A stretch of DNA of 64,000 nucleotides, from NCBI GenBank assembly GCA_903813345.2, contig CAIIXF020000011.1:18585754-18649753 (forward strand), given 5' to 3'. The notes below the pieces were generated by a model, which did no database searches, had not been told where the DNA came from, and was given only the letters and a program-made list of their open reading frames with translations. Positions 1 through 64,000 of the stretch are shown in pieces. The position numbers were made by a program, and so were the translations under genes. Numbering within the stretch: the first letter of the stretch is position 1; each line of letters begins with the position of its first letter. The DNA is from Owenia fusiformis. Lineage: Eukaryota > Annelida > Polychaeta > Sabellida > Oweniidae.

Positions 1-3000
1 AGATAATGCATGCCTAACCTAAAAAGTTCATCAAAGTACACATATTGACTGTATGAACCTCAAAATACTGTTGACAGTGAGAAATTTAACAGTACTAATT
101 ATTGGAAGTTGTAAGAATTTGTTATAGACGCCAACCATTGAATGCCAAACACCAACCATGGAATACCAAACACCAACCAAATGAAAAAAGATGAAGATAA
201 CAACAATATGTCACCACTTTTGGAAGTCACATAATATGATAATATAAAACTGACATCCATCAAAACATTGATGATAACATGACTTTGATTTTGATATTTT
301 CCCTTATGGAGGTAATAAAATATACCTCGTTATAGTCAAGTCTATAAACACCTGTCTCTTCATATAATTCTAATATCAATCAAATCAAAGCTGATATTAC
401 TGTTGTGATTGCCAGGCACATCTTATTTACTTGACACATACAAGTACAATTTATCTGGTTCTGAGCACTACTCAATTCACCAGGTAATATTTGTCAATAC
501 AGGCACCTAGTTTAAGAATTATCATTTCAATCAAATCGTATATGATACATAATGTAGTTGCAAGACACGTGTCATTTTTTTCATATACATACAATGTAAG
601 AGTACATGTAGATGTAATACCTTTATTAAAAAATAATGTTCAAACATTTAATGCTTTCAAGGATAAGATTCACATTCTCCCATTGAGGTTGGAGGTATCG
701 GTTCTGGATAGTGGAAATGAAAAGATCATATAATTCTGTAGAGAGTCCTCAAGAAACAACTGGAAATGGACATACTATGAGAAAATAATTTTGATTTATC
801 AGAAAAAAGTTGTGTTTTAGGTTTCGAACTTCATATACTTACTGTGAAATTTGTGCATGATCTAACTTATCAGAATTAACTGATATATTAAATCATCATA
901 AATCATTGAATTATGCATTAAACGATCCTATTAGAATAAAGATTGTTATAAATTGGTTGGGATAAACTGTTGTATAAATATTTTTTCTGGATAGAGCTCC
1001 CTTTCTAGTCTAATTCAGATTATAGACCCCTAATCTCAAGGTGATTCTATGCAATAATTTAATACACTTGATGTACACTTACCATTGAATAACTAAAGAA
1101 ATTTATGATCAACTTAGTACAATATACATATGTATAAATTATGGTAGATACGCTTTAATAAATGAAACAATTCTAACATCCAAATCTACATGCACAATGC
1201 CAGTCATATCATGTGTAGATGTATCATGATCAAGCTGCATTTACTTACCTTACAATCAACAATTTAGAGTTGAAAATTCAGTTAAATAAAAATATCCAGT
1301 TTTTATCAGATTATATTCCGTCTTTTTCTACTGATCCCACCGCATATGCAATCTAATATATTTTGGTGAGATTATGTAGACTGATATCACATCATATTTA
1401 TGCACTTACTTACAGTACTGGAGTAATGGCTAAGTCCAAGAGTTCTGACTTTCAGGATGTCATAGCTATAAGAACAACATCAATATTCTGTATGGTAATG
1501 TGTTGACCCACTAAACAAAGCCTAATTATAATATGCCCCAATCCTAACACTTGCCACTCAAAGTTAATTGCAGGTTACTTTATACATGCACGATGCCTTA
1601 TCATCTGTCTCTTACTAATTAGGAAATCATTAGAAAGGTATCCTATGTTACCATGCATTATTGTAATGCAATACTGTATACCAATATATCTAATTACTGT
1701 ACGAACCAGAAATTTGGCACTCTGAATCAAGTGGTCAGTAATCAGTATTTTAAATGAATTTTCATATTGGTTAGATCAGATAGATTCCTTTGACTGAAAA
1801 CAGAAAAAATCTTCTATTTATCCATATAAATCAGGGGGGGGGGCATCAACAGAGAATAAGGAATTCCAAAAGACTATTGTTCTTTAACTATGACATCATC
1901 ATGTTCACGGTTACAACAATTGAAGATCTTAACTTTACGAAGTTTCTGTTAATGACACCCATGATAACATTAATATTTATCCTGATTACATAATAAAATG
2001 TATTTGTGACGACCAATTGAAAACTCTTTAATCACTTTTTCGTTTCAAATTTCTTTTGCCAAAGACTGTTCCGTGATGTAGGTCTTTTGAGAACAGAATA
2101 AAATTTTGATGATGTTTATCATCTACTCCAACTAAATGGGACATTATGATGCTTATCCTTGGAGTAGTAGGTGAAGCCGCCAAAGAATCTAGAGACAAAT
2201 TATCCCTTATAGAAATCATAGAGACAATTACCTATCCGATATGTCCTTAAGGACTGTAGCATAGTTTAAGAACCGGGTAAGAATAAGTGACTACAATATA
2301 CATGTACAGAAGTCTATCATTGAGAAACAGTACAGTTCAGTAGAATTGGAGTAATTGCACCCCCCCCCCCAAATATGTCTGAATAAAGACATAAATAGTC
2401 TTGCAATGAGGCAAATATTTTTAAAAGTTTATACTTCCTTGTTTCAGCGATATATGTCGGTATATTTATTTCAAACGATTACACAGAGCAACCGTATATT
2501 CAATTCAGGAAGTAGTTCTAAAAAATGAAAAATAAATACGAAATTACCCATTTTTAACACCACTGACCACCGTTTCGTGACATTTCTATGCGAATCAAGC
2601 CACCGATCTAGCCCATAATTGACAGTTATATAATAAATAAACTTACCAATAGGTAAATAATCTTGACTTGACTAATCTATCCTTGATTCTTGGTGTATTT
2701 GACAAATTTGTATCCTAAATTTTTCTAACTCAGGTGAGCCGGTGACTAACCACTGCTAGGTGGAGTTAATGAACTTCCGCTGTCTAGAAAAAGTAGTACG
2801 TCAAGATTTAATAATATCTTTAAATTTATTGCGCAATGAATTATTTTTAATTCCAATTCATTGTTATTATAATTATTGGTGATTAAAATAGTTTTGTTTT
2901 TCATGATTTTTAGGAAATTGTGAAGAAAATATTCAAACAAGTAGTTCCTTCTCGCGAATTAATATTTAAACATATGTGACATCTATAATACGTTGAATGA

Positions 3001-3836
3001 ACTATAGTCTTGTAACATCTTGGAGGAGGGAGGGGGAGGCTGGAATGGATTGAAATGCCACTAAAACTTAACCCTGAATGTCACTATATCCCTTCTATGC
3101 AAAATACTGGCAAATGGTGAAAAGAAAAAGACCACCTGGGATAAATAAACTACTGTAATAGTATGCTAATGACCAATATCCATTTGAGACAATCATATTT
3201 TATAATTTAAGCATAATACCTATTTTGTATTCTATCTTTATTAAATATACAGGGGCATACTGAGTAGCCAGCAAATGTCAAGGGGTGCAAATTATGGCTT
3301 GCTTTTTTGATCATTTCATTTTATTAATATAAAGTCTATGAATTTGGGATATTTTACATACATTTTAGATTTCACTGATTGAAAAACCTTCTAAAGGCAT
3401 AAATAAATGTCAAGCTAAACTGAGTGTTATCAAAATGATGTGTTAAGGAGTGCACATTTTAGTGTCATATGTAATTATTGATTACATTCTATGAATTGTA
3501 TGTGCACCATATGTGACGTCAGTTTTTAGATTATTGCCAAGTAAACAATAACACAGGTGCACATTATCATTCAGTGTGTTTAGGCCCTGAGGCCTTACTG
3601 CTAAGTTGTATGTCATCAGTACCCAGTATATAGAATAAAACATAAGAACAATTGATGAGGTCAAGGTCAAGTTCCAATTTTTTGACAACAAGGAATTTGC
3701 TGTAATTCTTGTTGAATGATATTTACATCATTTTAATACTTCTTCATGGAATGGTCCAATGGGTTGTGCCTTTTTGATTTACTAAATATTGTATTCTGAC
3801 TCATACTTTCTGTTAATGATTCAGAACTATATGTAC
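1..3836. other. Gene-free stretch left of the hAT element
   Basis: No open frame here has family-like sequence or plausible splice continuity; the longest frames are under 85 codons and look like chance. The stretch is AT-rich, with poly-G and poly-C tracts near 1835 and 2360 and one copy of a dispersed hairpin-ended repeat near its left end. Regulatory DNA cannot be excluded. Confidence 0.6.
60..240 (-). repeat. Dispersed hairpin-ended short repeat, copy 1
   Basis: Contains the family words 'caaacaccaacca', 'gttatagacgccaacc' and an end reading 'tgtcaccacttttgg'. The same words recur near 8040-8115, 16930-17060, 23038-23170, 34678-34822, 40918-41000 and 43418-43532. It is non-coding and probably a miniature element. 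Boundaries are approximate. Confidence 0.5.
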
Positions 3837-4747
3837 TAGTGGTGTCAATTAACCGCTTGAGCATTAACCGGTTAACCAGGGTTTTTTACCGGTTAAAGTC
3901 GGTTAACCGGCGGGAAATTTGAACTGATGATTTCAAATGAAATCTTCATCTTCGATCTTGAAAGTTGAAAAAAATTGGAAAAATGATATATCGGCGTTTA
4001 TTTTTACGTTCGTCAAGCTTTACGCTATTCTATGTAAGTAAGCGCGGGAAAGCAATGTGGCAGGGATTAAAGTTGCTGATTGGATGTTTGTAAGGAATTA
4101 TCGGACCTATCACATGTATGAGTAGCTCACATGAAACTGACGCTTGAAAAACAAACAGATTAAAATGCAAAGTAAGCGCGGGAAAGCAATGTGGCAGGGA
4201 TTAAAGTTGCTGATTGGATGTTTGTAAGGAGTTATGGGACTTATGACATGTATGAGTAGCTTACGTGAAACTGACACCATAAAACCAAACGGATTAGCAT
4301 GCAAAATAAGTGCGGGAAATAACAGAATTATACACGGTCAACTAACCGCCCATAAAAACTCAGACCGGTCAAGGCATTATCGGCGGTTAACCGGTTAAAG
4401 GCAGGGCTCCACTATAAAAGCAGAATGTCAGTTAGAAAATGATGTAATAGCATGTTTGAAAATTTAAATGTTCACAGAATCTGACACCTCAGACCTGTTT
4501 TTCCATATATCTCTAGTATTTTTGCATGGAATCAGCTAAACTTTGTCACAATTATTCATGAATATATTCTGAATCTGATGGTAGTTTTAAATTCAAATAG
4601 TAGTTCCTATCTGGCTTGAAAATGTAAAGTAATATATAAAACTGTTACAGCAGTTATATAATAAGCTACATCAAAATTGGGTTGTAGTTTAATTTACCAC
4701 ATGGTAAGGAATCCCTGCCTTTAACCGGTTAATACTTGACACCTCTA
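3837..4747. mobile_element. Non-autonomous hAT-type element (MITE) with 8 bp target duplication
   Basis: The ends are inverted: TAGTGGTGTCAA at the left and TTGACACCTCTA at the right. The flanks carry an identical 8 bp direct repeat, atatgtac, at 3829-3836 and 4748-4755, which is the hallmark of hAT insertion. Subterminal DNA is packed with AACCGGTTAA-type words, and the middle holds a roughly 135 bp direct duplication (about 4040-4170 and 4172-4320). There is no transposase frame, so it must have been moved in trans. Confidence 0.85.
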
Positions 4748-5184
4748 ATATGTACTGTACAAACTGAAATCTCATGTATATCTGATCTAAATTATCATAC
4801 ATGTAAATGACTTCAAACAATAATAATTAGAAAATGTACAATCAGAAAATTATATAAATCCAACAAAAGTGGTGTTCTCTGAACTTTTTAAATTATTCAA
4901 TAGACCTTTCCAGTAAATTGCCAATAATATGTTATACCAGAAGCTAGGATATAATGGCCAGATGTCATAGGTTCTAGGCCAGGTAGCAATATTTCTAAGC
5001 AAAAATTAATGTATTGTTACTTTATAAAACCTTCCTAAAATTTTGTTCATGAACATGAATCATCATGAATATCAGCTTCTTTAGTGGAGCAAAAGGTGGC
5101 ATAGTTTAGGCCTATTGAACATGTTGAAAAGGTCTTATAGATATGACAAACTTGGAAAAATGAAAATGATATCTTTCTTCATAA

Positions 5185-5256
5185 TAAATGCAGTGGGAAA
5201 CCACCAATTGGAATAAATGATAAATGCAGTGGGAAACCACCAATTGGAATAAATGA
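5185..5256. repeat. Two exact tandem copies of a 36 bp unit
   Basis: Positions 5185-5220 and 5221-5256 are identical, each starting 'taaatgcagtggg'. A recent slippage or duplication event in non-coding DNA. Confidence 0.9.
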
Positions 5257-5958
5257 TGGATTCTATTTTAACCATTATGGATTACCATGGAAACGTCTTG
5301 ACTTAGTATCAACTTTGTGAGAAAGGATATGCAATGACTTTAGTATTGAAATGAATTCGCCATATTATAACCGAGCAAAAGTAACTTTGTTCATAGCATA
5401 CCCATGGGCATAAAGTGATGGATAGCGATCTTTTCCAAAACTGGTCTCACCAAACGTTTAGATTTAACATGGGCATTCAACAATTTGGCTTATTGAAAAG
5501 ATAAATGAGAAATAAAGTGAAGCAGACATAAAGCAACATTTTTTAGAAATACATCTATTTTTTACGCTTAATACTTTTCAATACAAATGACTGTTGTGGT
5601 TCATATCTGACCATCGACAAATATAAGATTTCTAATCAAAATAACATTTTAATTTTATTGTCCTAACTACATCATCAGAGTCAATAAATTGTGGTTTCGA
5701 AATAAAGTGACGCAATTTTTCTACAAAAAAACTACTGGCCTCTGATTCATTCTTGCATGACTTTGTCATGATGAACACAGTTTAAACAATATTTCACTCC
5801 CTATCAACAAAACCACACTCCCAATATTTTATCCATGGTCACTCAATGGCATTATCCAAATCTGTTCCAGTCAAAACGAAAGTCTTTATTTCCATTGATT
5901 TTATCCATGTTGTTGGTTTGATGTCTAGTCATCTTCTTAATGTTTGAAACATTATTAT

Positions 5959-5964
5959 TTTATT
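5959..5964 (-). terminator. Candidate SOD2 polyadenylation signal
   Basis: AATAAA on the minus strand about 45 bases after the SOD2 stop codon. In AT-rich DNA this hexamer is common, so the assignment is tentative. Confidence 0.35.
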
Positions 5965-6008
5965 AATATTAAATTAATTTCTGTCATAATCTATAGTAGC
6001 GCATGTAG

Positions 6009-9000
6009 TTAGTTGTCCATTCGTGCCTCTGAATATCTACTGTTTACATCCTCCCAATTGATAACATTAAAAATTGCTTTAACATAGTCCGGGCGCACAT
6101 TTTTGTACTGTAGATAGTAAGCATGTTCCCATACATCAATGCCTAACAATGGGACAAGTCCTGCAAGTAGAGAATAGACAGCTACATTATAATGCTACAA
6201 TCCCTGTGTTATATCTTGGTTATGGGGGGGGGGAGTGAAAGGTAGGGGGTTGTAAACTCATCATTGATTTCATAATAATATCCCTTGTATAGAAAACATA
6301 CATTTATTTCCCCAAAGAGTTTTACTGAGAACACAACACAAAAATGCATTGACGTTGCCTCAAGTATTATTAAGTACCCTCTGGAAACATTATGAATTGT
6401 TTTTGTTTCATATTGTTATTTTATACAAGCACATGTAAATAAAGGACCCACGGTCCTGTACTCACACAGTTTGGAACCTTCAGAGGAATGTATATCCTGA
6501 CTTTCAAACAAAAATATTGATTTGGATTTGTAGTCTCGAACTTTGAGAAACTTAGATAGCACAGTTGTGTGACCTAGTTTGATGACCTTTGACCTTGAAA
6601 ATTTTACTTATTCAGAGCTCAGTAAGGTCTTTTGTGATTAAGCTGACCAAAATTTACATCCAAAAATCAATTTGAAAAATCAACTTTTTTGACCTTTCGA
6701 AGGTCACTGAAGGTTAAGTAAAGGTCAAATCCTAAAACTAATGTCAGATTTGAACTCCTGGCAACTTGTAGATGATTTTAAAAAAAAATTTGGTCAAATT
6801 GAAGCAAGTTGAAAAATAACTTATTTTTACTGTTTTTTGACGTCAAATATCTCAAAAATGGTAAAAATTTGATGCTGACATATATTGAGCAATATGTAGG
6901 GAATGCTTAAATCTAGTTATGATGCAATTCATTGCAAGAAATGATCAAGTATAAGGAAAACTTTGAGAAACTTGTCAATCAGAAAACCTGCCATTGACTT
7001 TATATATGAGAAAGTTTCCTGAAAATGACTTAGTCCTACTTTTTGTCAAATTTTATAGAGTAAACACCAAAAACTGTAAATTCCCAGAGCTTTGAAATCT
7101 TCAGAGGACATAAGTTGCATATACAGCAACTACTACAAGTTATTTGAAAGTTCTACTTCAACAAATTGTCTAGTATTTACAGAAAATTTGACTTTTTGAC
7201 GTCAAAATCAGCAATTTCTCGGAAACCGGGCGAACTTGGGAAATGGCGATGATAATCAATAGGCATTATGGATATGCATAAAATGAATGTAAATATGACT
7301 CAATCCGAATAGCAGTTTTAATTTGTGAGGCCAATGTTGACGGACGGACGGACCAACGGACAGACGCCTGGTCGATCCCATAGGCTCACTGTGTGAGCCA
7401 AAAACTGAGAGACTCACATGACTCAGAGTCAATAAGACATATTAATTCATTAAAGGCACACCTGAAGGTTTAAGAAAAATTCAATTTTACATTTACATTG
7501 AGCCTTTAACGATAAGATCTGTCATCCAGAGATGCTTAAATATGTTAATCATATGCAGATCTCTAGATTTTTCTGGTGGAGCTTCAGTTTTTGAAAAACT
7601 GGTCAATATTTTCAGAAAATTATGGCTCCCTGTTAATTTCCAGATCCTTTTAATAAATGTACCTGTAGTTGCTTTTAATGGGTCCTGGTTAGCACATGTA
7701 GCTAATCTTAGCCTTCCAGATGTAGGATTATAGCCTAGCCATCCCCATCCTGACCCCTGGATTGCAACGGTCATCCCCGCCAGATCATTCTTCATCACTT
7801 CAACTGATCCAAAGTCTTTAATGATGGCCTCAAGTAAGTCTCCTGTAAATTAACACCATTTATTGGATTATTAGATGGCCTTGCATAAGTTGCATTGTGG
7901 CTCTGGCTCCTCAGCAATATGCTTGAAAGACAATGGATATGGGAGGAGACAACACAAAGGTTTCAATTGCAAAACATCCTGAGCAAGTTATAGCAACACA
8001 AGATAAACTTTATGGTTAAAATAAAAAATCCCAATTTTTTACATTTAAATTTAGACATTAAAGACGCTGAACACTGTCCACAAAAGGTTGGAGACTATTA
8101 CATTATGTCACCACCTGAATCGTAAACTGATACTCAACATCAATTGCAACATATATTATTTGATTTGGGACCGCTATAAATGAAATATGTAATATTTTTA
8201 TGACGGAAATTTTTTTTCTCGAAAAAGAGGCACAAGTAAAAGCCGAGGACAAATGGTGAAAATAACCAGTATATAGACCCCTATAAAATGGAGCATTAGT
8301 TAGACAACATCCATGTTTCATTTGCAAATCGGATGGACCGATGGATGAGTGGGCAATTCTATAGCCTCACCAAATTGATAACATGCACCTAATAAGTAAT
8401 AAAACAGTATTTAGGTCTAACCTTACCTGTTGGTTCACCTCCTCCATTGGGGGACATGTTCTCCCAGAATATGCTGTGATTCAAGTGTCCACCTCCATTG
8501 AACTTCACCGCAGGTCCTAGAGCAATAGCCCCACTGACATCACCTACACAGAAACATAGAGGTTAACATATTATACAAACTGTACATACTGCAGGTCCTA
8601 GAGCAATAGCCCCACTGACATCACCAACACAAAAACATAGAGGTTAACATATTATACAAACTGTACATACTGCAGGTCCTAGAGCAAAGGCCCCACTGAC
8701 ATCACCTACACAGAAACATAGGGGTTAACATATCATACAAACTGTACATACTGTAGGTCCTAGAGCAATAGCCCCACTGACATCACCTACACAGAAACAT
8801 AGAGGTTAACATATTATACAAACTGTACATACTGCAGGTCCTAGAGCGATAGCCCCACTGACATCACCTACACAGAAACATAGAGGTTACTAGTAACATA
8901 TTATACAAACTGTACATACTGCAGGTCCTAGAGCAATAGCCCCACTGACATCACCTACACAGAAACATAGAGGTTAACATATTATACAAACTGTACATAC

Positions 9001-12000
9001 TGCAGGTCCTAGAGCAATAGCCCCACTGACATCACCTACACAGAAACATAGAGGTTAACATATCATACAAACTGTACATACTGCAGGTCCTAGAGCAATA
9101 GCCCCACTGACATCACCTACACAGAAACATAGAGGATAACATATTATACAAACTGTACATACTGTAGGTCCTAGAGCAATAGCCCCACCGCAGACATCAC
9201 CTAAACAGAAATAAAAATGTAAAATGTACACACAGAGCAATAACCCTGGCACTGAACCCCTTTTTATATATATATATCTTTTATTGACTCTTTAGATGTC
9301 ATATCATGACATATTAGTCACTAAGGTAGAGCAGTTCTTCCCATTGTTGAACTGGTATCTTTATCCTGGCTAGAACCATAGACAATTCTAGCTAGCGCCA
9401 GTCTTTTATCGAGTTAGCAGCACTCTAGTAATCGCCGGTATAGGTCAGCAGTCATAGGTCAAAGACAAATCACAAGAAGTGCTGTGACCTGGGTTTGAAC
9501 CCAAGACCTCTACTTTTCAGCCTGAAGCCAAACTTCTTGCTTTTCAGACCAATGCTACATGTAATTAGTGTACAGAAAAATGATATTTTAAGTCAGCCCT
9601 CCAAATGAATGAACACATCACTTGTACAAATATATATATATATTATCTAACCTGTAGCTATTGCCTCTTTGAGCTTTTCCTCTGCCACATTCAGGTTATT
9701 GACATATGTCTGATGATGTTTGGAGTGGTGGAGTTTCATTATATCAGCAGAGATATATGGCTCCAAGGCATTGTAATCATAAGGCAGATCAGGAAGAGTA
9801 TGGTAAAGCCTGCTTGAAACACAACCTAGGATGTTCGGCTGTGCAAACCTAGAGGAATATAGGGAAAAAATAGTTCAATAAACAGCTAAAGAGACAAGTT
9901 TCAGAAATCACAATGCAGTTCTAGACTACGAGATTTTCCAACGATGATGAATTTACTATAGACCACTATAGCGCTTCACAGGGTGAACAACAACAGTTAA
10001 TAAAGGCATACCTGTATGTGCATGTACAGTTGAATTGTTATTTGGAATAATGAATGAGGAAACCCTTTGAGGGGCTCCCAAGGGGTATGTGATAAGGCGA
10101 CCTGGCCTCTAAAAATGTGACTAAATGGGACTTTGGGGTACTAAAAACGAACAAATGTGACAAACAGATGCTTGTAAGTGACAATTTTGTACATTAATAG
10201 GACTGACAAGTGTTTTGAGAGTGACAAAAATAGACAATTCATTCTGAATGTAAATTGACGCAAGTTAAGATGACTAATTCTAACCAGTAATTAAACAATT
10301 AAACATAACAGACTATTTAGTGCATTACATGCTAGTATGTATCTAACAGACTGACTAGAAGTCAGTCTGTTATGATGTACTACTTTCCTGTGGAAATTGC
10401 AGTGAATTTTTTTGCCCAAAATTATCAATTAGAGGAACCATTTCTTCGATAAAATAAACATTACAAAATTTCAATTAAATAGTAAGGTACAATTAAATGC
10501 AATACAAGAACACAAATGTGTACAAAATGTCCCCACCAATGGGTGATCCCATGAAATGGTTATCCTGAAAATGAGTAGACAAGACTTTACCAACACAATT
10601 TTAATTGATCCGTCACACAGTTAACTAGAAAACATGTAAACAAGACTTTACAGACAAGATTTTAGGATGGAAAATCCAAAATGGCTGCCTTGACATTTAC
10701 CCAGAATGTCAAAAAACTAATCTGTTCCTAGATTTTCATACTAAGAATCATCCCTGAAAATATGACATTGATCTACCAAATGGTTCACCTGAAAACGCGT
10801 AGACAAGACTTTACAGACAAGATTTTAGGACAGAAAATCCAAAATGGCTGCCATGACATTTACACAGAATGCCAAAAAACTAATCAGATGTAGATTTTCA
10901 CACTAAGAATCATCCCTGAAAATTTGAAATTGATCTACCAAACGGTTCACCTAAAAACGCGTAGACAAGACTTTACAGGCAAGATTTTAAGACGGAAAAT
11001 CCAAAATGGCTGCCTTGACATTTATCCAGAATGCCAAAAAACTAATCAGATCTAGATTTTCATACTAAGAATCATCCCTAAAAATTTGAAATTGATCTAC
11101 AGAACGGTTCACCTGGAAATGCATAGACAAGACTTTACAGACAAGATTTTAGGACAGAAAATCCAAAATGGCTGCCTTGACATTTGCCCAGAATGCCAAA
11201 AAACTAATCAGTTCTACATTTTCATACTATGAATCATCTCTGAAAATTTGAAATTGATCTACCAAACGGTTCACCTGAAAACGCGTAGACAAGACTTTAC
11301 AGACAAGATTTTAGGACGGAAAATCCAAAATGGCTGCCTTGACATTTACCCAGAATGCCAAAAAACAAATCAGATCTAGATTTTTATACTAAGAATCATC
11401 CCTGAAAATTTGAAATTGATCCACCAAACTGTTCACCTGAAAACACGTAGACAAGACTTCACAGACAAGATTTTAGGACGGAAAAATCCAAAAGGGCCAA
11501 CAATAAAAAAGTAATTATGTGATTTTGCTGATTTCTTCTTACAAAATTATCACATATTACTACTGTTAACAATAACATAGGCTTTTACAACAAAGTAGAT
11601 CTGAAATTATTTATAAAGCTACTAAATAGTTAAAGTATGAAAACTCAAAAACACCATTCAATATGATACAAAGTATTATCGTGCGCTAACTTTTCTTAAG
11701 ACATTCAAAATGGCTGACATGACTGAGCTAACAGGTCCAAAACCTAATCAGATCTAGAATGAAGTGAGCTGAACAAGATGTTAAAGTTTTAAAAGCAACT
11801 GTGAAGCCGTTTTTCTTAAAGTTTGCAGACAAGGATTTTAGCATTTGACTTCAAAATGGCCGACAGGAAGTAGGTATCGAGTTAAAATTTTTTCATCCAC
11901 ATCTGTATGCACTCATAAGTTATCCCTGAAAATTTGAAGGTGATATCTGTAGCGGTTTTGGAGAAAACTCCCGGACGTACGGACAGACGGACGGACGGAC

Positions 12001-13256
12001 AGACGGACGGACGTACGGACGGACAGACGGACGCGCCTAGGCCGACAATATGGCCCCACACTATGTGGTGGGGACATAAAAAAGTAACACAGCATATTGT
12101 CAAGTGGAAATAAAGCTAAGGGAAGTAACAAATGTGCTAATTAATTTTACCCAATCAGCCATTTTGAATAGCACTTCCTATGTAAACAAATATTATAAAT
12201 TACCAAACTTTAACATAGGTGCCTTTTACTCGAGTCTCTAGCTTACAGCTAGACGAAACTTCATTGATTTCGTATGTACTGTGCTACACGCACCTACACG
12301 CACCTAGAACTCATTTTTAATAAATTTTATAAATATTTTTAAGAATATTAATCATATTTAGGATGAAGCGTTGCTTGTCTGGATTTAGATATTTCAAAAT
12401 TTCATTTCGGAGTTTCAACACATGGTGAAATTTTCTCGCTGTAGCTAAAAATGGCTTCCGGTTCTGGACGTGAATAACATTTGAAATTATTCTCGCTAGA
12501 CTAAAGAAATCAAATATAACAATAGATTCAGACGGGGATGTGAGCTGGTGTTCTTCAAATCTATACATAAAGGTATATTTCATATTATTATGCCATATTT
12601 ACTGTGCGTGTGACACAATGATTTACAATATTTATAATACTAAGGCAGCTCAATCTTCCTCCTCAAAGCCGGAATATAGAGAAGGCTTTGGACCGAAGTA
12701 AGGTGCCTTATAGTCTGAATATAATTCAGACTAAATAGGGTATAGTCTAATTACATGCTTTGAGTGACTAAAAAGGAATGAATCTGACAAAATATGACAA
12801 GCAAATTTGAAATGTGACAAAGTGAGAATTTTGAAACTTTAAAAGTGACAAAAGCGACTTCACTGCCCCCTCTTTGGGAGCCCTCTTTGAGTAGATCAAC
12901 CAAGCGAAAACATCTTTTATCATTTTCTGTATTCATTTGCAGATCTTGGAAAGAAAAGAGACCCAAGTGCAGATGACAGCACTTTATGGACTGGTCAAAG
13001 TTTGACCCAGCTGAACTAAAGTATTGAGGATAGATGGTGCTCAATCCCTATTGGAAGTGGAAACCTTGATTTTGAACACCAAAAGGCCCCAAAACATTGT
13101 TGAAACTTGATAGTAGAAAATAATACTGTAAATAGAACAATACATAAATAGTATAGACCATGCATTGGAGGATAATTTTATTCATACAAATATGCCGATT
13201 CTAAGACATGACAGATGAGTTTACCTGCTCAAAACAGCCAATTTTGAAGACAACAT
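6009..13256 (-). CDS. SOD2: Mitochondrial manganese superoxide dismutase (five coding exons)
   Basis: Converts superoxide to hydrogen peroxide and oxygen in the mitochondrial matrix. Coding exons in minus-strand order are 13225-13256, 9652-9848, 8427-8543, 7663-7842 and 6009-6160, all GT-AG with matching phases, giving 678 nt and 225 aa; human SOD2 is 222 aa. The first ~26 residues ([11 protein letters not shown]...) are basic and hydroxylated like a mitochondrial leader, and the mature part begins near [10 protein letters not shown]. Metal ligands are visible: His in KLHHSKHH, His in [10 protein letters not shown], Asp and His in [23 protein letters not shown] carries the Gln typical of the Mn type rather than the Fe type. 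It is head to head with WTAP. Oddity: the acceptor edge of the third coding exon is repeated eight more times in the upstream intron (8592-9212). Intron 1 carries a 2.8 kb repeat block. Confidence 0.97.
6450..7400. mobile_element. Hairpin-capped element with ACGG tract (Helentron/pearl-like)
   Basis: The right end carries a GACGGACGGACGGACC-type tract followed by a hairpin, ggctcactgtgtgagcc, near 7383-7399. The left end has the inverted partner 'actcacacagt' near 6460. The interior is non-coding and rich in 'tgacctttgacc'-type words shared with 17100-17290. The layout matches two other elements in this window. It lies in the last SOD2 intron. Family assignment is inference. Confidence 0.6.
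8040..8115 (-). repeat. Dispersed hairpin-ended short repeat, copy 2 (partial)
   Basis: Contains 'aacactgtccacaaaa', 'ttggagactat' and 'tatgtcaccacc', matching the copy at 34678-34822. It lies in the SOD2 intron between 7842 and 8427. Confidence 0.4.
8511..9212 (-). repeat. 81 bp tandem array of a SOD2 splice acceptor plus exon edge, nine copies
   Basis: The words 'caggtcctagagc' start at 8511, 8592, 8673, 8754, 8835, 8922, 9003, 9084 and 9165: a period of 81 bp, with one 87 bp step caused by a 6 bp insert. The first copy is the genuine start of the third SOD2 coding exon. Each other copy, read on the minus strand, holds an acceptor (tttctgtgtag), the first ~35 nt of the exon, and then intron sequence beginning GTATGT, which could act as a donor. 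The last copy has diverged. Confidence 0.95.
9260..9565 (-). mobile_element. tRNA-derived SINE-like unit
   Basis: On the minus strand a Pol III B box (GGTTCAAACC, 9491-9501) lies about 43 nt downstream of an A-box-like TAGCATTGGTCTG (9545-9557). A ~200 nt body follows, ending in a (TA)n tail near 9266-9278. This is the order expected of a tRNA-headed SINE. The A box is imperfect, and no functional tRNA fold is apparent. It sits in SOD2 intron 2. Confidence 0.6.
10057..12893. mobile_element. 2.8 kb inverted-repeat-ended block in SOD2 intron 1
   Basis: The left end reads TTTGAGGGGCTCCCAAGGGG and the right end, on the opposite strand, TCAAAGAGGGCTCCCAAAGAGG. Both are followed inward by blocks rich in GTGACAAA/GTGACTAAA words. 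The interior contains the core-repeat element at 10505-12082, so this looks like one element nested in another. Arms are diverged and boundaries approximate. Confidence 0.55.
10505..12082. mobile_element. Pearl/Helentron-like element with about 165 bp core repeats
   Basis: Five to six tandem copies (about 10555-11500) of a ~165 bp core share 'aaaatccaaaatggctgcc', 'aagaatcatccctgaaaat' and 'gacaagactttacagacaag'. An ACGG-rich tract follows (11970-12030), then a hairpin end, CCCCACACTATGTGGTGGGG (12053-12072). The left end has the inverted partner tccccacca (10531). Bivalve pearl-type elements are known to combine core repeats, a tetranucleotide tract and conserved ends; assignment to that group is inference. 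It is non-coding. Confidence 0.7.
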
Positions 13257-14204
13257 TTTGACCTTTTCTTCCTTATTTTTCCAAACACCTTGGTCACGTG
13301 ATGAAATTTAGTATGTACGAGATGTGCGTTGTCAATGCTATAAATATATTCACTGCCGTAAAACAATGAAATAATATATTTCCTAATTTTATATTTGTGA
13401 ATATAGCCACAAAACAGTGATAAAGTCGTACTAATGTAAAAATTGTAGAATTTTACCCAGAATGCAACTTAAATTCGCATGGCGGCCTCCTTCCCGTTCC
13501 GAAATTATTTGAAATTCATGCACAAATAATGAAATATCTCCAACGTTGCTAGGAAAATATCTATAATTTGATGTTATAATGAAACATACGCAAGTGTGAT
13601 AATACAAGGTAGGTTTATTTCTCTTCTGACCTTTAACATCTTTGCAGAAAATGCAACTCAAATTCAAACTTACTCTTATTTTCAAGTTTCATCTGGCGGC
13701 CATGTTTTTGTCAAATTTATGAAAAGAAACTCACTGTTTATGGACTTATGTGAGCCAATTTTATCCTAGCTCTACGTTCAATTTGTTCTTTGATATATGG
13801 TGACTAACAAACAATTATTTTTATCAGAAGTAGATGACTTCAATTTGACATAGTCTGGCTGTCATTGCATGTCAATGATTCTGACTTTGGTACTCATTTC
13901 ATATAAGATTTCCCTGGAATCTTGGCCACTATTTCACATTAAGTTTGAATGTAGTCATTGGAAAGTAGATACAAGTCTGACAAACAAAACTCTTTATTTT
14001 CGGAATTTTTCCAAGATGAAGGGCTTTTTTCTTTTGACTTTCATTTGGTTTTATTTGTATGCAAACTGACAATTAAGGACTGTGAGTATGCGATTTGTGT
14101 TTCTACTTACATGTATTATTTACATTATCAGACAGGATCAGAGTGTTCATGGTTCTAGGCTTACTTAAATATTTATTTGCAGAAAAACAACAGGTGACAG
14201 TGTA
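13257..14204. promoter_or_regulatory. Head-to-head SOD2/WTAP intergenic region, likely bidirectional promoter
   Basis: This 948 bp separates the two divergent start codons. An acceptor-like 'tttatttgcag' ends at 14182, so WTAP probably has a non-coding first exon inside this region. Motifs such as GGCGGCC near 13481 and 13697 could bind YY1-like factors. No TATA-box assignment is justified in such AT-rich DNA. The bidirectional role is inferred from the arrangement. Confidence 0.55.
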
Positions 14205-17200
14205 ATGTCGGGGCCACCAAGAAGGGTGTCTCTAGGAAGAGAGGACCTCCACAGGCTCTCAAAAGAAGAGATTCTAGAAATGTAAAGATAATTAGGATTA
14301 TTTACAAACCTAGATAATGATATTTTACCTACTTCAGTTCTGCATATCAAAATTACAATATTGCCATTTGTCGAAAAATTTCAAAATATAAATGTACTCA
14401 CATTCGAGTCAGTACTAGTTCTTAGCTCGGTGATGTATAGAATGACAGTGTGTGTATAATGTATTTCTTCAAAAGTTCAAAATAAACTGAATATCAGGAT
14501 TTGATTTTCAATCTCTTATCTGAATATATTCTCATTACAGGTGGGAAAAGCAAGAAATATATTTGGACTTTTTAGAAACTAGAAACCCAGAAAAAGCCAG
14601 TAAGTATAATAGTTATATTATATGTTGCAAGTTATAAGTTATATTTGGGTTTGCTGAGAAAGAATCATTTTTGTTCCCAAAGTGTAGATTTACATAACAA
14701 ATACATCCCATTGATTAATAAAATAGAAAAAGATCACTTGATTATATAATTATCACTTTTTCAGATGAAAGTAAGATGATTGATGAATTCATGGCACTTA
14801 GAGATTCTGAGGAAAAGTTAAGGCAACAACAAATAGAAGCCACAAGGAGAGAAAATGTGCTAGTTATGCGCTTAACAACCAAAGAAAGGGAAATGCAGGA
14901 CTATGCTGTAAGGGAAATATATTTCTGGGAAACAAATATATTCTTAAACATATAATGTTTACATGATTTCCATATCTGAGCTATGGAACGATCGTTAATA
15001 TGCCAGGGATATTCATGTGGAGAGATTGCAAGATTTGAAAGACTGAAAATTATTTGTAGTCGATACACATTCAGCTATTGGAAATAATTGCAAAAAATTT
15101 GGAGGAAAACTCATCACTTCACGAGGATGAAATTGGACCATGTATTGTTTTTGCTCCTGGTGTTACTTATTTGCAAAATAAGATATATGGATACAGAAAA
15201 CAAAACCTCAAATGGATAATTGTATACAATGTATAGGGCAGTTGATTTAAAACACAATGTTTATTTTTCAGAACCAGTTATCAGAACTGACTAAAGCACA
15301 AAATACTAGCCCCTCCCAGTTACGGTCTATGCTACTGGATCCTGCCATTAACCTCATGTTCCAGAGAATGAAAAAAGAAATGGACAATAGTAGAGATAAA
15401 TTAGAACAAGCACAGAAAGATCTCGCGGCATGGAAGTTTACTCCAGACAGGTGTGTGTTAAAACTAGGCTTTAAATTTATTTGGAAAAGTTACATTATCA
15501 AGATAACTGTACAATAAGCCCAGTCTTAATCCCTCAATAATAGCTGAAATGATTTGGTTGGGGAAACAATGACTATGTAGTGTCAGAGAATTTCAATCGA
15601 GAATCATAGAGAGGTCAAAAAAATTTTAATTGAAATTGTGGCATTTCTATTTAAGCGGGATATAAAATCAAGTAGTCTAACAGCTCTATTCCTACACATA
15701 TTATATTATATTAAAAGAAGATTTACATTAGACTCACTTTAAATTTTATAATTATTTTTCTTTTCAGCCAAACAGGAAAGAGACTTATGGCACGTTGCCG
15801 CATGCTTCTTCAGGAAAATGAAGATTTGGGTAAAACAATAGCTTCGGGACGTATAGCGAAATTAGAAGGAGACATTGCGCTAGAAAAGACGCTCGTTTCT
15901 GAGCTGAAGAAAAGTCAAGCAGGTATAAGTACTAACCATTTGAAAATACAACAGGTTATAATCTAAATAAGCTTGCTTGAAAGTAAAGTAGAAGCTCGAA
16001 GCAAGCTTCATGGGGAAAATGTATCCTCATATGTGTCAAATGACGAGGAGATATCAAATGGTTGACCTGTTTGATTACCGGAAGCTTATTTTATGTTGAA
16101 TACAGAAATAGGCATATGAAGCTCCTTGTGGGCCTTCTTAGGAAAGCAGTGTATCTTATAAATATAATGGAGTTTAATGATAGGAATTGGCCTCTTAACT
16201 CCTTGTGCTCTTTCAAAGGAAAGCATGTATTGACTGAATACGGAAGATGAACTAGAATTTGTTCTAGCGTCAGGCTCCTTCTAACATGTTGTATTATACA
16301 TAAAGAATACTGCACTATATACAGCATGGTTGTGAATTTTGTGAGAGCAGAGTACCCAATGGGGTACTGTGATAGCAGGGTCTAGAGGATGCAGGGGTTT
16401 CACTAGAATTTCACACAAAAATAAATGAAAACAACAGGCAAAATTAATGGAACTCATAAATTTAACATGGAAAAGTTGAAAAGTCCCTAAAAACAACAGG
16501 CGATTTTTTGAAAACAACCAGTGAAAATTGCCTGTTGCCTGCTGCTAACGAAACCCCTGGGATGGAACTGGAAAACATGTAGAAATTACGTTAACCTAAC
16601 TGTGCTAGTTGCAAAAAAATATAAGTTTTAAAGGTTGTATATAATTATTGAAGTGTTTCTATTTCTTTTCAAAGCCTTAATACAGCATGTTGCTGTGTAT
16701 GATACTGAAGTTTACTTACATATTTGAAGTGGATACTCATCTTTTATTCCGTGTTAAGAAAACAGAAATTGATAACATTTTGACTGAGTGGGAGCTGTTA
16801 CAATGACCTCTACATTTAGCAATTTTCGGAAATGTTTCATCTAGTGAATTAATGATGGAACTATTAATTCAATTACAATAACATTGCCATTTTTGGGCTT
16901 ATTACTTGAAAGCATTATATGCTGTTATTATTATGTCACCACCAAAAAGTGGTGACATATTGTTATAGTCTCTGTTTTTTGTGACGGGTTGGTGTTTGGC
17001 GTCTGTAACAAATTCTTACAACGTTCAATAACTTAACAAAACTGTTAAGACTGACTCAGCTTGCTTCAAATTTTCCATTAGTTCTCAGAAGTTCAAATCT
17101 AATGAGATTTGACCTTATCAAGGTCAAAATGGTATTTTTTCAACTTCCTTCAAATTGACTAGAATTTTTTTCGTAATCAAAATTCTCAGAAATTCAAATC

Positions 17201-20200
17201 TGATTTTTTTAGTTTTAGGACTTGACCTTCAATGACCTTCTCAAGGTAAAAAAAGGTCAAAGGGTCTTTTTTCAACTTGCCTCAAATTGACCAATTTTTT
17301 CCAAAATTATCTACAAGTTCTCTGAAGTTCAAATCTGACTTGATATTGAACTCATAGTGTTCAGGTGACATTTTGTCATATTTGGACTCGTTTTGTGTTA
17401 TTTATGACATATTCACAATTGAACAACATTAATAGATATAGTATAATTCAAATTTAATACATACATCGTAATTCAAATTGTCTAGTATTATTTCCTGCTA
17501 GTCAAGTATAAAATCATGCCAAACTTGCCCATTTCAGTGTCACTGCTACCCACCTAATTACACGGCCGTATCGTCGGTGTATCATGGCGGAACTTCCTCC
17601 GGGACAAGGTTTCTGTAAGATTTTTTTATTTCCCGATTTACACCTAATTATAAGTCACGTTGAGGATAATAATTTGGCTCGAAGTTAAGGAAGATAGTCT
17701 AGTTTGAGAACGTGTCGATGGTTTTAGGTTTTATATGTTAACAAAGACACAATTCATGTATTTAGTCCCTCGCTTTTCTTACACTGACGAACGACCAATA
17801 TCAGTGTAATATTGGCAATATTAATGCCGATCGTCAGTGTAAGAAAAGCGAGGGACTAAATACGTGAATTGTGTCTTTGTTAACATATAAAACCTAAAAC
17901 CATCGACACATTCCCAAACTAGACTATCTTCCTTAACTTCGAGCCAAATTATTATCTACAACGTGACTTATAAGTAGGTGTAAATCGGGAAATAAAAAAA
18001 TCTTACCGAAACCTAGTCCCGGAGGAAGTTCCGCCATGATACACCGACGATACGTCTGTGTAATTAGGTGTGTAGCAGTGAGTGTGGTTAAGCAACTTTG
18101 TAGGCGAGAATAAAAATGAAGCCTACTTGCCTAGTAGCAAAGTATTAAAAAAAACGAGTCTCCATGACTGATGTTAATGCCTTATCATATACTGGTATTA
18201 ATATGAGGAATTGATTGCAATATGATATAGAATGCTCATTATATACACATTAACTTTGTATATAAATGTAAAATAATTTGGGGAATCTACTAACAGTTAA
18301 AGGGTTTCTCAAAGCTATCGTTGTGAGGGAAATGACGTCACATTACAGTGAATTTCCACAAGAGTGGGCTACAAGTATTTTGTCATCAATATGTATTGGT
18401 TTGTATGGAGACATTCATTGTTGTGACATATGTTATGGGGAATTCCTAACAACGGCCCCCCAGGCAATGTCCAAATACTTTCACTTTCGTTATGAGAGTA
18501 CTTTCACGCTTGATTAGAAAGCTGAAGTGTATTTATTGCATTTAATTGATGAAAAGGAATCCTAATTGATGATATTCTTCAAAAAACTCATAGACAGGTT
18601 CCAATTCTAATAATTCAAGTTTTTGAGGCATTTTTTAGAAAAAGCAACAGACCTATTTTTACTCGATCAGTTTTTCATGCTGATAAAGATATTAAAAGAT
18701 GACAGCTCAACGGGGTGGTCACGACACTGAATTTTGGCATTTTTACCCCCCTAGGAAAATATTCTAGGGGGTACTATGAAACTAGTTCATAACTCAAAGG
18801 ATATATGAGCTATTGTTCTGAGTTGTACACCATACATTGCTAGTACAAATATGAATGCTATCCTAAAGTAATAGGTTGATACCCTTATTGGTTTTAGAAA
18901 AATACAATAAACAGGAAAAAGATATGTAATTTTTGTCTTGCCAATTTTATATTTGTAGCTTCAAGCAAAATATGACAGCTTTAACAGCTCATAGTAGTAT
19001 TCTCAAAACATTTTCAAGCTATGTGCGGTATTGTAATACATCTATTTTAGTTATGAAGTACTATTTTGTAATTTTAATATGACTTTATAGTGCCCTACCC
19101 CTGGAAAATTGAAGAAAGTGGATGTGGTGAATTTTATCATTTTTCAGCATTAAGTAAGAAACATGTATTGATAGACACCAAATCAATAAATTCATACCAT
19201 CATCAAATGTTAGGTGACATTCTAATTCATTTATTACTAGAATATAGGACTTAAGATATTTTATATGTAAGTTTTCAATTTAGTACATGTATCATAATGA
19301 AATCTAGTGTAATCACATACTAGAGAGGACATTGACATAAAGTCTAAACATTATAATCATCAATTGATCTCATTTGAGCAACTAGACTATGGTGGTCATC
19401 ATGCACAAGTAATGTACTACAGTGCCCCATGTACTAGGGCACGAGTCATTTGAGCCATATACCTCCTAGTATATACCGTTACAACCCATTCAGAAGGGTC
19501 ATTTACAATGTGCAAAACATGGCAAAAGTTCCGTAAAACTGTTAGTTCTCATCATCTGACTATATAGTAGAGTCCTCATTAAGCCATAATGAATCACAGC
19601 CAGATGTTAGAAAAGTAGCTAAGAATCTTTTTTATTAACCAAAGATGACTTTCCCACCGATGGTGCCTTACACTTGTATAACTTAGTGTAACTTATTTAT
19701 TATTATTTGGGAGAATTCGAACATTTCCCCCTTTTTACACTTTGAATTTTAAACAACACTACCAATTAATAATATATTGTGGATCTTTTGGGAGATATTA
19801 TATTTGAGATTGTAAGAAATACATTGGTAGGTCAACTGTACATGTTGCTTTCAATTTTATTTACTCTACATAGATCTGATTTTGTATTTAAATACCAAGA
19901 CTTCAGTTTACTTCAACTGTCATGACTAAAGCATTTGATAGTATTTACATAATAATGTTATAAAGGAGCATGTGGGTTATCGCAAACAACTCCAGACAAT
20001 GGTCCTTTTTCCATATAGCTTTGAAATCTCGTTAAGGTCTTGTTTTTAATGAGATTTTAGGAGATCTGCATTTTTAACCATTAAAAAAGTTTTCTTCCAT
20101 CTGATGGCATATTTGAATTCTGTGAGTAATTCTCTATCAAAACAACTTTGATTTGCACTGTTATTTACCATTATTCAAATTCTAATGATTTTCTGGTTGT

Positions 20201-23200
20201 CTAAAAAAGGTCGGGCTAAATCCCCATTGACACAATGCTGAAAAACCTTTTAAAGTTCATTTACTCTTACAAGGATCACAATTTTAATGTGAAATCACAA
20301 TCCACATGTCAATAAGATCATATAGTTACATTCGAATGATGTTTTAAGTTGATCCAAATGGAATTACTTCTTAAATCAAGAAATTAAGTGACTCTGGCAA
20401 TACATTTACATGTATTCTAGCCCTACCCAAGCTCTACCAATACCCATGATGCCATCTATTTTTCATTTATATGGAAAAGGGTCAATTTTAACTTGAATTA
20501 TGAATATTTTCTGACCATGAACATGGGTATATCTTTTAGATCCATTCACTATCTTCAAGAAAAGTAAATATAATGATTAATCAGACCTAAGTGATATTAA
20601 AGGGAATGGCCCAGTCAACATACTTTTTACTAAAAATGATGACCTAGTTTTTACCAAAGATGCAACCTTTAAAGGAATATTCCTTGCCAAACCATCTCTC
20701 TCCTCATATGGTAGCTATAACCATATATATGCTTGCCATGTATAGCAAAACACGCAAAAATGTTTTGATATGGTCAAATTTGATCACTTAGAAAATGTGA
20801 TGCTCAATTCCAGTAAGCTGCCATCTTTTAAAATTTCACACAGGAAGTGATGTCATCGACTCTCAACTTTGCATATAGCATTAGGTGAGGAGCTATTAAG
20901 AATTACAAAACCAGCTAAATATTCTTTTTCAACTTTGTATCTTATTTAATCCTTCTAAAAATCTCTTCTTTTATTCTAAGTTGACAAGCCCTGAAAATAT
21001 TTTTGCACAGAAAGTAATGATCACTTGTCTAGAAGTGATTTTGTGCTACTTTCCTATACTGTTATGGGCAAGGTTATAGAAGTTGAGAGTTGATGACATC
21101 ACTTCCTGCATGAAATCTTAAAAGATGGCAGCTCACTGGAAATAAGCACTAGATTTTTAAATGATCAATATTGACCATATTAAAACATTTTCCCATGTTT
21201 TGCTAAATATGGAAACTATATATATGATTATAGCTACCATATCAAGAGAGAAAGGGTCTTGCAAGGAATATTCCTTTAATTATATTGTTGAATGCATAAC
21301 TAGAATATGCTTTGAGACATGTTCTATTTCCTAAGAGGAAAAGTGGATTGCTCCAGGGACTTTAAAGACACTGAATTTGGATGACCAAAATGAACTGAAA
21401 CCAATGGATAGCATGAATTTTTTCAAAGGGGAAATAACATGGGGAACACTAATCTTAGGGGAATTCAGTTTTCTTTTCAAGAGCTATTTGATACATTAAA
21501 ATAAAGAATAGTAATGCATTAAACATTGTTAAAATGATTGCATTTTTAGTGAAAATGAGGTCAACAACTTTGAAAAAATATATTGATGGGTTGATTGCTA
21601 GTGAAATATATCCGAGTCCGATTGACTTTATTATCCCTGTATACCTGTCTTCATGGTCATGAAATAGTCATAATCAAAGATATAACTGTCTGAAATTGTT
21701 TGTGATAACTTCCGTGAACCTTTGCAGGTCAAATCAGGAGTGACACAATTTATTTCCACCAAATTTTTGACATGTCTTCAAATACGATAGTATTTTCTTC
21801 AAAAGATAGAGTGTCACTTGTGAAATTTATTGATTGACCTGAGATCGTATCATATCTTTATGACATAGAAGCGAAATAGCCATATTGAACTTTAATGAAT
21901 GTTGTTTGCCACTTTTCGACAATTTCGTCAAAATTTGGGGGTTTTGGGGAGGGGTACAATTAGGTTAAAAAATTCACCTGATTCAGACTATCCTTAAATG
22001 AGCACTGATTCACCCGAGGGCATAACTTTTCCAAAACATGTTAGTGTTATTTTTGGACCACTCACATTAATGTTTCGTCTATCCCCTGCAGATTTCATCG
22101 GAGTATAAGGAAAATGCTCTGAAGAGGGATGCCTAAGGATGCTACTTAAAAGTTCTGGTATTTTTGAGGTCCCAACCCTCTATTCATGGGAATAGTTAAC
22201 CATTGTAGAGCTACTCATGGTTAACTGACAGAATTGATTGTATCTTCAACTAAGGAGTCAATAAAATGTTAAAACCAGAAGAAAACCACACCAACTTTCT
22301 TCTATTTACCAGGGGTAGGGCACTATAAAGTCATATTAAAATTACAAAATAGTCCTTCATCACTATAATAGATGTATTACAATATCACACATAGCTTGGG
22401 AATGTTGTTAGAATACTACCTTGAACTGTTAAAGTTATCATATTTTGCTTGAAGCTACAAATATAAAATAAGCAAGAAAAAAATGACAAAAATTGCATAT
22501 TTTTTTCTAATTAATTGTATTTTTCCAAAACCAACAAAGATATCAACCTATAACTTTAGGATAGTATTTATCTCTGTACTAACAATGTATGCTGTAGAAC
22601 TCAGAACAATAGTTGAGTTATGAACTAATATTATAGTACCCCCTAAGATAATTTCCTAGGGGGGTAAAAACGCTAAAATGCAGTGTCGTGACCACCCCAT
22701 TGAGCTGTCATCTTTTAATATCTTTATCTGCATGAAAAACTGATCCAGAAAAAATAGGTCTGTTGCTTTTTCTAAAAAATGCCTCAAAAACTCTTTCCCT
22801 TGAGATATTCTGAAATTGGAACCTGTCTATTTATAGTTATATACATCTTTTAACAATCTGTTTGGAAACCCCTATATGATCTCCATAATAACACATTTGT
22901 CAAACCATGAGTAATGTTAAACTCCATGTCTACTCACATTACTGATGACTCCATTCAAAATCTACAATGTTGTGGAACTAGAAATGATTTATAACCTGTA
23001 TTGTATGGCATGTGAAAAAAATTAAAAAGATTTGTTTTTATATCACCACCACAAGTGGTGACATATAATATTGTTATTTGTGGATGATGTTCGGTGGTTG
23101 GTGTTTGGTGTTGGCATCTTAATCCTGTAGAAAGTGGCAGGTGGTGACATTTTGCATGTTAATGCCTTGTTTATTAAAGTGGCTCTGTACCTATTTCTCA

Positions 23201-26200
23201 TCCTAAAATTTAACAAAATAGTAAAAGTCAGAATTGTCTGTTACTGCACCATCGACTTTGATACAGACCTTCTTTACACTGCGTTTAGAGTTGGGGGAGG
23301 AGCGTACCCATCAAGTCCCTCTTCAGAAAAGGAGCTCTGTATCAAAACATAATCTTGAGGGTGCATATCACTGGCTGTTATGAATGCAAATGAATTAGGG
23401 TATCTTTAGAATGAAACACTTAAAATCTAAAATGCTTGTAGATAACTTACATGTTTGATTGTATATTACTGTGTTATTAAAATGGTATTGTCTCAAACTT
23501 TGTCAGGTTAATATGAAACACTAGAGCTTATTCTGACTAAAAACAGGACTGTTCTCTTTTATCACAAAAAGTGAAAATTGCTACCTTTTTTATATTTATA
23601 TTCACTTTTATCATTGAGGAGTGAAGAAAGTTGTCAATATAAGTAACTGGGAAAAAATTTCCAGCTTTTTTATTCTCAGGCATTTTCCCAAAAATCTAAA
23701 ATCATGACTAAGTTTGGTCATTGTCATTCAAAATATTTGATTAATTATTATATTATTATTATTTGAAAATTTCAAGGATGATTCTCAGTTTTCAACTGTA
23801 TGGGAAATATTTGCATCCTTGTATATTCATCCTCCGATCACAGGGCTTCAAAATCAAGAATATCTTCTTTCTTTTTACACCCTGCTATAAGCAGTTAATA
23901 TCCCCGATTAAGAACTCGCAATTTGATTTGCTGTCGCAACACTGCGACGGCAATCATGTATACGTCATCGGTGCATAATTGTATCACGTGACTCAGTTTA
24001 AGCGGACGCTTCCAAATTGGTTATAGCAGGGGGGAAGGAGGCATGGATTCTGTACACCTGCTTTGGAGGATGTGTATATTCCAATTGTGAAATTAGTAGA
24101 CATCCAATTACTCAAGGGGCGAGGAGGAAAATTCTCAATAAATGGTGTATAGTTGGTTTGGCAGTATTTTCAGTTAGGGGAGAGTCTTGGATGAAATTTC
24201 CACCTAGGTGATAGCTTTACAGAGTGGTAGGAAGTTCTTTTTTTTGAGGAGTTAGCCCCCCACCCCCCCAAAACACCCCACCCTGGATAAAAAATTGTTC
24301 ACACTAAATAACCTTAGATATTTTGATGTTTGTAAGTGACATACATAGATATTATATATATGAATAATTTGCAGTATTAATGATCCTGATTACTCGTAAA
24401 GAATTTGAATATCAGTACAAAGTGTGTACCCCAGGGGGCAAATTCGTGACTCATTTTCTTACTGTTTTGATTCTAACTTTTCAATTAGACACTGTAAGAG
24501 GTTGAAAAAATTCATGTGAAGTGCCCAATAGCAGGGTTAGTAAACCTGAAAGATGCAAAGCCATGGAAGAAGTAGGAGCTGAGAAAAAAATTGTTGATTT
24601 TTCGAAAAATTTGACATTTTTGACAACTGGATTTTGTGTATGACTATAGCTGACCCCTATAGTTTCTAGATCCATCCCTCTATGATGATATTTATGGTTT
24701 TATAGTGTGGAACTAAGATGTAAAACATAATTTAGATGGGTTTTAAGGAAGTTAAAGGTTTTAAACAAGTCCTAAATTTGAAAAATTGTAAATATAAGGT
24801 TTCCAATTTACGAATTCCAGGTATAGCCATGGCTGACCCCTATAGTTTCTAGATCCATCCATCTTTGATGATATTTATGTTTTCATAGTGTGAAACTAAG
24901 ATGTAAAACATAAATTAGATGGGTTTTAAGGAAGTTATAGGTTTTAAACAAGTCCAAAATTTGAAAAAGTGTAAATGCAAGGTTTCAAATTTACGAATTC
25001 CAGCTATAGCCATGGCTGACCCCTATAGTTTCTAGATCCATCCCTCTTTGATGATATTTATTGTTTTGTAGTATGTAACTAAAGATGTAAAACATAATTT
25101 AGATGGGTGTTAAGGAAGTTAATGATTTAAAACAAGTTCAAAATTTGAAAAATTGTAAATAAAAGGTTTCAAATTTACGAATTTTAGGTATAGCCATGGA
25201 TGACCCTTATGGCTTTTTCATCAATACTTCTATGATGAAACATATACTTTTAGAGTGTGAAACTAAGATGTAAAACATACCGAAGATGAATTTTAAGGAA
25301 GTTGAAGAATTTTAACAAGTGCAATATTTGAAAAATTGAGAAATATCAGGTCTCAAAGGAGCACGGAAAGTATCGCAACAGATTTCAGACAGTCATATGT
25401 TGGATTTTGTCTGTTTTCTGAGGATTTAAGCAGGTGCATATGATAGGCCATTGCATTACCTATGGGAAAAGAACTCTTAGAGATGATAAAATACTTTGGA
25501 ATTTGAGACAGCGAAGGTGAAAACAATCCACCCACATGTTTTTTGGGAAATGTCGTCCTGATTTTCAACCCCGTTCACCCCTGGTTTTTCAATTTTTGTT
25601 GCATCAATATGTTGCGTTTTGAGACATAGTCAACCATTAAAAGGATAAATTTCTTTTAGATAAAGCGGAAAACAATATTTTCCTGTTATTTTCCCATAGG
25701 GAAAACTCATGTGATCCATTGCTTTCAGCTTAATTTTGGTCACCCATATTTGATATCTTTAAAATCCCTGATGGAACGTATTTTTCATTTAAAGGGGTTA
25801 CCTGTATGTAAAAACACATATATTTATACATATACACATATATATTTATGCATGTGGGTGGGTTGTTTGCACCCTCCCTGTCTCAAAATAGAAATTATTT
25901 TATCATCTCTATGGGTGCTTTTCCTGGAGGAAATGCATTGGCCTAACATATGCACCTCCTCAAATCCTCAGAAAATAGCCAAAATCCAACATATGATTGC
26001 TGAAATCTGTTGCGATACTTTCAGTCGTCCTTTACGATTTCAGGTATAGCCCTGGATGTCCCTCTTTTTGAATGTATGACTTAGCTTAGAAATTAGATGT
26101 TGAAAATATTGTGGTCAGGTTTGATCCATGTTACATGTACAAGTATTGTTAAAAGAAAAATCATTAGAGTTGAGGACTTAACCCTTGAGTTCCTAAGGGG

Positions 26201-29200
26201 GTGAGAGGTTAATAAATCCCCCAGTAAGTGTAACTGCTCCTAGGGATATCGTATACAGTGTAGTAATTGATTGATTAAATGGATTATAACTAATTAATTA
26301 TTATTTGATGATATTTATTATGTGATATAGCATTTTTACTTTTTCACATCAACATGTTCGATGTAATGTTCTGCATTATCAAAATACATAAAGACATGGT
26401 TAATTAAAAGAAACATGTTATCTCTATATTTTGTTATGCCCCTTCTGTAATTAAGCAATGATCATCTCCTAATACAATATGTTGTTATGAATTATCAAAT
26501 TATAATCACTACACTCCCAATAAAACAATTTGTCATCAGGCAACAGTAATTATTTGGGAAAATAGGGATTATAAGGATCATACCCCTCCCCCCGGGCCTA
26601 GAAACTTCCGTTAGTGCAATGATATAAGGAACTCTAGGGTAAAAGGGTCTTGTCACATTAAAATCTTCATGTAGATCAAAAAAGTATATATGGTGATATG
26701 ATCAATATGTTTCAAACAAACAGACATTGTAGAAAATGTTTACATACTGACTTTGCAGATGACATTTTCTAGCACAGTTGAAGATTTTTTTCCTTTATTG
26801 AAATGATAGTCATAAAATTATAATATCAGTGTCATTTGATGCAAATTACTGCAGTCCCACATGTTCTGCTGAATGTAAAACAGAGTGAATAATTTTAAAA
26901 TCAACCTATTCAGGAGTGGAATTTAACAGGAGATTTCAGTTATCATTTTCACAGATATTTGAGTTCTCTCCAATAGTTCCACTTAAAACAATCTTGACAT
27001 CTGGCACACTTTTAGAATGCTGCTTTATTGAATTTCTTTGTAATCTTTGAAAATTTGTCTTATATTAGTTGGACAAAGGTATTCATATTTTTAGGTAATG
27101 GTGTAATTTCTTCTATGGATTAAAGTTCAATAGGGGAAGCATCCATTCTTCGCATTCTTTCAGAATCCTTTACTGATGGAGACAACTAGCTAGGAGTCTA
27201 ATATGAAATCTATTCTTTGGGCTCCTTTACTAGATTTGATGGAGTAGTCAAATATAGCTTTCCAAAACTCTCCAAATTTCAACATATAAGTTAATCTTCA
27301 TTTTCCCTTTGTCATAGCCATTGCATCAATCATGAAAGTGTTATCAATTTGTGGTATGGTTTCATCGATCTCCATTTCAAACCCCTTTCTAAGTTCTGAT
27401 TTTACAGGATAAGATAGATGATCATTGTCAAACGAACTGTTTGTATCCATATAAGATCATAGTTTACTCACACATTTCTAGGCAAGGTGTGTCCAATTCC
27501 AGCCAATTCAATATTCCATATAACTGCATTCCAATTTACTACTCTCATAAACCCAAGGTCAATTTTAGATTCTAGAGAAACTAATGAAACTAATGATCAT
27601 AGGGAATAGCATGCCAAGTGCTTGTATTTGAATTTATGTGAATTACTCATTTGGTAGACACCTTTATCAAATGTTAAAGTGTTGTTGATTTTCAAGTTGC
27701 ACAAGCACAGTGTCATAGGTGCTTTCTTTTCCTGACATAGTATAACATTGTGGTAAAAATTATCAAAGGCACCTAGTACAGTAGTTCTAGTTCATCATCT
27801 TGTATAAATGATATATCAGCAGTGAAACCTGTATATCCCAACATCTGACTATTGTGAACACCTACCAATCATCCCAACACCTGACTTATCTGAAAACCAA
27901 CCAATCTGAACACTTTTCCCCAGTTCAATTTTTCCTTCCTCCCATTGACTCCTATGTTTAAAAATTGAAATCTGAACACCTCTTAATTCGAACAGTCAAC
28001 ACTCATATTTGAAAAATCAACCTGTTTAACTTGAACTTTTTTTTACCAAATATCACATATTTCTTACAAAATTGCTCAAATATTGTCAGTTTAACACTGA
28101 ATTGTTATGATATCAAAACTTTTGAATTGGATTTTGTAATGCTATTAAGCTTTTTGGGTGGTCAGTATAAATATTATTAATATTTATTAATATTTTTCAT
28201 TGAGAATGCATTCATATTTCTTCAAAATCCAGAATATTGCAGATGTAAAAACCTCAAAATTCAAACACTTCTAATTTGAACGCTTTTAGCTGGTCCAAAT
28301 ACTATATCTAGTAGCATTCAGATTAGAAAGATTTTACTGTAGTTCATGACTTTTCACTCCATCTATATGCAGCAGACTAACTGCTGCAACAGGTATATAT
28401 TCTACACCTGGTCTCTAAGCTATGATATCACAGTTGTTACTATTATGTTCATAACCTTCGATTATCAGGGCTCATTCAAGGCTGTACCTGAATAACGTGA
28501 ATTTGAGACCAATTTTCGAGATCAATTTTTCAAATTTTGCACTTGTTTAAAACCTTGAACTTCCTTCAAACTCATCTTATGCATCTTTTACATTTTAGTT
28601 AAATACTCATATATATATCTCATCACTGAGGTATATCTATTCCATAAGGGTCATCTTTGGCTATACCTGAAATTCATGAATTTGAAAACTTACATTTTAC
28701 AATTCTTCAAATTTTTGACTTGTTTAAAACCTTAAACTTTCTTAAAATTCATTTTGGGTATGTTAAATCTTACTCCCACACTCTAAAACTGTATATTTAA
28801 TCATAGAGGTATGGATGTAAAAACCATAAGGGTCAGCCATGGCTATACCTGAAATTTGTAAATTTGAAACCTTATATTTACAATTTTTCAAATTTTGAAC
28901 TTGTTTAAAACCTTAAACTTCCTTAAAACCCATCTAAATTGTGTTTTACATATTAGTTCCATACAGCAATACCATAAGTATCACCATAGAGGGATGGATC
29001 TAGAAACTATAGGGGTCTGCCATGGCTCTACCTGGAATTCGTAAATTTGAAACCTTATATTTACAACTTTTCAAATTTTGGACTTGTTTAAAACCTTAAA
29101 CTTCCTTAAAACCCATCTTAATTATGTTTTACATCTTAGTTCCACACTATTAAACCATATATATCATCATAGAGGGATGGATCCAGGAACTATAGGGGTC

Positions 29201-31150
29201 AGCTATAGTCATACACAAAATCCAGCTGTCAAAAATGTCAAATTTTTCAAAAAATCAACAATTTTTTTCTCAGCTCCTACCTCTTCCACGGCTTTGCATC
29301 TTTCAGGGTTACTAACCCTGCTATTGGGCACTTCACATGAATTTTTCCAACCTCTTACAGTGTCTAGTTGAAAAGTTAGGATCAAAATAGTAAGGAAATG
29401 GGTGACGAATTTGCCCCCTGGGGTACACACTTTGTACTAATATTCAATTTTTTTAGGAGTAATCAGCATCAATTATACTGCAAATGATTCATATATATAA
29501 TATCTATGTATGTCACTTACAAACATCAAAATATCTAAGGTTATTTAGTGTGAACAATTTTTTTCCCCGGGGTGGGGTGTTTTTGTGGGGTAGGGGGCTA
29601 ACTCTTCAAAAAAAAGAACTTCCTACCACTCTGTGAAGCTATCACCTAGGTGGAAATTTCATACAAGACTCTCCCCTAACTGAAAATGCTGCCAAACCAA
29701 CTATACTCCATTTATTGAGAATTTCCCTCCTCGCCCCTAGAGTAAATGGAATGAAGTAGCATAACAATAAAACTGCTCTGAATACTAGGACCATCCAAAA
29801 GTGCTCAGATTTCCCAGTTCAAGGCTTTTTAACTTGATAATCTGTGTCATATTAAGAAATGGACCCAAAAAAAGCGTTCATATTGAGACGTGTTCAGTTT
29901 AGAGATGTGTTTGAATATACAGGTTTTACTTTACATTTTACATTTTTAATTTGAAGATGCATATTCAACAAATATGTGACATTTATTCTGCACCAGGCCT
30001 TGAAAGAAATGCATCTTGAAAGAAATACAGTTTTGTTTACAACATTCTAAGTATTTTGATCAAAAAGAAGTTTTAGTTATACATATCCATGAACTTTCAA
30101 GCTACAAGGGTCGTTCGAAAAGTTTTGCATGAGAAGAGATTTTATTATTTTTACATGAAATTTCTTACGGATATACAAGTATCACCTGTCTTACATTCAT
30201 ATCTGAAATTTCAAGACCATTCACAATGCACTTCTTGAGATATATTGACTTTAAAATGTGAACATTCAGTGTTCTTATCCGTTCTTATTGGTGCAGCGTT
30301 TCCAAAGAGTGTCCAGTCTGAAAGTGTCGGGGACATTTCGAAGCAAGCCAAATATGTTAGAGAATTTTGAAATAGCTGAAATGAGTACTAGTAAATCATT
30401 GCAATTGAAGTTTATTGAGCAAAAGTAAATATATATGCATTAAACTAGGCTATGGTAGAATTGCATCCTTCTGCAATGTTTGGGTGGTTTGGACAGCTCA
30501 GATACTATTTTTTCTGTAATGTGCAGTGTATTTATGTTATGCTTTGTGTGTTTCCAGAGACTGATGAATTTCTGGTTGAACTTGACGAAGACGTTGAAGG
30601 CATGCAGAGTACTATCTACTTCCTACAACAACAACTTAAAGACACTAAAGACAGAATTGTTGCCTTAGAGGCTGAAAACGTGAACCTTAGGCAACAACAA
30701 CAGCAGCAATCTTTGGGGACCACGGGGAGCACACATCAGCCCCGCCCTACGAACGTTTCACCGACACCTACAGCCCCATCCCCTGTTTCTATGGGGACTT
30801 CAGATTCACGGACTCCAATGCTAACTGACCCATCCCCTAGGTCTGCCTCTCCTATGTTGGCACGGACAGCTAATGGCATGCCTGTCGTCGTAAAACAAGA
30901 ACTGATGGAAACCGACGAGTTTCAAGATGAGTTGCCATCTGAGAACAACCAGGTAAAAAATCATATGACCCGAGATTTGACGATGAGGGATTCCACCTCG
31001 TGGAGCCCAAATAAGACCATATTAGGCAATGGTAAGGAACAAAGTACGTTGTCGTCAAATAATGAGACAAGAACAGAACAGACTACGGTGACTAACGGGC
31101 CTACTAACGGTCTGGATTCACAAATTGATCATGATATGCAGGGAGACTAA
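14205..31150 (+). CDS. WTAP: WTAP, regulatory subunit of the m6A methyltransferase complex (six coding exons)
   Basis: WTAP is the nuclear coiled-coil adaptor that recruits METTL3-METTL14 to pre-mRNA and affects splicing. Coding exons are 14205-14281, 14541-14599, 14765-14907, 15272-15450, 15768-15922 and 30558-31150, giving 1206 nt and 401 aa; human is 396 aa. Recognisable family blocks are SEEKLRQQQIEATRRENVLV, LRSMLLDPAINLMFQRMK, KLEQAQKDLAAWKFTPD, TGKRLMARCRMLLQENEDLG and VELDEDVEGMQSTIYFLQQQ. Residues ~40-240 are heptad-like coiled coil; the tail is Gln, Ser, Thr and Pro rich and disordered. The ATG follows an acceptor at 14182, implying a 5' UTR exon. The last intron, 14.6 kb, is packed with inverted-repeat elements. 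The final exon ends at a TAA with AATAAA at 31265. Confidence 0.96.
16930..17400 (+). repeat. Dispersed hairpin-ended repeat, copy 3, with extended body
   Basis: Starts with a hairpin, tgtcaccaccaaaaagtgg (then tgaca), followed by 'attgttatagtctc' and 'ggttggtgtttggcgtctg'. The body holds 'tgaccttcaatgacc' and 'aaggtcaaa' words shared with the element at 6450-7400. It is non-coding and lies in the large WTAP intron. Confidence 0.6.
17541..18080. mobile_element. 540 bp fold-back element with 5 bp target duplication
   Basis: Arms of about 260 bp are near-perfect inverted copies around a ~40 bp centre near 17810. The ends read CACTGCTACCCACCTAATTA and, inverted, CACTGCTACACACCTAATTA. The flanks are direct repeats, agtgt at 17536-17540 and 18081-18085. 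Each arm carries ATGGCGGAACTTCCTCCGG, which resembles the 5' end of a coding exon. No transposase. Confidence 0.88.
18587..22836. mobile_element. 4.2 kb element with about 0.53 kb inverted arms
   Basis: The left arm (about 18587-19120) and right arm (about 22300-22836) are inverted copies at high but imperfect identity. Shared words include atagacaggttccaatt, tttttgaggcattttttaga, gtggtcacgacactg and ccaggggtagggcactata. The interior has no long open frame but contains a second inverted repeat (20670-21282). It lies wholly inside the WTAP intron. The type is unknown. Confidence 0.8.
20670..21282. mobile_element. Inner inverted-repeat element nested in the 4.2 kb element
   Basis: 'aaaggaatattccttgc' at 20672 is mirrored by 'gcaaggaatattccttt' near 21262. 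Both arms (~210 bp) share 'gatggcagct/agctgccatc', 'ggaagtgatgtcatc' and 'tgagagttgatgac' words in inverted orientation. Its centre (~20976) is about 270 bp off the centre of the outer repeat, so it is a separate insertion rather than part of one palindrome. Confidence 0.75.
23038..23170 (+). repeat. Dispersed hairpin-ended short repeat, copy 4
   Basis: Begins with the hairpin atcaccaccacaagtggtga, then 'ggttggtgtttggtgttgg', and ends 'ggtggtgacattttgcatg' plus 'ttaatgccttg'. This is the most complete plus-oriented copy. Confidence 0.65.
24640..25350 (+). repeat. Tandem ~178 bp repeats in the left arm of the 5.6 kb element
   Basis: About four copies share 'gctgacccctatagtttcta', 'gatgtaaaacataattta' and 'caggtatagccatgg'. 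The same unit, inverted, makes up 28450-29215. Confidence 0.85.
25356..26032. mobile_element. Inverted-repeat element inserted in a 178 bp repeat unit
   Basis: 'gaaagtatcgcaacagattt' near 25364 is mirrored by 'aaatctgttgcgatactttc' near 26003. Arms of about 190 bp surround a centre containing an ACATAT-rich stretch near 25820. The broken 178 bp unit resumes at 'ttacgatttcaggtatagcc', so the insertion postdates the array. Confidence 0.75.
27823..28346. mobile_element. Tc1/mariner-pogo-like miniature element
   Basis: The left end is CAGTGAAACCTGTATA and the right end, inverted, is CTACAGTAAAATCTTTC. The interior repeats 'aacacctgac', 'tctgaacac' and 'ttcaaacacttc'. CAGTRAAACCT-type ends are typical of pogo/Tigger elements. 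It has no transposase. A related end occurs near 29885-29935. Confidence 0.5.
28450..29215 (-). repeat. Tandem ~178 bp repeats in the right arm of the 5.6 kb element
   Basis: About four inverted copies of the unit seen at 24640-25350, with 'gccatggctatacctgaaa' and 'cttgtttaaaaccttaaact' recurring. Identity between copies is high but not exact. Confidence 0.85.
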
Positions 31151-34100
31151 CCACACAGAAAAATATCCTATTTTCACTTTCAGAAATTTCTACAAGCTTG
31201 TCCATTTCATTCATTTGTGTCTATACATGTAGGATATGTTGTGTTGGGGTTCAATTCACCCAGAAATAAAGTTTCATTGTTTTTTGCTTGTACACACACA
31301 TGATAGGAATTAAATAGAAAAGCTTTAGCCAACTAAGAGATCCAAGTACATGTATATGACAATTCAAATTATTGCAGAAGATTGTGTGGATATACACAAA
31401 AATTGAGTGATGATTTATTATGGGTGGATACCTTCATTCATGATCAATTATGAACCCATTTTCCTCATTTTTTCTTGGCGCCAAAATGACCAGTGGAAAT
31501 TCTCAATGGTGGCACAAACTGAGGGCTCTGCATCAAAAGACAATCATCTTATTTAGTAAATCGTCACAGAGATCATGTTTTGTAATGCAAAATAGAGTAA
31601 AAGAGAGGAATTGTTGAGAAATGCAGTCAACAGGCATGAATTGTATACAAAGCTCAAAATACTTCATCCAGATTCCAGAGAAATTGCATAAGTAAACATG
31701 ATTCAAGTGGCGAAGCACACCAAGAATAACTGTCTGAATGAAGCCCTGGCACTTAAATTAAAAGACTGAAGTGTTCTTAAAGAGCAGAGTAAATCTATTT
31801 TATGTGATTGTAAATGTTTGTTAAAATGTAATTTAGTTAAATAGATGGCAGCACGGCAGTTTCATTTCTAAGGAACACAGCAGCAAAAAAATCATTATGT
31901 GTTTTATGTCAACGTACCATGTGGAGAGTGTCATTTGGGTGATACATGTTATAAAATTGTTTTTAAATATATTGCTTTCTAAAAGTAAACAGTGAAAGAT
32001 GCCATAATGGTTGAACAACAAAGGCAAAGGCACAACATAATAAATGTTAAACGAATAATATATGTCTGTTCTCCATAATATGTCCCATATCAAGCACAAC
32101 ATTCATACTTTCCTGTCATGTTTTCCTTTCATTTTGCTTGCACACACAAACAGTAGCACTTAAATCAATTAAAATGTATTAAGGTGGATTGACTGTAATG
32201 AGTACTCTGGTTTATTTATTAACTGAGAGCTTTTAAACATCTCTGCATATTTGATCAACTTTATCAAACTCTGTCTGTGGGCAAATCAAAATATTCTTTG
32301 ATTAATATCCCCTGAATGACACTGGGGCTTGTTTGTGTAAGACATGTAAGATGTTCATTTGCAAGCCTAAATGAAGCCAGATAACTTGTTATAGCAAATC
32401 TGCTAATTAAAACTACTACTTAATTTTAGAATTTTCTTGTGGATCAATGACATTTGTGAACTTTGAAATGTGATATTTTTTAAATATGAGACTTGTGCAA
32501 TCTGATACTTCTTTGCTCTCATCACTCTTTTGTTGAGGAATATGCATTGTTCAGCTGGAGACGTCGATTGTTGTTGCAGCCGAGTGGACATGACCCATTC
32601 TTCAACAAAGTATGAAAACAAAATGGAAGCACATGCCCTTAGTGTACATTCATGCATTGACTTTATCTGCACGCCAGTGGGGTAAAATATGTTACGTGAG
32701 TTCATAATAGGCATAATTACAAAGTAACTGTGTCCTCTACATCAGTAGGCAAAAGGCTAATAAGCCTTTTTAAAGCAGATATATAGTTTAACAGTGGTGA
32801 AACCTAAACATTTAGAATTAGCTCTATGTTTTGGTTACAACTCATTTTAAAATTGAACGGAAACTCCCCGGTTGGCCCATGTACCCCCTAGGAAGTTTCA
32901 TAGTGTTCATAGGTGTAGCGCTATTCTTCTAAGTAGTACGCCACCACCACAGGAACAAGAGTTGGCTGAATCAAAAAACAATCATTCAGGGGGGGTGTGG
33001 GAGTTCTCCCACAGGAAAATTTTGAAATTTGGCTGTATTTGGAGCGAATTTGCAACCATCTGGTACGCCTGTGCGTACCGGGTGCTACGCCCATGGTGTT
33101 GGATGAAGTGAGAAATGAAATCAACAGTGAATTAATCACACTTCAATGAAGCCTCTGAATCCTAGACATGTTTAATTTTTCTATTGTTTATTTTGAAAGT
33201 CAAACAATTCTTAGTAATTTAATTCACATTTTTGTTGTGGCTGGAATTCATATATTTCATTTTATAATGCTATAAATTGCTTATTTTTTATGTTTTGTAA
33301 AGCCATGTATTATGTTGCATTATACTGTCCTTCAGCAATTAACGACAGAATTTCAAAATTTGTTCGTTAAGATTAGTGGTGTAACATGAGCAGATCGGAA
33401 AATTTTGTAATTTACTTAAGTGACACATACATTAATCCTTTCCTGTGCTATGCATTTTATCCATTGGAATTTGTATTGAAATGCAAGAAACAACAATTTC
33501 AGGGTACCTTAGCAACCATAGATTTTGTTACACTTTCATATTTCATGAACTTTTGTTAAAAAGGGGCTGTATTCCCCAAATAATCCACAGAGTAGCAACC
33601 AAGTGTCACGAAGTTCAATATATTTGTTAAAGTAGCCCGAATGACACTTTTCATATGCCATCCTAATTTTCATTGTTGATCATAATTTTATCAAAAATAA
33701 AGAAAAACATAAAACGAAGTTATTTTTTTGTTTTTGTGTGTTCTTTTCCTCAGGTTTTGAACACAATAGATGGCACTGTTACTGCTATTCTGATTGAAAT
33801 ATGCCCAAAGGTTAATTGTATGTTTTGCAGAACCTTCGGGTAAAATGACTCAGTGGCAAGGCTTTTCTATTTCTCAATGGCAAAATGGCAGATATGTCAA
33901 CGCACAATAAAAATTCTATAAAATGCAAGAAGAAATATGAACATGGAAGTTTTAGGATGACCAAATTAGGCACTGCTAAACAGAGCATTAATTTTTAAGG
34001 GTCATAAAGTGTCCACAAATCGATATCACCTGACCCAGGTTAAATTGTCTTTATGATGTCATACTTAAGGTCGCATTGCAATTATAATGTCACACAGTAA

Positions 34101-34254
34101 GTCCCATTGCATTTGGTTGCATTGTACTTGTGGAATCATCCACTGGACCACATATATGGTCATATGTGATTGTATGCGACTCGTATGAGCCATCAACAAG
34201 GATCCTCTGGCATTGTGATGTCGTCAACAAAGCTTCACTCGGATTGTGATGTCC
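31151..34254. other. 3.1 kb between the convergent WTAP and PIH1D1 genes
   Basis: No coding exon could be supported. The WTAP 3' UTR with AATAAA at 31265 lies at the left, and the PIH1D1 3' UTR (minus strand) lies at the right. The rest is AT-rich and contains scattered poly-G/C tracts near 32990. Short open frames here do not resemble proteins. Confidence 0.6.
31265..31270 (+). terminator. Candidate WTAP polyadenylation signal
   Basis: AATAAA 115 bases after the WTAP stop codon. Later AATAAA words, such as one near 33695, could give a longer 3' UTR. Confidence 0.45.
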
Positions 34255-37200
34255 TCAACATGGTTGCACTGGCATTGTGATGGACAACACCTGAAAAGAT
34301 AAAGTAATGTTCCATGACCCCCAGCTTTCAAACCAATTTGAATTACTGCATGTTTATTGTTGACTGCAACTGAATTGACTCCATGCAATTTAACCTCTAT
34401 AACCTCTAAGAGAGCCAAATGTGGTCCTGCAAATCTTTGAGAGCGTTGATCCTCTCATTCTCTTAAAATCAACTGGGAACCACTAACCTTAGTTTTTCTA
34501 TTAAATTGAGCAACAGCATCTTCCTGTATGATGTCGTAAGGTAAATAGATATCAAGGCCGTATATCAGGGACCGAGTCTGTAGCACAATGCGGTCTTCAC
34601 CAATGTCAAGTGTCAAAGTGGCAGCTGTTTTCTGAAATACATCCAAATACAGGGTGTCTATAAAAGTCTCTTCATAATTACAATACAAGGCATTAACATG
34701 CCAAATGTCACTACCTGCCATTTGTTACAGACACCAGCCACTGAATGCAAGACACCAACTGTTGAATGCCAAACACTGTCCACAAAAAGAATTGGAAACT
34801 ATAACAAGTGGTGACATAACAAAGTTTGAGTAAAGTGTAGAGACTTTATGGACAAAGTCTGAGTAAAGTGTAGAGACTGGACGTCTAAGTGTAGAGACTT
34901 TATGGACAAAGTCTAATTGTAGAGACTTTATGGAAAAAGTCTAAGTGTAGAGACTTTATGGACAAAGTCTAAGTGTAGAGACTTTATGGACAAAGTAAAG
35001 TGTAGAGACTTTATGGACAAAGTCTGAGTAAAGTGTAGAGACTTAATGGACAAAGTCTGAGTAAAGTGTAGAGACTTAATGGACAAAGTCTAAGTAAAGT
35101 GTAGAGACTTCATGGACAAAGTCTAAGTGTAGAGACTTTATGGACAAAGTCTAAGTGTAGAGACTTTATGGACAAAGTCTAAGTGTAGAGACTTTATGGA
35201 CAAAGTCTAAGTAAAATGTAGAGACTTTTAACAAAGTCTAAGTGTAGAGACTTCATGGACAAAGTCTAAGTGTAGAGACTTTATGGACAAAGTCTAAGTG
35301 TAGAGACTTTATGGACAAAGTCTAAGTAAAGTGTAGAGACTTTATGGACATGCTGTATAATTATCTGGGACACCCGAGATCAGATACTTAGTTGGATCAA
35401 TACGTTTTCCAAGATTTTAAGAAGTAAAACCTAAATAGCCAATTTATCTTTAAATGTATAATTGTCTGAATATGTACTGAAATGTGATACAACCTCGGAA
35501 AATCTTGTTTTTACTTCTACATATACATACAGTGTTAAATGATGAATCCCCTTATAATACTGTACGCCCGGTATTATTTGCGAGATTTAATTTCGCGAAT
35601 TTTGCGAAAACACGATTTCGCGGCTATTAAATTTCGTGAATTTCACAAGTTTGAAATTCATTACTACTGTATCCCAGGAATTCTCGAGCTACTTGTGTGT
35701 AAATTAAGTTAGATGTACAGTAATTGCACTTACCTGATGTCATATTTGGATGAGATTTACAATAACTGGGATCTTTATCATCGGCAAGCTGCATATCAAC
35801 CTCTATTGCATCGTCATTTTTAATATTAAAGCAAAAGTGCGTGGCTCCCATAATAACTTTACCGTACTTCATACTGTATTTTATCGTATTCGGGGATTCC
35901 CCAGTATATGATGTCCAATCAAATTGCAGGCTACGATCACGTGAACAATCGTGCGCACGTGCTCTTTCATTTTCAACGAAATGCATCAGAGCCCCGGGTA
36001 AAAACAAATTCCCGGGGATTTAATTGGCAATTTCGCGACAATAATTTTTCGCGATTTTAACACCCTGGCGAAAAGCGCGAAAGTAAATCGCACGCGAATA
36101 ATACCGGGCGTACAGTATGCTTCCAATGTTATTGGTATCACAGTATTTTATCTGCAAAAAAGATTGCCATTGATGATTGGAAGCATGATAGACTTACAAG
36201 TTTTGGAAGATGCATATCAGCAACAAGGTATTCTGGGTGGCCTTCTGGGGGTTCCTTTAGTATTGTATATGCTGGTTCTTCTGCCCTGGAACACACAAAG
36301 GGATTATACACTGAGTATTCAATCAATCCTGAAGTAAATGAAACTTCACTAAGTAGAGGTTTTGAGTAACTCAGCTATTTAGCATACTTCGTTCTCCACA
36401 TCAAGTTGAACAAACATGTATCATTGAATATCATCTGATTTTGAAATGATACAGACACGCATATTTTTAAAAATGTGATATTCTGAAAAAGCTTATATCT
36501 CAAAAGTCCCAAGCCAATGGTGTGTGAGGTAGCAATATACATTTGTCTGAAATTGATGACAGATAGACAGCTTGGGTGGAATATCAGTAATTCCACAGGT
36601 TCACCCATGGAGGGTTGCCTCCCAGAATGCAATCTCATTATTTCCAACAATGAAAATATTGTTATTGTCCTGACATTAAACTGGCTGTAAATTCATAATC
36701 AGCAATCCTAAAGAATTGTGCTAATATCTTGATCACGTCTTGTGCGCTTATTCTAGTTTTGAAATTTTTTCTTATGTAATAAGGCCAAAACTTGGGATTC
36801 AAAATCTAAGTGAAAAATGGGCGACTTTTTGAATTTCGAAATCACTACATCATTAAGAATGGGCTTCTTATTTAAGGGTTTGTTTAATACCTGCAGGGCT
36901 CAGTATGTGTACCTAATGAAATGAAATAATATCTAGATTGCATTCTGGTAGGCAATTCTCATTGAGGCTCACCATTGCAGCCATAGAGGCATCAATCTTA
37001 CATAATGGCTGTCCACTTTATTCATCCCATGATTCCTTGCCTCCGTACCAACATCATTTTCTTTTAAAAAACATGACCATGTAAAATTTCATTACTTTGT
37101 TTGACTTGATTAATGGCAGGTCGGGTTACATTTGTAATATTTATGGAGACAGTAACTTGGAAACAACAAACCTTTCAAAAACACCACAGCCAAGTGGTAA

Positions 37201-40200
37201 ATTTTTGGTTAAAACGTCATGGTATACATAGAAAAAATTACCATGAAAAGTCAATGATGGTTGATTTTCAGTGAGGGTATAAATGATACAGAAATAAATC
37301 TGCAGGTATTGAGGTAAATAATTAAATACTTTGTTTATTCTTCATTGTAAGGTTGTCTAGGTTGACCAGGTGTGCAGTTTAAAAGCTCATTGCAAAATCT
37401 ATATATCACACTACATCATGGTCACTGTATTCTAGATTCTCTCCCTGGGATTCTGTCTATCTATAAGAGAGCATTACTTTACAATGCCGTGACCTTTTAT
37501 TGCATTATCTATCACTCATTAGCTTCAAATTAGGTCATTTGCTATTAATAATTTAATTTCTTAATTCTTGGGCTCAAATGTGATAAAAAAAGAAATTCTC
37601 ATGAGATGAGTGTGTTTGACAACAAGAATCATGATACAGTTTATTGATATTATTTTGATATTGATATTATATTGATATTATATTGAGTTTGTGTAAAATA
37701 ACAAAGCAAACTAATGAGCAGATACAATTAAAACAAGTGAGTGATTGCAAAAGCTCACCATGTGAGCTATTGACGAGACGAGAGAACTTTGGCTAAAATT
37801 CTTCATAAATCTCCTCCTGAACATCCCTCAAGATCAATGTTGATGGCTTTATTAGCTCCCAATTGACCTTGACTTGACCTTGACAATTAATTGCTTCATT
37901 TAAAGGAACAGACTTATGCTAAAAAAAATTTTGAGATTTTTCTATTTTGGAAACATCATGCAAACGATAAGGCAAATGATGAGAAAAAAATGATGTTTAT
38001 ATTCATTTTAATTGATTAGTCACCTAATTAAACTATCTTCAGGAGAATTTCCTTAAACATTAAACTTTAAGTCAAAAGATTAATAAAAATATAATTGAAA
38101 AAAATAATAAATGTGAAATGAAATACATGACAAGGAAGATAATATCACATTTAATAGAAAATGCACAAAAATATAAGCGGCATTAATCATAATGTGCATA
38201 GTACAGTACAATACAAAACAAACTTACAGTTTATAGATGTAGTGTTTTTGTGTGCGGAATGTGAACCAAAGGATTGGTTATATTACTTGCTATGTAATGA
38301 CATGTAATGGGAAGATATTGCCAAGAAATAAAAATGGATTGGAAATATCTGATCACTGTGGTGAGTTATGAACATTTCTTTATGATAAAATTCTACTTTA
38401 AAAATGAGAAACAATTTACAAATGAAACAATTATCAATTTATTAATTAATTATCTAATCTTATCTCATAATATCATTTCTTCTTTGTCTTAATCTTCATA
38501 TTTTGCACCATTTAAAACTTGATTTCATTCAGAAAATCTGACGAAAATATAAGTTATAATATTTCAATATAGGTTTACTCTATTCATGGAATTTAAAATT
38601 TTATGTTTTTGTCAAAATCCAAATTACAAGAGTACATCTTATCATCATGTGGATGCAACATCTTATCATCATGTTGATGCAACATACAAAAAAGGTATGC
38701 AGATTACGGGTGAACCCCTATGGACTTTATGAATCAAAATGGCCTAATATCCCAGGACTATTTTCATTTTAGTTGCTATTGTATGGTGTAATGCAAGATG
38801 ATGCTGTGCCAGTAACGGGGCAGGCTGGACAGCATGAAACAGGTGAGTAATTTGATAAATATAAGGATAGACACAGCTATAAACTGTACTGGGATCATTT
38901 TTTGATTTCCATGTATTTTATAGTATAAATGTACAGAGTGAGTGCTTCAAGTTTGCCTCCAGAGGCAAGATTGGCATTTTGAGCATGTTTTGTGAAATGG
39001 CCACAAAATCGTGACCATTTGGTTCCAATGTGCCAATTATGACATTAACCCATGCTGGATGACTGCGTTATCAACCTTTGTTTGATTTTTGGCTTACCCT
39101 GTAAATAGATTTGTGAGAAAGCCTAATGTTTGGTACAGGACACAATAAATCTTGAATCTTACATCCCCATCTTTCCATCAGATTGCCGAGAAACAATCGC
39201 TGGCCATGAATACCAAGGCTCCATCTATACAACCGATACTGGCCGACAATGTCAGCACTGGGAAGCGCATATACCACACATCGGGGAAGGGAGCTCTCTT
39301 ACCCTTATACACATTTTCAATAACAAGAGTACGGATAATTTCTGTCGCAACCCAGATCCTAGATGGGAGAAAGGGCCATGGTGTTATACGAGTGATCCCA
39401 ACATGCGCTGGGATAGTTGCGGAGAGACTGTGCCTATTTGTGGTGAGTTTGTACTGTGTATCTACATGTACTATAATTTCAAGGGAAAATGAGACAGGGA
39501 TCAGTCTAATTTTGGAGAAAATTAAGATCAGCCTGAGAATTAATAGTGTGAGAAGTCTGTCAATAGCAAATATTCAAAAATTAATATTCTTTGGCCATAA
39601 TAAAGAAAAGGTTTTTGCCTTTGACTAGAAAAAGGCAACTTCTGTATCTATTTTAACAGGGATTGAAAGTTAAATGCAGGGGAATGATTTATGACACACA
39701 CACGTCTTGCTATACAGTGCTTTTAATACAGGACATTGTGATGTTTCAAAGTTCACATGCTGCGATTAGAATTTAACTTTAATATTTGAACTGAAGTCCT
39801 TTAGCTAGACTAATCAAAATTGAGTTTCAGCAATATTGTTAATCAAACTTACTAATTCTGACCTTTTAGCCATGTAGAAGTTTGGATGTAACATGAAATT
39901 TTAATTGGAGATGCACGCTAGTCTAACATTGACCTTTAAAATACTGTTATAGCATGTGTTGGCGCTGTGTACAATGAGGCCACTCGATCGTGCTATCTGA
40001 TCCAACATGACACCAAGCACAACTACAGGAGAACATACCACCATCATAAAGCTGAATGTGAACAAAGAGGCGGCCATCTTGTTGACATCAACACCAAACA
40101 GGAGCAAGAATTCATCTCAGAAAATGTCCTTGGTAAACAAAAGGGTATTTACTACACAGGTGGGACCAAAATGGCCGACAGCAATAGCTGGACCTGGAGC

Positions 40201-43200
40201 GATGGTAAGCCTATGAAATTTAAGAATTGGTTAAGAGGATTGCCTGATGTGCCCGAAGAACAACTAAGATGCATAGACGAGGAATGTAGCGCTGATCAAG
40301 TCACTGTCTTGATAAAAACGACATCTTTGTTGAAATGGACAGCACTTTCTGCGACATCTGTTTTCATTTTCCATAGCATTTGTGAAATTGAGGTAAAATA
40401 AATTGACCAAATTGTCTATGATGCTACAATGTTTTCATTTGGCTGTATCTGTCTTCATACTGTTACAAATAAAAATCTGAATAAGTAAATAACTGGTGAA
40501 TATAGTTATTTTGATTAGGCCAATGGACTTGGAATTCTTTGTTTCCCCTGGTGTGTACGTATTCCTGATTTGCCTATAACAAGTTCAAAGAATCATTCTT
40601 TACAAATAGCAACTAAAAGTTTCATTGACCGAGGACAGTAGAGATAACAGTGACTTTGTTAGAAGCTTCCAATCTTGATAGTGATTCAAAACTTGAGAAT
40701 CTATCTAATGGCTGAACTCTCTGATCCAAGCAACACTTACATTTTGATAGACTCACTTGGACCTTGGTTTGTATCTTCCTTCCCTTCTCTAAAAGGAAAG
40801 AAAACAAGTTTCAATGTTACATAATCCATTGGAAATTATTGAACAATACAGATCAATTAATACACAGTATGACTGAAAGAATGTTAAAGCATACACTATT
40901 CTCATTTGAACTGAAACAAGGCATTAACATGCAAAATGTCAGCACCGCTAAACACAAATTGCAGCCACTATAATAATAACACTTATGGTGGTGACATAAT
41001 AATAACCAGCTAATATTAACTTTATATCCTAATTTTATTTAAACACACCAAATATGGTGGATGAAATAAATAAATAAAAAAAATCATGCACATTTTTAAT
41101 TTCACAAAACCATAGGGACTGAGAATAAGGAATCCTGACTAACCCCTCCATTTCCATAATCCAGGGTTTAGCTGTGGTGCGTATATGCTGCTCTACAATG
41201 CTAGTGCCCATGTAACGCTTGTTCTTCAGCAGCTTCCAATCTAGAAAATATGTTGAATATCTTTGCTAAAATTCACCTTTTCTTTATTTTTTCAGATTTT
41301 GTTTTTTTTTTAAATTAAGATTATTTTTCCCACTTTGCTAAAATTCACCTTTTCCTTATTTTTTCAGATTTTGTTTTTTTTTAAATTAAGATCATTTTTC
41401 CCACACTGATACATCATTCATGATCAATTTGGCTATGTCTATTGGGATTAATCAATCAAACGTGACACTAGTTATTTTATTAGTCCTATCCCTACTGAGC
41501 TCTAGTTGGTACTTATTCTATTATCACCACTAAGCTCTGGAAGGTACTTATTCTCTTTCCTCTACTGAGCTCTAGTTGGTACTTATATTTTTACCTCTAC
41601 AGCTAGAGATTCTGTTGCCATTTTATCTTACCTCTACTGAGCTCCAGCTGGTACTTATTCTCCAGTCCCTCAAGGACAATAGTCAAGAAGAAGCCCTGAA
41701 ACACTTGTTTTGTTTGAACCTTCTCATAGAAATCTTTGTGTATTATGACATCATATGCTGTGCATTCCTGACCAGCTGAAAACGAAGAAACAATTTTATT
41801 GGCACCTCAATTCACAATTTGCAAGGTCTACAAAAAAAATAAAATACCATCTTATCCAGCTCTCAAGAGACATCTTTTAGAGTGATAACAGAATAATTGA
41901 ATCTTGCATAATAATAGACGAGATGCGAGTAGAAACAATTTTGTTTAGTCATTAAATATTCAAAATTCAGTCGAAGTGATGTCATATTTGAAATCTACAC
42001 ATAAAAGTACATCTAAAAAAAATTGTTTCGAAAATTGTTTATCAACTTTGAAAATTTAACTTTTTTTGAAAATGTGACTTCAAGTTCGGGGAGATTCCCA
42101 ATAAACCCCATGTTATAAAATCACAAAAAGTGAAATTTCTTTTCTTATATTGGACAAATAATATTTTCTTTTACTGGACATGTTTCATTTTGCATAACTA
42201 TTAGACACATAAGGGTGATATGAAAATTGAACCACTAAAACAAATGAATACTGAGTAAAAGGGAACTTTCTATCATACCCGCCATGCTATCTGACCCAAA
42301 CGAGCCACCTGGTGGTGAAACTGGTAACTACCTACTCGCATCTTAGTGATTCAGATGAAAATCTGAACATGGAAAGGATGTCCCATTGTAAAGTACATGT
42401 ACTTACATTTATCTTGTTCTGTATGTGGTTCCCCAATACTCATAGGAACCCTGTATTTGCCAGGCTCTGGAGACTCAATGATACTCAGTAGCTCCTCCTC
42501 AGTGATGTCTTTAGGGGCAGGAATCTAAGGATCAATGGATTCATATACGAGTGATTCCTTATGCTAATTCCTTTATTCATAAGTTAACATCAACATACAG
42601 ACAGAAAGATGGATGTCTAGTCAATCCCATACAGGCAACAAAAATGTCACCATCTTTGGGATCACATGGTGATTTGTTATGCAAGTTCTGTTAGTCATGT
42701 AAATCAGCAATAATTGGTATGTTTGAAATCTAGTTGCAAAATTATGTCAAATTGGTCAGAAAGCACTCCTGATATGACTAGCTAAAATCACTTGTAATAT
42801 TGTACAAGGTCCTTTAAAAGATTTCATTTTTCCCAATCCTTTAACAATTTTGAAGGATTTGTCAATTTTGAGATGATTTGACAAGATTCTTATTCCATTT
42901 TGATCAACAAAATCTTGTTTTTCACTAAATATGTATGTCAGAATATGGGTGAACTTTAAGAGGCCCAAGCCTGGGATATTTGTACGTATGAACTATATAG
43001 CTTCAAAATTTGATCTAAAGATAAGTTGTCTCAATCTCTGTAATTAAGCATTATATTATGAATTAAAAGTAGATACACGTACATACATACACATTGTATA
43101 TCTTTTAATAGAGTATAAGCAATTAGCTCTTATATAAAGTTTATGTACATTTGTTATTGAAAACTTACAGTTGTTGACCTGCATACATTGATGAACACTT

Positions 43201-43861
43201 TATCGCTTGAATTTTGTATTTTTGTTTTTAAACAGAATCCTGGGTCTGGTCTCACTGCATTAAATGCTGGTTGGTTTGCCTTATCTGTGTCCTGCTGTGG
43301 AGTTGTCTACATTGAAGAAAAATAGGTATTTTTCAATAATTTTTACATGTGCTTCTTTTTAGTTAATTGGGCAGAAAAAGTTGAGGCTAGTAATGATGCC
43401 CTCCCTAAATAGGTACAAGGCATTAACATGCAAAATGTCAACACCTGCCATTTGTTACAGATACCAACCCCAGAATGCCGAACACCAGACATAAAAAATT
43501 GGAGACTATAACAATAGGGCTGTTGACATAATAGTGTAATGTGTAATTGGAATACCTTTAGTTTCACAAAAAGCATTCCACCTGGGATGTGTTTCACTAT
43601 CAGGGTTTCATTTATATCAAGTGTTCCACTTACAAAAGTGTTCCACTTGATCCACTTGACATTTTTACAGTTACATTAGCCATATACTAAATGACTACTA
43701 ATACAACTCAATAAATAATTTAAACTATTCACTACTGACATACAATTGTAGAATTGTAGATTAAATCATGGGCTATAAAATTCTATTTTTACCTTTAATT
43801 TGAAGAGCTTATCATAGGAGTTGTCTTCCTCTGGGAAGAGTAAACTCTGATCAGATGCCAT
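34255..43861 (-). CDS. PIH1D1: PIH1 domain-containing protein 1, R2TP complex subunit (eight coding exons)
   Basis: PIH1D1 links RPAP3 and RUVBL1/2 to phosphorylated clients in the HSP90 co-chaperone complex R2TP, which assembles snoRNPs, RNA polymerases and PIKK kinases. Coding exons in minus order are 43793-43861, 43169-43306, 42407-42524, 41632-41775, 41144-41240, 36198-36285, 34488-34631 and 34255-34290, with all phases joining: 834 nt, 277 aa. Human is 290 aa. The PIH domain is visible as PGFCLKTK, DKVFINVC, APKDITEEELL, RVPMSIGEPH, ECTAYDVI, DFYEKVQ and LEGLENKYQLEL. The C-terminal CS-like domain has EYLVADMHLPKL, LDIGEDRIVLQTRS and GLDIYLPYDI. The donor edge of its fourth coding exon is tandemly repeated in the following intron. 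The intron 36286-41143 contains an antisense gene. Confidence 0.94.
34678..34822 (-). repeat. Dispersed hairpin-ended short repeat, copy 5
   Basis: Reads 'caaggcattaacatgcc', 'ccatttgttacagacacc', 'gaatgccaaacactgtcc' and ends 'aacaagtggtgacataac': the reverse of the 23038 copy. Intronic in PIH1D1. Confidence 0.65.
34835..35353 (+). repeat. Minisatellite in a PIH1D1 intron, about 27-33 bp units
   Basis: About 18 variable copies of 'gtagagactttatggacaaa' joined by 'gtctaagt' or 'gtctgagtaaagt'. Unit length alternates because the spacer is either short or long. It is non-coding and is probably variable between individuals. Confidence 0.93.
35558..36117. mobile_element. 560 bp inverted-repeat-ended element with an embedded open frame
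   Basis: The ends are TACTGTACGCCCGGTATTAT and its exact inverse, ATAATACCGGGCGTACAGTA, followed inward by TTCGCG-rich DNA. This is an unusually GC-containing island with many CG dinucleotides. On the minus strand 36007-35627 is open for 126 codons from ATG and contains a good splice donor (CAG|GTAAGT) near 35736, so it resembles a captured exon. No transposase motif. Confidence 0.8.
38334..40401 (+). CDS. Secreted kringle plus C-type-lectin-like protein (four coding exons)
   Basis: Coding exons 38334-38360, 38773-38842, 39182-39442 and 39953-40401 join in phase to 807 nt, 268 aa. Residues 1-~20 (MDWKYLITVLLLYGV) form a signal peptide split by intron 1. Residues ~33-119 are a complete kringle with six Cys and the landmarks QCQHW, NFCRNPDP, GPWCYT and WDSC. 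Residues ~120-268 look like a C-type lectin fold: SCYLI, AECEQRGGHLVDINTKQEQ, WTWSDG, FKNW and a closing SICEIE. The Ca/sugar-site motifs EPN or QPD and WND are absent and one usual Cys before the end is missing, so calcium-dependent sugar binding is doubtful. The gene lies antisense in a PIH1D1 intron. Ligand unknown; an adhesion or immune role is guesswork. AATAAA at 40468. Confidence 0.88.
40468..40473 (+). terminator. Candidate polyadenylation signal of the kringle/lectin gene
   Basis: AATAAA 66 bases after the stop codon of the nested gene, within a short AT-rich 3' region. Confidence 0.5.
40918..41000 (-). repeat. Dispersed hairpin-ended short repeat, copy 6 (short)
   Basis: 'aggcattaacatgcaaaatg' through 'atggtggtgacataataa'. 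Internally deleted relative to the copies at 34678 and 43418. Confidence 0.55.
41261..41402. repeat. Two tandem copies of a ~72 bp T-rich unit
   Basis: 'ttgctaaaattcacctttt' through 'tatttttccca' occurs twice with very few differences, in the PIH1D1 intron 41241-41631. Confidence 0.9.
41488..41663 (-). repeat. Tandem copies of a PIH1D1 exon edge and splice donor
   Basis: 'ctactgagctctagttggta' plus 'cttatt' recurs starting near 41492, 41529 (diverged) and 41562. The genuine exon end, 'ctactgagctccagctggta', lies at 41635. On the minus strand each copy reads as the last ~25 nt of coding exon 4 followed by intron. Only the genuine copy keeps the full GTAAGA donor context; the next copy carries GTAAAA. 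Confidence 0.85.
43418..43532 (-). repeat. Dispersed hairpin-ended short repeat, copy 7
   Basis: 'caaggcattaacatgcaaaa', 'ccatttgttacagatacc', 'agaatgccgaacaccagac', 'ttggagactataacaat' and 'ttgacataata' in the same order as copy 5. It lies in PIH1D1 intron 1. Confidence 0.65.
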
Positions 43862-45589
43862 GGCAACAAATCTATTTTTCAGACCTGCTAGGTGCTACTG
43901 CATAGAATTCAAAATGTTCGGCTACATTAGGCTTAAGTTTTACTCCTTGAAAAGCTTCTGAAAATATAAAAACAGTGTATATGAATAAGTAAATATTGTC
44001 ACAATATTACCTCCTTTTCTTGGTTGACATATTGGCACAAAGGTGTGAGAGAATTGAATTGATCCTCGTGTCCTTCTTGGACTCATGTTCTCATATACAT
44101 GTCTTTGTTCGCAAATTATTATGCTGACACACGTTTGTGCCAAAAATGTGGTGAAGATTCTGCCTACATGATCATCATGTGAAATCATGGAAAAGGAAGA
44201 ATTAAGGCCTTCGCTGCGGCATTTTGTAACTGAAACGGATCCCTTTTTGTAATCAGCTTGAAAAGTTCTTTATAGACTGCGGACTATTCTGTAGAAGTGC
44301 TCTAGAAATGGATCTCGCTTTTCATGGAAGGTCACACATTCCAACATATTTCAAACAATGTGTATGATTATAATAGACACTTTCTGGGTAGTTGGACTTT
44401 ATGTAGGGGTGGCAGAAGGCCCTCAGGCCAATTTATACCCCTACCCCAACAAAACCTTGGGGGTACTTTAATACCACCCAATAAAAATAATACTAATGCA
44501 TATCAGATATTCATCGCTTTATAGTGGGTAGGGCATGCCATGGTTAGTCAGTGCCAGAAATTTCCAATCTCTGACTTATATGGTTACCATGGAAACAGTA
44601 TTTATATCTCACAATCTTCTCAATTTGACCCCGTCCCAAATGTGTCCTTAAGTTCTCAAAGTGAAATATTTGCAAATCTGTTTGGATTTTGTGGCTGCAA
44701 CTTTGTCAAAAGTTGAATTAATATGTATGTATTCACACTAAAGCACTAAAAACTTGATATAATGATCTCATAAATTAATAATATTTATCAAATGTAGTCA
44801 CACACAACTGCTTTTAGGGAAAAGTGGGCGTGGCACTTTTTGGTACTTGTGTAATTGTTGCAGCATTAAATGAAAAATACTTATTACACTAACAACAATT
44901 GACATTTAATTAGCATCTACTAACATTGTGTAACATTGTAGTATGTTCATTATCATTATTAGATACTTTAAATATTTTATATAAGTGTTATCATGACCCT
45001 TCCCTATCATAGGTCATTAATGGTCAAATTAACTTTTAAGTCCTAGAGGTCCTTAGTCTTTTTAGCTTGTCAAAGTCGTATTCATTGACTTGAAGCTAGA
45101 ATATAAATAGTTTCATTGATCAAGAGCTATGAGTTAAAATTGATTAATACATTTGTCAGGGTTAGAGCCATTTTATGCAATTGAAAAGTAATGGACCGAC
45201 ACTGATCAGTACCAAGTGAAGGTAACGGCCGTAACCTTCGCATCTAAGATGGCGGACAGTAATTGTCGATTTTGATATTTTTAATTTTCATTGAATTAAA
45301 CTACTTTAGAGTTGATGTTATGCTTTGACATTTGCACCAAATCAGGTTTAAATGACATTGGAACCATAGATGTAGTAAACATGAATAAACGATATGTGAA
45401 ATGTTATGCCCTGCCTTAATACATAACTAAGATTTTCTCGGATAAATGGTGTCTTACAATTGACTAACTGATTCTATTATCAACATCAGGTAATGCATGA
45501 TCTATCCAATGGATTAAAGAAAATACTTGATTCCAATATGGCAAAATAAATTATTCCATGTATGAATTGCATAGTGCATCATTTTGCAG

Positions 45590-46805
45590 ATATTACATAA
45601 TGCATTCATTATCCCACCGAACGAAGTTCGAGGGGAATATAGAAAAGCCGTCCGTCCGTCCGTTCGTCTGTCCGTTCTTCCGTCCGTCCGTTCTTCCGTC
45701 CGTCCGTTCGTCCGTTCGTGTGTCCGGGAAATAACTCAAATACTGGTCGACGGATTTCATTCTAATTTTATAGGCTTATGCCTTATGGGTGTAGGACCTC
45801 TGCTCGAGAAGGAATTTTCAATATGGCCACTTAATTCAAAATGGCGGCCATTTTTCGGAAAAAATATAATCTTTAATAACTCAAATACTAGTGGATGGAT
45901 TTGGTTCAAATTTTATATGCTGTTGCCTGGGTACAAAGGAGCCTAATGCTCAAGAAGACATTTTCAAGATGGCCACCAAATTTCAAAATGGCGGCCATTT
46001 ATCGTAAAAATCTGTTATCTTTGATAACTCAAATACCATTTAATGGATTGGTTCAAATTTTAGATGCTGATGCCTATGGACATAGGAGCTCTGCTCAAGA
46101 AAGGATTTTCAAGATGGCAGCTAAATTTCAAAATGGCGGCCATTTTTCGTAAAAAAACATCTTTGATGACTCAATTACCATTGAATGGATTTAGTTCAAA
46201 TTTACATGATGATGCCTAGGAACATAGGAGCTCTGCTCGAGAAGTGATTTTCAAGGTGGTAGCTAAATTTCAAAATGGCCGCCATTTTTCATAAAAGAAC
46301 GTAACCTTTGATAACTCAAATACCATTTGACGGATTTGGTTCAAATTCTATATGCTGATGCCTAGAGACAAAGAAGTTCTGCTCAAAAATTAATTTTCAA
46401 GATGGCCCCTGAATTTCAAAATGGCCGCCATTTTTCGTAAAAAAACGTAATTAATGATAACTCAAATACCAGTGGATGGATTTGGTTCCAATTTTATATG
46501 CTGATGTTTAGGGAAAAAGGAGATCTGCTTCAGAAGAAATTTTAAAGGCGTTAGCTGAATTTCAAAATGACTGCCATTTTTCATTAAAAAAGTAATCTTT
46601 GATAACCCAAATACCATTGGACTGACATTCTCTGCTAAAGAAGAAATCTAAAGATGACAGCTGAATTTCAAAATGGCAACCATGTTTCATAAAAACATAA
46701 TCTTTGATAATTCAAATACCAGTGGATGAATTTGGCTCAAATTTTTTATCAAAACATGTTTTGTTCGGTGGGATTTGCTACTCCGTGGAGTTGCTGTTTT
46801 TCTAG
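45590..46805. mobile_element. Pearl/Helentron-like element with about 150 bp core repeats
   Basis: Starts with tcccaccgaacgaagttcg, a hairpin, then a CCGTCC-rich tract (45650-45725) and about seven tandem cores sharing 'aatttcaaaatggcggccat', 'tttgataactcaaatacca' and 'atggatttggttcaaattt'. It ends ttgttcggtgggatttgcta plus ctccgtggag. The same architecture as 10505-12082 in opposite orientation. It is nested in the 5.5 kb inverted-repeat element. Short chance frames through the cores are not genes. Confidence 0.75.
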
Positions 46806-47911
46806 TTGACTCATGGTCAACAAGGTACGGGTAAAACTCCTTTTAGTATTTCACAAAATAATGAAATATAAACAATTTACACATTTCTGAAATGCTGTAT
46901 CTTTAGTGATTCCTTCGACCTGGAAAGTGGTTTGTTATGTTAAAACTTAAAATAATATCTAAACAAATCTGTTTAGTGTATAAAAACAATAAAAGTTAAT
47001 ATGTTTAATATCAAATATTATAAGACATATGAATATAACCTAAAATAAGAAATCTTGTTCTCGTATTCCATTTTAAAATTGGTTGAATGATTTTGGCACA
47101 GTAGAAATGATGGTCATGATTAAATATTATATGTAATATGCCCTGATGCTGTAACATCAATGGTCCTTTATAATCAGGTATGACTGAAATACTGGACAAG
47201 ATCTTATAAGGTTATACAGTTTCGAAATAACGTATGTTCCATATTACTACCCCAAATCTCCATTGTGTAAGTTTATGAGTCATTATCCCTCATAGTTTAT
47301 TATGGCAAATGCCTATCCTTGTCTAGAATATGTCATTTTATCAATTTTATAAACAAGTATACAATTACACGCCCCCCCCTCCCACACCAAAACTCCATTT
47401 TCTTTATCAAATCTTTCTACCTCTATCTGTTATGATTCTCTGTCAGGCTTCCCCAATTTTCCATAATGTCAAGTAAACATCTAAATAGGATAGTTCTAGC
47501 TATTGCTGTTGTTTTGAAATGTTGACTTTTCTTGGGGAAATATTGTTTCAATTCTGACAGAAGTTTTTAGCCAATAGCCTATCATTCAATTTATCAATAT
47601 CCAAACGCAGGGTTTCAGAAAGTATGCATTTTGTTTGTGCCTGTATTTTCATCATGTGTACTTATTAAGACAGCTATATTTAAACGTAAATACATTAAAA
47701 CATGATCTTATCAGAATCTTATTCTACAAAACGGGTGTTCATGGAAGTAGCACTAATTATTGCATCATTGCTATAAATCGTGTGATTTGATTGGCTAATT
47801 CAGAACCATGTGACTAAAAATACCAGCGTATTTCACAGCTCACTGAATTATTTCCATATTTAAAAGACGTATTGTCCAGCGTATTGCCCCCCTGGGGATT
47901 CTGACAACTGC

Positions 47912-47990
47912 ACTTTCAATGATTTTTGCAACATGTATTACCATCGCCCTACGGGCTGCGGGCAATACATATTGCAAAAATCATTGAAAG
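47912..47990. repeat. Strong small hairpin
   Basis: 'ctttcaatgatttttgcaa' plus 'catgtatt' is mirrored by 'aatacatattgcaaaaatca' plus 'ttgaaag', with a GC-rich 24-base loop (accatcgccctacgggctgc plus gggc). An outer 'tattgccccc / ggagggcaata' pair suggests a small fold-back element. Confidence 0.75.
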
Positions 47991-50388
47991 ATGAACAGGT
48001 ATTGCCCTCCATAGAATGAAATATTTGCTTAACATTTCTTACTGTTTCGGGCTTAATATCAATTTTGTTATAAACTGAACAAAGCGGCACCTTTAACATG
48101 CAGCTAATTCTCCCATCTAACCAAGCGAGCCTCTTTTAATATATCGAAATTTAAAAATTGCCTCTGATTTGTTCAATCAAATCTAAAATGGTAATACCTT
48201 TTTACTGCTTCGAACTTCCTTATATTTTATACCATTGGGGTAGGATATTTGTCTCTTTCAATTAATGCTTTCACCAGAAACATGGATATCACTAATTTTG
48301 ATTCATATTTAAAATGGTGTGCATGAATAGACCTGTGTATTTTATACCAAATAGAGACACATCCCTGGAGAGTTCTAAATCTCTATATGTTAACAGCCTA
48401 GTTCCCACATCCCTTGTTGACTTTGCTTCCATATTTCCTGTGAAGCCGTGGAACAGTTCTCTTGTTCTTCACAATTTTACATTTTAATGTAACTCAATGA
48501 ATAAGGCCAATTCATATCACTGGCTTCCCTAGGTCATTTGAATTCCTTGCAATTTTTAAATCAGCAATAAAGAATAATGGGTTAAATTATCAAATAATGA
48601 AAAAGTTGCAAATTATGAGATTTGTTATATAGCTTCGAAATCTTGCTGAAGTGTAGTTAACTATAGGTTAACAGGCTAAATTCTCATTGAGATAATTTTA
48701 AAGAATCTTAAACATTGACTTATTGTTTCAGTGGTCCTATTGAAGTTCATGTGTACACAATCTGAACAACATCCAGTTTCAAACACTTCTGATTATCATC
48801 AAGTTTCAAACACAATCTGAACATCATCAAATTCAATGCAAATGCAGTTTTACTTTAATCCAACAGAACGAATCAATAGACTAAGTGACACATGTCAAGT
48901 CAATGGTAAATACTTGTATCTAGCCCAACTAGCACAAGTGCTGCCATCTACCGACTAGTATCAATCCATCTATCCATATACATAGCACCTAATGAGGTCA
49001 CGACTTCAAGTAAAGCTTTTTCCCTTGTAAAAAATAAGTTAAACAGAAAAGTTAGTTTGACACCATTGGTGATGCCCACCTTGTATGGTATAGGGATAAA
49101 AGGAAAGTTCATGATAACACTTACATAAAATAATTTAAGTATCTAATAATGATAATGAACATATTACAATGTTACACAATGTTAGTAAATGATAATTAAA
49201 TGTCAATTATTGTTAGTGTAATATGTATTTTTTGCTTAATGCTGCAACAATTACACAAGTTCCAAAAAGTGCCACGCCCACTTTTCCCTAAAAGTATATT
49301 ATTGATTTATTGGAGCATTATATCAACTTTTTAGTGCTTTAGTGTGAATATATACATATTTATACAACTTTTGACAAAGTTGCAACCACAAAATCCAAAC
49401 AAATTTGCAAATATTTCACTTTGAGGGCTAAGGGACATATTTTGGAGGAGGTCAAATTGAGAAGATTTTGAGATATAAATACTGTTTCCATGGTAACCAT
49501 ATAAGTTAGAGATTGGACATTTCTGGCACTGACTAACCATGGTATGCTCTGCCTACTATAAAACTATGAATATATGACATGCATTAGTATTCTTTTTATC
49601 AGGTGGTATTAAAGTACCCCAAAGGTTTTCTTAGGGTGGGGGTATGAATTGGCCTGAGGGCTGTCTGCCACCCCTACATGAAGTCCAACTACCCAGAAAG
49701 TGCCTAGCATAATCATACAGACTGTTTGAAATATGTTGGAATGTGTGACCTTCCATGAAAAATGGAAGTTGCAATTATCAGAGTAGTCCACAGTCTATTA
49801 CAGTGTATAGCCTAGGAATCTGATTTGGGCTTGCCCTAATCAAACTGCAATTGACTTTGAAACTAGATGAGTAGGTCTAGTACTGTTAGGTGCATTACAC
49901 CTGGGTCTTTACTAAATTTCTTCCTGATTTGTAGGGTAGAGCCTGGTCTCAGAAATATTGACCCTCCACTGACAGCTTTTCAAAATATCCCCATTTCAAC
50001 TGAATGAACTCACTAGGTCCCTGCTGAGCCTGAACTCCTAAGTAATAAATCTCTGAGCAAGACAAATTTATATAAAAGATACAGTACATGTGTATCTACT
50101 ACTACATACAAAGTAGAGGAAAAACCTACTTCCTGTTTTCAAATCAGTTCTGTCAAATGGCCAACTCCATAAATTCAATCGAAATATTTATCAAAATCAA
50201 AATATCAAAGTCAATAGTATCATTATTTTGGTCACCAAGTTCATTACGGATGCAGCCTCAATCGAATAATATCAAAATGTATTATCTACAATGTTTCTAA
50301 GATCATATTATTTTTCATTTTCTTAAATTTCCACTCCATAGTTTGATATTTATTTACATCCGGGCACCTGCTGGTTTCCATCAACAAT

Positions 50389-50406
50389 ATGGCGGACATG
50401 GATTAG
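50389..50406 (+). promoter_or_regulatory. Short upstream open reading frame before the dynein start
   Basis: ATGGCGGACATGGATTAG encodes five residues and stops 109 bases before the dynein ATG at 50516. It matters only if transcription starts upstream of it. It could lower translation of the main frame. Confidence 0.45.
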
Positions 50407-50515
50407 CGCGAAGATTTTAAATTTCAAGTACTAAATGTTAAATTACGGAATAAAGAGGCCACATATTGGCTTTTTACAAGTACATATTATTAAGTAATAC
50501 TTATAGATAGTCAAC

Positions 50516-53500
50516 ATGGATGAAAGACATTGGTGGATAGCTGGAAAAATCCAGGAAACGTTTCACATTGGAGGTTTTGATAACCCCACTCTCCTGGAAG
50601 ATTTTATGTGTGAAGAAGAAACTCTTGATATGATAAATCAGTTCTTAAATGAAGGCGGACCATGTCGATTATTTTTCTACACTGAAAAACCTGAATCTGG
50701 ACAACTTTCCACAAGAGAGCTTCATTGCATTGATTCTCTTGCATCAATGAAATCGGTGGATTTGGAGAACATTTCTGTGTTGTACTTTTTGCGTCATTCA
50801 GTAGACAGAGAAGTAGACCCACTTCATATGGAGAGAGATGTATTTTGTGGTGAGCTGAAAAACAATACAATTGAGAACCTGACATCGATGTTGTCTGACA
50901 TATTTATACCTGCACTAAAGAATCAAAAAGACTGGGGACAATGCACAAGTGATAGTCAGATGCAGCTTATGTATAATATGGAGAAATTCCAGTCATCCTT
51001 ACAAGAAACAAATGCAAATGCTCATGCACACAAACAGTTGGTAAGTTCATTAAATGACCAGTTTTTCTAACAGAATTGTAAGTGGTCCTCGATGAAATAA
51101 TAAATTGATTTATTTCAACCTCTGCCATGTATTTACATGTAATCATTGGCTTTCAAGAGAAAGCCAATGATTGAACCCTTCTAGAAATGCCACTTGAAAA
51201 TAATTTTTGATCAAATTTTAGAATGTACTGTCAAAAGCGTTACTACTTTGCATCTCTATATTGGTCATCAAAATATGGTCAGATGGAATTGGAAGGCTTA
51301 TGCAACTTGTACTGTTATTGTCTAAATGTTATAACTTCTTGCTTGCTGAAAAAATATTAAATTATTTTGTTACAGATGCTAAAACAGCCTGAAAATATTG
51401 TAAATAATGATTTCAAACAGCATCGCTTGGCTGCATTAGATACTCAAATTATATCTGAGTATGAAGGTCTTCTATCTGATTGGATTTCTACCATAGAAGC
51501 TGTCTTGATGGATACATCAGATGAAAGGTAAAGCATGTTTAAAACTTCTCCTTCTAATGTTTTAAATGATTTGATTTTATAAGTTGTGCCAGAATCTCAC
51601 AATGTATCACCTTGTCAACTGCTAAATCCAATAACCTTCTATGCACTCTGCATAAAGTTCAGAGAATTGAATAAGTTTATCTAATCACACTGCTTCTCTG
51701 CCCATCTGAGTTTGTACACGCTTTAAAGGGCGAAACATCGAAGATTGGAAGTGTGCCAATGAGACTTTAGCAGCTAATCTAATCACAAAAGCTTGTAGCC
51801 AAAGAGCCACTGTATGCAGCAGCGATTCTTGATCATTTTTAACTTACATGAGGTTTTTGAGGCTATATATAACTACATATATTTGTTCTTAATTTTCTGT
51901 AGATTCATGGATCCAAATGCAGGGCCATTGTCAGAGCTTGATAGGTGGCGTCGAAGACAGCGCCTCCTTACCAGTATTACAGAACAACTTAAATCAAAAG
52001 AATGCAAGGCTGTTATAGGTGTCCTTATCACTGCAAAGTCTAGATTGCTCAAGAAATGGAAAACAATAGATGCAGGGTAGGTCACTGTAAACCTTATTGC
52101 CACAGTAAAGGATATAAAATTTTACACTCGTTCAAAAGAAATAAGTAACTTCAGAAAACTGAACTATTTGTATATTATCTTTGATAGATTATGATAAGAT
52201 ATATCGTTACATCCTGTGAAAATAAAACAATGGCTTATTATTTTAGGATAACAGATGCAATGAATGAAACCAAGGATAAAGTGAAGTACATGGAATCACT
52301 GAAGCGTCATTTAGATCAACTCTATCAGGGGGCAACACCGAGCTCTATAATGTCAGTGGCGCTACCTGGCCTCACCAACAGTGTCAAACAGATGGACTCC
52401 ATATCTAGGTTCTATGCAAGGGGAGGCTTTCTTGGACTTCTCTTTACTAAGGTAAGATTCTAGCTACAGTGCTTAATTTTAATCTCTTGACTACCTGGAT
52501 TGATGAGATTTTTCGTCCCCTCAGAAGTGACCTTGAAACCCAGAGTTACGAGAAATCTGTCACAAAATTTTTCACTAAAATTGCTCTTATTTGAACAATT
52601 TTCATCCAATTTACACAAAAAATGTTTTAAAATGTGTAGAAATGATCTCTGCCATCTAGTTTTACTAAGTTGAGCATCTTAAGTTGTAAAGGTATGTAGT
52701 AAAATGCCAAAAGGTGGCAAAATGAAAAATTCTCTGCTTTCAAACGATTTTAGAGCCTGGGATTCAAAGGGTTAACTATTATATATTGACTGAAAAATAG
52801 AAAAACCTTGTGACAATTATAACTGGGCACAATAGTTGGTTACTTCAATACATATGATACCTACATGGGAATAATATCTTCTACCCCACCTTTTTCATTT
52901 GCCATGTCTAAATGGGCCATAAAATAGAAAAGTACCCATATTTGCAAGTGCATGTATCTAATTTCTTTGTTCATATTTAGATCACAAATCAGCTAGTGCT
53001 GGTGTGCAAGGATTATGTGAAAGATGCTACCATCAACACAGATGATGAGGACCATCTCTGGGAGAAGGTTGATGAAGAGATTGAGTCAAGGGATGCCCTA
53101 CAGAACATTGATCCTCATCACAGACACATGCGCTTCCAAGTGGAAAATAAACTCAAGGTATATCAGGATATTTTAGTTCACAGTCTTTACCTGTTTTCTC
53201 AATTTATTTAACATGGCTAGAGGAAGGAGTGGCAGATTAATGCATAGACTTCAAGTCAAAAGACTAGTTGAATCCTGCTTGATATTAACATACACATCTT
53301 TTGAAATTATGTCAATTTTTCCAACTATCAGTCACATTTTCAAGAAACATGAAAATAATACCAGGTTAGACTCCTACTATCTACTCTGTGACCCTCTTAT
53401 ACTGGTGTTACTCGGTGAACTACTGAAAGCAATATTTAGAAAATACCAAATTACTTTAAGGGTGGAAAGAAAAAGAGTAAGGACAGTAAAACTGAGGAAA

Positions 53501-56500
53501 CATTATATCAACGCCTTCGTGCCTGTCTTACACTACAGACAACATACAGAGACATGCTACGCTCAATGAGAGACTCCCTTGGTGCCACCAATATGTTGTC
53601 ACACTTCCACTCAATGAGCAGCCTTGTCCCCAGTGTACAAGGGTGAGTATTTATGAAGTTAATTAAAGCAGAACTAATGGTTTGCTCAATGTTCATCTCA
53701 ATATGCCGCTTTATGTGTAATGGAGGAATTAAATTTTTAAAATGTATAAGTTTAAGTGATTATATTGAAAGAATGATATCAATTGACCCACTGACATAGT
53801 TGATGGAGAATTTTGCATCAAGGTCACCGGAAGTGTGATGTCATATCGACGCTGGTCGCCATATTGTAACTCAAGGAAGATGGTAAAACATGCCCAACAA
53901 CATATTCTGACAAACTCAATAATTGACCAACTCGCTTTATTTAAACATATTCATTTATTCCAGACACAATTCAAATAGTTATGAGAGTGTTTCAATATAT
54001 GCTAACACCCCTGCTTTATATATTGAACTAACCTAATGTACTATATGCTAGGTATCTTTACCTGTTTGAATCACTTATGACTTATTACTTATTGCTCTTA
54101 AGTACATCTTCTTAAGATGCTTGAATAAAGTTTATTCTCTAATAAACTTACTGACTATAGCGTTAAGTATCAATTACCAGTCGACAATGAACAGTATTGA
54201 AACATGGTGGCAGCATAATGGACTCTTATTGCTATATTATTATATTTTCTTAAGTTGAACTAAGAAGCTAAAGTGTATGATGATGAACTCTCAAAAATTA
54301 AAACCCCCAATAATAGCATTTTCAATTCACAATTTCATGTCACTGTTTCTAACAAGTCACCTCATTCTTTCTTTTCATATTTTTTGTCAAGTCAAAATCG
54401 GTGTTTAAAACCTGGTTTCTTTACAAGCTATGCTTATGTAATTATCAAATAACATGAAAAATGTTAAACCTTACATCCTACATTGATTTGACGTGAAATA
54501 GTGATCATTGACATAATTTTTGTGCTGTTGTGTAGTTCCTAATTTTGCCAGTTTTCTTTTTTCTCAAAGTCAAACTTGATCCCCGATCCCTATCGATGTG
54601 ACGTCACTCATTATTAATTATGCACGCATGCGCAGTACAATAAAGAAGGCAATATTGCGACTTAAACAATTCTGAGCCAGAGTGGAGGTCTCCAAATTGA
54701 AATGAATGTTTGTTTATGCATCTATCGAGGACATATGTAACCCAACCAATTTTTTCAATAATAAACTTAATATTTTAATGAATTATACTTATTTTGTGAG
54801 CTTACTTCCCCTTTAAACAGCCTGTCCATATAAGAAAACATTGAGTTTCTTAAAGGGTGGCTTATTTTTGATGTGTGACCCCAAAACATAGTTTTTCAGA
54901 ATGCACAATGAGTTGGACATTTTTTGAATGGCTTTTGGAAATTAAGATGTGACATATCAAATCTTGATGACAAATTTTCTTTGGTATGATAATGAAACAT
55001 CTTAATAGTTGGGTTTTCTTGGTCATTTTAAGATTTTGTTCTGAAAGCATGCACACCTTCCACTCTCTTTTGAGTCAAGGAATCCTCATTAAAATAAAAT
55101 GGTAAAAATATAATTTTATGAAAACTTGTTTGTGGGGATTTGCTACTCCTCTTTTCTAGTCTTGAAAGTCTTCAAAAACATTGATTTCCTGGGTTTATTA
55201 ACTTATGAGCAATGAATGATATAACCTGCAGGCCCGTAGCCAGGGGGGTTCGCAGGGTTCGGGCGAACCCCCCCCCCCTGGCCAAAATTCTTTCAAAATC
55301 ATGCAGTTTTTCACCATTTTGAGCACTTCTCTTGTGGTTTTAGTCATATTTGGGCCAAAATTGTCAAATGTGAACCCCCCCTGGAAATTTTTGAAAACTG
55401 AACCCCCCTTGGCAAATCCTGGCTACGGGCCTGACCTGAGAGTGAGAAAGTTGAGAAAAAGCCTTTATAAGAGTTATAACCAACAGCTTGCAGTTCTAGA
55501 TTTGGATTAATATCATATATCATAATAACTTGTACAACTACTATCGACTATTGAATTATTATCAATAAATGGGCAATTACTCATTCACCTACTAACTACA
55601 GCATAGAAATACCACCAGCATTTTTAATCAATTATTTGAGCCTTAGCTCTGACTGAACTTCATACAATTAACTAAACATGATGCGGAAATCTAAGATTCT
55701 TTATATGTTAATATTATTTGTGTTCTCTGGATGTCTACTGTTCGTACTAAAAGCAAATAAAAACAATACAAACTTTATTAGATCAGGTTCTCAATCTTTA
55801 GAATCAAAACTTGGAGAATCTGTTAAGAAAGTTGATAAAACTGAACAGGTTAAAGATGTCTATAGAGATTGGATTGATAAAAGAAACAATGAAGAAGATG
55901 AAATAAACATTAAAGAAGATGAAGTAAATATTAAAGAAGATGAAGTAAACATTAAAGAAGATCAAACAAAAATTGAGGAAGTTGAAACAAACATAGAAAA
56001 GGATCGAATAAATATTGAAGATGGAACAAACATTAAAGAAGATCAAATAAACCTTAAAGAAGATGAAACAAACATTATAGCAGATCAAACAAATATTGAA
56101 GGAGATCATGAAGTCAATGAAGAAGATCAAATGGACATTGAAGGAATGAATAGAAAAAATGAAGATATTAATAAAAACAAAAATGGAAAGAGAGGTGATG
56201 ACAATAAAGAAAACATAATAGATAACAATCCTGAAAAAGTTATAAGACCTGGTGTTATATCTAATGTTAAAGAAGATAAGGGACATGAATTAAAAGGTGA
56301 CACACAGAATGACAGTCCTCAAAATTTAAAGGAACCAAAAGCGAATTCTGATGAAGACATGTCAACCATATTGAAAAAGGCACCATATGCTAAAATGGAT
56401 CTTGGAGATGTTGTGAATAAACCAAAGGACGGACATAATCATGTGTTCTTTTTGAAGACTCATAAAACAGGAAGTTCGACGGTTCAGGGAATTGTAATGA

Positions 56501-59500
56501 GATATGGCGATAAAAGGAACTTGACTTTTGCTTTACCACGGACCCAAGGTAGTGCCATAGCATACCCTAGGTTATTTTCAAAACAATTTGTTCAGCCGTT
56601 GAAAAATGTTTCCAAGTTTGATATTCTTTGTAACCACTTAAGGTATCACTCTAGCGTACATAATATTCTGCATAAAGACACTATTAACTTTGCCATTCTT
56701 CGAAACCCTGTTGGACAATTTACGTCATCTTTTTTCTATAGACGTCTCGGAGAAGTTTGTTACAACATGTCAAGTAATGTAAAAAATTCACTTGGTGAAT
56801 TTCTAAATAATGTATCCTCTTATACAAAAATGTTCCCAAAGTGCAAAAAGCCAGGGATTACGAACATGCAGCTATTTGACTTAGGAATGGAGGAAAATAT
56901 GACCAATAATAAAGATGCTATTTTACTTAAAATCCAAGAAATTGAAAGGAACTTTCATTTTGTACTTATATCAGACTATATGAAAGAAAGTTTGATTTTG
57001 ATGAAAGATATTCTTGGATGGAGTATTGATGATATCGCATTTTTCGATAAAAATGTTCGTTTAGATCGAAAAAATGATGAGTTAACAGAATTACAATTGA
57101 AAAATCTTCAATCGTGGAATCATGGAGATTTCTTGTTGTATGAGCACTTTAACAAAACATTTTGGAAAAAGGTTCATGATTATGGGTATGAGCGTTTACA
57201 GCGAGAAGTTGAAGAACTCACAAGACATAATGATGATCTTTATGAGTTTTGTGTTGCAACTGAGGGATCATCAAAAGATGCAGCTATAAAATCAAACAAT
57301 CAGTTTGGTGCAGTTTGGATGGCTGAACATGTAAATGGATTCATACTACGTGATAAAGCCAGAGGAAACAAAACTTGTGAACAGCTGGCGAGATATGAAG
57401 TGGCATATACACATTATGTGAGAGGGAAAATGAAAAAGTTAAATTATTTATGATTATGGTTTGTCTAGGAAATTGTTTGCCACGATTTGAAGCTTCCGAA
57501 GCATTATAGGTTTAATTATCCTATCATGTGGAGGGCATTTGTTAAGTACTTCTGTTCAGAACTCAAACAGTGTCGATAATAGTTACAGTAAGATATGTAT
57601 GTTTTGATTGTAGTATACAATATATTCATAGATATATTGTATTTCCCTCAGATATACCCTGTATCAAAAACCTCCCTTTAAATAACCTCTATATATTGAA
57701 TGAGTACATAGTACAACTATTTACTAAACGTTAACAATGTTATATAAAAAAACTTTCAAAATTGTTCACATTTTTTTATCATATGGCTTGGTCAAGCTTC
57801 TCAATCATCTTTCTGTCTGTCTCTTCATCTGTAAAAATAACATCAACATATACACTACATGTTCTGACTAGATATTCAAAAATTGTAAATAATCCTTGTG
57901 GATCTCACAAACATATGGGACAATTATATGTAACAAGATGTTCATTTGAGATAAACAAACATATGGGACAATTATATGTAACAAGATGTTCATTTGAGAT
58001 AAACAAACATATGGGACAATTATATGTAACAAGATGTTCATTTGAGATAAACAAACATATGGGACAATTATATGTAACAAGATGTTCATTTGAGATAAAC
58101 AAACATATGGGACAATTATATGTAACAAGATGTTCATTTGAGATAAACAAACATATGGGACAATTATATGTAACAAGATGTTCATTTGAGATAAACAAAC
58201 ATATGGGACAATTATATGTAACAAGATGTTCATTTGAGATAAACTTTGAGATGTACCAAAATTAGCAATTTATTTATCATTATCTATGAAAGTATGGGTT
58301 TAATATTTTTGAAATACATTTCAATTCAATTTATTTATTTCATAATTCTTTATAAAATATAAAATACATGTACATGTAAATTGTGAAATTACAACAAGAA
58401 TAAAAAAATTAACAATCAAAATATTAAATACAAAATTGTTACTTTTTCATACATACATCTTCTTTAAAAGAACAACATTTTATCAAACATTTTCGCAGAG
58501 CTTCCAAATGGTTGCCATTTTATTATAAGTACCTCACCATTTGAGCAGTTCTATTGTTTAAGTTAAAATGTGCTTAACTTTCATAATAAAAATAGAAAAT
58601 GAATGAATTCAGCAAATATGATTTCCATTAATAAAAAAACTTTTCAATATTGAGAAAAATGACAAGAAATGGTATAAACATACAGTAAATCCTGTCTAAG
58701 TGGAACACCCTTGGTTCCTCTAAAAAGTGTTCTACTTGAAAGGTGATCTGCTGAAAGAGGTTCATTTAACATTTAGTCAGTTGGTCTTGGGACTCTGTAA
58801 AGTGTTCCACTCACGGATGTGTTTTATTTCTCGAGGTGTTTCACTTTACAGGTTTCACTGTACAAACTTTATTTATGCCTTATTGTCTAATACATTGAGA
58901 TGATTGATAATGCCAGTAAAAGTCAAACATCCTTTGTTGCTTTGGTTCTCTTTTGAAATTGATTATTCTAAGTGATGCAAATTAAAAAAATTACGTAGGA
59001 AACAACTGGCATGCTCAATAATGAAACCCATTTGGTGTAATTAGTGTAATTTTCATCACATGGGGTTGGGCCAAGTGTAGCCAATCAGGTGCCCCAAAAA
59101 CATGGTGTAAAGGCTCCTAAAATAAGATGAGGACTTCAAAAAGTGAGATTGAAGAGCTCTCAAAAGGAGGTACATGTAAAAGGAGCCTTATTAGTGAATT
59201 TAAAGGCGTATTGTTGGCCAGAAACTAAAGCATCCAGTTGTGGTATACGAACATGGCTAGACACCAATAAGAATCAATACTGCAGTGTCCATGTACAAAA
59301 TGATAAGTTCGACATTTAGCCAAAGTTCAACATTTATTGAATTTACTTGATTATTAGTGGTATTATTGTTTAAATAAAGGTCAAACTACCTCAATATTAT
59401 TCATCATTTTCTGACGCAGAATGGCCCATTAAATAGTTATCTATTTTAGCAGTCAAAGTTTTCATTGATGATAAAGTTATCTTGTTTTAATTATGATGTA

Positions 59501-62500
59501 ATGATGTCTCTACTTGTATCCATTTCTTTTAAATTACTGGAGTCATTTTTTTTATTTATGTTATGCTTTTGAGGGACTACTAAGTGGGTTCAGTGGTTTC
59601 AGTGTTTCCTATGAAACACTCCCAATATTCCATTGGTGGTCCATAATGCCATTTTTGACCACCTGCTCTCAGAACCTTACCTCAACCTACCCTTTGCATT
59701 CGTTTGACTTCACTTCTTAAAAGAGAGCTTCATCTTCACTCTTTCAAACTAAAATAAACCTGTGATCTTACCACGGCAATCAGTGTTCGTCGGCCAAATT
59801 TGACCGACATTCTATATATGGTCATTCCTTCTGACGTCATCGTTGAGCCCAGAATTGACCAATGACATGCGCATATTTAATTAGAACGCATTTGGCGTAT
59901 GTTTCTTCAAGCTCGCTGAGTGGTGGAAGAATGGTCAGCGCATAGGTCAAAAGTGATTTATTACCCAAACTGTCACTGGTACCCGCCGTGGGGGCGGGGC
60001 TACTAAACTGTAATATGGTCTCTACTAGGCAGAGTGTAGTTTAACTAGACTCTGCATGCTGGGTAACCTCAACCCCTGATCATGGGTGATTCTGATTGGC
60101 CAATGTACTTCCATGTAATCTTGAAAATAACAGTTCAGACTTCCCTCAAATCTTAAATTGATAAAAGACATACATGTATAGTTGCTGTTTGTATTGAAGT
60201 ATTTATATTTTTTAAACTCCAAAACTTTGGTGAATACATATAAGTGAAATCTGTAATTAATGGCCTGCCTCTAGATCTATCAAAATAAGAATAGGTAAAA
60301 TGTACTTCTCCAACTGTAATGTTTTCATAACAGCCTGCTTTTTAAATATAACATTTTTTAGATCCAAGCAAGGCCCAAAGGTTAGCACACCCGGGACTGG
60401 GATGTCCTCCACTCATTCTAAGAAAGGATCTGTACTTCTGTACTTCTCCGACTGTAATTTTTCATAACAACCTGCTTTTTAAATGTAACATTTTTTTTAG
60501 ATCCAAGCAAGGCCCAAAGGTTAGCACACCCGGGACTGGGATGTCCTCCACTCATTCTAAGAAAGGATCTGTGGCTGGGGATCACTCTGGGCATGGTGTT
60601 TCCATCGCTGATGAAGACATCATTCTGCATCACATGGACTCCTTCTGCGGCAGGATCCGCCAGATCATGGATGTTGTCAACACCCTATCTCAATACACCA
60701 GGTACATAATACCTTTTTTTAGTACATAGGTACATGATATTTTTTATTTCATTAATGTCAATTTTTCTGTACAAACACCTCAGTGGTCCAAGGGATGTAT
60801 TAACATTTTACAAATATGAAACAAAAAATGAATGTCGTAAATATGAGGGTTGTCCCAGAAGTATTGCTCTATATGCTCAAACTTTCTTTAATATTGTTCA
60901 ATTTAGCTGAAATTAGTGCATTACTTCTGGGACAACCCTCGTATATTATAATATCTTTTCAGAGTAATCAAAAGCACAAATGGACTCCCCAGGCCAAGAA
61001 AGGAAGACCTTATATATGATGAAGCTTTAGATTTCACCCGTGAGAAGAAGATCATAGAGGAACCACCTGAAATGGATGATGGTACGTCATCATAAAAGAC
61101 TAATATAGCATGATCCTTCAATCGTCCCCATATAAAGCCTTGTCATTTAAATTATTGTATATTTGATGAACTATGAATTTTACGTATTTAAAAGAGAGAA
61201 TAGTGTCAAGGAATGGCCAACAATTTAACAGCTTGTTTTTCAATGCATGGTTTCCTTGTGTTGCCTCTCAGATTTTTTGATTTAATAATTTTATACGTCT
61301 AAATCTGAATTGAATTTATAATTTTTTGCTCATTTTAGATCTTCCACTGCCATCTATTGGGCCACGCCCCTCTGACCGAGAGACCAGTAACCTTGTGCCA
61401 ATCACAGAAGATGAGGAACTAAGGGTGGCAGCTCTACCTGGTGAGGAAGACATGGAAGCAGACGGCAAGTCAGACACAATGTCTGCAGCAGATGAGCCTC
61501 CAGACTTATTTGGTTCACAGCAGGGTCTGACCCGGGAGGAAGTTGCCATACTTAGTAAGTTTATAGTCAGTCTTGAATAAGAAGTCAAAATATAAGATAA
61601 ATAAGTAGAACTTGCTATTTGGATATTGTGCTGATATGCAAATTGTGGAATATTTTCTGTATTACAGTATATCATACTGACTAAATCAATTACTCACAAG
61701 GCTTTGTTTTTAGAATGATCCAGTTTAAAAACCCTCTTCAACTAAACATTAAAACAACTTGATTTCTGTTTATATGCGTATGTTGTATTTCAATTTCTGC
61801 AGTATTTGATTCAAATACTATCTCCCAGATACAGTTTCAATTGTTCTAAATACTATAACGTGAATAAAGTCCAAAGTATTCAAAAAGCTCGAACATATAT
61901 GACGTGTTATTTGTCTGTTTAGAAAAATACTACGATGAAGACAATCCTGGAGAAGGGCCGAGTGTGGCTGAGATTATAAAGGAGTCTTTACAAAACATGC
62001 GTGGCTCAATGGCGGAAAATGTCACCACTAAGACTATGATGGATGTGGAAACAAAAGTATGTAACCCTTTACACATTAATTGTGTGTTCTGTTGCTAGGT
62101 TATGTGATGTCACAATAACGCAAGCAATGTCAGGACAAAAGTTTCTATATATTGAATAGTCATTGAATAAGGCCATTTTAAATTAATTATATGTTTAATG
62201 TTCTGTTGAGGTGTAGAACCTTCTAGGAGAATTTAAGGTAAAAAACAAACAAAAAATTTACCTAGATCCCATTTTATAGGGGTGTATACCTGTACATGTA
62301 TATCTTTCACAATGTATATTCCATGATTGAGTGTTTTTATTGTAAAAAGTTAATGTGTATTTCAGGACCGTGAAAGATACGAGGAAACATATACCAACTT
62401 CTTGATGCTTGTTCAAGATCTTGAGAAGTTTCTTGCGTCATACCTGCACGCCATTTTTACCCGTAAAATGAAAACATCTGAGGCCTTGGAGCTCATTACA

Positions 62501-64000
62501 AGGTGGGTTGATTCCAATCTTACTATTATGTTTGGAATTAAATTTGGACTCATAGGGCCAATTATATTTCATTTTCTATTGATAGATTTTTCCAAGAACT
62601 AGTACAAAGTCGCTAGAGATATTTTGATATTTTCAAAGTTGTGCACTTTTAAACTGCATATTCTTTTGTCATATATCATAATTTTGACCATCTTATAACT
62701 ATTACAACTATATTTAATTGATAAATACTAATATGCACATACAGAGTCTGGGGCAAAAAATGTTACCCATTCTGAACTGGCAAGAATGTAATAAGGGCAA
62801 CATTGTTTTGCCCCACCCTGTATAATATATGTTCCCGTGGATGTGACTGACCGCTTTAAACATTGAATGGTGTCTTTACGACCCCAACTTATACCATATA
62901 TGGTACTTTACAGGTTTACACCTATAGGCAGTAGGCCAGGTGTCAGGGCAGCCATCGCAGAAAAGTTTGTTGAGATCTTTAACTGGTATGAGGGTGACTT
63001 AGAGGAGGTCCATCATGTATATGAGAAGTACAAGGTTGGTTGTTTTAATACACAAACTCTTATTTACTGTTTTTGTCTGGGTTGTACCATGGGTGACAGT
63101 TTTGAAATTCCAAGCAATGGTATTAAATCTGAATGAATTGTTTATTGGGCAAATATTTTCATTCTTAATTTCACTTGACAATGTTTGAGCAATTACTCCC
63201 TCAGGTTTTGATAACGTTTAATATTGAAATGTAAATGCTTAAAAAAGAATAATTAATTGTAGTTGTCATAAGTGAGTAAGTATTATATTGATCTCTCTTT
63301 CTAACTTCAAAACAATGTACATTGAGAAATACAAAAACATTTTAAAATGCTATTGAACTTTAAGCAGCAGGTGGTTATGATTAATTATTTTCGTTGATTA
63401 TACTTTGACGTGGAACATTAAGTCTTGCAGCATCAATCATTATTTCTTTTTAAAAAGTAATCAACTTTCCCGTAAAACTCATTATCTGGAAAGGAAATAT
63501 AGATATCTTTTCAATATGGGAAGTTAAAATAAGCAAATATCAAAAGTTGAATTGAAAAAGGATATCCATTTCTTTAAGATTAAAGATTCCAGGTCTATTT
63601 AAAATCTCACTAAAATGTAGATACAATATTTTCATAATGGGAAGTTCAGATAAGAAAATATCAAAAACTGAATTGAAAAGGGGATATCCACTTCTTAAAA
63701 ATTGAAGAGCAGGTCTATCTAGAAATGACACTAAAAATCAAAGAATTATCACGAAATAAATAAAATAAAGTCAGAACAGTTATATTAATGATCTCAAACC
63801 ATCATTTTGCTGTATTCATTATACAGCTGCTCCCCCTCCCTCCCTCCAAAAATTATGCTGTATTTATTACAAACATTGTATATAGTAAACATCCAAGTAA
63901 ATTGTAACAGTGTAAACATTTTCTTTTTTAGGATGAGCCACAAAAGTTACGCAATGCCCCACCAGTCGCTGGCTCCATCTATTGGTCTAGACAATTATTA
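50516..64000 (+). CDS. Axonemal dynein heavy chain, N-terminal part (13 exons seen, continues beyond window)
   Basis: Dynein heavy chains are the motor subunits of ciliary arms; this part is the tail that binds intermediate chains. Exons are 50516-51040, 51376-51527, 51903-52076, 52247-52451, 52981-53157, 53461-53642, 60501-60701, 60963-61081, 61339-61554, 61923-62056, 62366-62502, 62914-63034 and 63932-64000+, phases consistent, 804 codons of an expected ~4,500. Family blocks: SMLSDIFIPALKNQKDWGQC, ELDRWRRRQRLLTSITEQLK, ECKAVIGVLITAKSRLLKKW, ITDAMNETKDKVKYMESL, LFTKITNQLV, IMDVVNTLSQYT, LEKFLASYLHAIFTRKMKTS and NAPPVAGSIYWSRQLL. The tail looks closest to DNAH5/DNAH8-type outer-arm chains, but the paralogue is not settled. 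Residues ~540-690 are a Pro/acidic insertion. The 6.9 kb intron hosts a sulfotransferase gene, and exon 7 has a duplicated acceptor. Confidence 0.93.
53836..54220 (+). mobile_element. Possible LTR fragment with primer-binding-like site
   Basis: Sequence from TGTGATGTCATATCGACG to ...GAAACA contains two AATAAA signals near its end and is followed by TGGTGGCAGCATAATGG (about 54207), which resembles a retrotransposon primer-binding site. No gag/pol and no second LTR were seen. Weak evidence. Confidence 0.25.
55229..55433. mobile_element. 205 bp inverted-repeat-ended miniature element
   Basis: The ends are CAGGCCCGTAGCCAGG and CCTGGCTACGGGCCTG, exact inverses. Direct repeats acctg flank it at 55224-55228 and 55434-55438. 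The interior has poly-C runs and internal 'gaaccccc' repeats. Confidence 0.8.
55678..57453 (+). CDS. Galactose-3-O-sulfotransferase-like type II membrane enzyme, intronless
   Basis: This family transfers sulfate from PAPS to the 3-OH of galactose on glycans or glycolipids in the Golgi. The 591 aa frame starts MMRKSKILYMLILFVFSGCL: a short basic tail and one membrane anchor, then a stem of about 230 residues and the catalytic domain (~255-590). The 5'-phosphosulfate site is FFLKTHKTGSST (~residue 260) and the 3'-phosphate site ILRNPVGQFTSSFF (~339; RNP replaces the commoner RDP). Further family matches: DILCNHLRYH, NMQLFDLGM, ERNFHFVLISDYMKESLILM and FNKTFWKKVHDYG. Human GAL3STs are ~400-490 aa; the extra length is the acidic stem repeat. 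It has a single exon and lies on the same strand inside a dynein intron, so it may be retroposed, but it is intact. Confidence 0.92.
   Translation: MMRKSKILYMLILFVFSGCLLFVLKANKNNTNFIRSGSQSLESKLGESVKKVDKTEQVKDVYRDWIDKRNNEEDEINIKEDEVNIKEDEVNIKEDQTKIEEVETNIEKDRINIEDGTNIKEDQINLKEDETNIIADQTNIEGDHEVNEEDQMDIEGMNRKNEDINKNKNGKRGDDNKENIIDNNPEKVIRPGVISNVKEDKGHELKGDTQNDSPQNLKEPKANSDEDMSTILKKAPYAKMDLGDVVNKPKDGHNHVFFLKTHKTGSSTVQGIVMRYGDKRNLTFALPRTQGSAIAYPRLFSKQFVQPLKNVSKFDILCNHLRYHSSVHNILHKDTINFAILRNPVGQFTSSFFYRRLGEVCYNMSSNVKNSLGEFLNNVSSYTKMFPKCKKPGITNMQLFDLGMEENMTNNKDAILLKIQEIERNFHFVLISDYMKESLILMKDILGWSIDDIAFFDKNVRLDRKNDELTELQLKNLQSWNHGDFLLYEHFNKTFWKKVHDYGYERLQREVEELTRHNDDLYEFCVATEGSSKDAAIKSNNQFGAVWMAEHVNGFILRDKARGNKTCEQLARYEVAYTHYVRGKMKKLNYL
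55888..56110 (+). repeat. Coding tandem repeat in the sulfotransferase stem
   Basis: About ten 21-nt units of the form 'gatgaagtaaacattaaaga' encode a seven-residue motif, DE-x-NIKE. Units diverge towards the end. The array stays in frame, as expected for a tolerated spacer. Confidence 0.85.
57908..58245 (+). repeat. Seven near-identical copies of a 48 bp unit
   Basis: 'aaacatatgggacaattata' through 'catttgagataaac' repeats seven times with no visible differences between copies. As 48 is a multiple of three and the unit lacks stops in several frames, long frames appear on both strands; none shows signs of being a gene. Confidence 0.97.
58681..58862. mobile_element. 182 bp Tc1/mariner-type miniature element
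   Basis: The ends are TACAGTAAATCCTG and, inverted, TACAGTGAAACCTG, beginning with TA as expected for this superfamily. The interior repeats 'gtgttccact' words; similar words lie at 43565-43665. Confidence 0.65.
60299..60580 (+). repeat. Tandem duplication of the acceptor and start of dynein exon 7
   Basis: A ~139 bp unit from 'gtacttctccaactgtaat' to 'aagaaaggatctgtacttc' occurs at about 60300-60438 and again from about 60439. Both carry 'ttttttag|atccaagcaagg'. The acceptor before 60362 leads to an in-frame stop (…FSDCNFS then TAA) if read through; the acceptor before 60501 opens the full exon. Confidence 0.93.
60844..60943. mobile_element. About 97 bp mariner-type miniature palindrome
   Basis: 'gagggttgtcccagaagtat' and its inverse 'acttctgggacaaccctc' bracket a ~55 bp centre, flanked by TA. 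It sits in the dynein intron 60702-60962, ending about 20 bases before the acceptor of exon 8. Confidence 0.8.
62740..62822. mobile_element. 83 bp TA-flanked miniature element
   Basis: 'tacagagtctggggcaaaa' is matched inverted by 'ttttgccccaccctgta', with 'atgttac / caacatt' inside. Tc1/mariner-like ends; no coding. In the dynein intron 62503-62913. Confidence 0.65.

What the first reader, a model, noticed from the sequence alone, without database searches (positions are those of the whole stretch)
8511..9212. Nine-fold tandem array of a SOD2 splice acceptor
Eight extra copies of the acceptor plus the first ~35 exon nucleotides lie upstream of the true third coding exon at an 81 bp period. 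Each has polypyrimidine, AG and a following GTATGT, so each could act as a decoy acceptor or a 35 nt micro-exon. A 35 nt insertion would shift the frame, so inclusion of one or two copies should break the protein unless splicing always picks the last acceptor. This is a natural test of acceptor choice.
Basis: partly seen in the sequence, partly recalled or inferred. Interest (0 to 1): 0.8.

Follow-up and report, generated by a model that had tools for sequence, protein, structure and literature searches.

The report
Repeated splice acceptor upstream of SOD2
In the genome of what is probably a marine worm, the start of one exon of the antioxidant gene SOD2, together with the splice signal before it, has been copied eight extra times in a row; this looks like a kind of minisatellite described in lancelets, and normal protein should be made only if splicing ignores the copies.

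Summary
The array is real. On the minus strand, the 3' end of an intron plus the first 35 nt of an MnSOD (SOD2) coding exon occurs nine times (8510-9211, mostly 81 bp); the copy at 8543 is the real exon start. All eight keep GTATGT. Every combination of included 35/38-nt micro-exons, 255 of 255, gives a premature stop, because one copy shifts the frame into a TAG in the next. Use of any extra acceptor with read-through also gives a stop. The structure fits published 'mirage' minisatellites of lancelets (tandem duplications of exon-intron boundaries). This genome does not look like a lancelet's: 12 chromosome-scale contigs and haemoglobin-linker matches suggest an annelid, perhaps Owenia fusiformis. 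Two more exons, one dynein-like and one myosin, show one such duplication each: 3 of 60 exons tested. Best reading: a neutral, homogenised minisatellite that captured an acceptor, tolerated because exon definition (strong GTAAGG donor, complete exon) favours the last acceptor. No RNA data were available, so splice choice is inferred. A new member of a known kind, apparently in a new animal group.

The parts
8510..9211 (-). tandem array: 46-nt intron-3'-end segment + 35-nt exon-start segment, nine exon-start copies
   Evidence: TRF; copy table
8427..8543 (-). true SOD2 exon 3 (117 nt), copy 9 of the array at its 5' end; donor CAG|GTAAGG
9163..9200 (-). extra copy 1: 38-nt exon-like piece with its own diverged acceptor (ttctgtttag), then GTATGT
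9082..9116 (-). extra copy 2: 35 nt, AG intact, branch-point-like TTAAC changed to TTATC
9001..9035 (-). extra copy 3: 35 nt, AG intact
8920..8954 (-). extra copy 4: 35 nt, AG intact; unit identical to the true copy 9 except the last exon-part base
8833..8867 (-). extra copy 5: 35 nt, AG intact, 6-nt insertion in the branch-point-like stretch
8752..8786 (-). extra copy 6: 35 nt, AG intact
8671..8705 (-). extra copy 7: 35 nt, AG intact
8590..8624 (-). extra copy 8: 35 nt, acceptor AG mutated to TG (TTG)
9652..9848 (-). SOD2 exon 2 (197 nt), donor CAG|GTTAGA
7663..7842 (-). SOD2 exon 4 (180 nt), donor CAG|GTACAT
6009..6160 (-). SOD2 exon 5 with stop codon (152 nt)
60301..60572 (+). second boundary duplication in the same window: acceptor plus exon start of a dynein-heavy-chain-like exon (60501-60701), duplicated once, 139 bp apart (exon starts 60362 and 60501)
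   Evidence: identity of the exon weak on its own

Best explanation
It is a minisatellite whose unit happens to include an intron-exon boundary: the end of SOD2 intron 2 and the first 35 nt of exon 3 were duplicated in tandem and then expanded and homogenised by unequal exchange or slippage, as in lancelet 'mirage' minisatellites. The extra copies are intronic. The spliceosome joins exon 2 to the last acceptor (8543), because only that copy is followed by a complete exon and a strong donor; most decoys carry the same acceptor but a weak GCA/ACA|GTATGT donor and are separated by only 46-52 nt of would-be intron. Stray decoy use gives an early stop and probably decay of the mRNA, so it costs expression rather than making a new protein. 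Shown here: array, gene, frame consequences, weak decoy donors (recalled generic matrix), equal drift of exon-like and intron-like parts, similar duplications at two other exons. Inferred: origin by duplication and expansion, actual splice choice, mRNA decay.
For: Nine in-register copies of acceptor + exon start. Copies 2-9 are 87-99% identical while edge copy 1 is 70-75% identical to them, the edge pattern described for a lancelet globin mirage. Changes relative to copy 4 in copies 2-8: 4 of 245 exon-part and 7 of 322 intron-part positions, Fisher p = 0.76, so no sign that the exon-like pieces are kept as coding. Inclusion of any set of the 35/38-nt pieces gives a stop: 255 of 255, sets with the AG-less copy 8 included. 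Donor scores (recalled human-like frequencies): decoys 3.5-4.4, the three located real donors 11.6, 6.3, 5.9. The three located SOD2 introns are 1108, 584 and 1502 nt. In a biochemical study of duplicated globin 3' sites, the upstream one with 14, 55 or 205 nt of exon, splicing was inefficient and only to the distal, that is downstream, site. Same kind of duplication at one dynein-like exon and one myosin-head exon: 3 of 60 exons tested. Tandem arrays of period 20 or more and TRF score 100 or more cover 11,171 of 90,000 bases in nine arbitrary stretches of this genome, so mutational supply is ample. Lancelet mirages in Adh3, TnC and globins are reported not to disturb regular splicing; for PGBD5 its authors infer the same.
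Against: No transcripts were examined. Classical work, as cited in PMC9225289, found the upstream of two competing 3' sites chosen, and that paper's transcriptome analysis finds an upstream preference, significantly reduced under exon definition; both would favour decoys. Copy 1's acceptor scores higher than the true one (10.65 versus 8.06). The decoy donors, though weaker than the real ones, still rank at the 88th-92nd percentile of GTs on this strand. Similarity of the flank upstream of copy 1 to the unit's intron part is not beyond chance (264 of 2000 shuffles as good), so how the first duplication arose is not shown.
Confidence: 0.8

Rival explanations
1. The array is a functional poison cassette: decoy acceptors are used at a measurable rate, each use gives an early stop and nonsense-mediated decay, and copy number sets SOD2 output.
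For: Every micro-exon inclusion (255 of 255) and every extra acceptor with read-through (8 of 8, the AG-less copy 8 included) gives an early stop. Six extra copies have the same acceptor score as the true site and copy 1 a higher one. In a biochemical study duplicated 3' splice sites were spliced less efficiently. In human ABCA7 a VNTR that includes a donor gives a one-unit retention with frame shift.
Against: Exon-like and intron-like parts drift alike (4/245 versus 7/322); the copy nearest the true exon has lost its AG, and copies 2 and 5 lack the branch-point-like motif. Lancelet mirages in Adh3, TnC and globins are reported not to disturb splicing.
Confidence: 0.12
2. Coding micro-exons: an alternative donor 4 nt further (TAT|GTACAG) makes 39/42-nt in-frame pieces that insert 13-14 residues per copy into MnSOD.
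For: With that donor 255 of 255 combinations stay in frame. Copy 1's length change is +3.
Against: That donor scores -0.5, below the out-of-frame GTATGT 4 nt upstream (3.5-4.4) and the three located real donors; no coding constraint seen on the copies; the would-be introns would be about 42 nt.
Confidence: 0.02
3. Assembly artefact: a single copy falsely expanded.
For: None found; reads were not available.
Against: Units 2-9 are 8 distinct sequences of 8, or 7 of 8 if the junction base that separates copy 4 from copy 9 is ignored; the array is short (702 bp) inside a 37.3-Mb contig; the whole-genome search shows no other copy.
Confidence: 0.02
4. An early stage of intron or exon gain: one repeat is on its way to become a new exon, as proposed for lancelet globins.
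For: Such a model is published for lancelet mirages; the decoys have GTATGT and, in 7 of 8, an acceptor AG.
Against: At present inclusion through GTATGT breaks the frame.
Confidence: 0.04

Closest known systems
Lancelet 'mirage' minisatellites (Adh3, TnC, globins BflGb6/BflGb9, PGBD5); PMC3087553 section 16 and PMC3902484 section 17 read, the rest of both not
   Same: Minisatellite-like tandem duplication spanning an intron-exon boundary; BflGb6 duplicates the 3' end of an intron plus the 5' part of an exon; many copies keep AG/GT signals; central copies homogenised, edge copies not.
   Different: Different gene (SOD2) and, by genome marks, a different phylum; 8 extra copies here against 6 and 3 repeat units in the two BflGb6 haplotypes; splicing and length variation untested here.
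Human ABCA7 intron-18 VNTR (PMC5954066, passages seen)
   Same: Tandem repeat whose unit includes a real splice site; retention of one unit shifts the frame.
   Different: It contains the donor, not the acceptor; 25-bp unit, about 12 to 427 repeats.
Human IFI6 (6-16) minisatellite with multiple splice donors (Turri et al. 1995; only citations and one sentence in PMC4526556 seen; paper not held)
   Same: Minisatellite copies act as alternative splice sites.
   Different: Donors, and said to be used in real isoforms.
Intron gain by tandem duplication of AG/GY proto-splice sites (PMC2891723, passages; PMC4974935, listing only)
   Same: Tandem duplication creates extra splice signals.
   Different: There the duplicated stretch is exonic and becomes an intron; here an existing boundary is copied and no new in-frame intron results by way of GTATGT.

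Membership tests
mirage minisatellite | tandem repeat unit spans an intron-exon boundary | tested here: met
   46 nt intron end + 35 nt exon start in each regular unit
mirage minisatellite | true exon is the end copy, the others lie in the intron | tested here: met
   copy 9 continues into the MnSOD exon; the eight others lie between exons 2 and 3
mirage minisatellite | minisatellite-sized unit (reported 10-160 bp) | tested here: met
   81 bp; published sizes
mirage minisatellite | homogenised centre, diverged edge | tested here: met
   copies 2-9 87-99% identical, copy 1 70-75% to them
mirage minisatellite | length variation between haplotypes | not testable with these tools
   one assembly; no second copy of the locus seen
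mirage minisatellite | regular splicing undisturbed | not testable with these tools
   no RNA data
mutually exclusive exon array | each copy is a complete exon that keeps the frame | tested here: not met
   copies up to GTATGT are 35/38 nt, not multiples of 3, against a 117-nt exon
intron gain by proto-splice-site duplication | duplicated exonic AG/GY yields a new intron with coding frame kept | tested here: not met
   unit carries an existing intron end; 255 of 255 inclusions through GTATGT give stops

The most novel reading that the evidence does not exclude
The decoy array works as a copy-number rheostat for SOD2: it loads extra U2AF/U2 onto intron 2 and diverts a tunable share of transcripts into decay, so individuals with different copy numbers make different amounts of mitochondrial MnSOD; and boundary minisatellites of this kind are a common, overlooked feature of this annelid-like genome.
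Probability: 0.1. Interest if true: 0.7.

Novelty: new member of a known kind. Interest (0 to 1): 0.42.

Why it matters
It would extend an obscure class of boundary-duplicating minisatellite, which the papers I found describe in lancelets, to a probable annelid and to one of only two Fe/Mn-SOD loci found in its genome. Eight decoys, most with the same acceptor but a different downstream context from the true site, make acceptor choice (proximity, exon definition, donor strength) readable from ordinary RNA-seq. The 3-of-60 rate suggests a genome where boundary duplication, a proposed raw material for new introns and exons, can be studied in bulk.

Tried and rejected
Paralogue comparison: the second Fe/Mn-SOD locus (C7; pieces 27-44% identical) is too distant to serve as an array-free outgroup. 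ADH3, where lancelets have mirages, shows no tandem array at its 7 exon hits here; one 30-nt similarity 57 bp away in the intron before one exon was not counted. A COX1 search to place the species gave no match. Flank homology of copy 1 to the unit intron was not significant. Core splice elements are hit by 3 of 11 changes in copies 2-8, p = 0.06, post hoc, so not claimed. A myosin locus (L030) flagged is an intronic minisatellite whose copies begin about 20 nt beyond the donor, not a boundary duplication, and was not counted; nor were the repeats inside the sulfotransferase exon. A PDB search with the dynein-like exon peptide gave nothing. Donor, acceptor and branch-point preferences are recalled human-like values, not trained on this species. 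Limits of the exon test: several DHC and WTAP exon limits are approximate; 5 of the 60 exons (four DHC, one WTAP) rest mainly on my reading of open frames (no Pfam match for the four; Wtap E 0.081 for the other); only near duplicates within 3 kb or 1.5 kb could be seen.

Literature: answered searches. Passages or sections were seen in PMC2572611, PMC4526556, PMC2891723, PMC5954066, PMC3087553, PMC9225289, PMC5389562, PMC7556508, PMC3902484 and PMC9977687; everything else is from listings. In some searches the entries on boundary minisatellites, judged by listing, were the two lancelet papers; absence elsewhere is not shown.
Full report
What is there. The gene lies on the minus strand. TRF reports an array at 8510-9211 with period 81 and 8.6 copies. 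Reading the minus strand, the string GTGATGTC that opens the exon occurs nine times, at 9200, 9116, 9035, 8954, 8867, 8786, 8705, 8624 and 8543; steps are 84, 81, 81, 87, 81, 81, 81, 81. Each regular unit is a 46-nt piece GTATGTACAG...TTAACCTCTATGTTTCTGTGTAG followed by a 35-nt piece that equals the start of a coding exon. The 8543 copy runs on into a full exon, 8427-8543. Exons 2 to 5 (9652-9848, 8427-8543, 7663-7842, 6009-6160) join into an open frame to a stop codon, and 83 of 84 residues spanning exons 2 and 3 align without a gap to solved MnSOD chains (1ja8 and others, E 6.8e-41; I recall these as human). I did not find exon 1. A search of the whole assembly matches the array nowhere else (40 of 337 candidates scored; the 39 other matches cover only the last 50 query bases). 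Sod_Fe_N and Sod_Fe_C searches find this gene and one distant Fe/Mn-SOD locus on C7.

The extra copy nearest the true exon (8624) has TTG where the acceptor needs TAG. So 7 of 8 extra copies have an AG. All 8 have GTATGT, but preceded by GCA or ACA, giving donor scores of 3.5-4.4 against 11.6, 6.3 and 5.9 for the gene's three located donors (the matrix is a recalled human-like one). The decoy donors are not negligible: they rank at the 88th-92nd percentile of GTs on this strand, the real ones at the 96th-99.9th. The 15 nt before the exon are the same as the true ones in copies 2-7 (score 8.06); copy 1 scores higher (10.65). The yTnAy motif with its A 20 nt before the exon is found in copies 1, 3, 4, 6, 7, 8 and 9 and not in 2 and 5 (motif recalled).

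What decoy use would do. I enumerated all 255 non-empty sets of the eight exon-like pieces (35 nt, or 38 in copy 1) put between exon 2 and exon 3, copy 8 included although its AG is gone: 255 of 255 end early. One included piece ends in phase 0, so the next copy, including exon 3 itself, is read in another frame and meets its CTC TAG. In the one case whose stop position was printed (copy 5 alone) the stop lies 273 nt before the last exon junction (nt 256 and 529, counted from exon 2), which by general knowledge marks an mRNA for decay. Using acceptors 1-8 without further splicing also gives a stop in 8 of 8 cases. Exon 3 itself is 117 nt, so skipping it keeps the frame. Against my reading, one path stays in frame: a donor 4 nt later (TAT|GTACAG) would make 39/42-nt pieces and 255 of 255 open frames, but it scores -0.5.

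How it most likely arose and works. Copies 2-9 are 87-99% identical; copy 1, at the outer edge, is 70-75% identical to the rest. Changes in copies 2-8 relative to copy 4 are spread evenly: 4 of 245 exon-part and 7 of 322 intron-part positions (p = 0.76). That is the picture of a homogenised minisatellite with no coding constraint visible on its exon-like parts. Three of the 11 changes fall in an AG or branch-point-like motif (p = 0.06, post hoc), too weak to claim selection against decoys. The flank of copy 1 is not detectably related to the unit's intron part (264 of 2000 shuffles as good), so the first duplication step is inferred. Splice choice is inferred too: exon-defined recognition (introns of 1108 and 584 nt on either side) with the strong exon-3 donor should favour the last acceptor. 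Published work cuts both ways. For: in one biochemical study, duplicated globin 3' sites, the upstream one followed by 14, 55 or 205 nt of exon, were spliced inefficiently and only to the distal, downstream site. Against: an older result cited in PMC9225289 found the upstream 3' site chosen, and that paper's own survey finds an upstream preference that is significantly reduced under exon definition.

Not alone. I tested 60 exons for a same-strand near-duplicate of the boundary nearby: 19 in the window, 4 at the C7 SOD and 7 at ADH3, and 30 myosin-head exons (the best 30 of 92 listed matches). Five of the 60 (four dynein-like, one WTAP) rest mainly on my reading of open frames. Three have the acceptor plus exon start duplicated: SOD2 exon 3; a dynein-heavy-chain-like exon at 60501-60701, duplicated once 139 bp upstream; and a myosin-head exon in L045 with one decayed copy 94 bp upstream, 79% identical over 102 nt. 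The dynein assignment of that exon is weak alone (DHC_N1 E 0.029; 0.0043 on a joined peptide), but it lies in profile order between better DHC_N1 matches (27-79, 79-138, then 210-238, then 323-366), and the first exon of the run matches a dynein gamma chain (E 2.5e-7). SOD2 was the finding itself, so the independent rate is 2 of 59. Other flagged similarities (L030, one ADH3 intron, repeats inside the sulfotransferase exon) were not boundary duplications and were dropped. Tandem arrays (period 20 or more, score 100 or more) are abundant: 14 merged arrays covering 11,171 of 90,000 bases in nine arbitrary 10-kb stretches, 6,113 of these bases in one stretch (L014) that is mostly a 145-bp satellite; 16 arrays covering 6,404 bases in the window.

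Which animal. Contigs C1-C12 are 31.9-62.2 Mb long and together hold about 477 of 498.3 Mb; C13 and C14 are 0.66 and 0.19 Mb (other contig lengths were not seen, but too little is left for another of that size). The erythrocruorin-linker family PF16915, which I recall as annelid-specific, has three matches over its cut-off in one cluster on C6. Owenia fusiformis is published at 505.8 Mb and 12 chromosome-scale scaffolds. So an annelid, perhaps this species, is likely; lancelets have about 19-20 chromosomes (recalled). This is an inference, not a test of identity.

What is known. [quoted passage not shown] for BflGb6 and Adh3 length variation is reported, for BflGb6 a homogenised centre with excluded edges, and for Adh3, TnC and globins undisturbed splicing. 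The SOD2 array meets the structural features and is filed there; splicing and length variation are untested. Human ABCA7 has a donor-side counterpart with splicing effects, and IFI6 another (citations only). Novelty is therefore modest: a new gene, apparently a new phylum, and signs that it recurs in the genome.

Noticed in passing
window 60301-60572 (+): A dynein-heavy-chain-like exon (60501-60701) has its acceptor and exon start duplicated once, 139 bp apart: a second boundary duplication in the same window.
   Followed up: yes
L045:1365-1560 (G000 C9, about 28.843 Mb): A myosin-head exon (start 1507) has a decayed copy of its acceptor and exon start 94 bp upstream (79% over 102 nt).
   Followed up: partly
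G000 C9:37986009-37994334 (-): Twelve matches to the same Myosin_head stretch (about positions 18-84) lie side by side within 8.3 kb; this looks like a long set of alternative exons of one myosin gene.
   Followed up: no
window 14722-15963 (+), perhaps to 31147: WTAP, a gene of the RNA m6A writer complex (function recalled), lies next to SOD2 on the opposite strand (Pfam Wtap E 1.9e-19 and 8.4e-20; the 30449-31147 part only E 0.081); I recall the same neighbours in human.
   Followed up: no
window 57907-58244: Seven copies of a 48-bp unit at 100% identity, open in several frames: it looks very young.
   Followed up: no
window 55876-56143 (+): 21/42-bp repeats inside a 593-codon open frame (55672-57450) with a galactose-3-O-sulfotransferase domain (E 1.3e-73), coding a repeated acidic stretch such as EDEVNIK.
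   Followed up: partly
window 10628-11497 and L018:4072-4938; window 34833-35350 and L019:8719-9195: Arrays with the same periods (162 and 28 bp) recur on other chromosomes; sequences were not compared, but they may be dispersed satellite families.
   Followed up: no
window 24649-25357 and 28523-29203: Two 183-bp-period arrays about 3.2 kb apart whose units look like reverse complements of each other.
   Followed up: no
window 9163-9200: Copy 1 differs from the others by TGCGG for AG; the resulting CTGCGGTG also occurs in the true exon across the end of its shared 35 nt, as if copied by templated repair.
   Followed up: no
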